Assembly (NCBI GenBank): GCA_030248215.1
Contig: JASANG010001699.1
Coordinates: forward strand, 22,827 to 86,826
Origin: Enoplolaimus lenunculus
Taxonomy: Eukaryota > Nematoda > Enoplea > Enoplida > Thoracostomopsidae
Direction of reading: 5' to 3'
Length of the DNA stretch: 64,000 nt
The notes under the pieces are model-generated. The model made no database searches. It was not told where the DNA came from and saw only the letters and a program-made list of their open reading frames with translations. Shown here in pieces: positions 1-64,000 of this stretch; positions within the stretch are counted from its first letter, which is position 1; each line of letters starts with the position of its first letter. A program made the translations under genes and the position numbers.

Positions 1-981
1 GTAATGTCTAACGGAGATTTTGAATAGTGTGAACGCGTAGTAAAACGCAGCGCAGTACGTAAAAATTCAAGGACACAGAATGCGCCGAGCTGCTAACAGT
101 ATTCTTCCTAAGATTTTAACAAATTTAAACATTTGAAGCGAAAGTTAAACACAATCCGCGGAACAAACTCTAGACAATTCAATATGCATATATTTTTGTT
201 CGCACGCGAAGACAAGGAAGAAATAAGAACTCTACTAACCACATTATAACTTTGCACGCACAAAGACGCGTATAATAAAACGCCAAAATCACGGAAAAGT
301 TTACTCAAGTCTACTGAACAATCTATAAAATAAACACTGCGGATAATCATTGTATTACACTTCACGCTACACTTTCATATCTATAGTGCATGCTAAGACA
401 CAACTATGATCTATCAGATAACAGATGAACACATAATTACTAGGGTGTAATCGGAATTACAATTTACCGGAACCGTAATTGAACTACAGGGACCGAAAAA
501 TGAAAAATGCATGCCACTGAAAAATTGATTTTAATATTTTTTGCTGTATTATTGATGAACCTTATCCACTCGAAATCTAATGGTTTATTTTCGATGATTG
601 TCAATTCTTATATCCTTATTCTAATGAAATGTATTTCATTTTTTTTCGTCGCTATTGTATAAGTACCTTTATAAACGTTTCTTAAAGGTTAGCAAATTTA
701 AAAACGATCAAAATTTATTATTACCAAAATTTTTGATCCAGGTATAAAAACTACCGGAACTGGAAGGTGAAGAAATGCCAGAGCCCGAATCCTGGTTGCA
801 TACTGATGAATACGTTTCAAAGAAACTTGTCACTCATTGTGGTTCTTTTCATGTCGAAAAACGCCATACATAACTAAATCGTCTCTTTTACACGTCGACC
901 CAATGTTCTCCAAAATCAACATAGCAAATAGCACGATTTGTGAGTGCAGAGCTAATCAAGCAGCTGTTCTTGAAACCATTA
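1..981. other. Intergenic, one degenerate repeat, no gene seen
   Basis: AT-rich DNA downstream of the methylthiotransferase. No frame here resembles a known protein. About 442-760 is a decayed copy of the GGGTGCAACCGGA-ended repeat (family E, compare 3358-3673); its left end and the ACCGGAA motifs near 470 and 750 are recognisable. Confidence 0.6.
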
Positions 982-3900
982 TTATATCGCTATGTATTGT
1001 TGTGAATAAAGTTGACGAACACTAATCATGTCAGCATTCAAATTTGACAAAGATGTCAACGAGATGGGAATTCCCTTCATTGATTGCGAAGTTGCTTCGG
1101 TTATCTAAACAGCAACAATGGTATCGAAATAAATGCCTAAATTGAAATACATCGGCTCTCACCAAAGACATTGAGCTCAGGCGCACGTAAAAGTTTAAGT
1201 TTAAGTCCGAAGCGCTCGTTTGCCGAACACCCCGGGTTTTATTAAAAGGATAAACCACATTTACATCAACGAAAGCAATTATATAAACCAAAGAAGGCAA
1301 CAACATATTATCATAACATAACAAAGGTCCTTGAAAATTACCCATTATTCTACTCTGCTTGCAGGTGTTGTGTGGTCAAAAATCCACCACACTCACTAAA
1401 AATTTTAGGTGTGCAAATTCTGTTTGTTTGATGCTTAACTATGTTTAATAACTATTAATAAATACGAGAGGTACTATGTTCTTTATTGAAGCATGCCAAA
1501 TCAAGCGTACTAAAATAACTGACATATCCCTACACAAACCTGTGCAATGACATAATCACCGGGTTGAGCAGTCCGTTCAACTTGCGTTTGAAAGTCAATC
1601 ACTGTGTCGTTGGGCACAATAACTTTGACGCCTCCGTCAGTTCTACCCGAAATATCATTGTCAGAACGCCGGCTGTTCTAAAACACATTTTTTGAATGCT
1701 TATTAACACACTAAAATACACATTCTCTATGTACAGACGGTAACTCATCTTTAAATTTATCAAGAATGGGGTGGGGTAAGCGAAAACTACAACGCGTATC
1801 GGCACATTTCGTGCCCAGCACTTTTCGGTAGATAGCATACTCTTTGTCTAGTCATCATCAAAAATATTAGGAAAAATAAGTGACTGAATGCTTCTTGCTC
1901 GCTGTAATGCTAAAAACATCAGACAAAACAGACAGGTCAATTTTCAATTTCAACACCCATACCAATCGTAAAACTACGCCAGCCCCTGCAACGGTGAATA
2001 ATACCCAAAGCTTCTCTGAAAATGTTAAACTGATCACAAAAACTGTGGCCTATGTTAATAACTATACATGAATGTATACTAAGCCTAAACAAATGCCTAA
2101 GCTTGAACATAACGCTTAAGCCTAAGTCTACCTGTTTCCAAGCCCCGGTCTTCCAGTGGACCGGCTACTGCATAATTAACATGCGTCTATACGTTCAATG
2201 TTTATTTATGTCTTACCCCCTCAATCAAAATTGTCTGAAAGCTGCCAATCTTTGCTTTATTGAGTAATTCAGCTTGCTCTCGGAAAACGCTTACAATTTC
2301 GACAGCGCGACGTTTTTTCACATCCAAAGGTACATCGTCAATCAGACGTCGATGGGCCCGCGTTTTCTGTAATAAACGAAAAGAATTATATTCCATATTT
2401 TTAACACAATTAAAAGTTTACAATGTCTTGAACAAGAGTACACGACTGGGTAATGTCTGAGTAGAAAAATGTGCCAAGCATGTAGTTGATTGGCAACTAA
2501 CGAGGATTTAATACGGAATTGATTCTGATAAATATGGGGTGGATGGGACTTAACAAAAACGTAACATGCGTGTCTTATTGATCCTTTATGGAACGTCCAG
2601 TATGTTGATAAACTTTCATGCTTTGTAGCGAAAATGAAAACTCTCGTTCCTTATAAGGAAATGAGCAACAGTCCTACAGAACCAAAGCAATCACTACACA
2701 CAAATCCGAAAATACCAACCTCTCGCATACTGTACGGAAACGTAAAGCAAAACGTATACTGAACTCGTCGGATTAGATCTAACGTCCTCTGATGCGCAGC
2801 TTCCGTTTCACCGCAAAATCCAGCGATAAAATCACTTGTAAAGCACACGTCTGCAACATAAATAAGAATTTAGAATCCAGACCATACCGAATATATAAAG
2901 TCGCCAGTGATAGTGGACAACTTAATACGACAAAACGAAAAAGGTTAAAAGGTACTCACAAAACCAAAATCATTGAACGTCTGACCGTAACGTTATACGC
3001 AAATTGCAATGTCGGGAAATAGTTTTCAACCTCACCAAGACTAATTTACTTGAGCCCACAATTTACCGGGTATAATGCTACGAATGTGATCAACAAGATT
3101 CAGATAAGCTTCAGTGGTATAACCACGTCTCATCGCTTCCAAGACCGCATCGTCGCCACTTTGGGCAGGCAAATGAATTTGTTTGCAAATATTATGTCGT
3201 TCGAGCATTAAATAAAGCACCTAGAAAGCATAAAATTGACTTATTGAAGTTGTTGATAAATAAACGCACAAAGGTACAACAATAACAGCAGCAATACTAA
3301 TACTACTACTACTAATAATAATAAAATAATAATAATAATAACCCATTTATTTTAACCAGGGTGCAACCGGAATTATAATTTACTGGAAACGGAAATTGAA
3401 AAATACGTGCCACTGGAAAATTCATTTAAATTTTCTTTTTTGCAATATTATTGGTGAAATAACCCTAGCTGGCGATAGGTATTCACATTATCTGCTGTAT
3501 TTTAGATTTTCCTAATGCACGGAAGCGAAATCTACCTTCGGAATTGTCAAGGTTTATTACTATACAAATGAAATCTATGTAATTTTTATCGTAATTTTTG
3601 AGTAAAAAGTCATAATTTCCACCTTCCAAATTCTAATACCAGAATTTTTAAGAACCGGAATTCCGGTTGCACCATGATTTTAACGATATTAATAAAAATG
3701 ATAAGAAACGCGTTTCTAATAAACTTCCTGAGTTCTTTTAAATACAAAACATACGCAGCTGCAAAAATAATGATAACAACAACAAAAACAACCATACGTA
3801 TTTATTTTTACAATATCAATAAATTATAAGAATATTGTTCAATATTTTACTTCGGTCATTTCAAAAAACTACAGCTGCATCAGGCGATAAGGTCGTAAAC

Positions 3901-6900
3901 CCGAAATCTCTTCATTACTAAGTACTCTCACTTCGTCCGCAAAATCCTTTGGATGAGGGGAAGTGAACCGAAATCGCATTTCCGGGTCAATAAGCGAAGC
4001 TTTATCCAGCAAATCTGAAAAACGTCGACCGCCAACCTTCGGTTTATAAACGGTCTTAAACCCGCTGACTGTTGCTGCCGTTGTTGTTGATGATGAAGAC
4101 TTTCCAAATTCTGAATGTATGCTTTCCGATAAATCCCGGTAACTATTAACATTTTGACCGAGTAACGTTACTTCTTTGACACCCTAGAACACAATAAATC
4201 AACACAGGAGTCATAGTTGACTAATAAAGCGATGCTTGGTAAAGATAACAGCTTGTTTTGATATGTTCCACAACATTGCGACCATTCATTTAAATTTGTC
4301 AAACAGATTGGCAGTCAGATGTTAAGATGCCATTCAACAAAAGAAAAGCGTCGTGATATGCTAACATCAGGGTGCAAGCAGATAGCCATTGCGGAGTGTA
4401 ATATGCGGCAAAAAACCGAAATCCGTATTACATACCGGTATCCGGAATAAACCTGCACACTAAATTCCGGATATTTGCGGTTGTGGCCCCGAATACCACA
4501 AGGCTGCTTTTGACGAGTGGCATATTTAACCTCTTGCTGCCGTTATCTTTGAACGTAAGTAAAAAGCTGTTTAGATTTCACTAACCGAAATAAAATAAAA
4601 AATCAAAAGCTGTCAACGAATTTTAAATCAGTAAACATACACCCTTGCGCTATTTAATTACATACACTACTCAACAGCGCTCATAATATTTACATGTCAT
4701 AACCCGTTAATGTACGGCTCCGGTAAAAAATTCAATATCCGGTTCCGGTAAATTAATATATATCATTAACTTCATACTAGGGGCAAGCTTGACGTACTAG
4801 TGAGTAACACGACTACTCCAGCTGTCCAAGAAATCGCCTCATAATTTCCCTACTAAGCTAAGTAATACAATATGAAAATTGAAAAACTTACCTGATCTGA
4901 TAGGGCACGGATTTCGTCTAATATTGTATCAATAGGTCTGCTTCTCTCACGACCGCGTGTGAACGGTACAATACAGTACGTGCACATGTTATCACAACCC
5001 CGCATTATTGAGCTTAAATCAACTCAATCATAAATTTTCTTTCAGCACGTGCACCGTGGTCAGCATGGTATGACAATCGTAAAAAGTAAGCTACTGCGAG
5101 CGGCTGTAGCTTGTACAACCTAGTACAAATTTCAAATCAGTGCTCTATGTGCTAAGCAAGCAACCAAAGTATTAACGTACGTTGTTTTTCAAATTCGACT
5201 GGTTTAATTGTCTTACATATTTTGAACCTAAATATTTAGTTTCTGCGTGTACGCAAGTAATGCCCTGGAGTATGCCGCATCGAAATCAATATGTACAGCA
5301 AGTATAGTCTAAGACCGCAGTAAAACCTTACACAAATGCTGTTTTGGATTCTTTGTTTTGTCTAACTGGCGTTATATTCGCATATGTTTCGTCCATTGAG
5401 AGCATTACATTAACTGCAATAAAAACAACACTAGAATATTTTAGCAATAAAATACCAAGAGAGAAATAGTTTTACACAAGACTTTCCAGCTGGACTTTAA
5501 AAATATAAATGTCACAAATGGTGTTTCGTGTAGTCCTTGCCAAAACGCACGAGGGCAGCGCAAGACTAAATGTTTTGTGACTACTCAGCTGTTACAAAAC
5601 ATTTAAAAATGCGAGATTAAAACTGTATCAGAAATGAACCAAATTGTGATGATGGAAATAGCTAGTCACCTTATCATAAATTAAAGCCGGAAAAATGCTT
5701 AATTTTGAACCACAATAATGCCAATTTTTCCCCTTCCCTAGCATACTAAAGAAACAAATTTATTGTAATACGCTGAAATACAGAAGTTTGCATCATTAGG
5801 CACAACAAAGCCTTGACGTGAGTACCTGCAGTCTCCGAATCTGCTGTAACACTTAACATCCGTGGCAAATCGCGGTAAGCATCGGGCCCAGCGATAAGAT
5901 CAACTTCAGGCTCCATATCAATAATTTTATCTTTAAGCCTTTCCGCCATGCACCCTACATGAAAAAGAAAATGTTTATTTTTAGATAGTGGTCACAGATG
6001 ACCAGTCTAGCGCAGTAAATATTTTATATAAACGCCGAGGAAAAAAATCGGTCGGCGACTACTTAAGGGTCATTGATTAAATCAATATATACCACTCACT
6101 AATGTCGATAAAGAAAACTCAAACTCTTATTCAGAAATGCAAGAATACTATCTACACAAACGTCAAACTGTATATAATATTCTCTTCAATACGGATACTA
6201 ACCCAGAATTCCAATTTTCATTGCAACAGACGATAATTTTTTATTTCGTCGCCGTTTGAGATGCTTCAGTTGTTCAATACGATTCCAAATTTTATTCTCG
6301 GCACCTTCACGAATTGCACAGGTCATCAGTAAAACAACATCAGCCTTGAAATACACAATTTGTAATTCGTTAGACGTTTAGAGCTGTCACGAAACGTATT
6401 AATTTTATCAAGACATTCTTTTTCACTTACAACGACGACGTAATTCACTTATTTTACAGGACTATTCTGGAATTTCTTTAGTGAGGGAATCACCTACACG
6501 GCCAAATCCCTCCGCTGGAAAAATACCCATATATGTGTTCAGCCCCCACTCCTCGAAAAATTCCTGTGGTTCCAAATTATACTTATAAAAATAGAAAGAC
6601 AAAACAGTGGTTAGCGTCGACTCAAGCTTTGAAAAATCTAATTGAAGAAAAAATTTGTTAGAAATACAAAAATTTTGCAAAAGTCCAAAGCTTTAGCAGT
6701 TGATTTGCATTTCACGAGTTTTCTAAACCGACTCTACTCATCATATCGCGGCAGTAAACCCGGGGACACACTCGAGATTGGGTTAGCAAAATGCCAGCAA
6801 TTTAAAAAGCTGTTCGATCTGAACACGGTTGAAGCAAAATTGCAATTTGATACGCGACAATAATATCTGCGTCAATCCGTGAATATATGCTCCAAAACAC

Positions 6901-7491
6901 GATTACATCTCAATGTACTCAGGTTTTTAAACGAAAAATACAAATCAGCCGTAATCTTCTTACTCACATTATTTGCATGCATTGTTTCTTCAAATCCATT
7001 CTCAGTCAGTATGCTTCTCGCTATCTCAACGTCGTTTACGTTCATTTGGCAGCCGTAAGTTTCAAAACAGACTAAAGCATGAACAAAAATAGGCAGACTA
7101 GTAACATAATACCTTCCCACAACATTTATATAATTCACAATCGGTCAAATTTGTTCTCGCTATGTAGGTAACTTTAAATAAGCAACAAATTGTGGTTTTT
7201 CAAAAGTAAAAGCTCCGTTTCAAAAACTGTGTTTTTGGCAATACGCGTTTAAACATATTAAGCAATCATAACCACAGCAACAAACAACCTCGAAATCAAC
7301 GAATTCAAATCCTTATGTTACATACATACATACATACATATATATAATATGTATATACATTTTCTCTTAATGTCGGCAAGTGGCTGCAGCGGCACGTAGG
7401 GTGGATGATCGTAACGTTCCACCTTTGCCGTTACTTCTGAAGTTGATGGCATAAACTCGTGAAGTCCAGGCCCCGATTTTAGGTGCCGCAT
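982..7491 (-). CDS. CDK5RAP1: CDK5RAP1-type tRNA methylthiotransferase (ms2i6A synthase), 12 exons
   Basis: Radical-SAM enzyme that adds a 2-methylthio group to i6A37 of tRNAs, in animals mainly mitochondrial ones. Exons: 7359-7491, 6968-7071, 6203-6344, 5826-5954, 5332-5413, 4892-5012, 3932-4183, 3067-3220, 2720-2850, 2217-2366, 1540-1677, 982-1104. Phases match at all junctions and the joined frame encodes 552 residues. Seen: the three N-terminal cluster cysteines (Cys52 in YGCQMN, Cys88 in MTCAIRE, Cys128 in LGCMAE), the radical-SAM CxxxCxxC (GCDNMCTYC, Cys203/207/210), then [43 protein letters not shown] and a C-terminal TRAM-like part ([28 protein letters not shown]). Length is slightly under the human protein (about 590). 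The ATG at 7491 is the first in frame. A further upstream exon carrying a mitochondrial presequence cannot be excluded: an acceptor-like TTCAG lies just before that ATG. All catalytic residues are intact, so it should be functional. Confidence 0.95.
3358..3673. mobile_element. Family E inverted-repeat element (GGGTGCAACCGGAATT ends)
   Basis: Begins AGGGTGCAACCGGAATT and ends AATTCCGGTTGCACC, a terminal inverted repeat of about 15 bp, with no coding capacity between. It lies in the intron between exons 7 and 8 of the methylthiotransferase. Related copies sit at 442-760, 9682-9776, 9897-10163 and 45801-46160. A simple TAA-rich tract (3294-3342) lies directly to its left. Family name is mine. 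Confidence 0.75.
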
Positions 7492-8837
7492 TGAAAAAAT
7501 CTGAACATTATAAATAAAGCTGATATTAACAGTTGTAATATTTACACTTCATTTCAGCTTTTATCATATGGTAGACCACTTAGTAAACGATCTAACAAAT
7601 TTCCCGGAATTTTATAAAGCCAACCTATATATTTTTGGAATGTACTGATCTTTAGTACTTGCAAATATAGCGATAAATTACACACGGTTACTGTATTTAC
7701 TGTATTGTGTTTCTTGTGAATTCTTATACTAGAAGAACGATTTATTTTTTCCAAATTTTCCATTTTTACCACCCCTAGGTAAAAGTAAAAACGATATTTC
7801 TTCAGGTAATTTTTTCCAGCTAACAACTCCGAATTTAATGCCAAGAAATCTTCCGTATTCTAAAACCAACGCTAACTCATACGTACTTTTTCAAGTTTAC
7901 AACGGGCACACATATTTGTTTTCGCTATTCTATAACTGATCACGTTCAAAGAATAAGGTAAGTACAGGCATTCTAATGCATTACGCGCTAAACATAGCTT
8001 AATATGTAAACTTACTTTAATAACCAACTTATAATGACCCATTTCAAAATATTATTCAACATCTTAGAATATCAGTCTTTATTGTCTTAAATTGGTTCTA
8101 AACATGAATGAGGATATGTAAGTAACCTACCTACATGTTTTCGAAAACATTTTCCTAAGTTTACGTGATCCCAGCCAAATGACCAAAAATTACCGTTTTC
8201 AATGTTCCAACATGGCGTCCAACAGGCACAAGAGAAGCAGTTCTGCTCACAGCAAAATAACTGTACGTATGCATTATTTTCACGAATCAAAACAACGATA
8301 TATTAATATATTAAGTAGCACATATAAGGAAGTGTAAGCACGTGAGACATATCGAACTTCAAGCCTGCGCATCTTCAAGCAAACGTTCCACCACTGCTCC
8401 ATGTAGCCCACCTCTTCAACTGCTTTTATAGTCGACTATAGTAGCCGACACGTGTGCCATCGGCTAACATGCAATACAACGGGCATTACATTGTAAAGCG
8501 AGATGTAGTTGTAAAAAACTAGCGACGGACCAAACGCCATTTCAGTATTAAACCTCAATACAAAAAAATTATGGATCCGATAGTGCAATTAGTGTAAGAA
8601 TGGCCGAGTAATCCTTAGAATTTATAGGTTCAATATCGAGATTTTCAAAATAGTTTTTAAATATATATTCATTCCTTTACAAGGTGAAACTTAGCAACGC
8701 ATCACTAGACATAGATACAAGACCGACAAGTCATCGTTGTTGTTGCTATACGTGGTGTAGCACATGTATGTGCATAGTATCTGTAATTTAAAGTACATAC
8801 ATTCATGTCCACATATAGCGTTAGAGAAAATGATATC

Positions 8838-8910
8838 GGCCGCGTGGTATAATTGGCAGCGCGCTTGACTGGCGAGCGAGAGGTCCGAAGTTCGATTCCC
8901 GGCATGGCCA
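8838..8910 (+). tRNA. tRNA-like sequence, probably a pseudogene or SINE head
   Basis: Seventy-three bases shaped like a tRNA. A 5' GGCCGCG and a 3' CATGGCC pair at five or six of seven positions, followed by a discriminator A. An A-box-like TGGTATAATTGG is present, as is a good B-box (AGTTCGATTCC). The anticodon arm is poor: with a 5-bp stem the loop lacks T33, and with T33 in place (anticodon GAC) the stem has a mismatch. The T-stem carries an extra base. These defects favour a tRNA pseudogene or the head of a tRNA-derived SINE whose body would run to about 9040. Confidence 0.45.
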
Positions 8911-9681
8911 TCTTTCAGAGAAATTAAGAAGGAGAACCATATATATTCGCAGTAGTTCGGAGAAAGGGGCGTCCCGACCGTGCAGTCCTGACAGTTGTGT
9001 TTGTTTTTCAAGTTTAATTCTCTTAGTAGGAAACCTAATTACATGCAAGAACCCTTTTTAGCAAGGTATGAACAAATAAAAAAATAACGGAAACGCATAG
9101 TGATCGAAAAAACCGAAGCGAAAAACGGATATTAAAGTATAAATTTCAGAAATGTTTTTTCTGCCAAGACAATTCAGACCTGTAAATATTCACCGAGATT
9201 TCTAAAAGTTTAAAGAAGACATGGCGGATTCAACGACATTATCAAGATGTTAAGTTAATTTCGGTATTTTTAATATCATTTCGAAACAGATGTACGACTA
9301 CATCTTGCTCAGTACAAAACCTACTTAAAATTAATTAAACATACTATCTGCTGTCATCATTCTTCAATTTTGCCTAGCCACGTAAATTTCTATGGTTCAC
9401 AGAAAGTAAGAATGCTTTACCGGAGCCAAGATTCAGTTTTACACAAGAGCGGAGCTGGATTGTAGACCATTGGCAACATATAGTTTGTCAGATGCTAGAG
9501 ATTGAGTTTTAAGCTCACAGAGTAATTAATTTTTGGAGCAAGTGCATAATTAAACAATAAAATGTCCCCCAATCAAACTACTTGTTTTAATCGTAAGTAA
9601 ATAGTAAAACCCGTAACCTAACTTAAAAGTTCTTTCTCGTTTCAGCTGCGTTGGTGGAAGTACAAGCGCCGCCTAGGCTTT

Positions 9682-9776
9682 AACCAGGTACATCTGGAAT
9701 TATAAAATGCCGGAACCGAAACCGGAAACCAAAAAATACTTGTTATCGAAAAATTCATTACTTCGGTTGCACTCTG
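9682..9776. mobile_element. Short family E copy
   Basis: Starts near CCAGGTACATCTGGAATTATA, passes through GCCGGAACCGAAACCGG and closes with CTTCGGTTGCACTCTGG. It is a 95-bp, internally deleted relative of the element at 3358-3673. Confidence 0.5.
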
Positions 9777-9896
9777 GCTTTGCCATAGGCTTAGACTAAG
9801 ATTTACGCAGTAATTCAGCTTAAGATCATAGTAGAGGAGGCCAATGTTGCCCTATTAAAGGCCGTCCCATTTCCCCTGGTCAGCAATGTACCTGGT

Positions 9897-10163
9897 AGGG
9901 TGCAACCAGAGGTGAAAAATACCGGAGCGGTAGCCGGAGCCGGAGGTGAGGCGAAAAAAGGTATTAAAAATGATGGTTAATTAGTAGCTGTTAGCCAATA
10001 CCTGTGACTAGAGTGAAAGAAACGCTCTAAACAGATAAATTTTGTAAAATTATGCAAAATTTTACTACCGAAATTGCCGTAGCTTCCGGTAAAAATTCTA
10101 CCGGAGCCGGAGCCTGACGCGGATTTTCTGCGGGAGCCGGAGGCAGACCTCCCGTTGTACCCT
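9897..10163. mobile_element. Family E element, CCGGAGCCGG-rich
   Basis: Opens with AGGGTGCAACCAGAGGTG and closes with GACCTCCCGTTGTACCCT, so the termini are inverted copies. Next to each end are GGAGCCGGAG-type runs (around 9935-9950 and 10098-10145). The AT-rich core encodes nothing. The closely similar element at 45801-46160 shares both termini and the CCGGAG runs. Confidence 0.7.
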
Positions 10164-10198
10164 TGTACCTGGAGTACACACAACAAATATATATAATT

Positions 10199-10650
10199 GG
10201 GACAGTGGGGACAGTTGGGTCAGCGGGACGGCGGGACAATTGGGACAGCAGGACAGAAGAAACAGCGAGACAGTTAGAACAGTGGGACAGTTCGGACAAC
10301 GGGAATGTTGGGATTGCGGGACAGTTGGGACTTCGGGACAGTTGGAACAGTTGGACAGTTGGTACAGCGGAAATGTTGGGGCAGGAAGACAGTTGGGACA
10401 GCGAGACAGTTGGGACAGCGGGACAGTCAGTACAGTTGGACAGTTGGGACAGCGGGACAGTTGGGTCAGTTGGACAGCGGGTCAATTGGGATAGTTGGGC
10501 AGTTGGGAAAGTGGGACACTTGAGTCATTTGGACAGCAGGTCAGTTACGACAGTTGGACAGCGCGACAGTTGGCACAGTTGGGACAGCGGGACAGTTGTT
10601 GGAACAGCGGGATAGTTGGGACAGCTTGACAGTTGGGACAGAGAAACAGC
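10199..10650. repeat. Minisatellite, 9-bp unit TTGGGACAG/CGGGACAG
   Basis: About 450 bp of near-tandem GGGACAGTT and GGGACAGCG units. The period is nine, a multiple of three, so stop codons are missing in several frames on both strands. This produces artificial open frames of about 150 codons (plus 10163-10615, minus 10027-10485) of GTVGTVG-like or PTVPLSQLS-like composition. It starts 36 bp after the family E element at 9897-10163. Confidence 0.9.
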
Positions 10651-11671
10651 TTAGCCCAAAAGGAAAAGCACATTCACATAGATAAATTTTCTTTAATTAG
10701 ATTCTCAGGAGGCTGCCACCCACTGACCCCCGGGGGTTCAGGGGACCCTAAGTAGGATGAGAGGCTGGTTTTTGCGCACTTATAAGTTTGTTATTTCAGA
10801 TGCATGTAACTTCTGAGAATTCTTGTGGTCCCTCTAACATGATTGAGCTTGCTAACGGCAGGCATGAAATCAATACAAACGAGAACACGACTTGAAACAC
10901 CAAAAGCAACTGGTTCATGGTCGGTAGACGGGATAAAATCTGGTGTTCTGTAAATATTAAAGGTTCTTAAAATGTGCCATTCATTTAATTTCTTAGAAAA
11001 CTGATGTGTTGCATATACAAAGCACAATGGTCAGATAATAAACATGGCTTTCGGTAAAGGATTTGGCAAAAGGTTTCGCTTAGGTTTATGCTTTTAGGCA
11101 AGCCTTTTCCAAAACCTAAGAATAAAAATAAGACTAAGCACGATCATAAGCCTAAAGCCTAAGTCTAAACGCCTGAGCCTGAAGTCGAAAGTCTACAAGA
11201 GCCTAGAAACTTCATAAAGTGTACATTTCGTACGGTTTTCGTAATCTGTCACAAGGAATTGGCATGACTTTAAAGCTAAGAGTGCCAATATTATTGGGAT
11301 TTTCGGGTATTTCTATCAATTGTTTTAAACCAAGGTAGATATGTTTGGTTCTCTAAGGCACATATATCGGGTGCGTAAACGAGGCTTTGTCTTAGGCTTT
11401 ACGCTTTACAATACGTTCAAGTATACTACTCTTACGGCCCTGTTCTATACATTTTCCTTTTCTAAAAAAAAATCAAAGTGCAACAGAATAGTTAAAGTAT
11501 GTATTTTTCTGAGTCTGTGCTCTGTAGTTTCATATATAAACGGAACTTATTCGTAGCAAACTTAATCGCTATGCGCATCCGGTCTCGTATACCTATCACT
11601 TTTGCCGGATCAACGCATGGGTTTAGCCAGGATTAACTTAAAGAGGCTTAATGCTTTCTGTTAAAATTTCC

Positions 11672-11868
11672 GCCAATGCAAAGAACAGAGAGGAAACAGT
11701 ATTACTTATAAGCCTATTTCTAAAGCCTAAGCATAAGCATAAACCTAAACCAAAGCGTAAGAATGAGCATATTCCTAAAGCCTAAGCCTAAGCCAAGCAA
11801 AAAAATTAGTCTAAAGCTTAAGCTTTTACTCTATTTCCCACAGAAAAACTATCCGCCCCTGATCTTAG
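11672..11868 (-). mobile_element. Family A element with GCCTAA array
   Basis: Left end GCCAATGCAAAGAACAGAG and right end ATCCGCCCCTGATCTTAGGT are degraded versions of the family A inverted terminus. The middle holds two blocks of AAGCCTAAGC-type hexamers split by AAGAATGAGCATATTCCTAA, then the A-rich tract and the AAGCTTAAGC spacer typical of the family. Strand is given as that on which the hexamer reads TTAGGC. Confidence 0.75.
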
Positions 11869-13517
11869 GTCAAAACTTCGAAAGAGAACTTCCTGTGTTA
11901 CAAACTGGGAAGTATCTTAGATCAACATATGTAGATATAAAAACACCTTTGAATTTTTTTCTCATTGCAGTGACCCAGAATTGGTATTTGTTTTATCAAA
12001 GTCCACAGTTTGCAAAGCATTAACAAGCTAAGAAAGACGTATACTAAAGAACACTATACTAAAGCACCATTTCAAGAGAACAGTCGTTATATCTTAACTG
12101 TGCGATATTAATACACAACTCGCAATAGAATCTGCTTTGTAAATATTTGATGCCAGAAAGTTAATTATTCGATTTTCCACGCGGCAAACACAAATTATTG
12201 TGGATGATGCATAAAGAGCAACAAACGAGAAAGCTTCAATAACGCTTTATGTTATAATAAGTTTAAAGTCGTGGGCAATAAATATAAAATAGTTTGGCAA
12301 AAATCATTTTACACATGACTAGAAAATACTCGGCAAATCAGGCAAACACGTTTCAAATACAAACATTTTATGAACAACAAACCTATAAATTGTTAAACGA
12401 TACTGATGCTGGTTGCAACGGTGTACCACACTTATTTTCAATTAATGGCAGTTTTTAAGCGAACCAATTTTACTGGAGCTAGCGAGTTGAAATCTGTTAT
12501 ACTATAATAGTGACCAGAATTGATCTCAACGATTCCTTAGTTTGACGGTTTATCTGCGCCGTTCAAAAGATGCAAAATGGTTCACCAACTGGCGATAAAA
12601 ATTTTCATACATTTATTTAGTGGAAAAGTTTTCAACTACAGTCTATAAGTGTAATACCTATTCGACAAAACCTTCAAATGCTTAATGCAATTTGCTATAA
12701 ATCATACTGTTTGCATACGTACGCTGCAGTTGTTGTGGCGTAACAGAATGGTTACGTTTTTAGGCTCCTGTACACGTTTTACCCTACGTTAAAAGTTTAA
12801 TAAAACTTATGCTTTAGGCTACACGCTCAAGCTTAGGTTTTGATAAACACGTTAGACAAAGGTTTAGGTTTAGGCTCACGCAAGTTTTCTGAAACTTAAG
12901 CCTAAGCCGAGGAATAAGCGGAGGCCTGTTGGAAGTATGTGCACTACAGTTTCGTTTTGCACTGCATATTATATGTATATACATATATGTGTATATATAC
13001 ATATATACATATATATGTAATAAAAGATAATACTTTATTCAGTGAATAAAAATTGTCTGAAATAATTAAAGACTCAGTGATGGATAATTCAGTGGTTTCT
13101 CGTAAATTCTACACTAAGGAACAGGTACATTACTTTTGGCCAGTGTTACTTTTAATTTAAAAAAGAAATCAAAATTGACAGAATACATTTAAGCCCTATA
13201 ATCACACGTTCAAATTTTTGCTAAGAGAACTTGCATTTTTTCATTTTAGCCAATGGTAAAAAGCGGCTACAGTAAATTCAGTGAACTTGCACGGTTATTC
13301 ATACATGTGAACTATATTCCTATCTATGATTTTTAATGAATTAAGTGTATTTTGGACAAAACTTGAAACTGCAAGTCGCGGCTGCAAATTCTCACAGCAA
13401 TAACTTGCACGTGTGAATAGAGGCCTTGAGGAATTGATGATATTTATATTTTAAAACGTTGCGAACAATTATGAAAGTTGTCAAAAATGTTTAAAAAATG
13501 TCTTCGTTCTTTATATT

Positions 13518-16500
13518 TTATTCCGCAGGAGCCTGAAAACAATTTAAACAATATATTACAAAATGTTCACGTTTCATAACCGGAAGAACAAACACAGCAT
13601 CCGTAGAGTATTTAAGGCTATTGGTTTGAGACACAACTGCGACTTTGCCTGCACCATAAATAATATTACATATAGAAAGAATCGAATTGCAGCGATTTTT
13701 GTTATGCTTTGTACTGCGAGTTGTATTCGTTGAACAATGATACCCATTTTTAAAACAATTCTATTTCATCATCTTGGAAATTTGCGCTGTTTTATGCGCG
13801 AGTATAATATGTCGTAGCCACCGAACCAACTGAGCTAATGCCAGCATGGGCCAGCTATTACACCAATTGTCACCTTGGCTTGCCAAAGAAGCAACGGCTC
13901 TTGATAGGTTAAAAATAATCAACTCTAAGCCATAAAATACCGTGATTGGTCCATTTTTGCAAAGAACAGAATATTATAGGGGACAGTGATTAATAAACAG
14001 TTTCGTGTCGCATTTTTATTGGCGCCGGCATTTAGGCTTTCTTGAATGGCGTCAGTTGTTACGTGGTGTTTATATGAGAACCGTTTTGGTTTGCCACCAA
14101 GGGATAAACCAACCACGCACAGTTGCTACCGCCAATGTTACTTTTAGGTCCGTAACGATAGATTCAGCGTATTCCTAAGCCTAAGCCTAAGCCTAAGCAA
14201 AAAAGATGTAGTTTAGAATGTAAAGCCTACTCTTTTATAGATCCATACGATGGATAGCTACTGTGAGAATTGGTGCAATACCTAGCAAATAGCAATGACA
14301 CGTGGCTAAATTAGCACAGTGGATGCCACATATTTAGTGACCGAACTGTAAACATGGCGCTTATTTTATTGAGTTGTTTTATTAAAGTAGGTACATATAA
14401 AGCGGTGCTGTATCATGGTTATATAATATTGTAAAACAATGTATAATCGTTTTCTAATTTAAGAATAATTGAGTTACTATAATGTTTCGCTAGTTTACGC
14501 ATTTGAATCGAGAAAATTTAAATTTACGCATTTTAAAATTTGAAATGAATCAAGTCTTACCTCTTCAGGAACAGGACCAGCCGGCACTGGATTCATCGGC
14601 GGTTTTGCGCCTTCAACCGGTGCCAGTTCAACATACTTCGGCGGTTCGAGGATTTTACGGATGTTTTCTAACTCCTCGTTTTCGTGACGTCCCCATTCGG
14701 TTGGAGGCCGGCAAGAACCGTGGAAGACGGCTTTCTGTTTCGGTGCTTTGTCCTGAAATCTCAGACAACGCAAGTTGTAAAGAATTCTCACTTGAACAAT
14801 TTTGATTTCGCAAACAAAATCGATATTCTGATCGCTTGCTTGCAGTGTTGTTGTTGAGAGGCAAGCAAAACTAAAAAAACGTTCACGTGCCATTAAAACT
14901 TGCCAAAAGCTAAAAGTTTGGCTGGACTTAATGCAACTGAGAAATTTAAGCTACTTGGTTCACCTATAATATTAAAATAACATTCGATTGCTATCTACGT
15001 TAATATTAACTAAAGCTATTTTTGAGCGAACACATTCCATTGCTGCAGGTCTGAGACGGCAGCTTTGTACAGGAATTAACGCCTTCTTCAAACAGAAATT
15101 CAAGATGAGAGTAAACCTTATGGACATAGCCAGGATTTGATTTCTAGTGTGGGATTAACTTCACCTAAAAGTGTTTGCGAGCTAAGTGAGCAAACGAGAA
15201 TTTTTTTAATTCTGAAGGTTATCAGAAACAGCTGGCCGGTGTTACTTTAAGGGGCGTCCAGGTTTCTGGTTAGTCTGTAAAACAGCAGGTTTAGATTCTA
15301 GATTACATTTTTTTGCTTAGGCTTAGGCATAGGCTTAGGTTTAGGCTTAGGCTTAGGCTTAGGAATACGCTTTGTTTGCAACGCGTTGGCTTAGGCTTAG
15401 GCTTAGGAATACGCTTAATCTAGTGTTACGCCCCTAAAAGTAGCATTGGCGAAACAGTTTATAAAGTGTGTGTTGGAGAGTCTTTCCCAAAATTTTACAA
15501 GGATATATCCGCATTAATACGTCTTGTATATATACCATTGAACTAGACTTCATGAAACTCAACAAACTTTATCACAAATGAAATTCGGGAAAACGCACAT
15601 ATTCAGGTTATATGTATTATTCAATGTTTGGGAAAATTGTTCTGTACTGCAAAAAATGGTGAGTGAAATTGTCTCTCTAAGAAATAGGCTTTCCCGGACT
15701 ACACAAGTTGACTCAAAATTCGACTCCGCCAGAGCCAAATTCAAATTGGACGCTGGCGGAGTCGAATTTTGACTTAGTTAGTGTAGTCCGGAAAAGCCTA
15801 TTTTGGATACAATCAATTTGACTCACCATTTTTCGCAGTGATGGAGCATGGCATATCTGTCAATAGTGTAACAGGTTAATATTCTACGATGTTAGATGCA
15901 GATCCAGTTTTAAGAAACACAAGGAAAAGGCGTATAAAAACCAACGAAAAGAGAAAATTTATTTTATAATTTTAAATTTGATTTTAAGCGTCTAAACCTC
16001 GAAAAGCTATACATAAATTGGTCAAAGTTTATATGTTAATGCGGGGGGGGGGATATTTTTATGAAGACCATATCAGAGAACCGAGAGATAAACAAAATAT
16101 AACAAATACATTGTTTTTTTGGTTTCACTCGAAATGTGAGGCCTGCTAAGGAGTACGCCATCCCCATCGGTAATAGGGTGTTAGTTTCGGCACCGAGTCT
16201 ACGTCAAAATGCTAAGCACACATCGTCCCGTGAAAACATATCAGTTCCAATTTGCAACTGACCTGCAGCAAATGCGTCGATGCTTGCTCAGGTCAACCGG
16301 AACAAACTATTAAGCAAATTAAAATCAGCAGGATGCAAAATCTAAATTTTCTTGTGATTTTCCACATTTAAATACCTATTCACGTTTCGGACGGTGTATA
16401 CCGGTTGCCAAATGGAACAAATACGTGTTCATGACACGACATATATACTAAAAACAACACGTAACTACGACAAAAACATTAAAATAATTGACTATAAAAC

Positions 16501-19500
16501 ATGTTAAAAATCAGGGATTTCAGCGAAAGACTGTAGGAAACGGACTGATCCGATTTTCAAAACCAAAATTTTGCATCGGAATTTAATGTTAAATACATTC
16601 TGTTTGGATTCTCGCTGGTACAATTTTTTTGTAATATAAATAAATTAATTCGTCTTGTAAGTTGCCGCCGCCCCCCCGCCCCTCGATTTTGGGATCAACT
16701 GCTGCGTTCCCTGTTCAAAATAACAAAAAAAGGAGTGTACTGACTGTGCCGTCCCCGCTTACTGATTCATACAAATCGCGTCGGTCGCCGAATGAACGTC
16801 GATCAATTTGACGGTCGTATTTGCTTGCGACTGCAATCTTTGGCTGAAACAACCCGTCACCGCATACAGTATCATTCATGTAGAACTGTATAAACCCCGT
16901 AAACTAAAGAAACCGCTGCAGTGCACACTGTCTAAGTATGCTAGTACAGATGCGTATAGTTCAAATTTTGTACAACCACAAGACGTGAGAGTCCCTTCGA
17001 GCATCAAGTTCGGTTAGCTGAATGGTGATAGTAAGCGTCTCAAATTCTGGCCCATATAAAAATCAAGGGCGGAGCGTTTTTCTGTAGGACTAGAATAGAA
17101 TAAGCATAAAGCTTTAGACTAATTTTTTGCTTGGCTTACTCTTAGGCCTAGGCTTAGGCTAGATCTTAGGAATATGCTTGTAATACTATTCCGCCCCTGT
17201 TCTTTACATTGGCCCAAATTCCTACGACCGGTGTTCGATTCTGTACTTGAGAAATAGACCCATGGTCGATATAAAAATGTTTGCACCAATTAAAATTTTT
17301 TCTATCAGGTCTACATGGAATATTTGAGATAAAGATTGTTTAAACAAACAGTACGTTCACTATAATATAAAGCTTGTAAAAAGTATAATCATACTTTCAT
17401 TTGAGGTGTGTGAACTGACTTAAAAGTTTTCTTGCAAGCCAGCGTAGCGACCGAGGCAACATTAGCGTACTCTACGATTCAGCAGGTTGTATTCCAAAGG
17501 CTGTCAGTATGCCTTTTTTCTCGTCTCTCCAGAAACTTCTGGGTAGGCAACAGATATACCCGCCTATCTCGTCTTGTACATACGAAACTGCTTAAACACA
17601 TGGCGACGACGGACGACGACGAGCGGCGACGAGTGGCCCCACAGGATTTTTAAATTTTAAAAACATCCCGACACCCTAATTCCCAGCTGTCTAATTTCTG
17701 GCGAAAGCATAAACCAACAATGATGTCAAGCTTCATTTCGTTATTACCCAATGTCCATAATGTTTTGGCTCCAGTTGTGTATTCGTCAGCTTGCAAATAA
17801 AAGCTTAAAACTGAACTGATGTAGTCTTTTTATTAGCGTATTTTAGATAAAAACATGTATTTTCAACGTGGAAACGTACCGGAAATCGGGAGTTTGCGGC
17901 ACTGAAATAAAAATTAATATTTAGCGTTTAGAGATAGATAAATGTTTTAAATACTGAATCTTGACTATGTTCACGCTAAATTTGCGGAATATCAGCACGC
18001 AAAATAATTACCAAGTATAGAAATATGACTAAAGCGACAACTATGAGTAAATTTCGACAAATTGACCAATAACTTCAAATAGTCTATTACTATTCTATAT
18101 TCATACAAAGGTTTCAGTTATGGTCAACAAACACAAACCGCATAGAAAAGTACTTAAAGGGAGGGTGCATATAATATTAACTTTTTGGCCTAAAAACGGA
18201 AAAATATTCTAATTTAGGTTTTTACACGTTCTAGAATCGTGCTTAATACGGAAAAACCAACCTAAATTAAATATTCAATCCAATGTATTCCGTTTCAAAC
18301 GTTTTCACATAATAGGTTTAGGTTTAGGCTTTAGGTTTGATTTTGTTCAATTACGTTTTTACTCGCTTGTGCAAAATTTTAGCAAATATATTTACTAATA
18401 TAGACAGTATATACACTTACTCAGGATCCAGACCTTTTTTGAGAGCTTTATTTCGGTTGATTTGTCGTTGTCGCTCGTTCAACTCTTTAAGCTGAAACAA
18501 TAAAATAAGTTACAATTCAATCTTAATAGTAAAAACGTTCGTAATTTCACAAATGTATATATCTGATCAAAAATGGCAATTCAGAGACCTTTGCAAAACA
18601 ACATCAAACCACTAATTAATCTTTCTATTCACAACAGTTTAATTTTAATGGTTCATCATGACGGCTAAAACAGTATGAAGTATGATTTAATAAAATCGAA
18701 CAAAATGGACAACCCGTGTATTACTTTCATAGGTCAACGCACTTTTTAACGATTTTCGTCATTCGAACCAAAAAAATATATTTAATCACATTGAATTTTA
18801 GAAAAACGTGTAGGCTAAACTACTATCGTTCTCTATCGATTCATTAATAACTCTCATATGAGCAATTGAACTGGGACGCTTGGTGATTGAGTAAAATCTA
18901 CTCACATCGTACTCTTGACGTTCGTGTCGTTTCTCTAAATCGTACCGATCAGCTTCAAGTTTGCAAATGCGTGCGTGCAGTTCTTTCACCTTAGCGCGCA
19001 AACCCTGCAAACCAAAAGCGACAGCATCTTTGGTGACTATATTCATTAATGGAAATATTTTCAATTACAATCTTTTAAATTTTTCTCATTTGGTTCAAAA
19101 ATTTCATTAATGTATAGCGTATACGGCCAATGTAACGAACAGCGGTGGAACAGTATTATAAGCTTATTGCTAAACCTAAGCCTAAGCTTGAGCCTAAGCC
19201 TAAGTATATAAGAATGAGTTTATTCCTAAGCGTAAGCCTAAGCTTTAGCAAAGCAAAAAACTTAGTCTAAAGCTTAAGCTTATTCTTTTCTAGTCCCACA
19301 GAAAAACGTTCCGCTCGTGATCTTTACACGCGCCATGTAACTAAATAGTGAAACAATTGTACAGTTGGAAACACGTTACGTGTCAGGTCTACACTGAGGA
19401 TGAATGAAATGGTTTCTGCGATTGAACGGCGCTAAGTTTATCTTTAACGGACAACAAACGCGAATATTTCTGTATTTTACTCGGCTCACAACCGTATATT

Positions 19501-22500
19501 TTAATGAAACTTTAAGTAAAAGTTAACAGAAAAGTTTCCGTTCCAGGAAGTGTCGCAACACAAATTAGGAATCCTGTACACTTATGTTTATACTTCAAAT
19601 TTAGTCTCAGGTTTAGAGTTAGGTTATAGAAGAAAGCTTTCGTAAAGGTGTAAGGCTTTAAGCATCATTGGTAAGGCGTTTCGTAATGTTTATCATAACT
19701 GAATCGTGTCAACAAATTTACACGATTTAATTATGATAAACATTACGAAACGTCTTATCTATGCTTAAAACTTTACACCTTTACGAAAGCTTTCGTCTAA
19801 AAACCTAACTCTAAGCCTGAGACTTAATTTCAAGTATAAAGTAAATGGTGTCAAATTAAAAATTTTTAGTGTCTCAGTTCTGTTGAAACGAACGCCAAAA
19901 ACATTTTGTGCTTACACCAATATCGAGACCGCTAACGTCGATTGGCTCAGACAACTTGCTGATGTATTCGTTTTTCTTCTCTTCCATTTGTTCTTTGGTC
20001 ATACCCATTTCGCTTTTGGCTTTAATGATGTTGCCCAGCTGTAACCAGCGTGTATAATCATAATAAAAAAAACCGATTTCAACTATTATCTTACAGCATA
20101 TTTAGTGATTGTTAATACTTTCAAGGATGTTTGTGATTTTATCAAATCGTTGTTCTGAGTCGCTTGCGTATTGCTCATCTAAACAATGGCCCATGTTACT
20201 TTAAGGGGCGTCCAGGTTTCTGGTGGGTCCATAAAAGAGTAGGATTAGATTCTAGATTACATTTTTTGCTTAGGCGTAGGTTTACGCTTAAGCTTAGGGA
20301 TACATTTTTGCAACGCTAAGCTTAGCGTTAGGCTTAGGAATACGTTTAATCTACTGTTACGCCGCCTTAAAGTAACATTGGCCTAAACGTTGATATCGCA
20401 ATCCAACTGAAAATCGTAATCAATCGATGACTCAAAACCAGTGGCGGCGTCTGCAGAACACTGCAGTTTAGAGGGCATTTAATATTTTTGGGGCCCCCTT
20501 CAATTGCAATTCAAGATTGCTTACTTTCCGACCGAGTCTATTTAGAGAGTCCGAACCAAATTTGGAACGCACGGCCTTCCAATACGTTCGCATGCCGACG
20601 CCCTTGTCAAAAACTTCAAAAACTAAACGTGTATGCGTTGTCAAAATGTAAACAAAATCAACTTAACTGAAATTTTGTTTAAGTGTTTATTTTTTTGAAG
20701 CTGTCTTAAACCCGTGTTTACCTTATCGAATTTATCACCGGCCGCTTCTTTCTCTGGGATGACAAAGTTCGGTTTGCCGTCGCCACCAGCTGCACCAAGA
20801 CCGGCCATCATTTGTTGTCGCTTGCGTTTGTCTTCTTCTTTCTTTCGTTTGTCCGCCTCCATCTTTGCTTTACGTTCTTCCTGTAACATGTAGTAAAGCC
20901 CAAAAATATGTGCTAATAAATTATTGAAACATGACTGTTATTATTGCTTCATTTAATCGCTTAGGAATATGCTTTTACTACTGTTACGGCCTTGTTCTAT
21001 ACATTTGCCGGTAGCTTGAATGGACATTTTTACAAGTCGAAATTGATTGTAGACCCTGTTAAGCATGTTCACTGCAACTTAATGAACCACTGTATCCAAA
21101 ATAGAAAAATCAGTGACATAAAAACGATTAAACACATGAAATAATAACATTAAATATTTTTCAGTTTTATATTTTAAAATGATATACTGAATTTTGATAA
21201 AGTTTGTTAAAAAACAACATACCTCTTCTTGCTTCCTGCGTTCTTCCTCGGCCTTACGTCGCTCGGCCATTTGCCGATCTTCTTCTTCTCGTTCTCGTCG
21301 ACGTTTTTCCTTAAAATACGTTTTACCAGTTTTAAATTATTATATATCTCATTTCTGACGATCATGGAATTGCACGGGTTTCCTTACCAAAGTTGGTCTT
21401 TAAATTCAAAACAAACTTAGTTTTACTTTAGTCACAACAACAGCGGCTTATATATCAAGTGCGTTTTCCATCACACGCGAGAAACGAACTAGAATGCGGG
21501 AACAATTGTTCTCTGAGGGTGCCATTAAAGGGACACAAAAGGTAACCCCAAAAAACGAAACTACCAGCAACTTAAGCAACGTTTGGCAGCCAATAAAGAA
21601 TCCGAAAGCAGATACAGTAGATCAAAAATACCGCGAGCAAAACAATCGAGAAGCCAGCACATTTTTCGTATTAAATGTTTTAAATTTTAGCACAAAACTA
21701 TAGTTTTGGTGTATTTTAGCGGTGTCGGCGACAATTTTTAGTTTTCTATCCTTTGGTTTTCTAGCCGATCGAGTGTCACTTCAGACATCGTTATATCAGC
21801 GTGCCTGGCAACATAACTTTTCAAAATACGCATCGTCTACTTCAAGCTCAACAAACAAACTTGTTTCTCTTTCAGCTGTCGCAGCTCTTCATCTTCCTTC
21901 TCACGTTGGACTCGACGTTCTTCTTCGTATTCGCGAAGTTTCGCTTCGTCTTCCTCTGCTTGTCGAATCTTAGCTGCCTGTAAAAAAGCAATGTTTACTT
22001 GTGCTAAAAACGGTGGCCAAATTACGTGCGTGGAGCGTTCCAGCTTTAATACATACCAAGTATATTTAAGCAACCGTGTTAAAAAATATAACGCAACTTT
22101 ATGAACACATTTTTCGTTCAAGATGGACTGTTAATATGTAAAACAAAACTACTGGGAATCTTGATGAAGCGATAGTCAAGTTAAATTTAAAGGTTTGACC
22201 ACAACAACAAATTACCTCAATTGCAGCCTGGGCCTCGCTGACTGGAGCCCCTTCGGCCGGCGCAGCTGGCTTTGGTGGCCTAAAAGTATATGTCGCTTTG
22301 TAGAAATACCGAGATATACTGCGTCGGCATATATATGAAACAAACAGCTATTTCAGTTTTGTATTTCGGTTAAATATTTTATCAGAATTTTTAAACAAAA
22401 TTAAACTTATATTTTTGGCAAATACTGCGACTACGGTGCTGAACAGTTTCGAACAATAAGTACAGCACCATCCTAAAAGCGCTGATGTAGATTGGATTTT

Positions 22501-25500
22501 ATTATTTTAAGTATGTATATAACAAACTAAATTGAAAATAAATAGAAATTAAATAAACTTACTTTGGTTTGGTTTCTCTGAAAATAAAAACAAATATTAT
22601 TTAGTATTTTTGGCACAGCAGGTTTTCAAAAGTGTGAATGCTGCGTCCGCGGAAACTCTTACTGCCAACTGATTCAAGTTTTCAACGGAGACACATTGGA
22701 TTATTTGTCCAAATATCAAGGTTTATCATCCACGGCTCCGGTTCATAGCACGCACTGAACACCTCGGACCTATGTTAAGACTAGCCAGCTTTAACGTGAT
22801 CGGAGAGGCCAAAAAATTTTAACATGGGGCATGCGGTTAAAATAACAAGCTTGCAATCGGGACCAAAATTTTAGCAGGTTGGCACAAAATTACTGCTAGT
22901 GAAGGCTGACCTCCCGCCCCCACTCTGGCTAATGGCCCGGTTTAGGCCACAAGAATGTTAATAGCCTACCGGTAAATCATATGTTCTTAAACGTGTTAGT
23001 TCAAAACATTTGTCCCGATAAACCTTGACATGGATAGAATTAATTTTAACTTGCCGTCGGCATTCTAACTATAAATTATCGTTTTAGAAATCATTTTGCT
23101 CATCTCCCCTCGTATCGAGTCACTACAGCTAACGGACACGTTTAGTGACACTGTGGCATTTCCAGAAAGTTCTGATTATGTAGAAGAAGCCAAACGCAAT
23201 TTTAGTTCAAAATGTTTACAAAATGTTTTCATTTTGCTCTTTCTTGGGGGAGGCTAGGTCTGGTTGGGCACCCTTGAATAACCTAATGCTTGTATAGGTA
23301 TTTGCTACCACACAATGTAAAGATAGACTGAATGCGAGCTAGCAATTTTTGTAAAAATATATAACCGTTTGAAAAGGACTGTTTTGAGGTACACCAATCT
23401 GATTTATGGGGTTTGAAACACAGATGTGGTTGTAATATTCGCAGGGTTCAATTTTTGACCCTTCACGTTTAGTAAGGAGCAACGCTTAAACACACGAAGC
23501 TATCTGTTATGCTTAACACGTCAAGTTCTCACTAAACTCTAAAATTAGTTTCTACATGGTTAATAGTTGTTTGCTTCAAAGGTCCACGTTAACATCAGGG
23601 GCGGAGAGTTTTTCTGTGGGACTAGAATAGAGTACGTTTAAAGTTTTACACTAATTTTTTTGCTTGGCTGCTTCTAGCCTTAGGTTTAGGCTTAGGAATA
23701 TGCTCATTGTTGCGCTTAGGTTTAGAGTAAGGCGTAGGCTTAGGCTTAGGAATACGCATTTAATACTGTTCCGCACCTGTTATTTACATTGGCCGGTTCA
23801 AGTAGTGTTTGGAACAGCCCTGCAGTCAGAAATTGTTAGTAGAGGAAGACAGAATATTTATTAAAGTGGCAGAAAAAATTTTCTAACACAAAAATGTTTT
23901 TTTTTGCGAAAAAAATTTGTGGTCAGGGGAGAACGATGTTCGTATGGTGGGCGTCCTTGCTTCTACGTGCAATGGCTCTACTAATTTGGGGGTCGAAAAC
24001 TTTGCAAAATGTATCAGGTTCTCTTAGAACCAGTTGAGGAATTGTTTTGTACAAAATTGTGCAGTTAATTCGGTTGAAATCTACTTAGTCAAATCTTAAA
24101 CATTTCTGCCAATGTGAAGAAAAGGGACACAACAGTATAATAAGCATGTTGCTAAGCGTTAACGTAAGCCTAAGCCTAAACCTACGTGTAAGAATGTGCA
24201 TATACCTAAGCGTAAGCCTAACACTTAACCTACGCCAACCAAAAAATGAGTCTAAAGCTTAATCGTTCGTCTAGGTGTAATCTAAATAAGCATAGTTAGA
24301 GTTGCGCTATACTCGACGTCCGGCGCCGTCCGGTGCGGTCAGTCACGTTCGTCACCAGTACGACGCCGCCCATCACCGTCCGTCATCCGTACGGCGCCGT
24401 GCGTCACAGTTCGTACCATATGTTATCGTACGTGAGTTATTTGCGTACGATACCGCACGGTGACGGACGGCGCCGTACGGATGACGGACGGCGCCGTATG
24501 GATGACGGACGGCACCGGGGAGCACGTCAACAAAAGTATAGCGCAACCCTTATTCTTTTTAGTTTAGTATTTCACAAAAGTTACCGAAACTAACACAACA
24601 AGAAGGTTTTCCATTGGATCACAAAAAAGGACAGAGATAGAAGTACAGCCAGAAAGCGGATTTATTCTTAAATATGTGTAGCACCAAGCACAATTTAGCA
24701 GTTTCTTAAAACTCCACAATTTACTCAGGGATTATTTAAAAGTATTGAAGTAGGATGATTCGATTTTTAAACAAAAGTTAAATGTTTTCATACCCGTATA
24801 AATATTTGAACCCTATATATACATGATATCTTTGTGGAATCTGAAAAAAGGTTCAAGTCTTTTGAGCAACTTCGGATCTGTTATTGTGACACCAGCCGTA
24901 ATCACTATGATGGTTAAAATGTTTAACAATCGAGTTTCCAAAAATGTTCAAAATTTTGACTACAAATTATTATTATTACTGACAACAGGTGCTGCACATA
25001 TTTGAGAATACTCAACACTGCAAAAAATGGTTAGAGTCAAATTGACTCTCCGAAATATACTTTTGCTGACTACGCAAACTGAGTTAAAATTCGACTCCGC
25101 CAGAGTCAAACATGCTACTCAGTGAGTTGAATTTAACTCTGGCGGAGTCGAATTTTGACTCAGCTTGTGTAGTCAAGTAAAGCCTATTTCGGAGAGAGTC
25201 AATTTGACTCACCATTTTTTGCAGTCATGCTCCAAGAAAATAAACTTACACTGGTGGAGCCTCATCTTCTTCTTCTTGTTGATACTCGCTACAATGCAAT
25301 CAGTGAGAGCATATTTAGCAACGAACAACATTTTGGTTTGCGTCACAATGAGCATTTTTTGGCAAAACACAAACGGTCTATTTGTTAATAATCTGAGCCC
25401 CGACAAATATGGTTTCACTATGCATGCAAACTACATCATACCAGGACCGTATGCGCCCTGGCTAAGTTGCGGCTGACCTTAGGTCAAATTGAAAATTTTA

Positions 25501-28500
25501 CTGGCGGTCTACTGAACGTTCAACTCTGTACTGCGGCAAGTTGCAGCGAATGATTTATCAAGTGTTTCACTTTTTGAAACAAACTTTTTTCGGTCCCAAT
25601 AACGGGCTTAGGCTTTCGCTGCACTGAAAATCGAATTTTTCCAAAATTCAAATTTAGGTGCGGAATGATAATGAGGTTGGTGTAAGCGATAATTTTAAAA
25701 TTGAAACATTTTCGAGGAACGCAAGCCGGTTAGATGCTCGACAAGGTATCAGACAAAATTTAGCGCTAAAGCAATATATGTTAATTGCATATATATAATG
25801 TATAATATATAATTAAATATAAATATATATGTATATATATAATCTACTCAATCATACTAAATTCGATCTATTCGGCTAAAATCAAACTAAAACCAAAACG
25901 TGCCTCATTTTCGTATATTTTAATATATGTTGCTTATTTAATTTACCGTAGAGTATGAAGTAAAATTGATTTCACTTTCATATGTTACGAAGTACGGAAC
26001 TGTAAGCAAGCGTAGAAATAAAGGAAATTAAAAATCAATCATAGAATGATATTTTTATTAGAATAAACACTACTACTTAACGTAATTTCTCATGTCTGCC
26101 AGTTCCGACAAAACGATGCGTCAGATTGTTTGCTGTTTTTTGTTAAAGGCTCAAGGAAGACAAGTCCCCCAAAACAAGGATAAATCACAAGCATAATCAC
26201 AAGGACGTTGACGTACTCTCACAACGAGGGGCATAGCCAGGATGCTTAAAAAGATGGAGTACGGTCTATGCTAATTTTGGAGAAAAATTACCGAAAACCA
26301 TTGAAAAACCCCACAGAGCGTGAAGTTTACACCCTAAAACTAGCATCCTAGCTGCCCCTCGCTATGTTCATGGACACATATTGCTTTGCAGTGAAGCTTT
26401 GCACATTAGGCAACAAACAAATATTTGTGCAATTTTGCATAAAAGGGCAAAAATTATATCCGGATGCAAAGTGAAAATATTGTTTTTAAACTAACAACTA
26501 AACTTATATTTACTCCAAATATTATCTTTTTTCACTCAAAATTAAGTTACCCCCAATCGGGTTTTCTGTTCAAGTCGTATTTGGCAAAGCGTCACGGCGA
26601 AAAATAGTTTGTTTTAATAGAAAAATTTAAAATACTGCATTAAATGGTGTAAAAAATTTCAAATTTAAAACATTTTTGCAACCACAAAAACGTTGCTTAC
26701 TTGACTTCTTCTTCAGCTTCGGCCTCCTCTTCTTCTTCAGAACTGAAAAAAGAAAGTTCACAAAAATTAATTTTAAAAACTGAATTAAATATATTCTACA
26801 GTGCTAACAATAATGATTTTCAGTTTGATTTTTCAGTCGTTATATATGCTTAGTCTATTCTCAAAATGGCCAATACAAGATTTATAAGGAAAACTGCACA
26901 AAATTGCAATTTCGTGCAGTTATAACTAGTGAAAATGCAGGACATAAAAATTATTTGGTTCGATAAACCCATACACCACGGTCTCGAATATCAGAATAGT
27001 CTCATACACTGGACAATGAGAGTGAGGACTTGAACGACAATTTGCAGACAAAAACATGTTCCATAACCTATTACATTAAATTCTTGAGTGCACTCCACCA
27101 ATGTATAGAATAGGGCCGTAACAGTGCTAAAAGCATATTCGTAAGCCTATACCTAAGCCTACGTGTAAGGATGAGCTTATATGCAAGCCTTAGCCTCAGC
27201 AAAAAATTGTCTAAAACTTAAGCTTACTCTATTGTAGTCGCACAGAAAAACGTTCCGCCGCTGCTTTTTACATGTACCGAATGCTCTAAAAACTACTTAT
27301 GAGCATGTGGACACACCTATAGTCGGATACGCTCACTGCATACTATGCAAATTTGTAAATCTTGTTATGATTCGATAATGTAGTGTCAAATATAAAGTAC
27401 GAATTGCTTGCAAATTGGCAAAATTTAGCAATTTCCAATTATGTGAGTTATAGGCAGTAATTTGAATATGTTTCCATCAAAATATAAGATGCAACATTGT
27501 CAATCTGTACAACATTGAATGTCAATGCTTGTTCGAACACTGGTTTACGGTATTTTTTTGAAGGCTGACTGCAGTTTAATGTCTCACAGCGGTTGCACCG
27601 CAGCTGCGCGCCGCACAGAGGAACAATTGCTTGGTTAACCGATACGAAACGTTTATCAAAAAACGCCATTACAAACACTGAGAGTAGCTGCTGTTTGATC
27701 TTCTACGTTATAATTGATTTGCTAAATCTGTCGGTGACGTTTGTTCCCAACAAAAAATAAAATTTTGCTAAAAATATTAATTTGTCCAGCAATAGATATT
27801 TCGGCAAGTAGTGATTTGATCGAATGTTGTTTCGGTTTAAGAGTATTGCGTTCGTTCAATTTTCCAAGCAATTGCTGCTCTGTACTCTCGCCAAGCAAAA
27901 ATTTTGTGGTCAATGTTATACAGACTGACAAATGACATCATATTGAACGATGACAGCGTATTGTTTTGATTTGACAGTTGTTCTGAGTTGTTTTAGGTTT
28001 GTAGTTATCCTTGGAGACTTCGGAAACCGTTGTGTAGACTTGAAATTTGATGATATCAACGTTTGGAAACGTTGGAATATTATAAATTTCAGATTAAGTA
28101 TTACTGCTATTTTTTGATTTGGTTTTGCATATGCTGTACTTAATAGCTTGAAGTACAATTTGATAATGTGTGGCCATTATGTATTTTTGGGCGTTTCGTA
28201 GCGGCAACCAAGCCATTGTTCATCTGCTGGCCGCCTTGACTGGGACTTATTACCGAAACCATCCGCAAGGTATACCAGCATTTTCATACGTTTGTTCAAT
28301 TTTGTACAGATTTGACATGACGTTGTGAAGTAGTTTAGCTTGCCTGGATTGTATTGTTTCCGCTCACACCGGTACCATTGCTTGTATCCTGTGTTTATCT
28401 GGTTGAAGCTGTCAACGAAATGTTGAACCAAAATAGCGAATTTAGGTTTCTGGTTTTGATCACAGGTTCGTCTTCGCGTGTTTCGCATATTCGCTGGCTA

Positions 28501-31500
28501 TATTTGTTTTTGTCTGTAGGTTTGATTGATTGCAATTATTTTATTGTTTTTGGTTAGTTCAGTTGTCGGCAATTCTGTCTGTTTACCAAAATCATTACCT
28601 AAAATTGTTCGGTGATTTGCGAGTTATGTTGATTTAAAATCAATTTGTCAAATAAATATTGTCTCGTTTGTCAACAGTAATTATAGTCAAAAATACGATT
28701 TACTAGCACACAGCCGGTGTCGCGGCAACGGCAGTACGCCGCCACCGCGGGCACCATCGTTTTTTCGATCCGGACCGAAACGAATTTGCTGACGCAACAG
28801 CGGCGCTTGTCGCTCCATAGTTTTCCCACGCTCGACGCGCGTGCCCTACGCCAAACGAAGGCCCTCGATGAACGCAGTGTGAGTCGATTTTAACGACTCG
28901 ACCGTGCGAGCGTTGCTCGACTTTTTTCAAATGAACTCCAAACAGCCCTGATCGTGATTTTACCAGCTGATAACTGCCACTGCGATTGTCGTCAATTACA
29001 ACATTTCCATTCATCTCTAAATGCATCGTTGGAAACTGTTGCGCAGCTCCAGGTCGAGTTTGGCCGTGTGACGCGTGTGGAATTTGCAACGAAAGCTCGC
29101 CGGACATATTTGGAGGTCGTATCGCTCCAGATGGCGGCAATCCTCCTGGCTGGTTCCCGAGTACGACGCGTGATCTGTTCAACGGTGGTGGCCATCGATT
29201 CGTCGGCGACTTACTGCGACGTCTATAGCGATCTGTGTCGCCACAATAGCTTCGATACGTTTTATAGTCAGCCCCACGCGACACCGATAAGCGACGTAAT
29301 ATGTTCCGTTGTATGATCACGAATTCTGGCACGTCTTGTGTACCAGCCGACCTCAGTTCCGACTCCTTGAAAGCGGATGGTCGTCGTCGCTGTATCAATA
29401 CCGGCATTACAGTGTCTCCGTCATCAGAGGTAGGCGGAAATTTAGCCGCACCATTGGTGTTAAATATCAACCGAATCAAAGTGGCGTCTTCGTGTCGACG
29501 TCGTGGACGCAGCTTATACTGTGGTCGTGGAAGGTGTGGTGCAGCCATATCACTAGGCTCTAAATCGATTTTAAACGTAGGCGATCGCGGGGGTAGCGAC
29601 GAAAGCTGTGCCCGCAGTTTATGATCAATGGCAACATTGCATGGCTTATCAGCGGAGAACTTTTTCATTATTCGGTCCAGCGTTGAACGTTGGGGTCGGA
29701 ATGTTGCTGAACAACTCGTTAGCAATCGCAATGGTGCAGTACCGGTCGCATTCTGCGAATGACACTGCAAGCTACAGCGGGCTGAATCGTGGGATACTGT
29801 AGTGTCTAACTGGCAATCTAGTGTGGGTCGATGTTCAACGTTTACCGAGACAGGCTCCCGAAGAAATTTAGGCTCAAGCTGAGCGTGGTCTGCGGTACTT
29901 AGGACGCAATGAATACAAAAATGTGAGCCAATACCGCGTTTTGACATTAAAAAGTTATGGTTAATTTGTTCAAAAGTTAGCCTACGAGCTTTAAATCGTT
30001 TCAGTAGCGCAAGTGTGTGACTACTTGCAAAACAAGCTTCCAGCGAGTGCTCGACAGGGTTTTTTGCAACTTCAACTTCTAAGTTGGTTTCTTCAAAGTT
30101 CAATCGAACACAAACCGGTTGAATGGTGACTGTAAGCTCAAAATATTCAGCAATTTCAACAGTGGCGTTTACTCGACGTTTCGTATTTGCCGAGTCATTC
30201 AATGTAAAACTTATATCGCAAGTTGTGTCTTTGTTAGCGTCATAGCACTCAAAGTGGGCTAGTATGGTCGAAATTTTTTGATTAATCGGTATTGTTTTTT
30301 CGAAATTCTTCATCGAGTCAGCGTACAAATGTTTACTGAAGTGTAACTGCACCTCAGTAGATTCAAAATGCAACTTGGGTTCTCGAATTTTAAATTCAAT
30401 CAAAAAGTTTAAAATCTCGCAACCAATTTGAATACTTGAACTTTCAGTATTTTTGCACGAACTTTTATGAAATGCTTGTTCAAGCTCAATTTGTGCTGCA
30501 GTCTCGTCTGACAGTCGTCTCGATGCTCTGTACATGCGATTACGAAGTCGTAGCGATTCTGGAGACATATCGCGAAGCAGTCGCGTTAAAAATGGAAACT
30601 TTCCTGTCACGTCTTCAGTGTCGGAATGCTGTTTTAGTGTCACCAAGTCTTCGTTGATTTGTGACAGTACTCCAGGGTTTATGCGGACACTGGGATCACT
30701 AAACGGCCAGCCTAGTTGACCGCCGGATCCCCGTCTTCCAGCAGGACTGCCACTAGCTCTATCTCGAGATGAGGGCACACTTACATCTGCGATAATCGTT
30801 TTGATAATATCAAATTCACCAGTTCGAACGGGCAGAGCGGTGATACTAGCATGCTGCGTCTCAGAGCTCCAAGGCGTACCTTGTTGGCTAGGTGACTTCA
30901 GCGGCGGACTTGTCATGTGAAACCCAGGCGCAGCAGGCTCGAGCACAGCTGGAGCTACAGGTCCTGGCAGCGGTCCTTGAAATGCAGGGGTCGCGTCCGC
31001 CGGTACAATGCAATGGCTGGCAGTTTTGAACCCTCCTAACTCCGCTGAAGAAGTCCCGGCCGCTGTTCCTGGTTTAGAGTCGTCTTGTTGTTTACTTTTA
31101 TACGCTTTTAGAAAATCATGTGAAGACATTGGCTGTTGGCTAGCGGCTTGTGGCGTATACTTGGCTAACTCGTAACCTCCTACGGTTGCTTGGCTTGTCG
31201 TATGGTACCCGTATCCAGAGCTCGTACCTAATAACCCGGATGGTTCATCGTCGAATGACCTTGTCACAGATCTGCGTAACTGACTTGACCCGCTAATCGC
31301 GCTCGACGACGGCAGAAGGCGCGACTTGGAAAGCTGTGAGGACGTCGCTGACGAAGTCGGTAAACTCGACAAAAAACTGCCTTTTGATATCACATTACGT
31401 TGATTTCCACCACCACTTGCGTATCGGCTTGCTCCAGTTGTTGTGGCTCTATCGGATCGTAGCAAACTACTGGCTCCTCCTGATAGACCAGGATTTGTTA

Positions 31501-32782
31501 GCGAATAGCTTGATGAGTGACCACGGTAGCTACCCATACTGCTTTGTTAATTTATCATCAAAGCAGACCGTTCAGTTTGCGCTTATGGTGCAGTTTCGTT
31601 GTCATCGTTAGTCTCTGGAGACGTAAATTCTGCTAATATATGAGTCGATTGAACTGTAAAGATTGCTAGTGCAATAAAGCATGCATAAAAATTGCTACCA
31701 ATTGCAATCGTGGCTCAAAACAAATGGGTGAAATATTTTGTTTATGCTTACGTGCTGCTTTGTCACAACGTTTTATGAATCAATTGCGAAGTTTCACAAG
31801 ACGAAACGTTAACAAACACTAAGTTTATATACGAGGATTTAAACTTACAGGTTGATGCTAAACATGGGTCCATGCAAAAATCAGGCGCGGAACATTTTTC
31901 TGTGGGACTATAGAATAGAGTAAGCTTAAGCTTTAGACTATTTTTTCCTTGGCTTAGGCTTCGGCTTAGGCTTAGGCTTAGGCTTAGGCTTAGGAATAAA
32001 CTCATTCCTGCGCTTAGGCTTAGGCTTAGGCTTAGGCTTAGGCATATGGATATGCTTTTAACAGTGTTCCGCCCCTGTTCTTTACATTGGCCGCAAAAGT
32101 TGAAAATATTCAAAAAATAGCAAATTATATGAAAAAAGTTTCACAATTTAACGTTGTATATGACTATAAAAATTATCTTAAAAACTTAAGTTATTAAGCC
32201 TGACGATGCATGCACGGTAGATGTATGATTTTATTTTTTTACAGCTGTTTCTGATCTACAATCGCTCGATTGCCGACACTTTTCTTCAATTAGCTTTTAC
32301 TCCAAGTGTTCAGTTAAGTTTTTTTTGGCCCATGTAAAGATCAGGGGCGGAACGTTTTTCTGTGGGACTAGAAAAGAGTAACCTTAAGCTTAAGACAATT
32401 TTTTTGCATGACTTAGGCTTAGGTTGTGAAATATGCTCATTCTTACGCTTAGGATTAGGCTAAGGCTTACGCTTAAGAATATGCTTATAACAGTGTTCCG
32501 CCCCTGTTGTTCACATTGGTCAGTTTCGTTTTAATTTTGGCTAAGGTCAAACGTTTTTAATAACGCTTTTAGTCTATACGAATGAGAAATTTTACGGCAA
32601 CTCTACAATGGCAACAAAACTTACTTTCCCACAAATCTGAGCATTTTTAAGTCTGAATTAAGACATCGAGTTAAATTCGAACTCTCGGCGTAACTTATCT
32701 CTCAGCAACCCGGCAAAAAAATAAACTAGAAAATATATTATAGTTTTGATAAAATCACTTACTAGTGTTCTTCGTCAGACAT
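13518..32782 (-). CDS. TnT: Troponin T, 15 coding exons
   Basis: Tropomyosin-binding subunit of troponin on the muscle thin filament. Exons: 32763-32782, 26701-26742, 25250-25288, 22563-22577, 22216-22279, 21861-21977, 21223-21309, 20722-20880, 19916-20038, 18906-19004, 18421-18491, 17880-17901, 16763-16843, 14561-14752, 13518-13532. The lengths sum to 1146 nt, giving 381 residues, with all phases consistent. Order: acidic start [19 protein letters not shown]; Lys/Pro linker; charged helix ([31 protein letters not shown]); [16 protein letters not shown]; the conserved helix [20 protein letters not shown] with [10 protein letters not shown] and [10 protein letters not shown] (residues about 223-278); then [35 protein letters not shown] and a short EEAPAE end. 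It lacks the long C-terminal poly-Glu tail of some troponin Ts. The small exons at 26701, 25250 and 22563 are phase-symmetric, so they could be alternatively spliced. The 6-kb first coding intron holds another long open frame. Confidence 0.95.
14131..14243 (-). mobile_element. Family B element, right end lost
   Basis: Starts GCCAATGTTACTTTTAGG, then GTAACGATAGATTCAGCGTATT, four GCCTAA units, an A-rich tract and a spacer ending CTCTTTTATAG, where it is truncated before the right terminus. It lies in the last troponin T intron. Confidence 0.75.
15234..15450 (+). mobile_element. Family B element with two TTAGGC arrays
   Basis: Termini GGCCGGTGTTACTTTAAGGG and CCCCTAAAAGTAGCATTGGC are inverted copies. 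Two TTAGGC blocks lie inside (about 15318-15364 and 15388-15408), separated by AATACGCTTTGTTTGCAACG. It lies in the troponin T intron between the exons at 16763 and 14561. Confidence 0.85.
15646..15839. mobile_element. Family C foldback element
   Basis: ACTGCAAAAAATGGTGAGT at the left, inverted as ACTCACCATTTTTCGCAGT at the right. The inner arms are also inverted (AGGCTTTCCCGGACTACAC against GTGTAGTCCGGAAAAGCCT; AAATTCGACTCCGCCAGAG against the GCGGAGTCGAATTTT arm). The 194-bp element can fold almost end to end. It lies in a troponin T intron, and a second copy is at 25017-25225. Confidence 0.85.
17049..17214 (+). mobile_element. Family A element
   Basis: Left end GGCCCATATAAAAATCAAGGG with GCGGAGCG, then TTTTTCTGTAGGACTAGAATAG; right end TTCCGCCCCTGTTCTTTACA followed by TTGGCC. 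Short TTAGGC-type array around 17140-17160. It lies between troponin T exons 17880-17901 and 16763-16843. Confidence 0.85.
19125..19334 (-). mobile_element. Family A element
   Basis: GGCCAATGTAACGAACAG at the left; GTTCCGCTCGTGATCTTTAC then ACGCGCC at the right. Two GCCTAA blocks (about 19172-19204 and 19224-19240), the A-rich tract and TAGTCCCACAGAAAAACG follow the family order. Intronic in troponin T. Confidence 0.85.
19590..19837. repeat. Foldback repeat, arms of about 110 bp
   Basis: The left arm, from TATACTTCAAATTTAG through GAAAGCTTTCGTAAAGGTGT and CGTTTCGTAATGTTTATCAT, is inverted on the right as ATGATAAACATTACGAAACG, ACACCTTTACGAAAGCTTTC and CAAGTATA. Only about a dozen bases (CAACAAATTTA) separate the arms. 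It sits in a troponin T intron 79 bp from the exon at 19916-20038. I found no second copy in the window. Confidence 0.85.
20188..20383 (+). mobile_element. Family B element
   Basis: GGCCCATGTTACTTTAAGGG and CCTTAAAGTAACATTGGCC as inverted termini, with CGTCCAGGTTTCTGGTGGG next to the left end, a degenerate TTAGGC array and AATACGTTTAATCTACTGTTA next to the right end. Intronic in troponin T. Confidence 0.85.
20959..21010 (+). mobile_element. Family A right-end fragment
   Basis: Only the right end of family A is present: CTTAGGAATATGCTTTTAC, CTGTTACGGCCTTGTTCTAT and ACATTTGCC. It lies in the troponin T intron between exons 21223-21309 and 20722-20880. Confidence 0.6.
23581..23794 (+). mobile_element. 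Family A element with two TTAGGC blocks
   Basis: Left end GGTCCACGTTAACATCAGGG then GCGGAGAG; right end TTCCGCACCTGTTATTTACA then TTGGCC. Two TTAGGC blocks are split by AATATGCTCATTGTTGCGC. Intronic in troponin T. Confidence 0.85.
24108..24280 (-). mobile_element. Family A element truncated by a foldback element
   Basis: GCCAATGTGAAGAAAAGGGAC at the left, two GCCTAA-like blocks and the AAAAAATGAGTCTAAAGC segment. The right terminus is missing and a GC-rich palindrome begins 20 bp later, which suggests that the second element interrupted this one. Confidence 0.75.
24301..24549. mobile_element. Family D GC-rich foldback element
   Basis: Ends GTTGCGCTATACT and AGTATAGCGCAAC are exact inverted copies. 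The interior is built of CGTACGG, GGCGCCGT and GACGGACGG motifs that pair across a centre near 24430. Its GC content stands out from the AT-rich intron around it. Poorer relatives are at 33210-33392 and 62849-62945, and a possible one begins at about 43125. Confidence 0.8.
25017..25225. mobile_element. Family C foldback element next to a troponin T exon
   Basis: ACTGCAAAAAATGGTTAGAG at the left and CTCACCATTTTTTGCAGT at the right, with inverted inner arms (CTCCGCCAGAGTCAA against CTCTGGCGGAGTC). It is the same family as 15646-15839. It ends 24 bp from the 5' splice site of the troponin T exon 25250-25288. Confidence 0.85.
26225..26361. mobile_element. Small inverted-repeat element (CGAGGGGCATAGCCAGGATG)
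   Basis: CGAGGGGCATAGCCAGGATGC at the left is inverted as GCATCCTAGCTGCCCCTCG at the right, with about 95 bp between. It lies in the troponin T intron between exons 26701-26742 and 25250-25288. A related string, GACATAGCCAGGATTTG, occurs near 15123. Confidence 0.7.
27096..27278 (-). mobile_element. Family A element
   Basis: CCACCAATGTATAGAATAGGG at the left and GTTCCGCCGCTGCTTTTTACA then TGTACC at the right. GCCTA-type hexamers are decayed, and the segment AAACTTAAGCTTACTCTATTG is retained. It lies in the first coding intron of troponin T. Confidence 0.75.
27280..28702. other. Intron stretch downstream of the 944-codon frame, no gene recognised
   Basis: Part of the first coding intron of troponin T and possibly the 3' flank of the minus-strand frame at 28703-31537. 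Minus-strand frames of 60-103 codons exist (27448-27678, 27722-27931, 28177-28488) but resemble nothing I know and have no convincing splice pattern. On the plus strand the stretch 27930-28650 is unusually rich in T and G, which may reflect minus-strand transcription or an old repeat. Confidence 0.4.
28703..31537 (-). CDS. Unrecognised 944-residue protein, single long open frame inside the troponin T intron
   Basis: I do not recognise this protein. The frame is uninterrupted for 945 codons in DNA clearly richer in G and C than its surroundings, which is improbable by chance. Seen: an N-terminal Ser/Gly/Thr-rich stretch (residues 1 to about 150, e.g. [19 protein letters not shown]), a Pro/Ala-rich stretch ([15 protein letters not shown]), a charged helical piece ([20 protein letters not shown]), a long central region of alternating hydrophobic residues with several Cys that could be beta-sandwich domains, and Arg-rich basic segments near the C terminus ([22 protein letters not shown]). 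No signal peptide or membrane segment is evident. It has the same orientation as troponin T and lies wholly within the intron between exons 32763-32782 and 26701-26742. It may be a complete intronless gene or one exon of a longer gene; splicing could also remove the last part, which is less protein-like. Confidence 0.65.
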   Translation of the reverse strand: MGSYRGHSSSYSLTNPGLSGGASSLLRSDRATTTGASRYASGGGNQRNVISKGSFLSSLPTSSATSSQLSKSRLLPSSSAISGSSQLRRSVTRSFDDEPSGLLGTSSGYGYHTTSQATVGGYELAKYTPQAASQQPMSSHDFLKAYKSKQQDDSKPGTAAGTSSAELGGFKTASHCIVPADATPAFQGPLPGPVAPAVLEPAAPGFHMTSPPLKSPSQQGTPWSSETQHASITALPVRTGEFDIIKTIIADVSVPSSRDRASGSPAGRRGSGGQLGWPFSDPSVRINPGVLSQINEDLVTLKQHSDTEDVTGKFPFLTRLLRDMSPESLRLRNRMYRASRRLSDETAAQIELEQAFHKSSCKNTESSSIQIGCEILNFLIEFKIREPKLHFESTEVQLHFSKHLYADSMKNFEKTIPINQKISTILAHFECYDANKDTTCDISFTLNDSANTKRRVNATVEIAEYFELTVTIQPVCVRLNFEETNLEVEVAKNPVEHSLEACFASSHTLALLKRFKARRLTFEQINHNFLMSKRGIGSHFCIHCVLSTADHAQLEPKFLREPVSVNVEHRPTLDCQLDTTVSHDSARCSLQCHSQNATGTAPLRLLTSCSATFRPQRSTLDRIMKKFSADKPCNVAIDHKLRAQLSSLPPRSPTFKIDLEPSDMAAPHLPRPQYKLRPRRRHEDATLIRLIFNTNGAAKFPPTSDDGDTVMPVLIQRRRPSAFKESELRSAGTQDVPEFVIIQRNILRRLSVSRGADYKTYRSYCGDTDRYRRRSKSPTNRWPPPLNRSRVVLGNQPGGLPPSGAIRPPNMSGELSLQIPHASHGQTRPGAAQQFPTMHLEMNGNVVIDDNRSGSYQLVKSRSGLFGVHLKKVEQRSHGRVVKIDSHCVHRGPSFGVGHARRAWENYGATSAAVASANSFRSGSKKRWCPRWRRTAVAATPAVC
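31866..32092 (+). mobile_element. Family A element with the cleanest telomere-type array
   Basis: Left end GGTCCATGCAAAAATCAGGCG with GCGGAAC, TTTTTCTGTGGGACTA; right end TGTTCCGCCCCTGTTCTTTA then CATTGGCC. Inside are two near-perfect runs of CTTAGG/TTAGGC units (about 31955-31995 and 32015-32042). It lies between the first troponin T exon and the start of the 944-codon frame, about 330 bp upstream of that frame. Confidence 0.9.
32327..32521 (+). mobile_element. Family A element
   Basis: GGCCCATGTAAAGATCAGGG then GCGGAAC at the left and TGTTCCGCCCCTGTTGTTCA then CATTGG at the right. Almost intact termini, with a decayed TTAGGC array. It lies 242 bp downstream of the first troponin T exon. 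Confidence 0.88.
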
Positions 32783-33209
32783 GTTTGGTTAAAAAATTAA
32801 AATAAAGAAGTCGGTAAATTAAAATGTAATTGCACTGTAAAGCGAGGCTAAAATATAGAATACATTACATGTATTTAAGTGAGTAAAAACACAACTTCTT
32901 TGAAATAAGTTCAACGAACTGAATTTTATGCCCATATTCTCAAATGTGTATAGCACCTATCATCAACGAAACGCACAGTTCCCTGGATTGAACACTGATT
33001 ACTAACTGGTAATATTTAGGCGCTGCACGCTCAGCTGACAAACTCCTATTCTTTCAATATTTATCACAAAATTTTGTATGCTTAACTAAAATGTTTTAGT
33101 AAAGGAAATAAAAAAGAAAAAAAAGAATTATTTTTATAGATAAAAATTGAAAATTTTATAATAAAAAAATCTTAAATTTGTAAAAAAAATCGCAAATCGC
33201 TTGATTAAA

Positions 33210-33392
33210 AGGGAGCCGCTATACTGGTCATCCTTCATCTAAAGGACTGTTGGTCACCGTACGTCCCGGACGTCGCCATCCGTTACATTAGCTATACGCG
33301 TAGTGCGGATGACGAACGCGGCGACGGATGGTTACGGACGACACGGGCAGCGTCGGAAGACATTCAAATTTATGAAAACTATAACGCCACCT
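33210..33392. mobile_element. Family D relative, decayed foldback
   Basis: Begins GGGAGCCGCTATACTGG and ends AACTATAACGCCACC, matching the GCGCTATACT termini of 24301-24549. The interior has inverted CGTCGCCATCCGT against ACGGATGG and CGGATGACGAACG motifs. Confidence 0.6.
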
Positions 33393-34782
33393 ATATGAAT
33401 GCAGTATGAAGTTCTAAAAAGGCAACACTATATAAAACCAGAACAAAAAGTAATAATATGAAACTAATAAGTTTTTAAATTGAAAAAAATCATTAACAAT
33501 GAAACATTTATTCACTCAACCATAGGTTTAAAAATAACCGTCCGAACGTTAAGTAAAACTCCTCAAAAAATCTTCTACACAGCCTTTTCAGCAAAGCATT
33601 AGTTCAAAGCACAAAACCTCGTTTCTGCAATTTGCACAAGTCAGATACGTACGCTCGGTGATGGTGAAAATAGCACTCGATACCTTACACGCAAACCAGA
33701 CCCTACCAAAAATATATTTTACAAGAATTCAGGCCGGTAGCGTTTTGTTGCAGGCACATTTTATGGTTCCAAACCTGGTTAAACAAAGAACAGGGAAAGA
33801 TTTTGATGGAATATAGCGAAATTCGTCTGTATATCGGGCTTGCCTCATATTATAATGTATGCTGAACCAATAACCAAGCATAACACGTACTGTGTAGATT
33901 GTAAGAATAATAGCAGATTTTACTCTCAAGAATGTTCAGCAACTGTAACAATTGCAGCGAATATTGCACAAATTGCTGAGTTTCATTGCAGATAAGTTTA
34001 CAGCGCATCTATACGGTTGAGGCTTAGACGCAACATTTTCGGGTTTGGTATTGCTTGTGAGAGTTGTGCTCGTCAATATAAAATATTTTGTGAGAAATAA
34101 TACGAGAGAGAGTAGGGGTAAACATATATACCTTGGTTAAGTTGAGAATGTATGCTGCTTATTCGTTCCTTAACCATTAAAGAATTTTTTTTCGATGTGG
34201 GCTTTCTTTATGAGGATTCAGGTTTTAAAAGATTCGCGAATACCCAAACGCATCGATATGCTTGTGTTTAAGTTTCAAAATATGGCAAAGACTGCAAAGC
34301 GTTTGCACCAAAAATAATGTATAGGTAAACCAGAACCAAAAAAATAGAGCTTGAATTGTATATTGGCGACGAATGAAAAGATGACTGTAACGGAAATCAC
34401 AAAAGCAAACCCTAACGCGTTATTGTTTTATAAAACTGTAATTTTTCCAAAAATGTATTGCCGAGTATAGTTTGCCAGAACAACTTGTAACTTGAACCAA
34501 AAAAAGAAAAGTGAACCCCTGGTTTAAGAAAATTTTAACCAAATAAAGCACAAAAATGGCAGGGACTGGGCAAATAAGCTAACAGGTTTACGCCGTATAG
34601 CAGCGCTGTAAACACAGTAATTCTCACACCAAGCCAATGAAATTTGAGCAGATCACAGGTTAGGCCTGAGGTCAACTATGCTGCCTGTGACCTGTCAATT
34701 AATTTTTCAAGCTTTAGTTTTTGTATATGGAAATTCAGCTTGATATATGCAAACACCTGAAAATGTATATGAGTACTAGTCT

Positions 34783-34924
34783 GGCTAATGTTACTTTAAG
34801 GGGCGAAGCAATAGATTATGCGTATTCCTAAGCCTAAGCCTAAGCCTAACCCTAAGCAAAAAATGTAATTTAAAATCTAAATTTACTTTTTTATAGGCCC
34901 ACCAGAAACCTGGACGCCCCTTAA
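34783..34924 (-). mobile_element. Family B element, right end truncated
   Basis: GGCTAATGTTACTTTAAGGGG at the left, GCGTATTCCTAAGCC leading into four GCCTAA-type units, the A-rich tract, TTATAGGCCCACCAGAAACC and TGGACGCCCCTTAATG, where the right terminus breaks off. Confidence 0.8.
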
Positions 34925-35470
34925 TGAGCTCAACATGGACGCAAAGCCTTGCGTCTGCGTTTGGTTCTTTTCCAGGATGTAAACGGATAATAAAAAAATA
35001 ACGGAAACGGAAACAGAAAACAAAGATTGAAGTACAAAAAGTATCAAAAATGTTTTATTGCTCTGTCAACGCTATGAAACGTGCAAATATTCATCCGGTT
35101 TTCTAAAATTTTAAAACAATAAATATGCGATGCACCCGGTCGTTAAAATTGCCATGTGTTTGAAATTTTTTGAGGTTCAAACGTGCCTTGTGGGAGAACA
35201 TTTTGTGTGACCTTAAATCATCAAAATCCGCCTCAGTTAAAAATCCTGATTACTACTGCGATACGTTAAATGTCCACATTTTTTACTGTACTGGACTGTG
35301 TCCCAATTCATATAAAGAATACCGATCAATCAGATTTGCTGATCTACATTATGCCATGTCCGAAACGAGCGGAACCTGAACAAATTTAAATGGAAAAATT
35401 CTCAGTTAGTATACATAAGAAAGTTCCTTGATTGAGGTCGTCGAACATACTGAATAGTAAAAAAGCAACG

Positions 35471-35525
35471 GGCAATGTGTAGAACAGCGCCGTTTTAGTT
35501 GTATAAGCATATTCCTAAGCCTATG
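35471..35525 (-). mobile_element. Family A left-end fragment
   Basis: GGGCAATGTGTAGAACAG, then CATATTCCTAAGCCTA, after which the sequence changes to unrelated DNA at about 35525. Confidence 0.6.
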
Positions 35526-35990
35526 TACAGTGCCGTCCGACTCGAAGGGAAGGATTTTTTGATTCTACATTTGACAAAGCTCGGAATGCCGGGTACCCAA
35601 TAAAATGTTCTCCAGATTTGCATCTGCTCATATTGTTTGTTAAAACAGATGGTATCTAGGCATGAATTGAGCTACTAAAAAGAAACGCAGTTTGAATACC
35701 ATCATATATTGAGCCGAAATGTTCGTTTTTAGTTTAGGACGCAGAAATATGGGGGGCGTAGAATTTTCGTCTCCCCTGCCACGTTTCTAATTTACTGGAT
35801 CGTCCGTCAACAATTTAACTCAGAATCCGGCCCAACTTCAATCAAGTATATACTCCGACATTCAATATCTTCTATATAAATGAGAACACCAGGTTACGTC
35901 TGGCTTAAAGCTCGCTTCGTTTGCGACGTCGACTGGGCTGAAATTTAAACGCACACTTACCGAAATTAACCAGGGTAGTTTAGTTTTCAG

Positions 35991-36128
35991 GGCCCATGTA
36001 TAGAGCAGGGCCGGAACAGTAGTATAAGCACATTTTTAAGCCTAAGCCTAAGCCTAAGCCTAAGCAAAAAAATTAAACAGACTTGAGCCTCTGCGGAAAA
36101 CGATCCGGTACTGTTCTGTACATGGGCC
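35991..36128 (-). mobile_element. Short family A element with strong inverted termini
   Basis: GGCCCATGTATAGAGCAGGG then CCGGAACAG at the left, inverted as GTACTGTTCTGTACATGGGCC at the right, around four GCCTAA units. At 138 bp it is the shortest complete copy here. Confidence 0.88.
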
Positions 36129-36600
36129 GTTTTAAGGATGTTCAACCCGACCTCACCAATTAGAAAATTTTCGTGGATTACCTATTGAGTTTCCGTGGTA
36201 AAATCCCGACACCCTGTCAATTTTTGCAATTACTGCTCGCTCCTGAGGCTTATGAAAAATATGTCGCTTAATCGTGTAATTGTTTTACTTGTCACTTTTG
36301 AGTGCGCTTTGACTCTTTAAAGCATTCAAGACCAAGTCATTTATCGTCCAAAGCACGACGTGGCTGTATTAGTCTACACTGCATCTGCATGTGCAATTGC
36401 GGCCACACCACGTGCTTGCACATAATGGTTTCAGCGGAGAATTTAGATACGACGGGTGTCATGAAACGCTACGGGTCGTGTAAAGATGAAAATCATATCA
36501 CAACCCTTATGTTTGGTACTGGCTAAGTTTTCGTGGGTATGGCTGTCACTGCGCGTTGTAAAATGAGGATGTGAGTCAGAAAAATTAAGATCATGAGTCA

Positions 36601-36778
36601 GGCGCATGTAAAGATCAGGTCGGAACTGTTTTTCTGCGTAACTGCAATAGAGTAAACTTACGCTTTTGACTATTTTTTTACTCAGGCTTAGGTTTAGGTT
36701 TAAGTTAATTCTTACGCTTAGGCTTAGGTTTAGAAATATGGTTATGCTACTGTTACTGCCCTGTTCTATACATTGTCC
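36601..36778 (+). mobile_element. Family A element
   Basis: GGCGCATGTAAAGATCAGG then TCGGAACTG at the left; CTGTTACTGCCCTGTTCTAT then ACATTGTCC at the right. Two short TTAGGTTTAGG-like blocks inside. The 155-codon minus-strand frame over this element is not a gene. Confidence 0.82.
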
Positions 36779-36917
36779 ATGAGTTCTAGCAATATATAAT
36801 GCGTCATCCATTTTATCGTGTGCCCGCCGTGTGTAAAATTGACGCAACCAGTTCCGAGTACATGTAGTCATTAATTCTTGGCCCATGTTAACTATAAGGG
36901 GCCTGTCCACTGAGAAT

Positions 36918-37190
36918 TTCCCAATCTCCCAATGACCCAGTCTCCCAGGGTCTCAGTCTCCCAGTGTCTTAGTCTCCCAGTGTCTTAGTCACCCAGTGTC
37001 TCAGTCTCCCATGTTCCAGTCTCCCAATGTCTCAGTCTCCCAGTGTCCCAGTTTCCCAGTATCCTAGTCTCCCAGTGTCCAAGTCTCCTAAGTATCCCAG
37101 TGTCCCAGAGTCTCAGTCTCTCAGTGACCCAGTCTCCTAATGTTCACAGTCTCCCAGTGTAACAGTATCCCAACGACCCTGTTTCCAATG
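36918..37190. repeat. Minisatellite, unit about 16 bp (AGTCTCCCAGTGTCTT)
   Basis: About 270 bp of imperfect AGTCTCCCAGTGTC(T/C) repeats, with runs of CAGTCTCCCA. It starts within 40 bp of a lone family B-type end, GGCCCATGTTAACTATAAGGG (36880-36900). No right-hand terminus follows. Confidence 0.88.
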
Positions 37191-37584
37191 TTCAGAGCCA
37201 CTGTCTTGGTCAATATTGCCTTCTTTAGCCCTATTCTATTGCAGTATACTGAAAAATGAAAAACCCTTAAAAGTACTACATGGTCTTGTTTCTATATATG
37301 GTAACAGTTTTGACTATTGCCGCACAGGGCCGCAGACAGCTCACCTTGCTGGGGGGGGCTAAAAATTATCAGGAGGGCATTCAAGGGTTTTCAATGAGTT
37401 ACAAGTAAGGTTGAAAACTTTCTAGTGGGATCAAAATTTTTCAAGGCGTGCTGAGCCCCCCAGACCCCCATTGACTACGGGCCCATTGCCGCACCGAGAA
37501 TTTTTGAATTTTCATGTAGAGTTTATTCGTGTATCGGATTGCTGATCTTAAACAGGAATAGCGAAAAACAGTCATAAGCTGCTT

Positions 37585-37773
37585 GGCCAATGTTACTTTA
37601 TTGGGCGTAACAGTAGATTAAGCGTATTCCAAAGCCTAAGTCTAAGCCTAAGCTTAAGCAAAAAAAATTAATCTAGAATCTAAACGTACTCTTTTATAGG
37701 CCCATCAGAAACCTGGACGCCCCTTAATGCAACATGCGCCTACACTTGGACGACCCTTAAAGTAACAATGGCC
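37585..37773 (-). mobile_element. Family B element with doubled right end
   Basis: GGCCAATGTTACTTTATTGGG at the left, GTAACAGTAGATTAAGCG, GCCTAA-like array, AATCTAGAATCTAAACG and CCCATCAGAAACCTGGACGC. The right side has two ends in series: GGACGCCCCTTAATGCAAC, then GGACGACCCTTAAAGTAACA closing with ATGGCC. Confidence 0.85.
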
Positions 37774-39056
37774 ATCTGTTATATATTCACGCAAATCAAC
37801 TAAATATCTATGAAAATTATAACTTATCAACACGTACAATAAAATATCAAAAGTTAATAGAAGGAACATATGCTGTCTACAGATGAAATAATATTTTGGC
37901 AGTATCTTTAAATTAAACACAGCTCGGCAAATGCAGTTAGGTTTCTATGCTACACCACTAATAGCAGTTTTTGGCAACAAATCCCTTTGGTCATTCCGAC
38001 TACAGATCAAAGGATCGCGGCACATAATCGCGGTCTAACCCAGACCTTAACAGCACTCCACATTTTAATTTGTACACCGTTAAAAAGTGCCAAAATCTGC
38101 TGCATTTTCTTTGTTCTGTACCGACACCGATCGCAATCAGTCATTCATGCCGGCCAAGCAACCAACCTTTCTTTTAACCAGAATTCAGAGCAAAATACAT
38201 AGCTAATAGCGTTTTAATTAATTCTGATTTCAGTGCAAACCGTTATTTCAAAAAGGTTTCTGCCGAAACACTTTTTCCTCACGTAAATGCACTGCATGAT
38301 TGAATATTTATTAGCGTTATTCGAATTCGTTTTAGCCGTTTATCGACGCCTTCTGCCATTAATTACAATTTCACGGTACGCTGCTACGGTCCATTTGACA
38401 TTCCTTTTTTATACAGAATTTGTTGCTTTTAAAGGTTTCAGTCATCAGAGTGAAGACCAAGTCGCTAAGCTTGTAACTGATACAATTTTCTGCACACTTT
38501 GCATGCGCAAATCTTTATCCGTCATATTGCAATTCCTATATTCAAAATTCGTCATCAATGCCTGCCTCGACTAATTTAAATTTCTGGGTACGCTACTGCC
38601 ACCAATTTACCATTCATGTTATTAACCAGTCTGGGTCAAACCTTGCCTTTGAAGTCATGGGTTCACGAGCGGGTATGCAAAAATAAATCGTTATAGCGAT
38701 AAATTTGTAATTGATTTAAATTTAAGCGCAGTGCTAGGGTCCAACACCATTGCTCGATCAGCTGCTATGCGTTTTATACGCAATCAACCGGCGGCTCTAT
38801 TCTTGATTTTCAAGCCTTCATGCACTAGAGTTTTTAACAAATATAAATACTTTAAAGCTGGTTCAAATTTTAGTGCCATCCAACTCGGTTCGAACAACGA
38901 TCCACCCAATCCGCTTCGCCCGGATCTATTCTTTTTTTGGAAGTTTTGATTCATCAGAGAACGTCCATGAAATAAGTTTGCAGTTGATTTATATTTCAGT
39001 GCAACTTGAATGATTCCAAAACCGTATCATTTTGTTGCTAAAACGTTCTTCGGCAG

Positions 39057-41212
39057 TTAATCTTGCTTTTGAATTCGCCGCGCTCGGCGGTCAGTAATCC
39101 ATGCAGCAATGGCGTCTTGTTTAGTTGCCATAAGTTCATCGATTGCGTTTTGAAATACGGTAAAACACAAACCACACAACGATAACGCCATTAAGATATA
39201 AATCATCAACAACAGAGTGTATCCTAGGTTTGTCGGTACCAGATCGCCAAATCCAATGGTGCTATAGGTGATAAAGCTAAAATAGGACGCGTCAAAAAAT
39301 GACCATTCGTCTTCGAGGGCCCATAGAATTGTGGCGCCGAACGCCAGAAACGTAACTGTGACCAACGTTGAAACAATTACACTGAACGTAAACTCTTCAC
39401 TTTGATCGATGTCAGGGTACCGTTTGGCGACAGCTCGTTTAATACAAATGGTCATCAATTTACCAAGTTCACCCATTAGCACCAGCGTGAAAGGGATCCC
39501 GATTGATCCGTAGATAATCGTTGCTATTTTGCCGCAAACAGTCGCTGGACACAGGTTACCGTAGCCTAAAATAATACTTTTACAATTGTTACCGTAAGCA
39601 TATTTTAAGCATAACAGCGTCAGTGTACAAAGAAGCCTCAAGCTAAACTTTAACCGTACAATTTAGCAAAAATATTAACTGAAAGCCGAAAATAGGTATT
39701 CTTATTGTAGTCACGCAGAAAACACTACGCCTGCAAAAGTATATAACATTTATCGTTCTGTTTTCTGTTTTTAGCCCGTCTCCATTGCCGCTTTTAGAGG
39801 CTGCTTGTTATTGAAACGGGACAGTATTAACAACCGATATTCGTTATGCAAAACAAAACTGTGGAAAGAATATGTGCCTGTTTAATATGCAAAATTATCC
39901 AAAGTGTATTCTGGCCGAAATTATATCTTTGACACATTGCTTCAGGTTTTAGAATCTTGTCCAAAAGTAGTGCTTTCAGTACCAACGATTTAGTATCAGG
40001 ACCGTCAAGGGCAATCATAACTGAAACGAGGAAAACTTTGGCCAATGTTACTTTTAGGGGCCAAACAGTAGATTACGCGTTGTCTAAGCCTAAGCCTAAG
40101 CGTTGAAAAAATGTGTTCCTAAGCGTAAGCCTAAAAAAATGAAATCTAGAATCTGAACCTGCTCTTTTATAAACCCACCAGAAACCTGGACGCCCCTAAA
40201 AGTAACATTGGCCAAAACATTAATGAAGATTTGATATTGGACGAAAATATTTGCGACCGAAACTCAGAAACAATATACAAACTAAAGACTTCGTAAACCG
40301 AATTGTATTACTAACCAATCGTTGTGACAATCGTGAAACTATAAAATACTGATCCAATGAACGTCCACTGATTGAGTGTACCACCAGATTCAGCGGGCAA
40401 ATCATCTTGAAGATCAATGCCATCGGCGAACGCTTCTTTCAACTTTTGTTCGTATAAATCAAGCCGCTCGTTCGCCATTTCTAACCAATCGTCTTCGTTG
40501 TTCACTATGGTTTCAGCCCAAAATACCTGAAATTGCGAGTGTCGATGAGTTAACGCCACCACACAGCAGAGAGTGCTTAAATTCTATCTTCGCGTGTATC
40601 CAGCTCTGGTGTAAGTAGCTATTCGTCGCGGCTATTTTCGAATCTGTACTTACGGTAAAAAAATTTAGAATTCCTACAAAATTCCAAAACACTAACTGAA
40701 AAATAACTATTTATTAAATTGCCAAATTTTAAATTATTGCTAATATTTGTTGGAAGTTGCAAAACACTGTACGTCCTCAATTTGCCGCTTCTGTAAATGC
40801 TGTTGAACGCTCCAAAATTCAATGTGAACGTATTGGCAGCAGAGCGTAACCGAATATTTTGGTTTTCTTTTCCGTCGCTTACTATCCTCCATTTACACCC
40901 TATGACAGGTATTTTTATTTTGACAACGTAACAATTGAAACAAAAATTTCGTTTTATGGTTTCAAATAATTATTTTTAAACACCGAAGCCATACTCAGGA
41001 TAAATTTTAAAGTTGAAAGTAAAATTAAAATTTACACTAAGCAGTTGCTGTCGGTCTCGTTCAAGCTTGTCAGTTACATCTTCAATAGCGTCTTGACGAT
41101 TTTCGTATTCCAAAAATTGAAACAAAACCCCGCCAACGGTGAGATATACAACATAAACGCCGAACAGCACTCCGCAGCGATGTGATAGCGAACGAATTTG
41201 ACTTGTGCTCAT
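39057..41212 (-). CDS. Two-pore-domain (TWK/K2P) potassium channel, 3 exons
   Basis: K+ leak channel of the plasma membrane; two subunits form the pore. Exons 41036-41212, 40316-40526 and 39057-39565 give 298 residues with consistent phases. Seen in order: M1 (residues about 13-36, GVLFGVYVVYLTVGGVLFQF); an extracellular cap helix rich in charge (60-110); pore 1 with W-TFIGSVFYSFTIVTTIGYG (filter TIGYG at 128-132); M2 (142-163); M3 (190-212, ending FGATILWALE); pore 2 with TYSTIGFGD (filter 232-236); M4 (245-268); and a short basic tail ending RRIQKQD. Both filters are intact. The cytosolic tail of about 30 residues is short for the family, where long regulatory tails are common. Intron 2 contains a family B element. 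The region directly upstream is a satellite-bearing mobile element (41311-42295). I cannot name the TWK subtype. Confidence 0.95.
40040..40213 (-). mobile_element. Family B element in K2P intron 2
   Basis: GGCCAATGTTACTTTTAGGGG at the left and CCCCTAAAAGTAACATTGGCC at the right form a near-perfect 21-bp inverted terminus. Inside are short GCCTAA blocks, AATCTAGAATCTGAACC and CCCACCAGAAACCTGGACG. A fragment resembling the family A side segment (TAGTCACGCAGAAAACAC) is at about 39700. Confidence 0.92.
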
Positions 41213-41310
41213 TTTTTAAATAATGTTTTAATGAAATTACTGAAATCGATTTGAACTTTAATAACAAAACCTAATAGCTGAAATTTTAAATTTATGTACA
41301 CATAATAAAA

Positions 41311-42295
41311 CCAGTCGTAGTGGGACTACATTTATTGAGCGAAGCTCGAACACACGTAAGCAATTAAGGTAATATGCAAATTAGTTATTAGCTAACTATT
41401 CATTTGTCGGTTTTGGAGGTTTGTAAGCAATTTCCTCAGATTCCTCGCACCCAAAAACCTTTCAGCCACCCTATAATTTTTGGAATAATTTTAAAAGTCC
41501 TAATTTTGTCTTGTCAATTAAGGTAATATGCAAATTACTATTAGCTAACAATTCAATTTTCGGTGTTGGAGGTTTGTAAACAATTTATTCAGATTCCTCG
41601 CACCCAAAAACCTTCAGTGAACCCTAAAAAAATTATTGAAATAATTTAAAAAGTCATAGTTTTGCCTTGTTAATTAAGCTACTATGCAAATTAGGTATTA
41701 GCTAACTATTCAATTATCGGTTTTGGATGTTTGTAAACTATTTATTCAAATTCCATGCACCTAAAAACCCTTTAGTGCTGAAATTATATTGCTTTTAACC
41801 TTAATAATTAGTGAAATATTGTAAAAAGTCCTAATTTAGGCTTATAACCTATACTAATATGCAAATTATCTATTAGCTAACTGCGCAATCATCGGTTTTG
41901 GAGGTTTGTAAACAGTGTACGCAGATTCCTCGCACCCAAAAACCCTTTAATGCTAAAATTAGATTGCTTCTAACTGTAATAATTAGTGAAATATTATGGA
42001 AAGTCCTAATTTAGGCTTAATTAATTATGCAAATTAGCCTGCAGCTACTAAACAGCTTGCAATTTTAAAACCCCAATGCGAGGTTAACATCCCAGGATAA
42101 CTGGCTTTCAAACAAAAAAGTTTATCAAAATCGGTTCAGCCGTTGCTGAGATTCTTTTCGGACGGACAGACGGACAGACGGACAGACGGACAGACGGACG
42201 GACGGACATCCACCTTTCGACCCCCAAGTACAAAACATAAAACGCTTCGCGAAACTCCGAACTTCGCTCGGAGTTTCGCTTCGCTCAATAATAAA
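41311..42295 (-). mobile_element. Satellite-bearing element (family S), upstream of the K2P gene
   Basis: Reading left to right it starts CCAGTCGTAGTGGGACTACA then TTTATTGAGCGAAGCTCG, runs through about five tandem units with the core TTAGCTAACTATTCA...CGGTTTTGGAGGTTTGTAA...CCTCGCACCCAAAAACC, then a head with TCCTGGGATGTTAACCTCGC-like complement, GGACAGAC microsatellite, TCGACCCCCAAGTACAAAAC and a hairpin, and ends GCTTCGCTCAATAATAAAG. The ends share an inverted TTATTGAGCGAAGC. It is opposite in orientation to the two copies at 52561-54786. No protein is encoded, so it is non-autonomous. Confidence 0.85.
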
Positions 42296-43989
42296 GCCTT
42301 TGCCTAAAACTATTCTCGAAATGTGTGTATCATCGAATCGTTAGCCAGTGATTAACCTTGAGGCAGTGAAGATTAGAAATTTAGGCTTGTATTTTTGCAT
42401 TTAGGTTTAGCTACTGTTATGTAGATTTTCAGGCCAGCTGGTGCCACAGTTCGCTTGTTTAAGAACCTATAAACTAGCTGGTAATAATCGCTGCACAATG
42501 TTAAAGAATTTCATTTTTAGCTGAAATTTTATGTCATAAATAGTATATTTGTTCCAAATATGTAGAAAACAATTTTAATATATTATCAAAATTGAGTTAT
42601 GCTTTAGGTATACCTACGTTAGTGATCCGAATATGAGAGGGAAGACTGATATTTATTTGGCCTCTCCAGAGGTACCCTTCCCTGTGTACGGTCTGTTATT
42701 TATTATTTGGCCCGCCCTCCACCGCCCTTCGTAACAGATATATATCAGGCATTGCAACAATCTGTTGAATCAAACGAATATTTGTCTTGTATCAAAAGCT
42801 TAAGCGATAATGCAAGGTTATACTTAGGGAAATATATACTTTCACAAATAATGTGGACTCTAATTAGGGTTTAGACTGTAAGTATCCGATTACTTACGGA
42901 CTTTTATCAGGGATACCCACTTCTGTATTAGGGACTCAAAGTGGAGACAACTATCTTATTATCCCCATCTTATTCGGGTCACTACAGTACTTGCAAAATG
43001 TAAAATCAATAAAGCTACAATATATGCCATTCAGAATAAAGCAATCTATTACTACCAAAATTTAAAAGATTTTTTATTTTTTCTGTTTCACCGTGTAGCT
43101 TTAGATAAATTTTATAAACATAAAGGGTTCCGCTATACTTTACTAAGCTAGACGCCGGCTTTGCGCCAGCCACGCGCATCTCTAACCTTGTTTGAACTTA
43201 GATTTCACATGAGATCCCGTATTCTAAAATTTGTGTAAGCCATCGCCAGTTGGTGGCATTTCCTGTAACTTTAGAAACAACGCATGGTAAGGTTCGAAAT
43301 GTAACACATCCTTCGTGCTTGATTTGCTCCACTTCTGTACCAATTTTGAGACCTGCAGTTGCAGATGTTCTTTAGTTCAAATACCTATCGCTAACTGATG
43401 ATAGGTGCTATACGCATTTGAGAATATGGACCGAGAAAAAAAGTACTAGTATATGAGGTTTATATGTCATTGTTTATCGCACCTAAACGCAGCACAGTTT
43501 GAGTACCATCGCAAGGCAAATAGGCTAGCGGATTAACTTTAGAAGTTTTACCGTGGCCACTTATATATGATTAAAAATGCCTACAGTGAACTCTGATTTA
43601 ATTATTTTGCATAAACCGTTTTCATATTTGACCAGCTTATCTGTAGTAAATGCTAAACGATTCGCAATTTTGGCAAAAAATACAACCAAATACATTTTAA
43701 AACACATCTGCTTACCAAGATTTCGTGCCGATAAATTTGAGCACCTGTAACGGGTAAAGATTGACACCCATTGCCTGCAGCGGGTAAACGTCACGACCGT
43801 ATATATTAACTTTGTGGTATCATATAAAGCGAAACAAACCACAAAAACGCTATTTTTATTTACAATTGCACATCTGCAGCGTCGCTTGCTTCCAATCGGT
43901 TTACGACTTATCTGCATTACAGCGAAGAATGAAAGTTTTTGGCTTTACAATATCCACCTAAATCGTTTTTATCTAAAACCAAAAGTGTA

Positions 43990-44131
43990 TGATAACAAGA
44001 GTGTGCAACTATCTCTGCTGTGCATGGTACGAAATGACCAGCACGCGTAGCGTTTTTGCCGGGTACATTTTTTCTACACAGAATGCACCTGGCAGTTGCA
44101 TACTCTTCTCCATCATGCACTCTTGCTAAAA
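43990..44131 (-). repeat. Family F repeat copy
   Basis: Its reverse complement matches 59380-59450 over AAGAGTATGCAACTG, ACATTCTGTGTAGAAAAAAT and GCAAGAGTG. Its other end (AAGAGTGTGCAACT, GGTACGAAATG) matches 59625-59690. It is therefore a shortened relative of the IMMP1L intron element. Confidence 0.65.
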
Positions 44132-45800
44132 CCAATCAATTTTATGTTCGGCCTCTGACGTAAATGTATACTGTATATATATCGTTAAAATAACATTATA
44201 AAATAAGAGCCTAATCTGGACTTGGCGACACTTTTAAAACCAAACGAGAATATGTACCTATATTTATGTCAACTTGTAAGCCTAAAAAACTCTATTAAAT
44301 GTTGAGATAACCAAAAAATCACTCTGGCCCAGAGTGTAAGCAACAAAAGCAAACTATTGTACACAAGCTTTTACATAACAATGTACACTCCACGAATGTT
44401 GCCTCTGTTCCTGTACCTTTCTGTATACACCCGTTCTACTTTGAAGGACTCGTGGGAGTCAACAATGCAACTTTTACGGGGTGGTGTATATACAGCAATT
44501 ATCTGCGCGTTTTTGTTTCGCCAGCTCGCTGCTGCGCGAGCATTGTGTGTCTCGTTCCAATTTTGCAGAAATTGCTAAGCTCTAAGTTGGTATGCGAACT
44601 GCAAAACGCTCGTGAAAAAAGTGTAAGACTTGCTTAAAGACAGCTCTAAACGAATATGGAATGTTAAAATCGCTGCTATACACCAGTGAAACACCGCAGA
44701 CTGGAGATGTGACGCGAAAATGAAACGCTGCGTTTACATGTCATATATGCCTGCTCTGTTCGCGTTTAATACCTTCACTTTTTAGTTTAAAGACGCAAAT
44801 CCCATTTAGCAAAACAGATGAACGTAAAATAAATATTTATGGCAAAGAAAAGAAAAAACTATATTGTATTGACCCAAAAAGCGGTAACATGAGCGGGGAC
44901 TTCATTTTGGGTCGCGATCAATAGGAGTCCGTATCCCAAATAAGAGTCCGCAAGCGGACGTAGTTACTAAACCTTTAATTAGAGTCCATAAATGTCAATT
45001 ATCCCAAATCTTAAACTTTTATAGCTTAACTAAAAATTTGAATGTTAGCTTTAGAGAAACTTAAATGTCCAGACGGACTAACTAAACTAAAATGTTAAGG
45101 TTGACTTTTAAACTAGCATGTTTTTAGATTAACATGAGTTCAAGTAAACTTATTTTTAGATTAAGTAACAAGCGCAGCCCAGAAATTATGTGTATCTTTG
45201 ATTTCGTTAAGTTTGGATTATAAACTGAAATTATGTACCTAAGTTTCTAAATGAGTTTAAGCGTAAACCTACCTGTGAATTTAGTTAATCTGGAAAGTTG
45301 GTTTAATACTGTTGGATTACCTTAACCCTAAATCAAGTTAGTTTAAGCTTTTAGAGAGCACACTTGGTACACTGCTGTCCCGAGAAAATGGGATGGCCTT
45401 CAGGGTAACATTGGTTTCAGTTTTTTCCGTTTTGTTCTAAAAGATTGAAAAAGCGGAAAAAGCCGAAAAAATTTATGTGTTACTTACTTCCAAGACAGCG
45501 AAAAAAACTCCGCGGAAGCACAGTGAGAAATTGGCTTTTCCCAAGCTCCCGTCATTGCGAAGGATGATTTACTGGGGAGGATTCAGTGGCGAATCCAGAA
45601 ATTTCTGGGGGGCTGCACGAGATATAATAATGAAAGCACTCGCAAAGGCTTTTGGAATAACCAGCTTGGTTCTCATACCTTCCCGAAATCAGACGCAAAT
45701 TTCAATTTTCGACGCCGCTAACATCAGGTACCAAAAATTGATGCGTGGCGACTGGCGTACAAACACCTGCTCTGCGCTTTGTATTGATAGCTTAAAAGTC

Positions 45801-46160
45801 AGGGTGCAACCGGAGGTGAGACATACCGGAGTCCGAGGTCCACAAAAGATGCCCGAGTCGGAGCCGGAGCGGAAGCCGTAGGATAGTCGAAGTTAGGTAG
45901 TTAAAATGATGTTTGCTAATTTTAGGAAATATCTGTAAAAATGTAACTTTTGGTTTTGAGCTTTTGTTACGAAATCTCGGCAATTGATTAGTAAAAATTG
46001 TAACAAAAGATATAACGAAGAGTATCAAACAAGTAAATTCTGTGAAATAATGCAAAAATTCATTACCGTATTGCCGGAACCTCCGGCAGAAATTCTATCG
46101 GAACGGGAGCCGGAGGTCGACTTTCCGCCGGAGCCGAAGGCAAACCTTCGGTTGTACCTT
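45801..46160. mobile_element. Family E element, CCGGAG-rich
   Basis: Begins AGGGTGCAACCGGAGGTGAG and ends CAAACCTTCGGTTGTACCTT. GAGCCGGAGCGG (near 45862) and GGAGCCGGAGGTCG (near 46108) flank an AT-rich core. Same layout as 9897-10163. Confidence 0.75.
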
Positions 46161-48315
46161 GTTACAAGTTGTAAGGCAGCAGGGAACAAAAATCAACGAC
46201 ACATTACTAAAGCTACGGTGGCTCCCCAGATACGGACACAGAGGTGTGTATCTCTTGCTCCAAAAGTCATACAATACTGAAAACTATGTGATACAAATGG
46301 TTTCCTAATCAAACCGGAATTCCCATTGCATCGTTGCTGCTATATATTCTTGATATGTTATTAAATTGATTGTAGCGACGCCGGAATCAAATTAATATTG
46401 AGAGGGCACAATGGCAGGTAAAAAGGGTGGAATATTAAACAGTGTCATTTTGCCAAAATCATATTGTTTTACCAAAAAATGTGACAGACGATATGCTCCT
46501 GTAAAATGAACTATTCACTTTAATTTTACAGTAAATACGAAAGCTTTTTTCGCTTTTCACAACGCCACTCAAAATATAATTGTTTACTCACAGGGTAAAG
46601 TATCACCGATACCAGAATAGATGCTCATTACCATTTGGTTTAATCGTTTTTGTGCCTTTGTGGACCTTAACAATGCCGGAGCAGACAGAGGCGGCGGCTC
46701 CCCCCCAACTCCATACTCCATGGTGGTGACCCCAACATAGAGATACAGTGTTTCTTGGTGCTTGATCTGATGTTCACCGAGCTCACGCTTTTGTGATTAA
46801 ATAACTGCGAGGACACCCTTCCAAAAGTTTCATAAAAAAGTTGCAAAATGACGAACCTAGACAATGATCAGTCTAATATTTGAGGTTTTCCTGTTTCTCT
46901 TTGACGCAACATTTTTGCCAATATATGCCGCGTTTAGTTCCGAACCTAAATGCTGCTTAATTTCATTTTTTACAAATGATTTGTGCCGGGCTCGACCCCC
47001 ACTATATTTGTTGGCCACACCGACGTGTGCACTTCTCTAAGTATAGAACAGCTCAGTCTTGTGTACAGTATGCTTATCATCACGAGTATTTAATGTTGTA
47101 TTTTAGCAAAAGTGTTTTGATTCTCCTGTAACAGACAAATTAGTTAGTGACGTTCTTTCTCCAGTGGGAGCATTTAGTACATGGTTTTAAATTTTTCCGT
47201 TTTTCCGTTCCGGTCGATTCAATTTTTACGGAAAAAACCAACCCTGCTATTCGGTTTCCTTCACAAGATGTGCTGTTAAGAATAGTATTGCACATTTTTA
47301 GTTGAAACACCCTAATTGCTATACCCTTGCTAACTTATTATTGTACACTGCTGCCGTTTTAGTAGATAATTAAATGCGTAGAAAATGAACTAACATCTGT
47401 GTTTCTTTCGGTACTCTGACTGACAAAATATCTGGATTGTTTTAAGTTTCAAGAAACAGTCTGTAAGGTTTCAAAATTAATGTGCTTACACAGCCTCTAG
47501 CCAACGAATACCTGTTTTTTGTGGCGACAACGACCTATTAACTGTTTAATTTAATGACATTCACTTTTGCTAATCCATGGACACCCAGGCGATAAGATGA
47601 AAAATAATTGTAGATGTCGTTAACCTTTCGATTATGAGCGGCAAATCGATATTTTCTAGTTTTCTGATGACAATGAGATCCCAGAAACATCTATGGCATA
47701 AAAATGTTAAAGTCTTTGACTAATACACTGTGGCCTAACGTCTAAACACGTAGCTAGGTTTTATGAAATGTAAAACCAGGTGTATAAGTTTAAATCGCGT
47801 TTCTTCGCTTTTGATGAAAATCAGATAACATGTCCTTTGCCAAAATCTTGATATGTTCGTGCTCAGTTCGATCTGCGGACTTTAAAATATATAATTTGAC
47901 TATATTTAGTCCAAAAAATGAATTTTTTCGAAGTTTCCTTAAAGTCGACCCATGGTGTTAAAAATCGAATGAAATGTGTTCTCAAAAATTAAAAAATGCA
48001 ATCCGTTCGAACCGCCTTGATCAGATAACTTATGTTTTGTAGGTCGCCAGTTCAATCCAGCTCTGTATGCCTGCTTTTCTACACATTTAATATAAATGCA
48101 TTGTACTGTATGTATGATTGCCGGCATCATAAGAGTTGATAGTCGACGATAAATGTGATTGGAGGTGGGCTGCGTGGTGTAGGGGTAAAGCGTTCGATTT
48201 AGAATCCGTAACAACTACACCATGTAACATAGATGGCAGAACAACCGTATTATATACGAATACCAAAGAATTTTAGGCCGTAATCCTCAATTCTTTCCAC
48301 AGAACCTGTGACATT

Positions 48316-49640
48316 TCATAAGATTGCGAATAGATTTCTGACTAATATATCGAATATGAGAGTTCCAGAATAGTTTTGAGTCAAAGATGACACGAAAATA
48401 CGTAACTGCAAGCCATTTTCTATGCACCCACCATGAACTGTTTTCAGCGCCCAATCTATTCTGCGCTCAGCAATTTTCAACGATGTGTTCTGTGCCGATA
48501 TCACAAAATTGTCTGCTTGTGCTTGAGCAAATATAACCTGTTTTCCTAACTGCACTACAAATCGTCCCCTACCATTGTCCACAACAAAGGAGACAGAGCA
48601 CCGCTTGTGTGCAACCTTGATGTGCAAGAACTTTTATTTGAGAAGAACCCATTTGAGCAAATTCAGTTCTAGAGCGTATGAGATTATTTATAAATCTACT
48701 AATCCTTTTATCTACTCCAAATCTATTGAGAGCACTCTGTATTTAGGGAAAGGAGGTTTTGTTAAAAGTTCGCCAATGTATAGCAAGATACCAAGGTTAT
48801 AACGTTTAACAGAAAGACCTTTCTCAATCTTCGATGTAAGAATGTGAAGGGCTGTCAGTGTCGATTTGCCCGTCTGATGTGCATGCTCATTTGCTGAAAA
48901 CGGATGACTCAATGACGCATTTTGTCCAATCTATCTTACAATCGTTCTCTCTAATGTCATGAAAAGAAATGAAGCTAAGCTAATTGATCTATACGTTTTC
49001 GCTGGCATATAGTCGTTTTTAGGCCTGCTTGAAAATATAATGGCAATATCTCGTCGAATCCTGGTGCTTTAACACGAGAAAAACAACTAATTGCCTAACG
49101 AGTTCTTTCGACAGAAACTTACATATTAATCTCCAGAAGTTGCTCTGACGGTGGTTCCCCTAAATTCGGCATGAATGACTTGTGAACACCCAGGAAAATG
49201 CTCTGTTAGAAGTGTCATCAGAATTTCAGTTTCATGATCTGTACTAGATTTGTTTTCATCTAAAAACAGCCAAGACGGGCTTGGCCGTTACTACGAAGAA
49301 TTCGATGTATTCTTGCTGTTTGAGCGGTATAGGTATACCTCTTAGCTGTTCACAGAATTTTATCCAATGTCGCCTTTTAGTTTCTTTAATCTAATACTAA
49401 AATTATCTCTGATATTTCTTATAACATCGCCAAGTTTTAATGTTATCATGACGTGTCGCCATTCGATTTAATTTTCGACATTTCTGCCTCAGCATTTCCA
49501 AGTTCTCATTCCACCAATTTGCACTTTTATTGCGTGTTTTCGCTTCTATACATTTAGTACCGTATTCCCTAGCGTAGTTGATCCGAATGTTTCAAAGATT
49601 TCGCAAAAATCATGTTCCCTGATTTTCCGCTGTCGAAGCA
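48316..49640 (-). pseudogene. Decayed Jockey-like non-LTR retrotransposon (ORF2 remnant)
   Basis: Minus-strand fragments, in order, match the linker and reverse transcriptase of Jockey-clade LINEs: NWWNENLEMLRQKCRKLNR (about 49520-49450), KETKRRHWIKFCEQLRG (about 49390-49340), LLTEHFPGCSQV (about 49210-49170), KAPGFDEILPLYF (about 49070-49035), YRSISLASFLFMTLERTI (about 49000-48945), HAHQTGKSTLTALHILTSKI (about 48890-48830) and ADNFVISAQNTSLKIAERR (about 48525-48470). The pieces fall in different frames with stops between. The catalytic box reads QADN where an active element has YADD or FADD. It is therefore inactive and old. The element ends about 200 bp before the first XK-related exon. The longest surviving frame is 48316-48627. 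Confidence 0.85.
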
Positions 49641-49846
49641 ATGTTGATCAGACGGTTATTAGTATTAATGAAACATGCTACGTGTTGTAGTTTGTTCTGC
49701 AGTGATGTTCCATATTTGCAGTGTTGTCTCACAACTGTAGTTTCAGTAATATTTATACTAATTTTTGTTGGAATTTAAACCAGCCATTCATGGTGTAATA
49801 AATTGTGATAAATTACGTACACTAAAAACAGAAAAACCTATTGCGA

Positions 49847-52800
49847 ATGCTTATTAAGCGACAGCGTCCAAAACTTTTTAATCGCGATCAGTACAGGGAG
49901 AATAACTGTACTTCATTAAATGAAACTGATCGACCTCGTGATGATTTATACTTGAGGTGGTGGCATTTAGGTACGTATACCTATAAAAGTCCCAAATTGA
50001 GACTATCACTACAAATACATATATATATATTTTAGATGGTGTTGTGTTTCTATTGTATAAGGTTTTAGTTATATAATATGTAAAATGTTAATTTGTCGAA
50101 ATTCCAATTTGAATATGTTTTTATATCTTGTTAAGTTACTGTAACCACTTAGCTTTAAACTTGCTTACATTTAGTTTGAGCGCGCCTACTGCTTTTATCG
50201 CATTAATATGTTTATCGTTTTAGCATTCACCGCCTTATGTGGAGCGTTTTTCTACGTTGATGTTCTCAGCGATATATCTGTTGCAAGTCATTTTTATCAC
50301 AAAGGAAATGTCTTGCCCGGTTGCTTGTCCGCTTCTTTCGTAGTATTTCCACCGATAGTTTATAGTGTCGTTAATTTGGTGTGGATATACCAGGTATATA
50401 TAAATGAATTTATTTACAAATAAAGTATTAAATTTTGTTGCTTAAATTCAGTACGTCTTCGCCGGATTTGTCTTTTCAACGGTTTCTTTAGTAAATGACA
50501 AATGTTAAGTAATGATGGAAAATTGAAAGCTTCAGTGCTCTTAAGGCTCACTTATTGTTGTCCATTAATTTGTCACCAGAGATGAAAGTCTCAGTGAAGA
50601 AGTTGAGAGTGAAACTTAGACTGCACCAAATTCTTTGAATATATATATTTTAGACGCAAAATATACACATGACAACATCACATATCAGTGAAGCAAGCAG
50701 ATATCACCGAATAAAAATTACGCTGTCGCAGAAATCATATTAGTGGTACTGGCTGGCTTAATACCGCAACATTTTGCCCTAAAAACTTTATAATTGAAAT
50801 TTTGTAAATCCGAACTGTCGGATAGGTAGTAAAAGTTTTGATACTTTAGTTCACTAAAATTCTGTTGCCCGCAGGCTAAATTTAGCATGCCATTCAGTTC
50901 AATATTTAATAATTTTTACACAAAACAGAATTGAGTGTATCAGCGTTCGCTTTTAAAAGCAAAAGTTTTTGACAATTTTGCAGTTGTAAGTCTAGTCCGC
51001 AAGTCGCTATACAACCACTATTTTCTTATAGCAATAACTCTTAATAAAACAATTTGGCACAACTGGCACTCCTGGCTGGCATCAATATACCGCCGTATCA
51101 GTTTCTAATCCTGAGACTTTTCCAAAGCTGAGACTGGGACTGAGACTGCGGGAGTCTCGGAAATTTTCGAGACTGGAGACTGAGATTACCATCCCTGTAA
51201 TGCTTACCAATAAGTCTAATGTGTATACCTCGTGAACAATCTCGCTGAATTATGTTGCTTGTTTCAGGATATCAAATATCGTCATGGTTTAACCTATCAC
51301 TCTCGAACTTATTGGATTATTTCAATTTGTTTTTCTGTGTGTCTGTCGTCTATTATATTTAGGTGAGTTTTATTGTGGTTTTGTACAATCAGGTTTGTAA
51401 CAGAAATAGTGGCTTTTAATTTTGGCTGTTTTACTCCTGGTTTGTATACCAAGATTTCGGAACGGATTGTGACAATAGCTGAAATTATAATCCTCGCGCG
51501 CAATGATTAAATGTTACTTAAAATGCATTATATAGCATACAGTTTGCCATCCAAATTTCCTAAATTGTACACTCTATTATATTGACAGTTATAGTGTTCT
51601 CACACCACTGATCTGCAACAGTAATCAGGTAGGAGGGAAGTTGAAATGTATTTTGTTTGTTGCAATTGACTTTAATCATGAAATTCGAAACTGCGGACGT
51701 TTTAGTCAACGTGTGTAATATTGCAAGCAAATATTTAGTGAGCTTTATTTACGTTGTTGAAATAATTGCATTTTTATATTTTAGGTATGGTGCATCTGTA
51801 GCATACGGTATTATTTTTCTCAAACAAACTCGGGGAATTACAGACGATCGAGTGCCCGAGCACAGTCGGTTCGTATATTATCGCATGTTGGAAGAGGTTG
51901 GTCATTTACCATCATACGTTTCTCTTTAATTTGTTTTATATAGGAACTGTTTAGTGCGGTTTTGTCAAATGCAAACAATGTAATGGTGGTTAAAGTTTTG
52001 AATCGATCACGATTGATAAATAGTATATATAGTGTAAGTTATCAACTTATGTTTTTACTGCTTCGAAGTCATAATATTACATTAGCTTTATACGATAATA
52101 ATATGCGTTTAAATAAGTTGTCAACTCAAAAAGTTTTTTTCCTGCTCCTAAATTTTTAATGTGCACTAATGCGATTTTGAGCGTGTATCGCATTTTTAGG
52201 GTAAAAATGTCTGTGTTCGCTCTAGATGAAACCACACAAGCTATGTTTCATATGGCGTGATTAATGTTTATTGCAATCCTTCTATGGATTTGTTGGGTTT
52301 TTGTTGTAACAATATATTCCTTTTTCTCTTTTAGGATCGCGACGTATGTCTGTTAATTCTCATAGAAACGTTTTTAGAAACGTGCCCTCAGTTGATGATA
52401 CAACTTTATATGGCATTCAAGCAGTCCATAACGAAAGATGCTGACTTACTGAGTTAGTACTTATAGCTATATTGTATTTTTGTGTAATGTGTCCGTTACT
52501 CTAATGACTGTTATGGAATTCACACAGTAATTTCGTAATAGTTTTGCAAAATTAAGTGTCGTTGAGCGAAGCGAAACTCCCAGCCGAGTTTCGCGAAGCG
52601 TTTTATGTTTTGTACTTGGGGGTCAAAAGGTGGATGTCCGTCCGTCCGTCTGTTCGTATGTCCGTCCGAAAAAATCTCAGGAACGGCTGAACCGATTTCG
52701 ATAGACTTTTTTGTTTGAAAGCCATTTATCCTGGGGTGTTAACCTCGCATTGGGGTTATAAAATTTTAAGCCGTTTATTAGCTACAGGGTAATTTGCATA

Positions 52801-55800
52801 ATTAATTAAGCCTAAATTAGGACTTTCCACAATACTTCCTAATTATTACAGTTAGAAGCAATCTAATTTTAGCATTAAAGGGTTTTTTAAATGCGAGAAA
52901 TCTGCGTAGACTGTTGAAAACCGACAACTGAGCAGTTAGCTAATAGATAATTTGCATATTAGCATAGTTTATAAGCCTAAATTAGGACTTTTTACAATAT
53001 TTCACTAATTATTACAGTTAGAAGCAATATAATTTCAGCACTAAAGGGTTTTTAGGTGCGAGGAATTTGAATAAATTGTTTACAAATATCCAAAACCGAT
53101 AATTGAATAGTTAGCTAATACCTAATTTGCATATTACCTTAATTGACAAGACAAAACTAGGACTTTTTAAATTATTTCATTAATTATTAGGGTTTACTGA
53201 AGGTTTTCGGGTGCGAGGAATCTGAATAAATTGTTTACAAACCTCCAAAACCGATAATTGAATAGTTAGCTAATAGCTAATTTGCATATTAGCTTAATTG
53301 ACAAGACAAAATTAGCACTTTTTAAATTATTTCATTAATTATTAGGGTTTACTGAAGGTTTTCGGGTGCGAGGAATCTGAATAAGTTGTTTACAAACCTC
53401 CAAAACCGATAATTGAATAATTAGCTAATAGCTAATTTGCATATTAGCTTAATTGACAAGACAAAATTAGGACTTTTTAAATTATTTCAATAATTATTAA
53501 GGTTTACTGAAGGTTTTTTGGTGCGAGGAATCTGAATAAATTGTTTACAAACGTGTTAAACCGATAATTGAGTAGTCAGCTAATAGATAATTTGCATGTA
53601 AGCATAATTCATAAGCCTAAATTAGGCGCTTTTACAATGTTTCACTAATTATTAGGGTTACAAACAATTTAATTTCAGCAATAATGGGTTTTCAGGTGCG
53701 AGGAATCTGAATAAATTGTCTACAAACCTTTTAAAGCGATTATCGAACAGTTAGCTAATAGATGATTTGCATATTTGCTTAATTGACGAGACAAAATTAG
53801 GACTTTTAAATTATTCCAATAGTTATTAGGGTGGTTGAAGGGTTTTTGGGTGTGAGGAATCTGAGGAAATTGCTTACAAATCTCGAAAAGCGATAAATGA
53901 ATAGTTAGCTAATCACTAATTTGCATATTACCTTAATTACTTACGTGTGTTCGAGCTTCGCTCAATAAATGTAGTCCCACTTCGACTGGTCTAGCGCTCA
54001 TCGGCTGTAATTTTTGTTTTTGAGCAAAGCGCGTTTTATGTTTTGTACTTGGGGGTCGAAAGGTGGATGTCCGTCCGTCCGTCTGTACGTCCGAAAAGAA
54101 TCTCAGGAACGGCGGAACCGATTTTGATAAACTTTTTTTGTTTGAATGCCAATTATCCTGGGGTGTTAACCTCGCATTGGGGTTTTAAAATTTTGAGCTG
54201 TTTATTAGCTACAGGCTAATTTGCATAATTAATTAAGCCTAAATTAGGACTTTTCACAATATTCCGCTAATTATTACAGTTAGAAGCAATCTAATTTTAG
54301 CATTAAAGGGTTTTTGGGTGCGAAAAATCTGCGTAGACTGATTACAAACTTCCAAAACCGATGATTTAACAGTTAGCTACTAGATAATTTGCATATTAGC
54401 ATAGGTTATAAGCCTAAATTAGGACTTTTTACAATATTTCACTAATTATTAAGGTTAAAAGCAATATAATTTCAGCACTAATGGGTTTTTAGGTGCATGG
54501 AATTTGAATAAATAGTTTACAAACATCCAAAACCGATAATTGAATAGTTAGCTAATAGTTAATTTATATATTAGCTTAATTGACAAGACAAAACTAGGAC
54601 TTTTTAAATTATTTCAATAATTTTTAGGGTTCCTGAAGGTTTTTAAGTGCGAGGAATCTGAATCAATTGTTTACACACCTCCAAAACCGATAATTGAATA
54701 GTTAGCTAATAGTTAATTTGCATATTACCTTAATTGCTTACGTGTGTTCGAGCTTCGCTCAATAAATGTAGTCCCACTACGACTGGTATATTTTTAGTTT
54801 GGCTACAGTTCGGATCCATTGCGAGTTCCTTTTTGTCTATTGCTTGGACGATGGTTAGTCAGCATCGCTGTTTGAGATTTGCGAAGTAAGTACTTATGAA
54901 CCACTTTGTTTCTGCTACTCTTCGATTTCTGCTTATGAATCGAACGATACGTGTTAAATAGTAAAGATCTAAATTTTGTTGTAGCACTAAACCTGAGATA
55001 ATAGGTTTTCAAGCAGTGCACGGCAGCAGTTGCGGAATATAAATTCTTCTCTCAAGTAGGACATGTTAAATGCGAGAAATTTGATTACATTAGAAGCGCA
55101 TTGCTGTTCAACTGGTGACCAATTCTACACACAATGGAGAATTCGCATTTTGGCATAATATGAAAAATAGCTGTCAATCTAAGATCATTTCGTATTGTGA
55201 TATTATATAGTGTGGATTTGAAACACGGCTAGTTGTCAGAATATATAGCTTCATGAAATAAATAACACCAATTCTAGCTTACAAAAGCAAAACATGACCA
55301 TCATTGGAACGTGCGTTAATTTTCTTTGGCGTGCGTTTACACTCGCGGGTCGCGTGATTGCTCTGACAATATTTACATATTGCTACAAATGGTGGCTTCT
55401 TGTCGTGATAGTACTACGGTTTGGAATAATGCTTATTTGGCTTACATTCACTCAATCTTTCAAACTGTGTCATCGACTATGTCTTGATATTGGATTTCAT
55501 TCATTACTGGCATGGATTCATATGTTTGTTGCGTTCAATACAATTGAAGGCCCAACAAGATGGCGATATACGTTTTATTATATCGTTGACAGCGTGGAAA
55601 ATAGCATTATTGCGCTGTTAATTTTTGCAAGCGACAGAATTCCCTATAACATTAAAGTTATTGTTGTGAGTATTTATTTCGTTTGCGCAACGCTTGGAAT
55701 TGTATGCTTGTTGGTTTATTATGCATTTTTTCATCCGAATGGCTCCATGGTTAATGTAGCGTTTAGATCGTTTTCGGTTAGCGTTAATGTGGATTCGGTG

Positions 55801-55914
55801 GTTTCACAGCAAAAAGCCAATAGTTATGGTGAAGGATTTAATGATGCTCGTTTTGGGCATGGTAACACGACACAGGATAACGTATTGAAAGCTTTGACAC
55901 AAGAGCTGTTATAG
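49847..55914 (+). CDS. XK-related protein (CED-8/Xkr-like scramblase family), 7 exons
   Basis: Polytopic membrane protein of the XK family, whose CED-8/Xkr8 members expose phosphatidylserine in dying cells. Exons: 49847-49970, 50224-50393, 51268-51362, 51785-51896, 52335-52452, 54798-54885, 55278-55914. The sum is 1344 nt, giving 447 residues, with every phase consistent. Seen: a hydrophilic N terminus of about 40 residues; a first membrane segment with FYVDVLSDISVASHFYHKGN; RFVYYRMLEE followed by the family signature LLILIETFLETCPQLMIQLY; the SIASSFLSIAWTMVSQHRCL segment; then FLWRAFTLAGRVIALTIF, EGPTRWRYTFYYIVDSVEN and a final membrane segment (VCATLGIVCLLVYYAFF) before a soluble tail. Intron 5 (52453-54797) is almost filled by two family S elements that stop 11 bp before exon 6. 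Whether this member scrambles lipid or acts as a partner protein, as XK itself does, cannot be told from sequence. Confidence 0.93.
52561..53990 (+). mobile_element. Satellite-bearing element (family S), copy in XK-related intron 5
   Basis: Starts GTTGAGCGAAGCGAAACTCCC with a hairpin (CGAAACTC against GAGTTTCGCG), then ACTTGGGGGTCAAAAGG, TCCGTCCGTCCGTCTG, a head containing GAACGGCTGAACCGATTTCG and GGGGTGTTAACCTCGCATTG, then about seven tandem units. The spacing between ACAAGACAAAA motifs at 53146, 53301 and 53456 is 155 bp. It ends GAGCTTCGCTCAATAAATG, TAGTCCCACTTCGACTGG. Confidence 0.88.
54016..54786 (+). mobile_element. Satellite-bearing element (family S), second tandem copy
   Basis: Starts TTTTTGAGCAAAGCGCG, lacks the head hairpin, keeps ACTTGGGGGTCGAAAGGTGG, GTCCGTCCGTCCGTCTG and the head, then about three 155-bp-type units, and ends GCTTCGCTCAATAAATGTAG then TCCCACTACGACTGG. 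Only 25 bp separate it from the first copy. Its end lies 11 bp from the next XK-related exon. Confidence 0.88.
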
Positions 55915-56017
55915 CCTGTTTTAGTGGTCGTCTGTTTGTTTTCGATGTTGTAAATTTTTGAGTTTTAGCCATGTCTTAAACATGAACTCTTTTTAATTTC
56001 CGTTTAGACACATGCTA

Positions 56018-56194
56018 CTCTGAGGAACGTTCTGTTTTTTCTCGGGACTGCAATAGAGTAAGCTTAAGCGTACTCTTATGTTTTTGCTAGGCTTTGTTGT
56101 CGGTTCGTTCGTACACTGAGGCTTAGGAATTCGTACGCTGAGGCTTAGGAATTGCCGTATACTATTGTTACGCCCCTCGAAGTAAACACTAGCC
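56018..56194 (+). mobile_element. Chimeric or degenerate family A/B element
   Basis: The left side resembles family A (GAGGAACGTTCTGTTTTTTC, GCAATAGAGTAAGCTTAAGC). The right side ends like family B (ACTATTGTTACGCCCCTCGA then AGTAAACACTAGCC). Two copies of CTGAGGCTTAGGAATT lie inside. Confidence 0.65.
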
Positions 56195-56604
56195 GTGTTT
56201 TAGGGTACAAAATATATATAGGTTGTTTTTTGTTCTATTGTGATATTACTAACTTAATATCAATGTTTCGCATCAATCCCGTCTGCATACTGAAAAGGTC
56301 CTGCATAAAATATTAAGAGTTGGACCTAGCCTTAGGATTAGGCATATCCTGAGTCTTCAAGACGGCGGGATGATGTGACGGATATCCTAATTTTCATAAT
56401 CATAGACTCATAGCATATCGCATCGTACGAAGAGATGTTTGACTGTCTGCTATCTGGTATAAAGCCCCATGCGTCTGTGTATTTTTGATTGCGTTGCTAC
56501 TCAATATCTAGCAGGTTAGCTGGTTCTTTTTTATCATATTTCGTTGAATCTCATGTTTTCTCTATATTTTATGCATAGTTACTGTTCGTTTTCGAACGGG
56601 AATG

Positions 56605-56756
56605 GGCCAATGTATAGAACAGGGGCTGTAGCAGTTTTATAAGCATATTGCTGAGCCTAAGTGTAACGACAAGCCTATATTTAAGCGTAAGCCTAAGCAA
56701 ACAATAGTTAAAAGTTTAAGCTGCGTCAATTATTGCAGTGCGGCGGAAAGATGGCC
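56605..56756 (-). mobile_element. Family A element, decayed right end
   Basis: GGCCAATGTATAGAACAGGGG at the left, ATAAGCATATTGCTGAGCC, GCGTAAGCCTAAGC, then AAAGTTTAAGCTGCG. The right terminus is reduced to GCGGCGGAAAGATGGCC. Confidence 0.75.
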
Positions 56757-58724
56757 CGAGCACGTCTATATATGGGTCCAGAAATAATATGATTTGCACG
56801 TTATGTTTATTTGAATAATCTTTGATGCCCTGCAAACAAAGCAACAAATACAAAAACTGATATTGTTAAATATTAGCAAGAATGTTTAGTTTCGGATCGG
56901 TTTAGAAATGATTCAAAGCTTGTGTCTCGGTATTAATAGGCACGCTCACCTATACGTAGACTGTAGGTAGCATTTGTAGTAAAGCGTTTTGGTTTCTAAG
57001 TTGCTTGTTACTGTGTGTTTGGAACTGAATTATAATACTTATGGGTAATGCGTAAAATCAGACGTTTTCATTTCGATATCCGCTACTCTTTTTCCAAATC
57101 TAGCAAGGCTTCACTTGATACAGTGTATAAGAGTTAACTGTTATGACGGAATCTGAAACAAAAACGGTATGATAGCTTGTTGTAGTCCATATTTTAGTAT
57201 AGGAGGTTTGGTTGCATTCAGGACGTTCTTAACGTCCTGAAATGTTAGTTTATTGGTTGAACGCTTATTTTGTAGATATTTTTAAGTTCAAATCTTTTCG
57301 ATGAATTTGTATTTTGGTAGCTCTGATATTTGTGTATAGTGTGGATCTGTAAGTAAAGTTTTAATTACCATGCATTCAGTATATTGAAGCAGCTTACATA
57401 TTTAACAGCATTAAGTGTCGTGATTGTGAAACTGCAATATGTTTTTTGCAAAAAACGTCCGTTCTATTCCGTGTCGCTGGCCACAGTGGAAATTTGCTAA
57501 ATTGATGTAGTCGCGTTGCCGTCCAAACAGAAACATTATTAGGTGCTATATTTCTAAATTAGTAAATTGGTTTTAACCTTTAACCCTTTCACTCATAGAG
57601 TCTATACTATGAGCAGCTAAATACAAGTACAACAGCAATACCGACATTGTGAGCAGTGTTTCACAATTCGAACATATATGCGCCTCGGGCTCGAGCTTCT
57701 AGCTGCTATATTTTAGTGGACATCGTGAACGTCTCTCACCCGTGAGACTGGGGAAACAACCTTACCTTGAAATTACATCTATTTTGACAATTCTTCCTCA
57801 GTATTGTGCCAAAAGTTTACACGAAACGCGACAACCAGATAAATATTGGTGAAAATCTGCAACTTTTTATTACCGAAATTGCACGAAACCTTCGGCAAAA
57901 ATGCCGGAGCCGGAGGAAGTTTAATTCTTAAATTACTAAGTTTTTGGATGATTTTCGTTATTTTTACTGGCAAAAGCGGAATTCCGGTTCTTATACGGAA
58001 AACAAGCATTTTCACCCTATTTTTTGACGTTGAAAATTTTTTAAACTTGCAACTTTAAAACGCGGGAATGTCATATGCATTGTAACTTCTTTTAACTTTC
58101 CGAGCATGTATTACCACATTTATATTTTTTGTCATACTGCAATACTGTAATAAGATGATTTCTTACGCGATGTGTCCGAATCCTAAATGTTGCAATTACA
58201 CATATTTCCCCAGAAACGCTGATAAGGACATCTTTAAAGCGCATTTTGGGTCTACTAAAAGTGGCAATCTGACATAAGTTCAAACAAAAAGTAAAATTGC
58301 TTACAAACCAGTTTTGCGGTAACAGGCATTTTTCACTTGTTCTGGTATTTTGTATTCCGGTTGCGCCCTTGTCTGTCATTTTTGTTTCATATCGAATAAT
58401 TGCGGTTGCAGCATTTCGGTATGGAAAAATTGAAGTGATTTTACAATGAACCATGAGCGCAAAAAAACAGCGAAATTTTCGGTAATTCTTGAGCGGAAAC
58501 GAACCAATCAGAAGTCGATTCAGAAAACTTGCACCTGTCAGTTCACTAAAAATAGTTACAAATTTTGTTCACATATGAACAGGTGTGTAATCGCCTTAAT
58601 TTAATGTGGTTTTTTTTTATTTTCATCAGATTTTTCCACGTTATATAAACTTGAAGTGCACTGATTGATTGTTAAAAATTGTTGGCAATGCAATTTAGTT
58701 TGTGACAAGTTTGCGAATGGGGCA

Positions 58725-61013
58725 ATGTCGGGATTCCATCGGCTGAGAAAATTCGGATTGCGACTGATTCAGTTCGGATGCGGCTATTACGTTTTAACCG
58801 AATTCGGGATCAATATTGTATATGTGAGTTTTACATATTTTGGTTATATCGTTGTTGTGTAAAGTTTGGTTTATCGATCATCGCAATTAAAACAAGTGTA
58901 AACAATGGTTTTGCAAAATATTGTCAGGTGTTGTCGTATTTGGGTTTGATGAAAGCTTGTAGTTTTCAAAGTGAAACTGCTGTTATATTTTCAATAATAT
59001 TTAATACCAGATTTCTGTAGTTTTTTTTTTCTGCTGTCTATTAATAAAAGCAAGAGTGTGTCGTATAGGAAGAGTGTGACACTGCATACAACACGTATTA
59101 GCGTGATGTAGTATCCCGCGGATCCTACTTTGTCTAACCCCCCCCCCCTTGATTGAGGGGGGGTCGGTTATAAAATGTTTAGAGACAAGTGGAAACATGC
59201 TTTCAATATGCATAAACTATGCGACGTTACTGAAAACAAACCGTTGCAGCTGTAGTTAAGACCCCCCTCAATCAAGGGTGGGGTAGCATCTATTAAGGTC
59301 CGCGTAATATCACGCAATATATGTGTATAGATGGAGAAGTGTCATACTCTCCATTATACACTCTTGATAAAAGCAAGAGTGGATGATGTATTAACAAGAG
59401 TATGCAACTGGGTACATTCTGTGTAGAAAAAATGTACACAGCGCACTTTGAAATTGTGGCCTACCCCTTCTTTATTTAGATAGGGGTACAACCTATGCGA
59501 ACCATGACACTTTATGTATCCGGCAACAAAAATTGCTCCGCTTATAATTTCATTTAGGGTTATTGCATGTGACAGCGACCCCCCCTCAAAACAAGGGGGT
59601 CGGCCAAAAACACAACGCCCGGTGGTACATTTTGTACCATGCGAAATCCAAAGACTTGCACACTCTTGTATCATGCACTCTCAATAAAAGTAAGGTGCCC
59701 GTTTTCTCACTTTTAAGCTACTCCCATGTATATTGTCTTTCTCACGTTTATTCAAGCAAGAAACGTAAATTGTAATTTTACTGGTTATATGCTATTGAAA
59801 TATGATTATAATGAAAAATAGGAAGTAGCAAAAATTTTTATATCTGGTCGTTATAGCGTTTGTGTTTCAGTGCGTTGGCGCGTCGATGGAACCAACATTG
59901 CATGAAAATGATTACCTCATTGCTGAACGTTTCAGCGTATATTTTGGTTGTCTGCACAAGTTTGTTTCGTTTTTTATATTTGTGCTTTATTTTCTGAAAA
60001 AAGTCTGCTTTGTCAAGCAAAAGTGATTTTGTAAACTATGGGAAGCGTCCGAAAACACAGAAGCTGCAATAAATGGGATTCAGCAGGTTACGGTAACTAC
60101 CCCGAGTTGAAAATTTTTAAATCTGAAAAAACGTTCATTATTAATATTTTGTTGCTTCGTATTTATGCCTTTATGTATATGATTGTGTTGATTTTTAGAA
60201 ACGACATTGTGATTTGCGTCAGTCCAGATGATCCAAAAAAGCTTGTCTGCAAACGGTTGACCGGTGTTCAAGGCGACATGGCCGGACATTCTCTTTTAGT
60301 ACGGAAGAAGGTATGCAAATAAGCTCAAGCAATACTCGCGGTTGGCCAAATTCCACACGACACCGCTACAAAATAGAAAACGAATTATGGTTTTTCAACC
60401 GAATGCATATGTTGTAGACACCGCACAGGTTTAGCCGTGTAGCCAGTATGGCTAGCCACCACACAAATTGATTGGTTAACACGAGTCAGCTCTATACCTG
60501 CGGTGTTACTGTTTGCAGTAGTTTCATAGCACATTTTCATTGGCGTTAGCATTTTTAGTGCCAACAAATAAGCCAATAAGGCGCTGATGCTACGGCTGCT
60601 AGCCACTGTGACAATTGGTGCGGTGGCTAGCCATGTTGGCGAATGGTTAACTTGGTTCGGTGGCTACGAGATATATCCTGATCGCGGTTATGAGTCTAAA
60701 ATTAGTGGGATATATATCAGATTTTTTGTAAATTTAAAATCGGATAATACCAGCTTAACTCACTTTACGGGTTGAGGTAATTTCACATGTCACAGGGATA
60801 TTCTTATGTCAAATACGGATTATTGTTTTCAATAACGCGCTATTGATACATGAACGAATGAGTTGAAAGTATCTTTGTTCTGGTTTCAAGATTCCAATTG
60901 GTCATGTCTGGCTACAGAGTGATAATTTGAAGATTGCCACGGTCGATTCCAACACTTACGGGACCGTTCCTTATGGACTGATACGTGCCAGGGCAGTTGC
61001 AAGGGTATTTTGA
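58725..61013 (+). CDS. IMMP1L: Mitochondrial inner membrane peptidase subunit 1 (IMMP1L/Imp1), 4 exons
   Basis: Signal peptidase I-type serine protease of the inner membrane that trims intermembrane-space proteins. Exons: 58725-58823, 59871-59959, 60199-60310, 60891-61013. The sum is 423 nt, giving 140 residues, with consistent phases. Seen: an N-terminal membrane anchor region (RLRKFGLRLIQFGCGYYVLTE); GASMEPTL with the nucleophile Ser38; ENDYLIAERFSV; NDIVICVSPDDPKKLVCKR with the general-base Lys81; LTGVQGD; then GHVWLQSDN and YGTVPYGLIRARAVARVF. Ser38 and Lys81 sit where the human enzyme has its dyad (Ser40, Lys83, from memory). GHVWL is normally followed by xGDN; here the glycine is serine. 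The protein is shorter than human IMMP1L (166), mainly at the C terminus and in the loop before GHVW. The last acceptor is TTTCAAG rather than TTTCAG. Intron 1 carries a pair of foldback repeats. Confidence 0.93.
59035..59372. repeat. Family F foldback repeat, first unit
   Basis: The left arm, from TATTAATAAAAGCAAGAGTG through GTGACACTG and CCCCCTTGATTGAGGGGGG, is inverted on the right as ACCCCCCTCAATCAAGGGTG, AGTGTCATACTCTCC and CACTCTTGATAAAAGC. It lies in IMMP1L intron 1 and is followed directly by a related unit. Confidence 0.75.
59373..59694. repeat. Family F foldback repeat, second unit
   Basis: GCAAGAGTGGATGATG, ACAAGAGTATGCAACTGGG and ACATTCTG at the left are matched in inverted order by CATTTTGTACC, GACTTGCACACTCTTG, CATGCACTCTCAATAAAAG at the right. 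CCCCCCTCAAAACAAGGGGG in the centre is itself palindromic. Relative at 43990-44131. Confidence 0.7.
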
Positions 61014-62765
61014 AAAGTGTTTTTATAGATGAATATAACTGGATGAAATGATAAATAAAATAATTGAAGTATATTTCTACCAGGTTGTGACCGGATACCA
61101 AAAACTGACTGAGCCGGAGCCGGATAATCTAGTATCCGGCCGGAGCCGGATAATGAATTCAAATCCAATACTTGACTGCATTCTATGTTTTTTGTAGAGT
61201 TGCGTTCAGTTGCAATATTGGTTCGGTTCATGTTCTTTTAAGGGCATCCTGTTTTCTGTAGGTCAAAGGTGGGTAAGATCAGGGATGGAAGTCTCGGTCT
61301 CAGTCTTGGCAAGTTTCGGTATTTGGCAGGTCTCTGTTTCTTGAGTTTTTGGTTTGGAACCGACGCTAGAAGTCGAGAATTCAGAAAATGCTGGTAGACC
61401 TGTGAAAAGTAGAAGTTAATATTGTTGATGCAAGTAATGCCTGATGAATTAAATTTCGCTAAGAATCTATGAATTTTCATAGTTATGCAATAATTGTTAG
61501 TAGATATTCTGAAAACACACAAAAAACTATGAAAAACAGAAAAAACTACGAAAAAAGCATTAGAAATATTTTATTTTGAAATTTTGTTTCTTCGGTGATG
61601 ACCGAAAGTCTACCGAAACCGAGACTTTTCATGGCCGGTCTCTGCCCATTCCTTTCCCGGATTAAATTTATTATTTTTGCTTATGCTTAGGCTTAGGCTT
61701 AGTTATAAACCCATTTTTGCGCCGCAGTTTAGTGTTAGTAATAGGAAAAATAGAAATATTCGTTGCGCCCCTAGATGAATAACACTCGTCATCTATGTCT
61801 GGTTTTCTAGCGTTATTGTAACCCAATAAAGATTGTGAACGTACACGGTCACATGCAAACATTTACATTACATGCGTGACAGAAAAAATATGTAAAAGTA
61901 AGCCAATCAGTTCGATGGTAGTTGGCTTAAATACGAATGATGGTATAAATTTTTTGAAATTTTTTAAAAATAATACCCGGAATGTTAAAATACCGAAGCC
62001 GGATGTCCATTTTTTGCCGGAGCCGGGGCCGGTTATCCGGTCACTATCTGCTTTTTACTGCTGATTAATTTTACAAACTATAAAACCAAACTAATATTAC
62101 TGAATTGCAAAAATTGAATAGCTGTGACTTATTTTGACTTTGAAAATTCCGTATGTTTCGCGGAGTTCACAATTGGAGCAGCTTGGAACACGTTTTGTCC
62201 CGATTGCAATTTGACGTAACCTCTGTCAATATGATAATATGCAATGTTTAACGAGCATTAGTGTCTTGCAGTATATATATTATGAATTATAAATTTCAAA
62301 TATGAAGTATTTTATGGGTAGAACTGTACTTCCAAAAAATTTCCGTCGCAAATGGGAAAGCTAATTCAATGTTCGAAATCATTTACTACTACGTTTTCTA
62401 GCTTCTTAGCGTTTTATTTGTACGCACAAATTACATCCCCCGTTTTATATCATGTGACATTTAGAAGACATGTGAGAAAATTTCCGAATATCATATGATA
62501 TTCCCGTATCTGTCAACTTTTTGCAATTACTCGAGAGTAATGGTTTGTAAGCCAGCATAGTATGACGTTCAATCTTTGTCGGCACATCGGATATTCAGAT
62601 CGTAAAGTTTCATGTTCGCGTCGAATCAACACGGGGCGTAGTGTTCCGTGCTGTCCCGGGTATAACGCGAACCCCGCATTTGATCAGGTCTGAAAGAAAT
62701 GTGGTTCTAAGCTCGATCCTACTTAGGTTCATTTGGTTTGACCATAAACACTTACGTTTTGTATT

Positions 62766-63279
62766 TCAGATTTGGCCTTCATGGGAAATGTTATCGACTC
62801 ATTGGTTTTTTAAAGGAGTCACCAGATGATTAGTGTTTTGAGGGGTGCTAAACTTGTCGTTGTGGTGCCGTCCATCACCATCCGTCACAGTACAGTATCG
62901 TACGCGAGACAATACACAATTTGAAAAAGTATACCGCCTCCCTTAGTCTTTCATACTGACTGAAAAAATTTCGTAACGTCTGGTGATTGAAACACAGTCG
63001 CTGTTCATTAGATTTGTTTCCGCTATCCAGTTACGTTATTGCTTTTCTACTGTGTATTATACTAGTTCTGTACAGTATAGCTAGCAATACAGCGGGGTAT
63101 AAGCGAAAGTCAGACAAAATTTTTAAATTTTTTTTAATGCTGTTCGTTCGCAACTTGGAAGCAATTTAACTCAATATATTCCTTCAGATTTGGCCTTCAG
63201 GAAATTATTAACCGGTTGGGTTTTTAAAAAAGTCACCAAATGATATAAGTGTTAGGGTGGTTCTAAACTTGTCGTGTGG
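62766..63279. repeat. Direct duplication of about 100 bp, copies about 420 bp apart
   Basis: CAGATTTGGCCTTCA, TTGG-TTTTTAAA-AGTCACCA-ATGAT and CTAAACTTGTCGTGTGG occur in the same order at 62766-62876 and 63187-63279. The second copy is somewhat diverged. The DNA between is AT-rich with no gene. Confidence 0.7.
62849..62945. mobile_element. Family D relative
   Basis: GGGTGCTAAACTTGTCGTTG at the left and AAGTATACCGCCTCCC at the right, with GTGCCGTCCATCACCATCCG and GTACAGTATCGTACGCGAG inside, recall the CGTACGG/CCGTCC interior and TATACT ends of 24301-24549. Confidence 0.45.
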
Positions 63280-64000
63280 CGCTGTTCGTCAATATTCGTT
63301 ACAGTACTTAAGGCATCGTACGCTAGGCAATAGAAACTTTGGCGTCCTACAAGTTTCTTTGGAACACAGTTTACATATAGGTCAGCGGTTATATCTAATA
63401 ACCATGCGTTTAGTGTAATTTTTCATATTCTATACTTTGAATAAACAATGCGCAGTGTGTTAGGCGATCTTTTGAAGTAACCAGCACAATAAAACTTGAG
63501 GTCTGTTTTCTTCTCCGTCATAAATCAGCCGCGCAGTCCGGCGGATTTTTCCAGCCTGGTTTTTCTTCATCGAAAATTCAGTTTAGGCAGCCGGTCTGTG
63601 ATGTGGTCAACGGTTGTGAAACTTTTTGTAATTTTACAAACTGCTGCCGAGTTTGTGTCCATGGATAGATGACGACCGGTGTCACTGCCCAGATGTTCAA
63701 CCCTATAATTTTCTTCCCGGAAAAACTAAAATAGTCTTAATTTTCCCTCCGGAAAAAACGGATCTCGCCTGAATTTTCTCTCAGAAAAACTCTCTCAGCC
63801 GAAATTTTGCTTCCGGAAAGAAACCGAAATAATCCGTGCTCAGCCTTTGGTGGATGTACGTGGCTATGCCACACTTAAACCTATTTCAAACTAAAAACTA
63901 AAACTATAAAATAAAACCCTATATCAAAACCACACCTTAAGGGAGTCCCTGGCTCCACCTAGTCTCTCTTAGAACTTAAGTTAGGCTTAGGCGTTGCTAC

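Follow-up and report, generated by a model that had tools for sequence, protein, structure and literature searches.

In the window, as we call the whole 64 kb stretch of DNA analysed here, the evidence supports spread of most tandem TTAGGC by transposition and not by chromosome fusion, because the hexamer is carried by an old family of mini-transposons. The elements fall into two subfamilies, A and B, which we regard as very probably sister families of old, non-autonomous cut-and-paste MITEs, most likely of the Merlin type, that carry TTAGGC as a hitchhiker. Both subfamilies have defined borders, inverted ends and an 8 bp duplication, they are homologous to one another, and the tract is present in each of them.

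Together A and B account for 22 copies in 64 kb, consisting of 14 full-length copies (138–226 bp) and eight further finds, in keeping with what defines a MITE, namely many copies of a short element whose ends are inverted and whose borders are fixed. The 14 full-length copies were the training set for HMMs built from the element ends only (the initial 66 bases or the final 40), neither of which contains an exact TTAGGC. The copies, together with a probable relative, C, are as follows (x/8 denotes matches between flanking 8-mers; TSD, target-site duplication).

31867..32092, + strand: A31, full-length A, the element reported in the initial annotation; 226 bp; its two arrays hold uninterrupted runs of 4 and 5 exact TTAGGC units; flanking 8-mers TAAACATG/GCAAAAGT, 3/8
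32327..32521, + strand: A32, full-length A; flanking 8-mers 4/8
17049..17214, + strand: full-length A; TSD CAAATTCT/CAAATTCC, 7/8
23581..23794, + strand: full-length A; TSD 6/8
36601..36778, + strand: full-length A; TSD ATGAGTCA/ATGAGTTC, 6/8
35991..36128, - strand: full-length A with an internal deletion; TSD 7/8; array 29/29 pure
56605..56778, - strand: A56, full-length A; TSD 5/8, alternative start 2/8
19125..19334, - strand: A19, full-length A; flanking 8-mers 3/8
27096..27278, - strand: A27, full-length A; flanking 8-mers 4/8; no exact TTAGGC remaining
11671..11872, - strand: A copy with a damaged 5' end; end-only HMM match
24107..24268, - strand: A copy lacking the 5' part; end-only HMM match
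20958..21010, + strand: A 3' fragment, no array; end-only HMM match
35470..35525, - strand: A 3' fragment, no array; end-only HMM match
11382..11453, + strand: A 3' fragment, newly found; end-only HMM match
39595..39730, - strand: weakly A-like copy; E 0.0037 with the array-free 5' model
56010..56193, + strand: A/B intermediate, 5' part as A and 3' part as B; end-only HMM match
15234..15451, + strand: B15, full-length B; TSD AAACAGCT/AAACAGTT, 7/8
20188..20383, + strand: full-length B; TSD 6/8
40040..40213, - strand: B40, full-length B; 14/14 terminal bases complementary; TSD 7/8
37585..37773, - strand: B37, full-length B with a doubled 5' TIR; TSD 5/8 at the outer start, 2/8 at the inner
34783..34941, - strand: B34, full-length B; flanking 8-mers 4/8
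14130..14245, - strand: B copy lacking the 5' end; 3 exact consecutive units
36880..37286, - strand: C, probable relative; 3' TIR clearly B-like, 5' interior weakly A-like, a GGGAGACTGGGACACT-type minisatellite where A and B have TTAGGC; flanking 8-mers 5/8; no match to the A or B models

The initial annotation had listed 13 positions as members of one family, and the end-only HMMs bear this out, matching all 13; nine of these match by construction, as they are in the training set, and the matches at 11672, 20959, 24108 and 35471, which lie outside it, are independent. The family extends beyond that list by six B copies, two more A pieces (11382–11453 and, weakly, 39595–39730) and the A/B intermediate (56010–56193). 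Alignment with the other copies moves the start of the reported element from 31866 to 31867. The constant order of parts described for the family holds in the aligned full A copies but not in the 35991 copy, from which TTTTTCTGTGGGACTAG is mostly lost, and TTAGGC arrays are present, as a TTAGGCTTAGGC-type 12-mer, in 10 of the 13 listed copies, the exceptions being the copy at 27096 and two fragments (20959 and 35471).

The inverted ends are imperfect, with 76% identity over 33 bp in the 31867 copy, and the single-strand folding of this copy (z -3.18) merely restates them. A general scan for TIRs with 8 bp duplications gave 14 hits, compared with 0–3 in shuffled windows, and at its thresholds recovered only three of the 14 full copies with exact borders. 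Prokaryote and viral collections gave no match to an exact pattern for A, nor to one for B.

When the array-free ends of A and B are aligned to each other they score 41 and 39, against maxima of 27 and 26 in 500 shuffles. Five comparisons were made with element C, of which that of its 3' end with B is clear (29, shuffled maximum 19), that of its 5' end with copy A36 is borderline (26, shuffled maximum 25), and the other three do not rise above shuffles (16, 22 and 14, maxima 23, 24 and 16); on these alignments C is a probable relative with a different minisatellite. We did not count the end at 9839, a perfect ACATTGGCC next to a GGGACAGTT minisatellite, as a relative, since no 5' end could be located.

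Target-site duplications, proposed earlier as a check on the transposon reading, are present and are 8 bp long. Across the 14 full copies the two flanking 8-mers agree at 74 of 112 positions, compared with a permuted mean of 32.9 (sd 5.7, maximum 60), and none of 20,000 permutations reaches 74. One reservation is that the number of flank matches was visible when the borders were chosen, a possible bias, and another is that A27 and B15 were given manually placed borders. The signal is specific to 8 bp (z 7.2), as all other lengths from 2 to 14 give |z| of at most 2.4. For two copies the start was a choice (the outer one for B37 and the 174 bp version for A56, the other candidate giving 2/8 in each), and without these two the count is 64 of 96 against 28.2, which none of 100,000 permutations reaches. 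Against this, five of the 14 full copies (A31, A32, A19, A27 and B34) have just 3–4 of 8 flanking matches. These five are omitted from the table of duplication composition, in which A occupies position 2 in 12 of 18 strings (nine full copies), so that some site preference is possible. A search of the window for paralogous empty sites gave no hit spanning query positions 60 to 82 at the junction; a T-rich match for A32 was seen at 53–80 (E 0.007).

The arrays themselves are not due to chance, as the window contains 62 overlapping matches to TTAGGCTTAGGC with at most one mismatch, compared with a shuffled mean of 0.25. There are 14 exact runs with two or more TTAGGC units, and 12 of them lie inside copies recognised by the end-only models, so that within the 64 kb window the element holds most of the tandem TTAGGC. 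Together with the inverted repeats, the consistent borders and the 8 bp duplications, this supports, within the window, the earlier proposal that TTAGGC is the cargo of a transposon-like element. In favour of a separate origin for every array, by repair of a break or fusion of ends, which is the usual source of interstitial telomeric repeats, one exact run (63981–63992) and 35 of 101 single hexamers are outside the candidate copies; the arrays, however, occupy homologous positions and share borders and 8 bp duplications, and we rejected this extremely improbable explanation on the fixed borders and duplications.

We favour spread of the repeat by transposition, for which a plausible course is as follows. 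The common ancestor of A and B would have held a TTAGGC tract in two blocks, and a transposase supplied in trans, working on the inverted ends, would have spread MITEs of about 140–230 bp, making 8 bp target-site duplications, with the repeat travelling along as a hitchhiker. After insertion the copies presumably decayed neutrally, and slippage may have lengthened some tracts again where they lay. In the 35991 copy the array is 29/29 pure, yet the rest of this copy shares only 67–75% identity with other A copies; at 22–15% divergence such purity has an expectation of 0.0007 to 0.009, for what is the purest of 16 copies, picked post hoc.

How the ancestor came by its tract is a separate question, and two answers have to be weighed. 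One is that true telomeric DNA was captured once between the transposon ends of the element ancestral to A and B, perhaps in a subtelomere or where a break had healed, and was then multiplied, which fits within the transposition model as the origin of the cargo and to which we give about an even chance. The unit is the nematode telomere hexamer (according to the available text of PMC9071541) and is found in both A and B. TTAGGC-like periodicity also reaches into the 5' interior of A (p 0.0007) and, more weakly, of B (p 0.013; 8 segments, uncorrected), and the ancestral tract may have been longer, as TTAGGC-like phasing is also seen in the AAGCTTAAGC part (p 0.0007, for one of 8 segments, uncorrected, in a hand-edited consensus). 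The B spacer, however, lacks this periodicity (p 0.87), an unrelated minisatellite sits in the middle of C, and TTAGGC x4 also occurs at 43 loci of the viral collection. The other answer, with a probability just short of even, is that the array is an ordinary microsatellite grown by slippage in a MITE prone to tandem repeats, and resembles the telomere hexamer by chance. The different array of C and the decay of the arrays in step with their flanks are consistent with this, and microsatellites that hitchhike in MITEs are an established phenomenon (Coates 2011; Hikosaka and Kawahara 2004, both as cited in the available text of PMC9659126). Against it, there are by our estimate several hundred hexamer classes, so that an exact chance match to the telomere of the phylum is unlikely if the host is a nematode. 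That the tract began as telomeric DNA is an inference.

The suggestion that the copies create dispersed sites for telomere-binding proteins is not supported, because the arrays are no better kept than their flanks and just five of the 22 copies retain at least three exact consecutive units, most copies being too degraded. Over 16 copies identity is 0.84 in arrays and 0.86 elsewhere (Wilcoxon p 0.18), in segments that include spacer, which lowers array identity, and that were chosen for periodicity, which raises it. Selection for arrays as binding sites or as templates for telomere maintenance was rejected on this comparison and is very unlikely, although there is a precedent in C. elegans TALT1, where unique DNA between two same-orientation interstitial tracts can template telomerase-free telomere maintenance (available text of PMC4595603). 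That copies lie within introns of troponin T is suggested by exon-like ORFs and not by a gene model; one of these ORFs scores 25.8 bits against a Pfam Troponin cut-off of 26.2; Rfam reports one marginal tRNA in the window.

To place the elements in a superfamily we compared hAT and Merlin. The hAT rules are termini of (C/T)A(A/G)NG and a duplication of nTnnnnAn, and A and B share the 8 bp duplication with hAT MITEs, but their termini are GGCC and not CAGGG-like, and just two of the 18 duplication strings (from nine of the 14 copies) fit; we therefore rejected hAT membership. Elements with CAGGGTGC ends that look like hAT are present elsewhere in the window. A gene for the transposase domain DDE_Tnp_IS1595 is not expected within a MITE, and Pfam found no transposase domain, DDE_Tnp_IS1595 included, in the 20 ORFs scanned of 82 of at least 80 aa. 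Merlin elements have 5'-GG termini, 8 or 9 bp duplications and TIRs of 24–462 bp, and some families have internal tandem repeats (available text of PMC8101967). In A and B both consensuses begin with 5'-GG, and nine of the 14 full copies have GG at both ends (the 3' end read on the complementary strand), the remaining five lacking it at one end (5' in A56 and B34; 3' in A32, A27 and B15). The duplication is 8 bp (9 bp, z 0.7), the imperfect inverted ends are about 25–33 bp (33 bp at 76% identity in A31, 14 of 14 terminal bases in B40) and may fall within the Merlin TIR range, and internal tandem repeats are present. By termini and duplication length A and B are closer to Merlin than to hAT, and the case for a Merlin affiliation is about evenly balanced. 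A and B differ from Merlin in their size, their imperfect ends, and their telomere-type hexamer array, as well as in the transposase result above.

When telomeric repeats lie inside a chromosome, the routine interpretation is that chromosomes fused or a break was repaired there. A transposon with the telomere unit would be a third origin, with a simple signature of borders and an 8 bp duplication that can be searched for in any genome, and it cautions against counting such tracts as fusion scars. We also raise, tentatively and as a rather doubtful extrapolation, that most interstitial telomere-type DNA of the species may have been spread by a Merlin-type MITE after it had taken up a telomere tract, at about one copy per 3 kb if the window is typical, which would give thousands of paired same-orientation TTAGGC blocks of a type able to template telomerase-free telomere maintenance or to seed new telomeres at breaks.

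The combination of a MITE and a hitchhiking microsatellite is already known, and what looks new is the telomere hexamer, as no MITE carrying TTAGGC is described among the literature matches listed, a coverage that leaves out most subscription papers, so that an earlier description is possible. The closest parallels are the lepidopteran (GTCY)n elements (Coates 2011) and Xenopus Xmix/Xstir (Hikosaka and Kawahara 2004), likewise short inverted-repeat elements that spread an internal tandem repeat (as cited in the available parts of PMC9659126 and PMC6947457); A and B differ in probably belonging to another superfamily and in having a repeat identical to a telomere unit. C. elegans has 1,229 interstitial telomere tracts (Frenk 2019, cited in PMC9071541), which resemble those described here in being short, degenerate TTAGGC within chromosomes. 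In the available text of PMC9071541 these are called degenerate telomere tracts, whereas here the tracts are tied to a transposon with duplications, present in 22 copies in 64 kb.

The starting point of this analysis was a single copy of subfamily A.

31867-32092 (+), subfamily A element, 226 bp, with two TTAGGC arrays between inverted ends

The inverted ends of this copy are imperfect (33 bp at 76%), and its arrays contain four and five exact consecutive TTAGGC units. Across the window, TTAGGCTTAGGC with at most one mismatch gives 62 overlapping matches, compared with 0.25 in shuffles. BLAST with this copy as the query returned matches at most positions listed in the initial annotation together with a second set, and aligned copies define ends GGCCCATGTAAAGATCAGGGGCGGAAC ... 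GTTCCGCCCCTGTTCTTTACATTGGCC for subfamily A and GGCCCATGTTACTTTAAGGGGCGTCC ... GCCCCTTAAAGTAACATTGGCC for its sister subfamily B. Recognition models were made from the element ends alone, without exact TTAGGC so as to reduce circularity, and these recover 22 copies in the window (16 A-type and six B-type); 14 are full-length, and are the same copies used to build the models, and eight are additional finds.

11382, 11671, 14130, 20958, 24107, 35470, 39595 (weak) and 56010, additional finds by the end-only models

All 13 positions at which copies or fragments had been proposed are matched, nine being training copies and four additional finds. Alignment of the array-free parts of A and B shows that the two subfamilies are homologous there, with scores of 41 for the 5' parts (maximum of 27 in 500 shuffles) and 39 for the 3' parts (maximum of 26 in 500 shuffles). 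In one B copy (37585-37773, -) the 5' terminal repeat is doubled, perhaps through nested or tandem insertion.

The proposal that these are transposon-like elements is borne out by their flanks. Taking the GGCC borders and comparing the eight bases to the left and right of the 14 full copies, 74 of 112 positions are identical, whereas random pairing of flanks gives a mean of 32.9 (sd 5.7) and a maximum of 60 in 20,000 permutations, showing that 8-bp target-site duplications are present. The signal is specific to length 8 (z = 7.2; |z| ≤ 2.4 for lengths 2–7 and 9–14), and without the two copies whose starts are debatable (37585-37773 and 56605-56778) 64 of 96 positions match, compared with 28.2 expected and with none of 100,000 permutations reaching 64. 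Individual copies match at 6–7 of eight positions (7/14), at five (2/14), or at only three or four (5/14), and non-array identity among A copies is 70–89% in 46 of 55 pairs and 64–69% in the other nine. Because the flank matches are imperfect and A pairs are 64–89% identical, the insertions are old.

Exact runs of at least two TTAGGC units are concentrated in these elements: full copies, which occupy 4.1% of the window, contain nine of 14, and the count rises to 13 once eight fragment intervals are added (5.7% in total). Twelve lie inside copies matched by the end-only models, although for the runs at 14179 and 24168 that match covers just the 3' end of the copy; at 61687 the element is detected solely by models that include the array. 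The sole exact pair outside recognised copies (63981-63992) is at the window's edge, too near to judge. As a single hexamer TTAGGC is present 101 times: full copies contain 45, the complete set of candidate copies contains 66, and 35 lie elsewhere. That outside count is slightly high, TTAGGC ranking 14th among 180 hexamers of the same composition (median 22).

Copies with an array-spacer-array layout are present in both A and B, and the tract is therefore older than the A/B split. The AAGCTTAAGC part of A has in-phase likeness to TTAGGC (p 0.0007), the corresponding B part has weaker periodicity (p 0.013), p lies close to 0.05 for three further segments, and no such periodicity is seen in the B spacer (p 0.87), all p values being uncorrected for the eight segments tested. 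Overall, arrays are kept no better than their flanks (identity 0.84 versus 0.86, p 0.18, 16 copies). A few, such as that of the 35991 copy (pure at 29/29), exceed the purity that decay would permit, suggesting slippage after insertion.

The window also has possible relatives.

36880-37286 (-), element C, a probable relative, with a B-like 3' TIR and a 16-bp GGGAGACTGGGACACT-type minisatellite in the middle, in TTAGGC's place
2047-2187 (-), possible further relative, with GACGCATGTTAAT and TTAACATAGGCC ends, three exact TTAGGC hexamers between, and flanking 8-mers matching at 4/8
9839-10641 (-), possible member with its 5' end lost, a GGGACAGTT minisatellite adjoining a perfect ACATTGGCC end

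The 3' TIR of element C clearly resembles that of B (score 29, shuffled maximum 19), and its 5' interior is borderline against the A copy at 36601-36778 (26 versus 25); three other comparisons score within the shuffled range, and neither the A nor the B model matches it. Elements of the A/B/C group may tend to gain tandem arrays irrespective of the repeat unit, as the element C minisatellite hints, and the explanation that the array's likeness to the telomere hexamer is chance thus stays alive. The suggestion that the arrays form dispersed sites for telomere-binding proteins is unsupported.

Pfam matches for genes in the window include UPF0004, Ion_trans_2 and XK-related, with a Troponin match slightly below cut-off. 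The splice acceptor of rhabditid nematodes is TTTTCAG; by eye, several exon-like starts here have other acceptors, TTACAG, TTCTAG and TTGCAG among them, and the host is therefore not necessarily close to C. elegans. Two inverted-repeat elements have perfect 8-bp flanking repeats (19641-19785, AAAGCTTT; 60458-60624, GGCTAGCC), although the same scan gives 0–3 matches per shuffled window, so that one of the two may be chance. Satellite blocks at 41361-42019 and 52814-54631, about 11 kb apart and apparently in opposite orientation, consist of related 153–175 bp repeats.

Members of the hAT superfamily have a defined terminal motif and duplication pattern. Membership of A and B was rejected, as their ends are GGCC and just two of 18 strings have the hAT duplication pattern. 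Separate hAT-looking MITEs with CAGGGTGC / CAGGGTGCAACCGG ends are present at 3357-3676 (8-bp duplication, 8/8) and 45800-46161 (7/8). GG is kept at both ends in nine of the 14 full copies. No transposase was found among the 20 ORFs scanned of 82 in the window, so a Merlin origin is something we can only infer, and we regard it as about an even call. The A/B consensus fits the Merlin hallmarks of GG-starting ends and 8- or 9-bp duplications described in PMC8101967; Merlin TIRs there span 24–462 bp, and some Merlin families also hold internal tandem repeats. Together A and B make up a genuine MITE family, old and Merlin-like, in which a telomere-type repeat travels as a hitchhiker. MITEs with microsatellites are already known (cited in PMC9659126); what looks new is a MITE variant whose hitchhiker is a telomere-type repeat.
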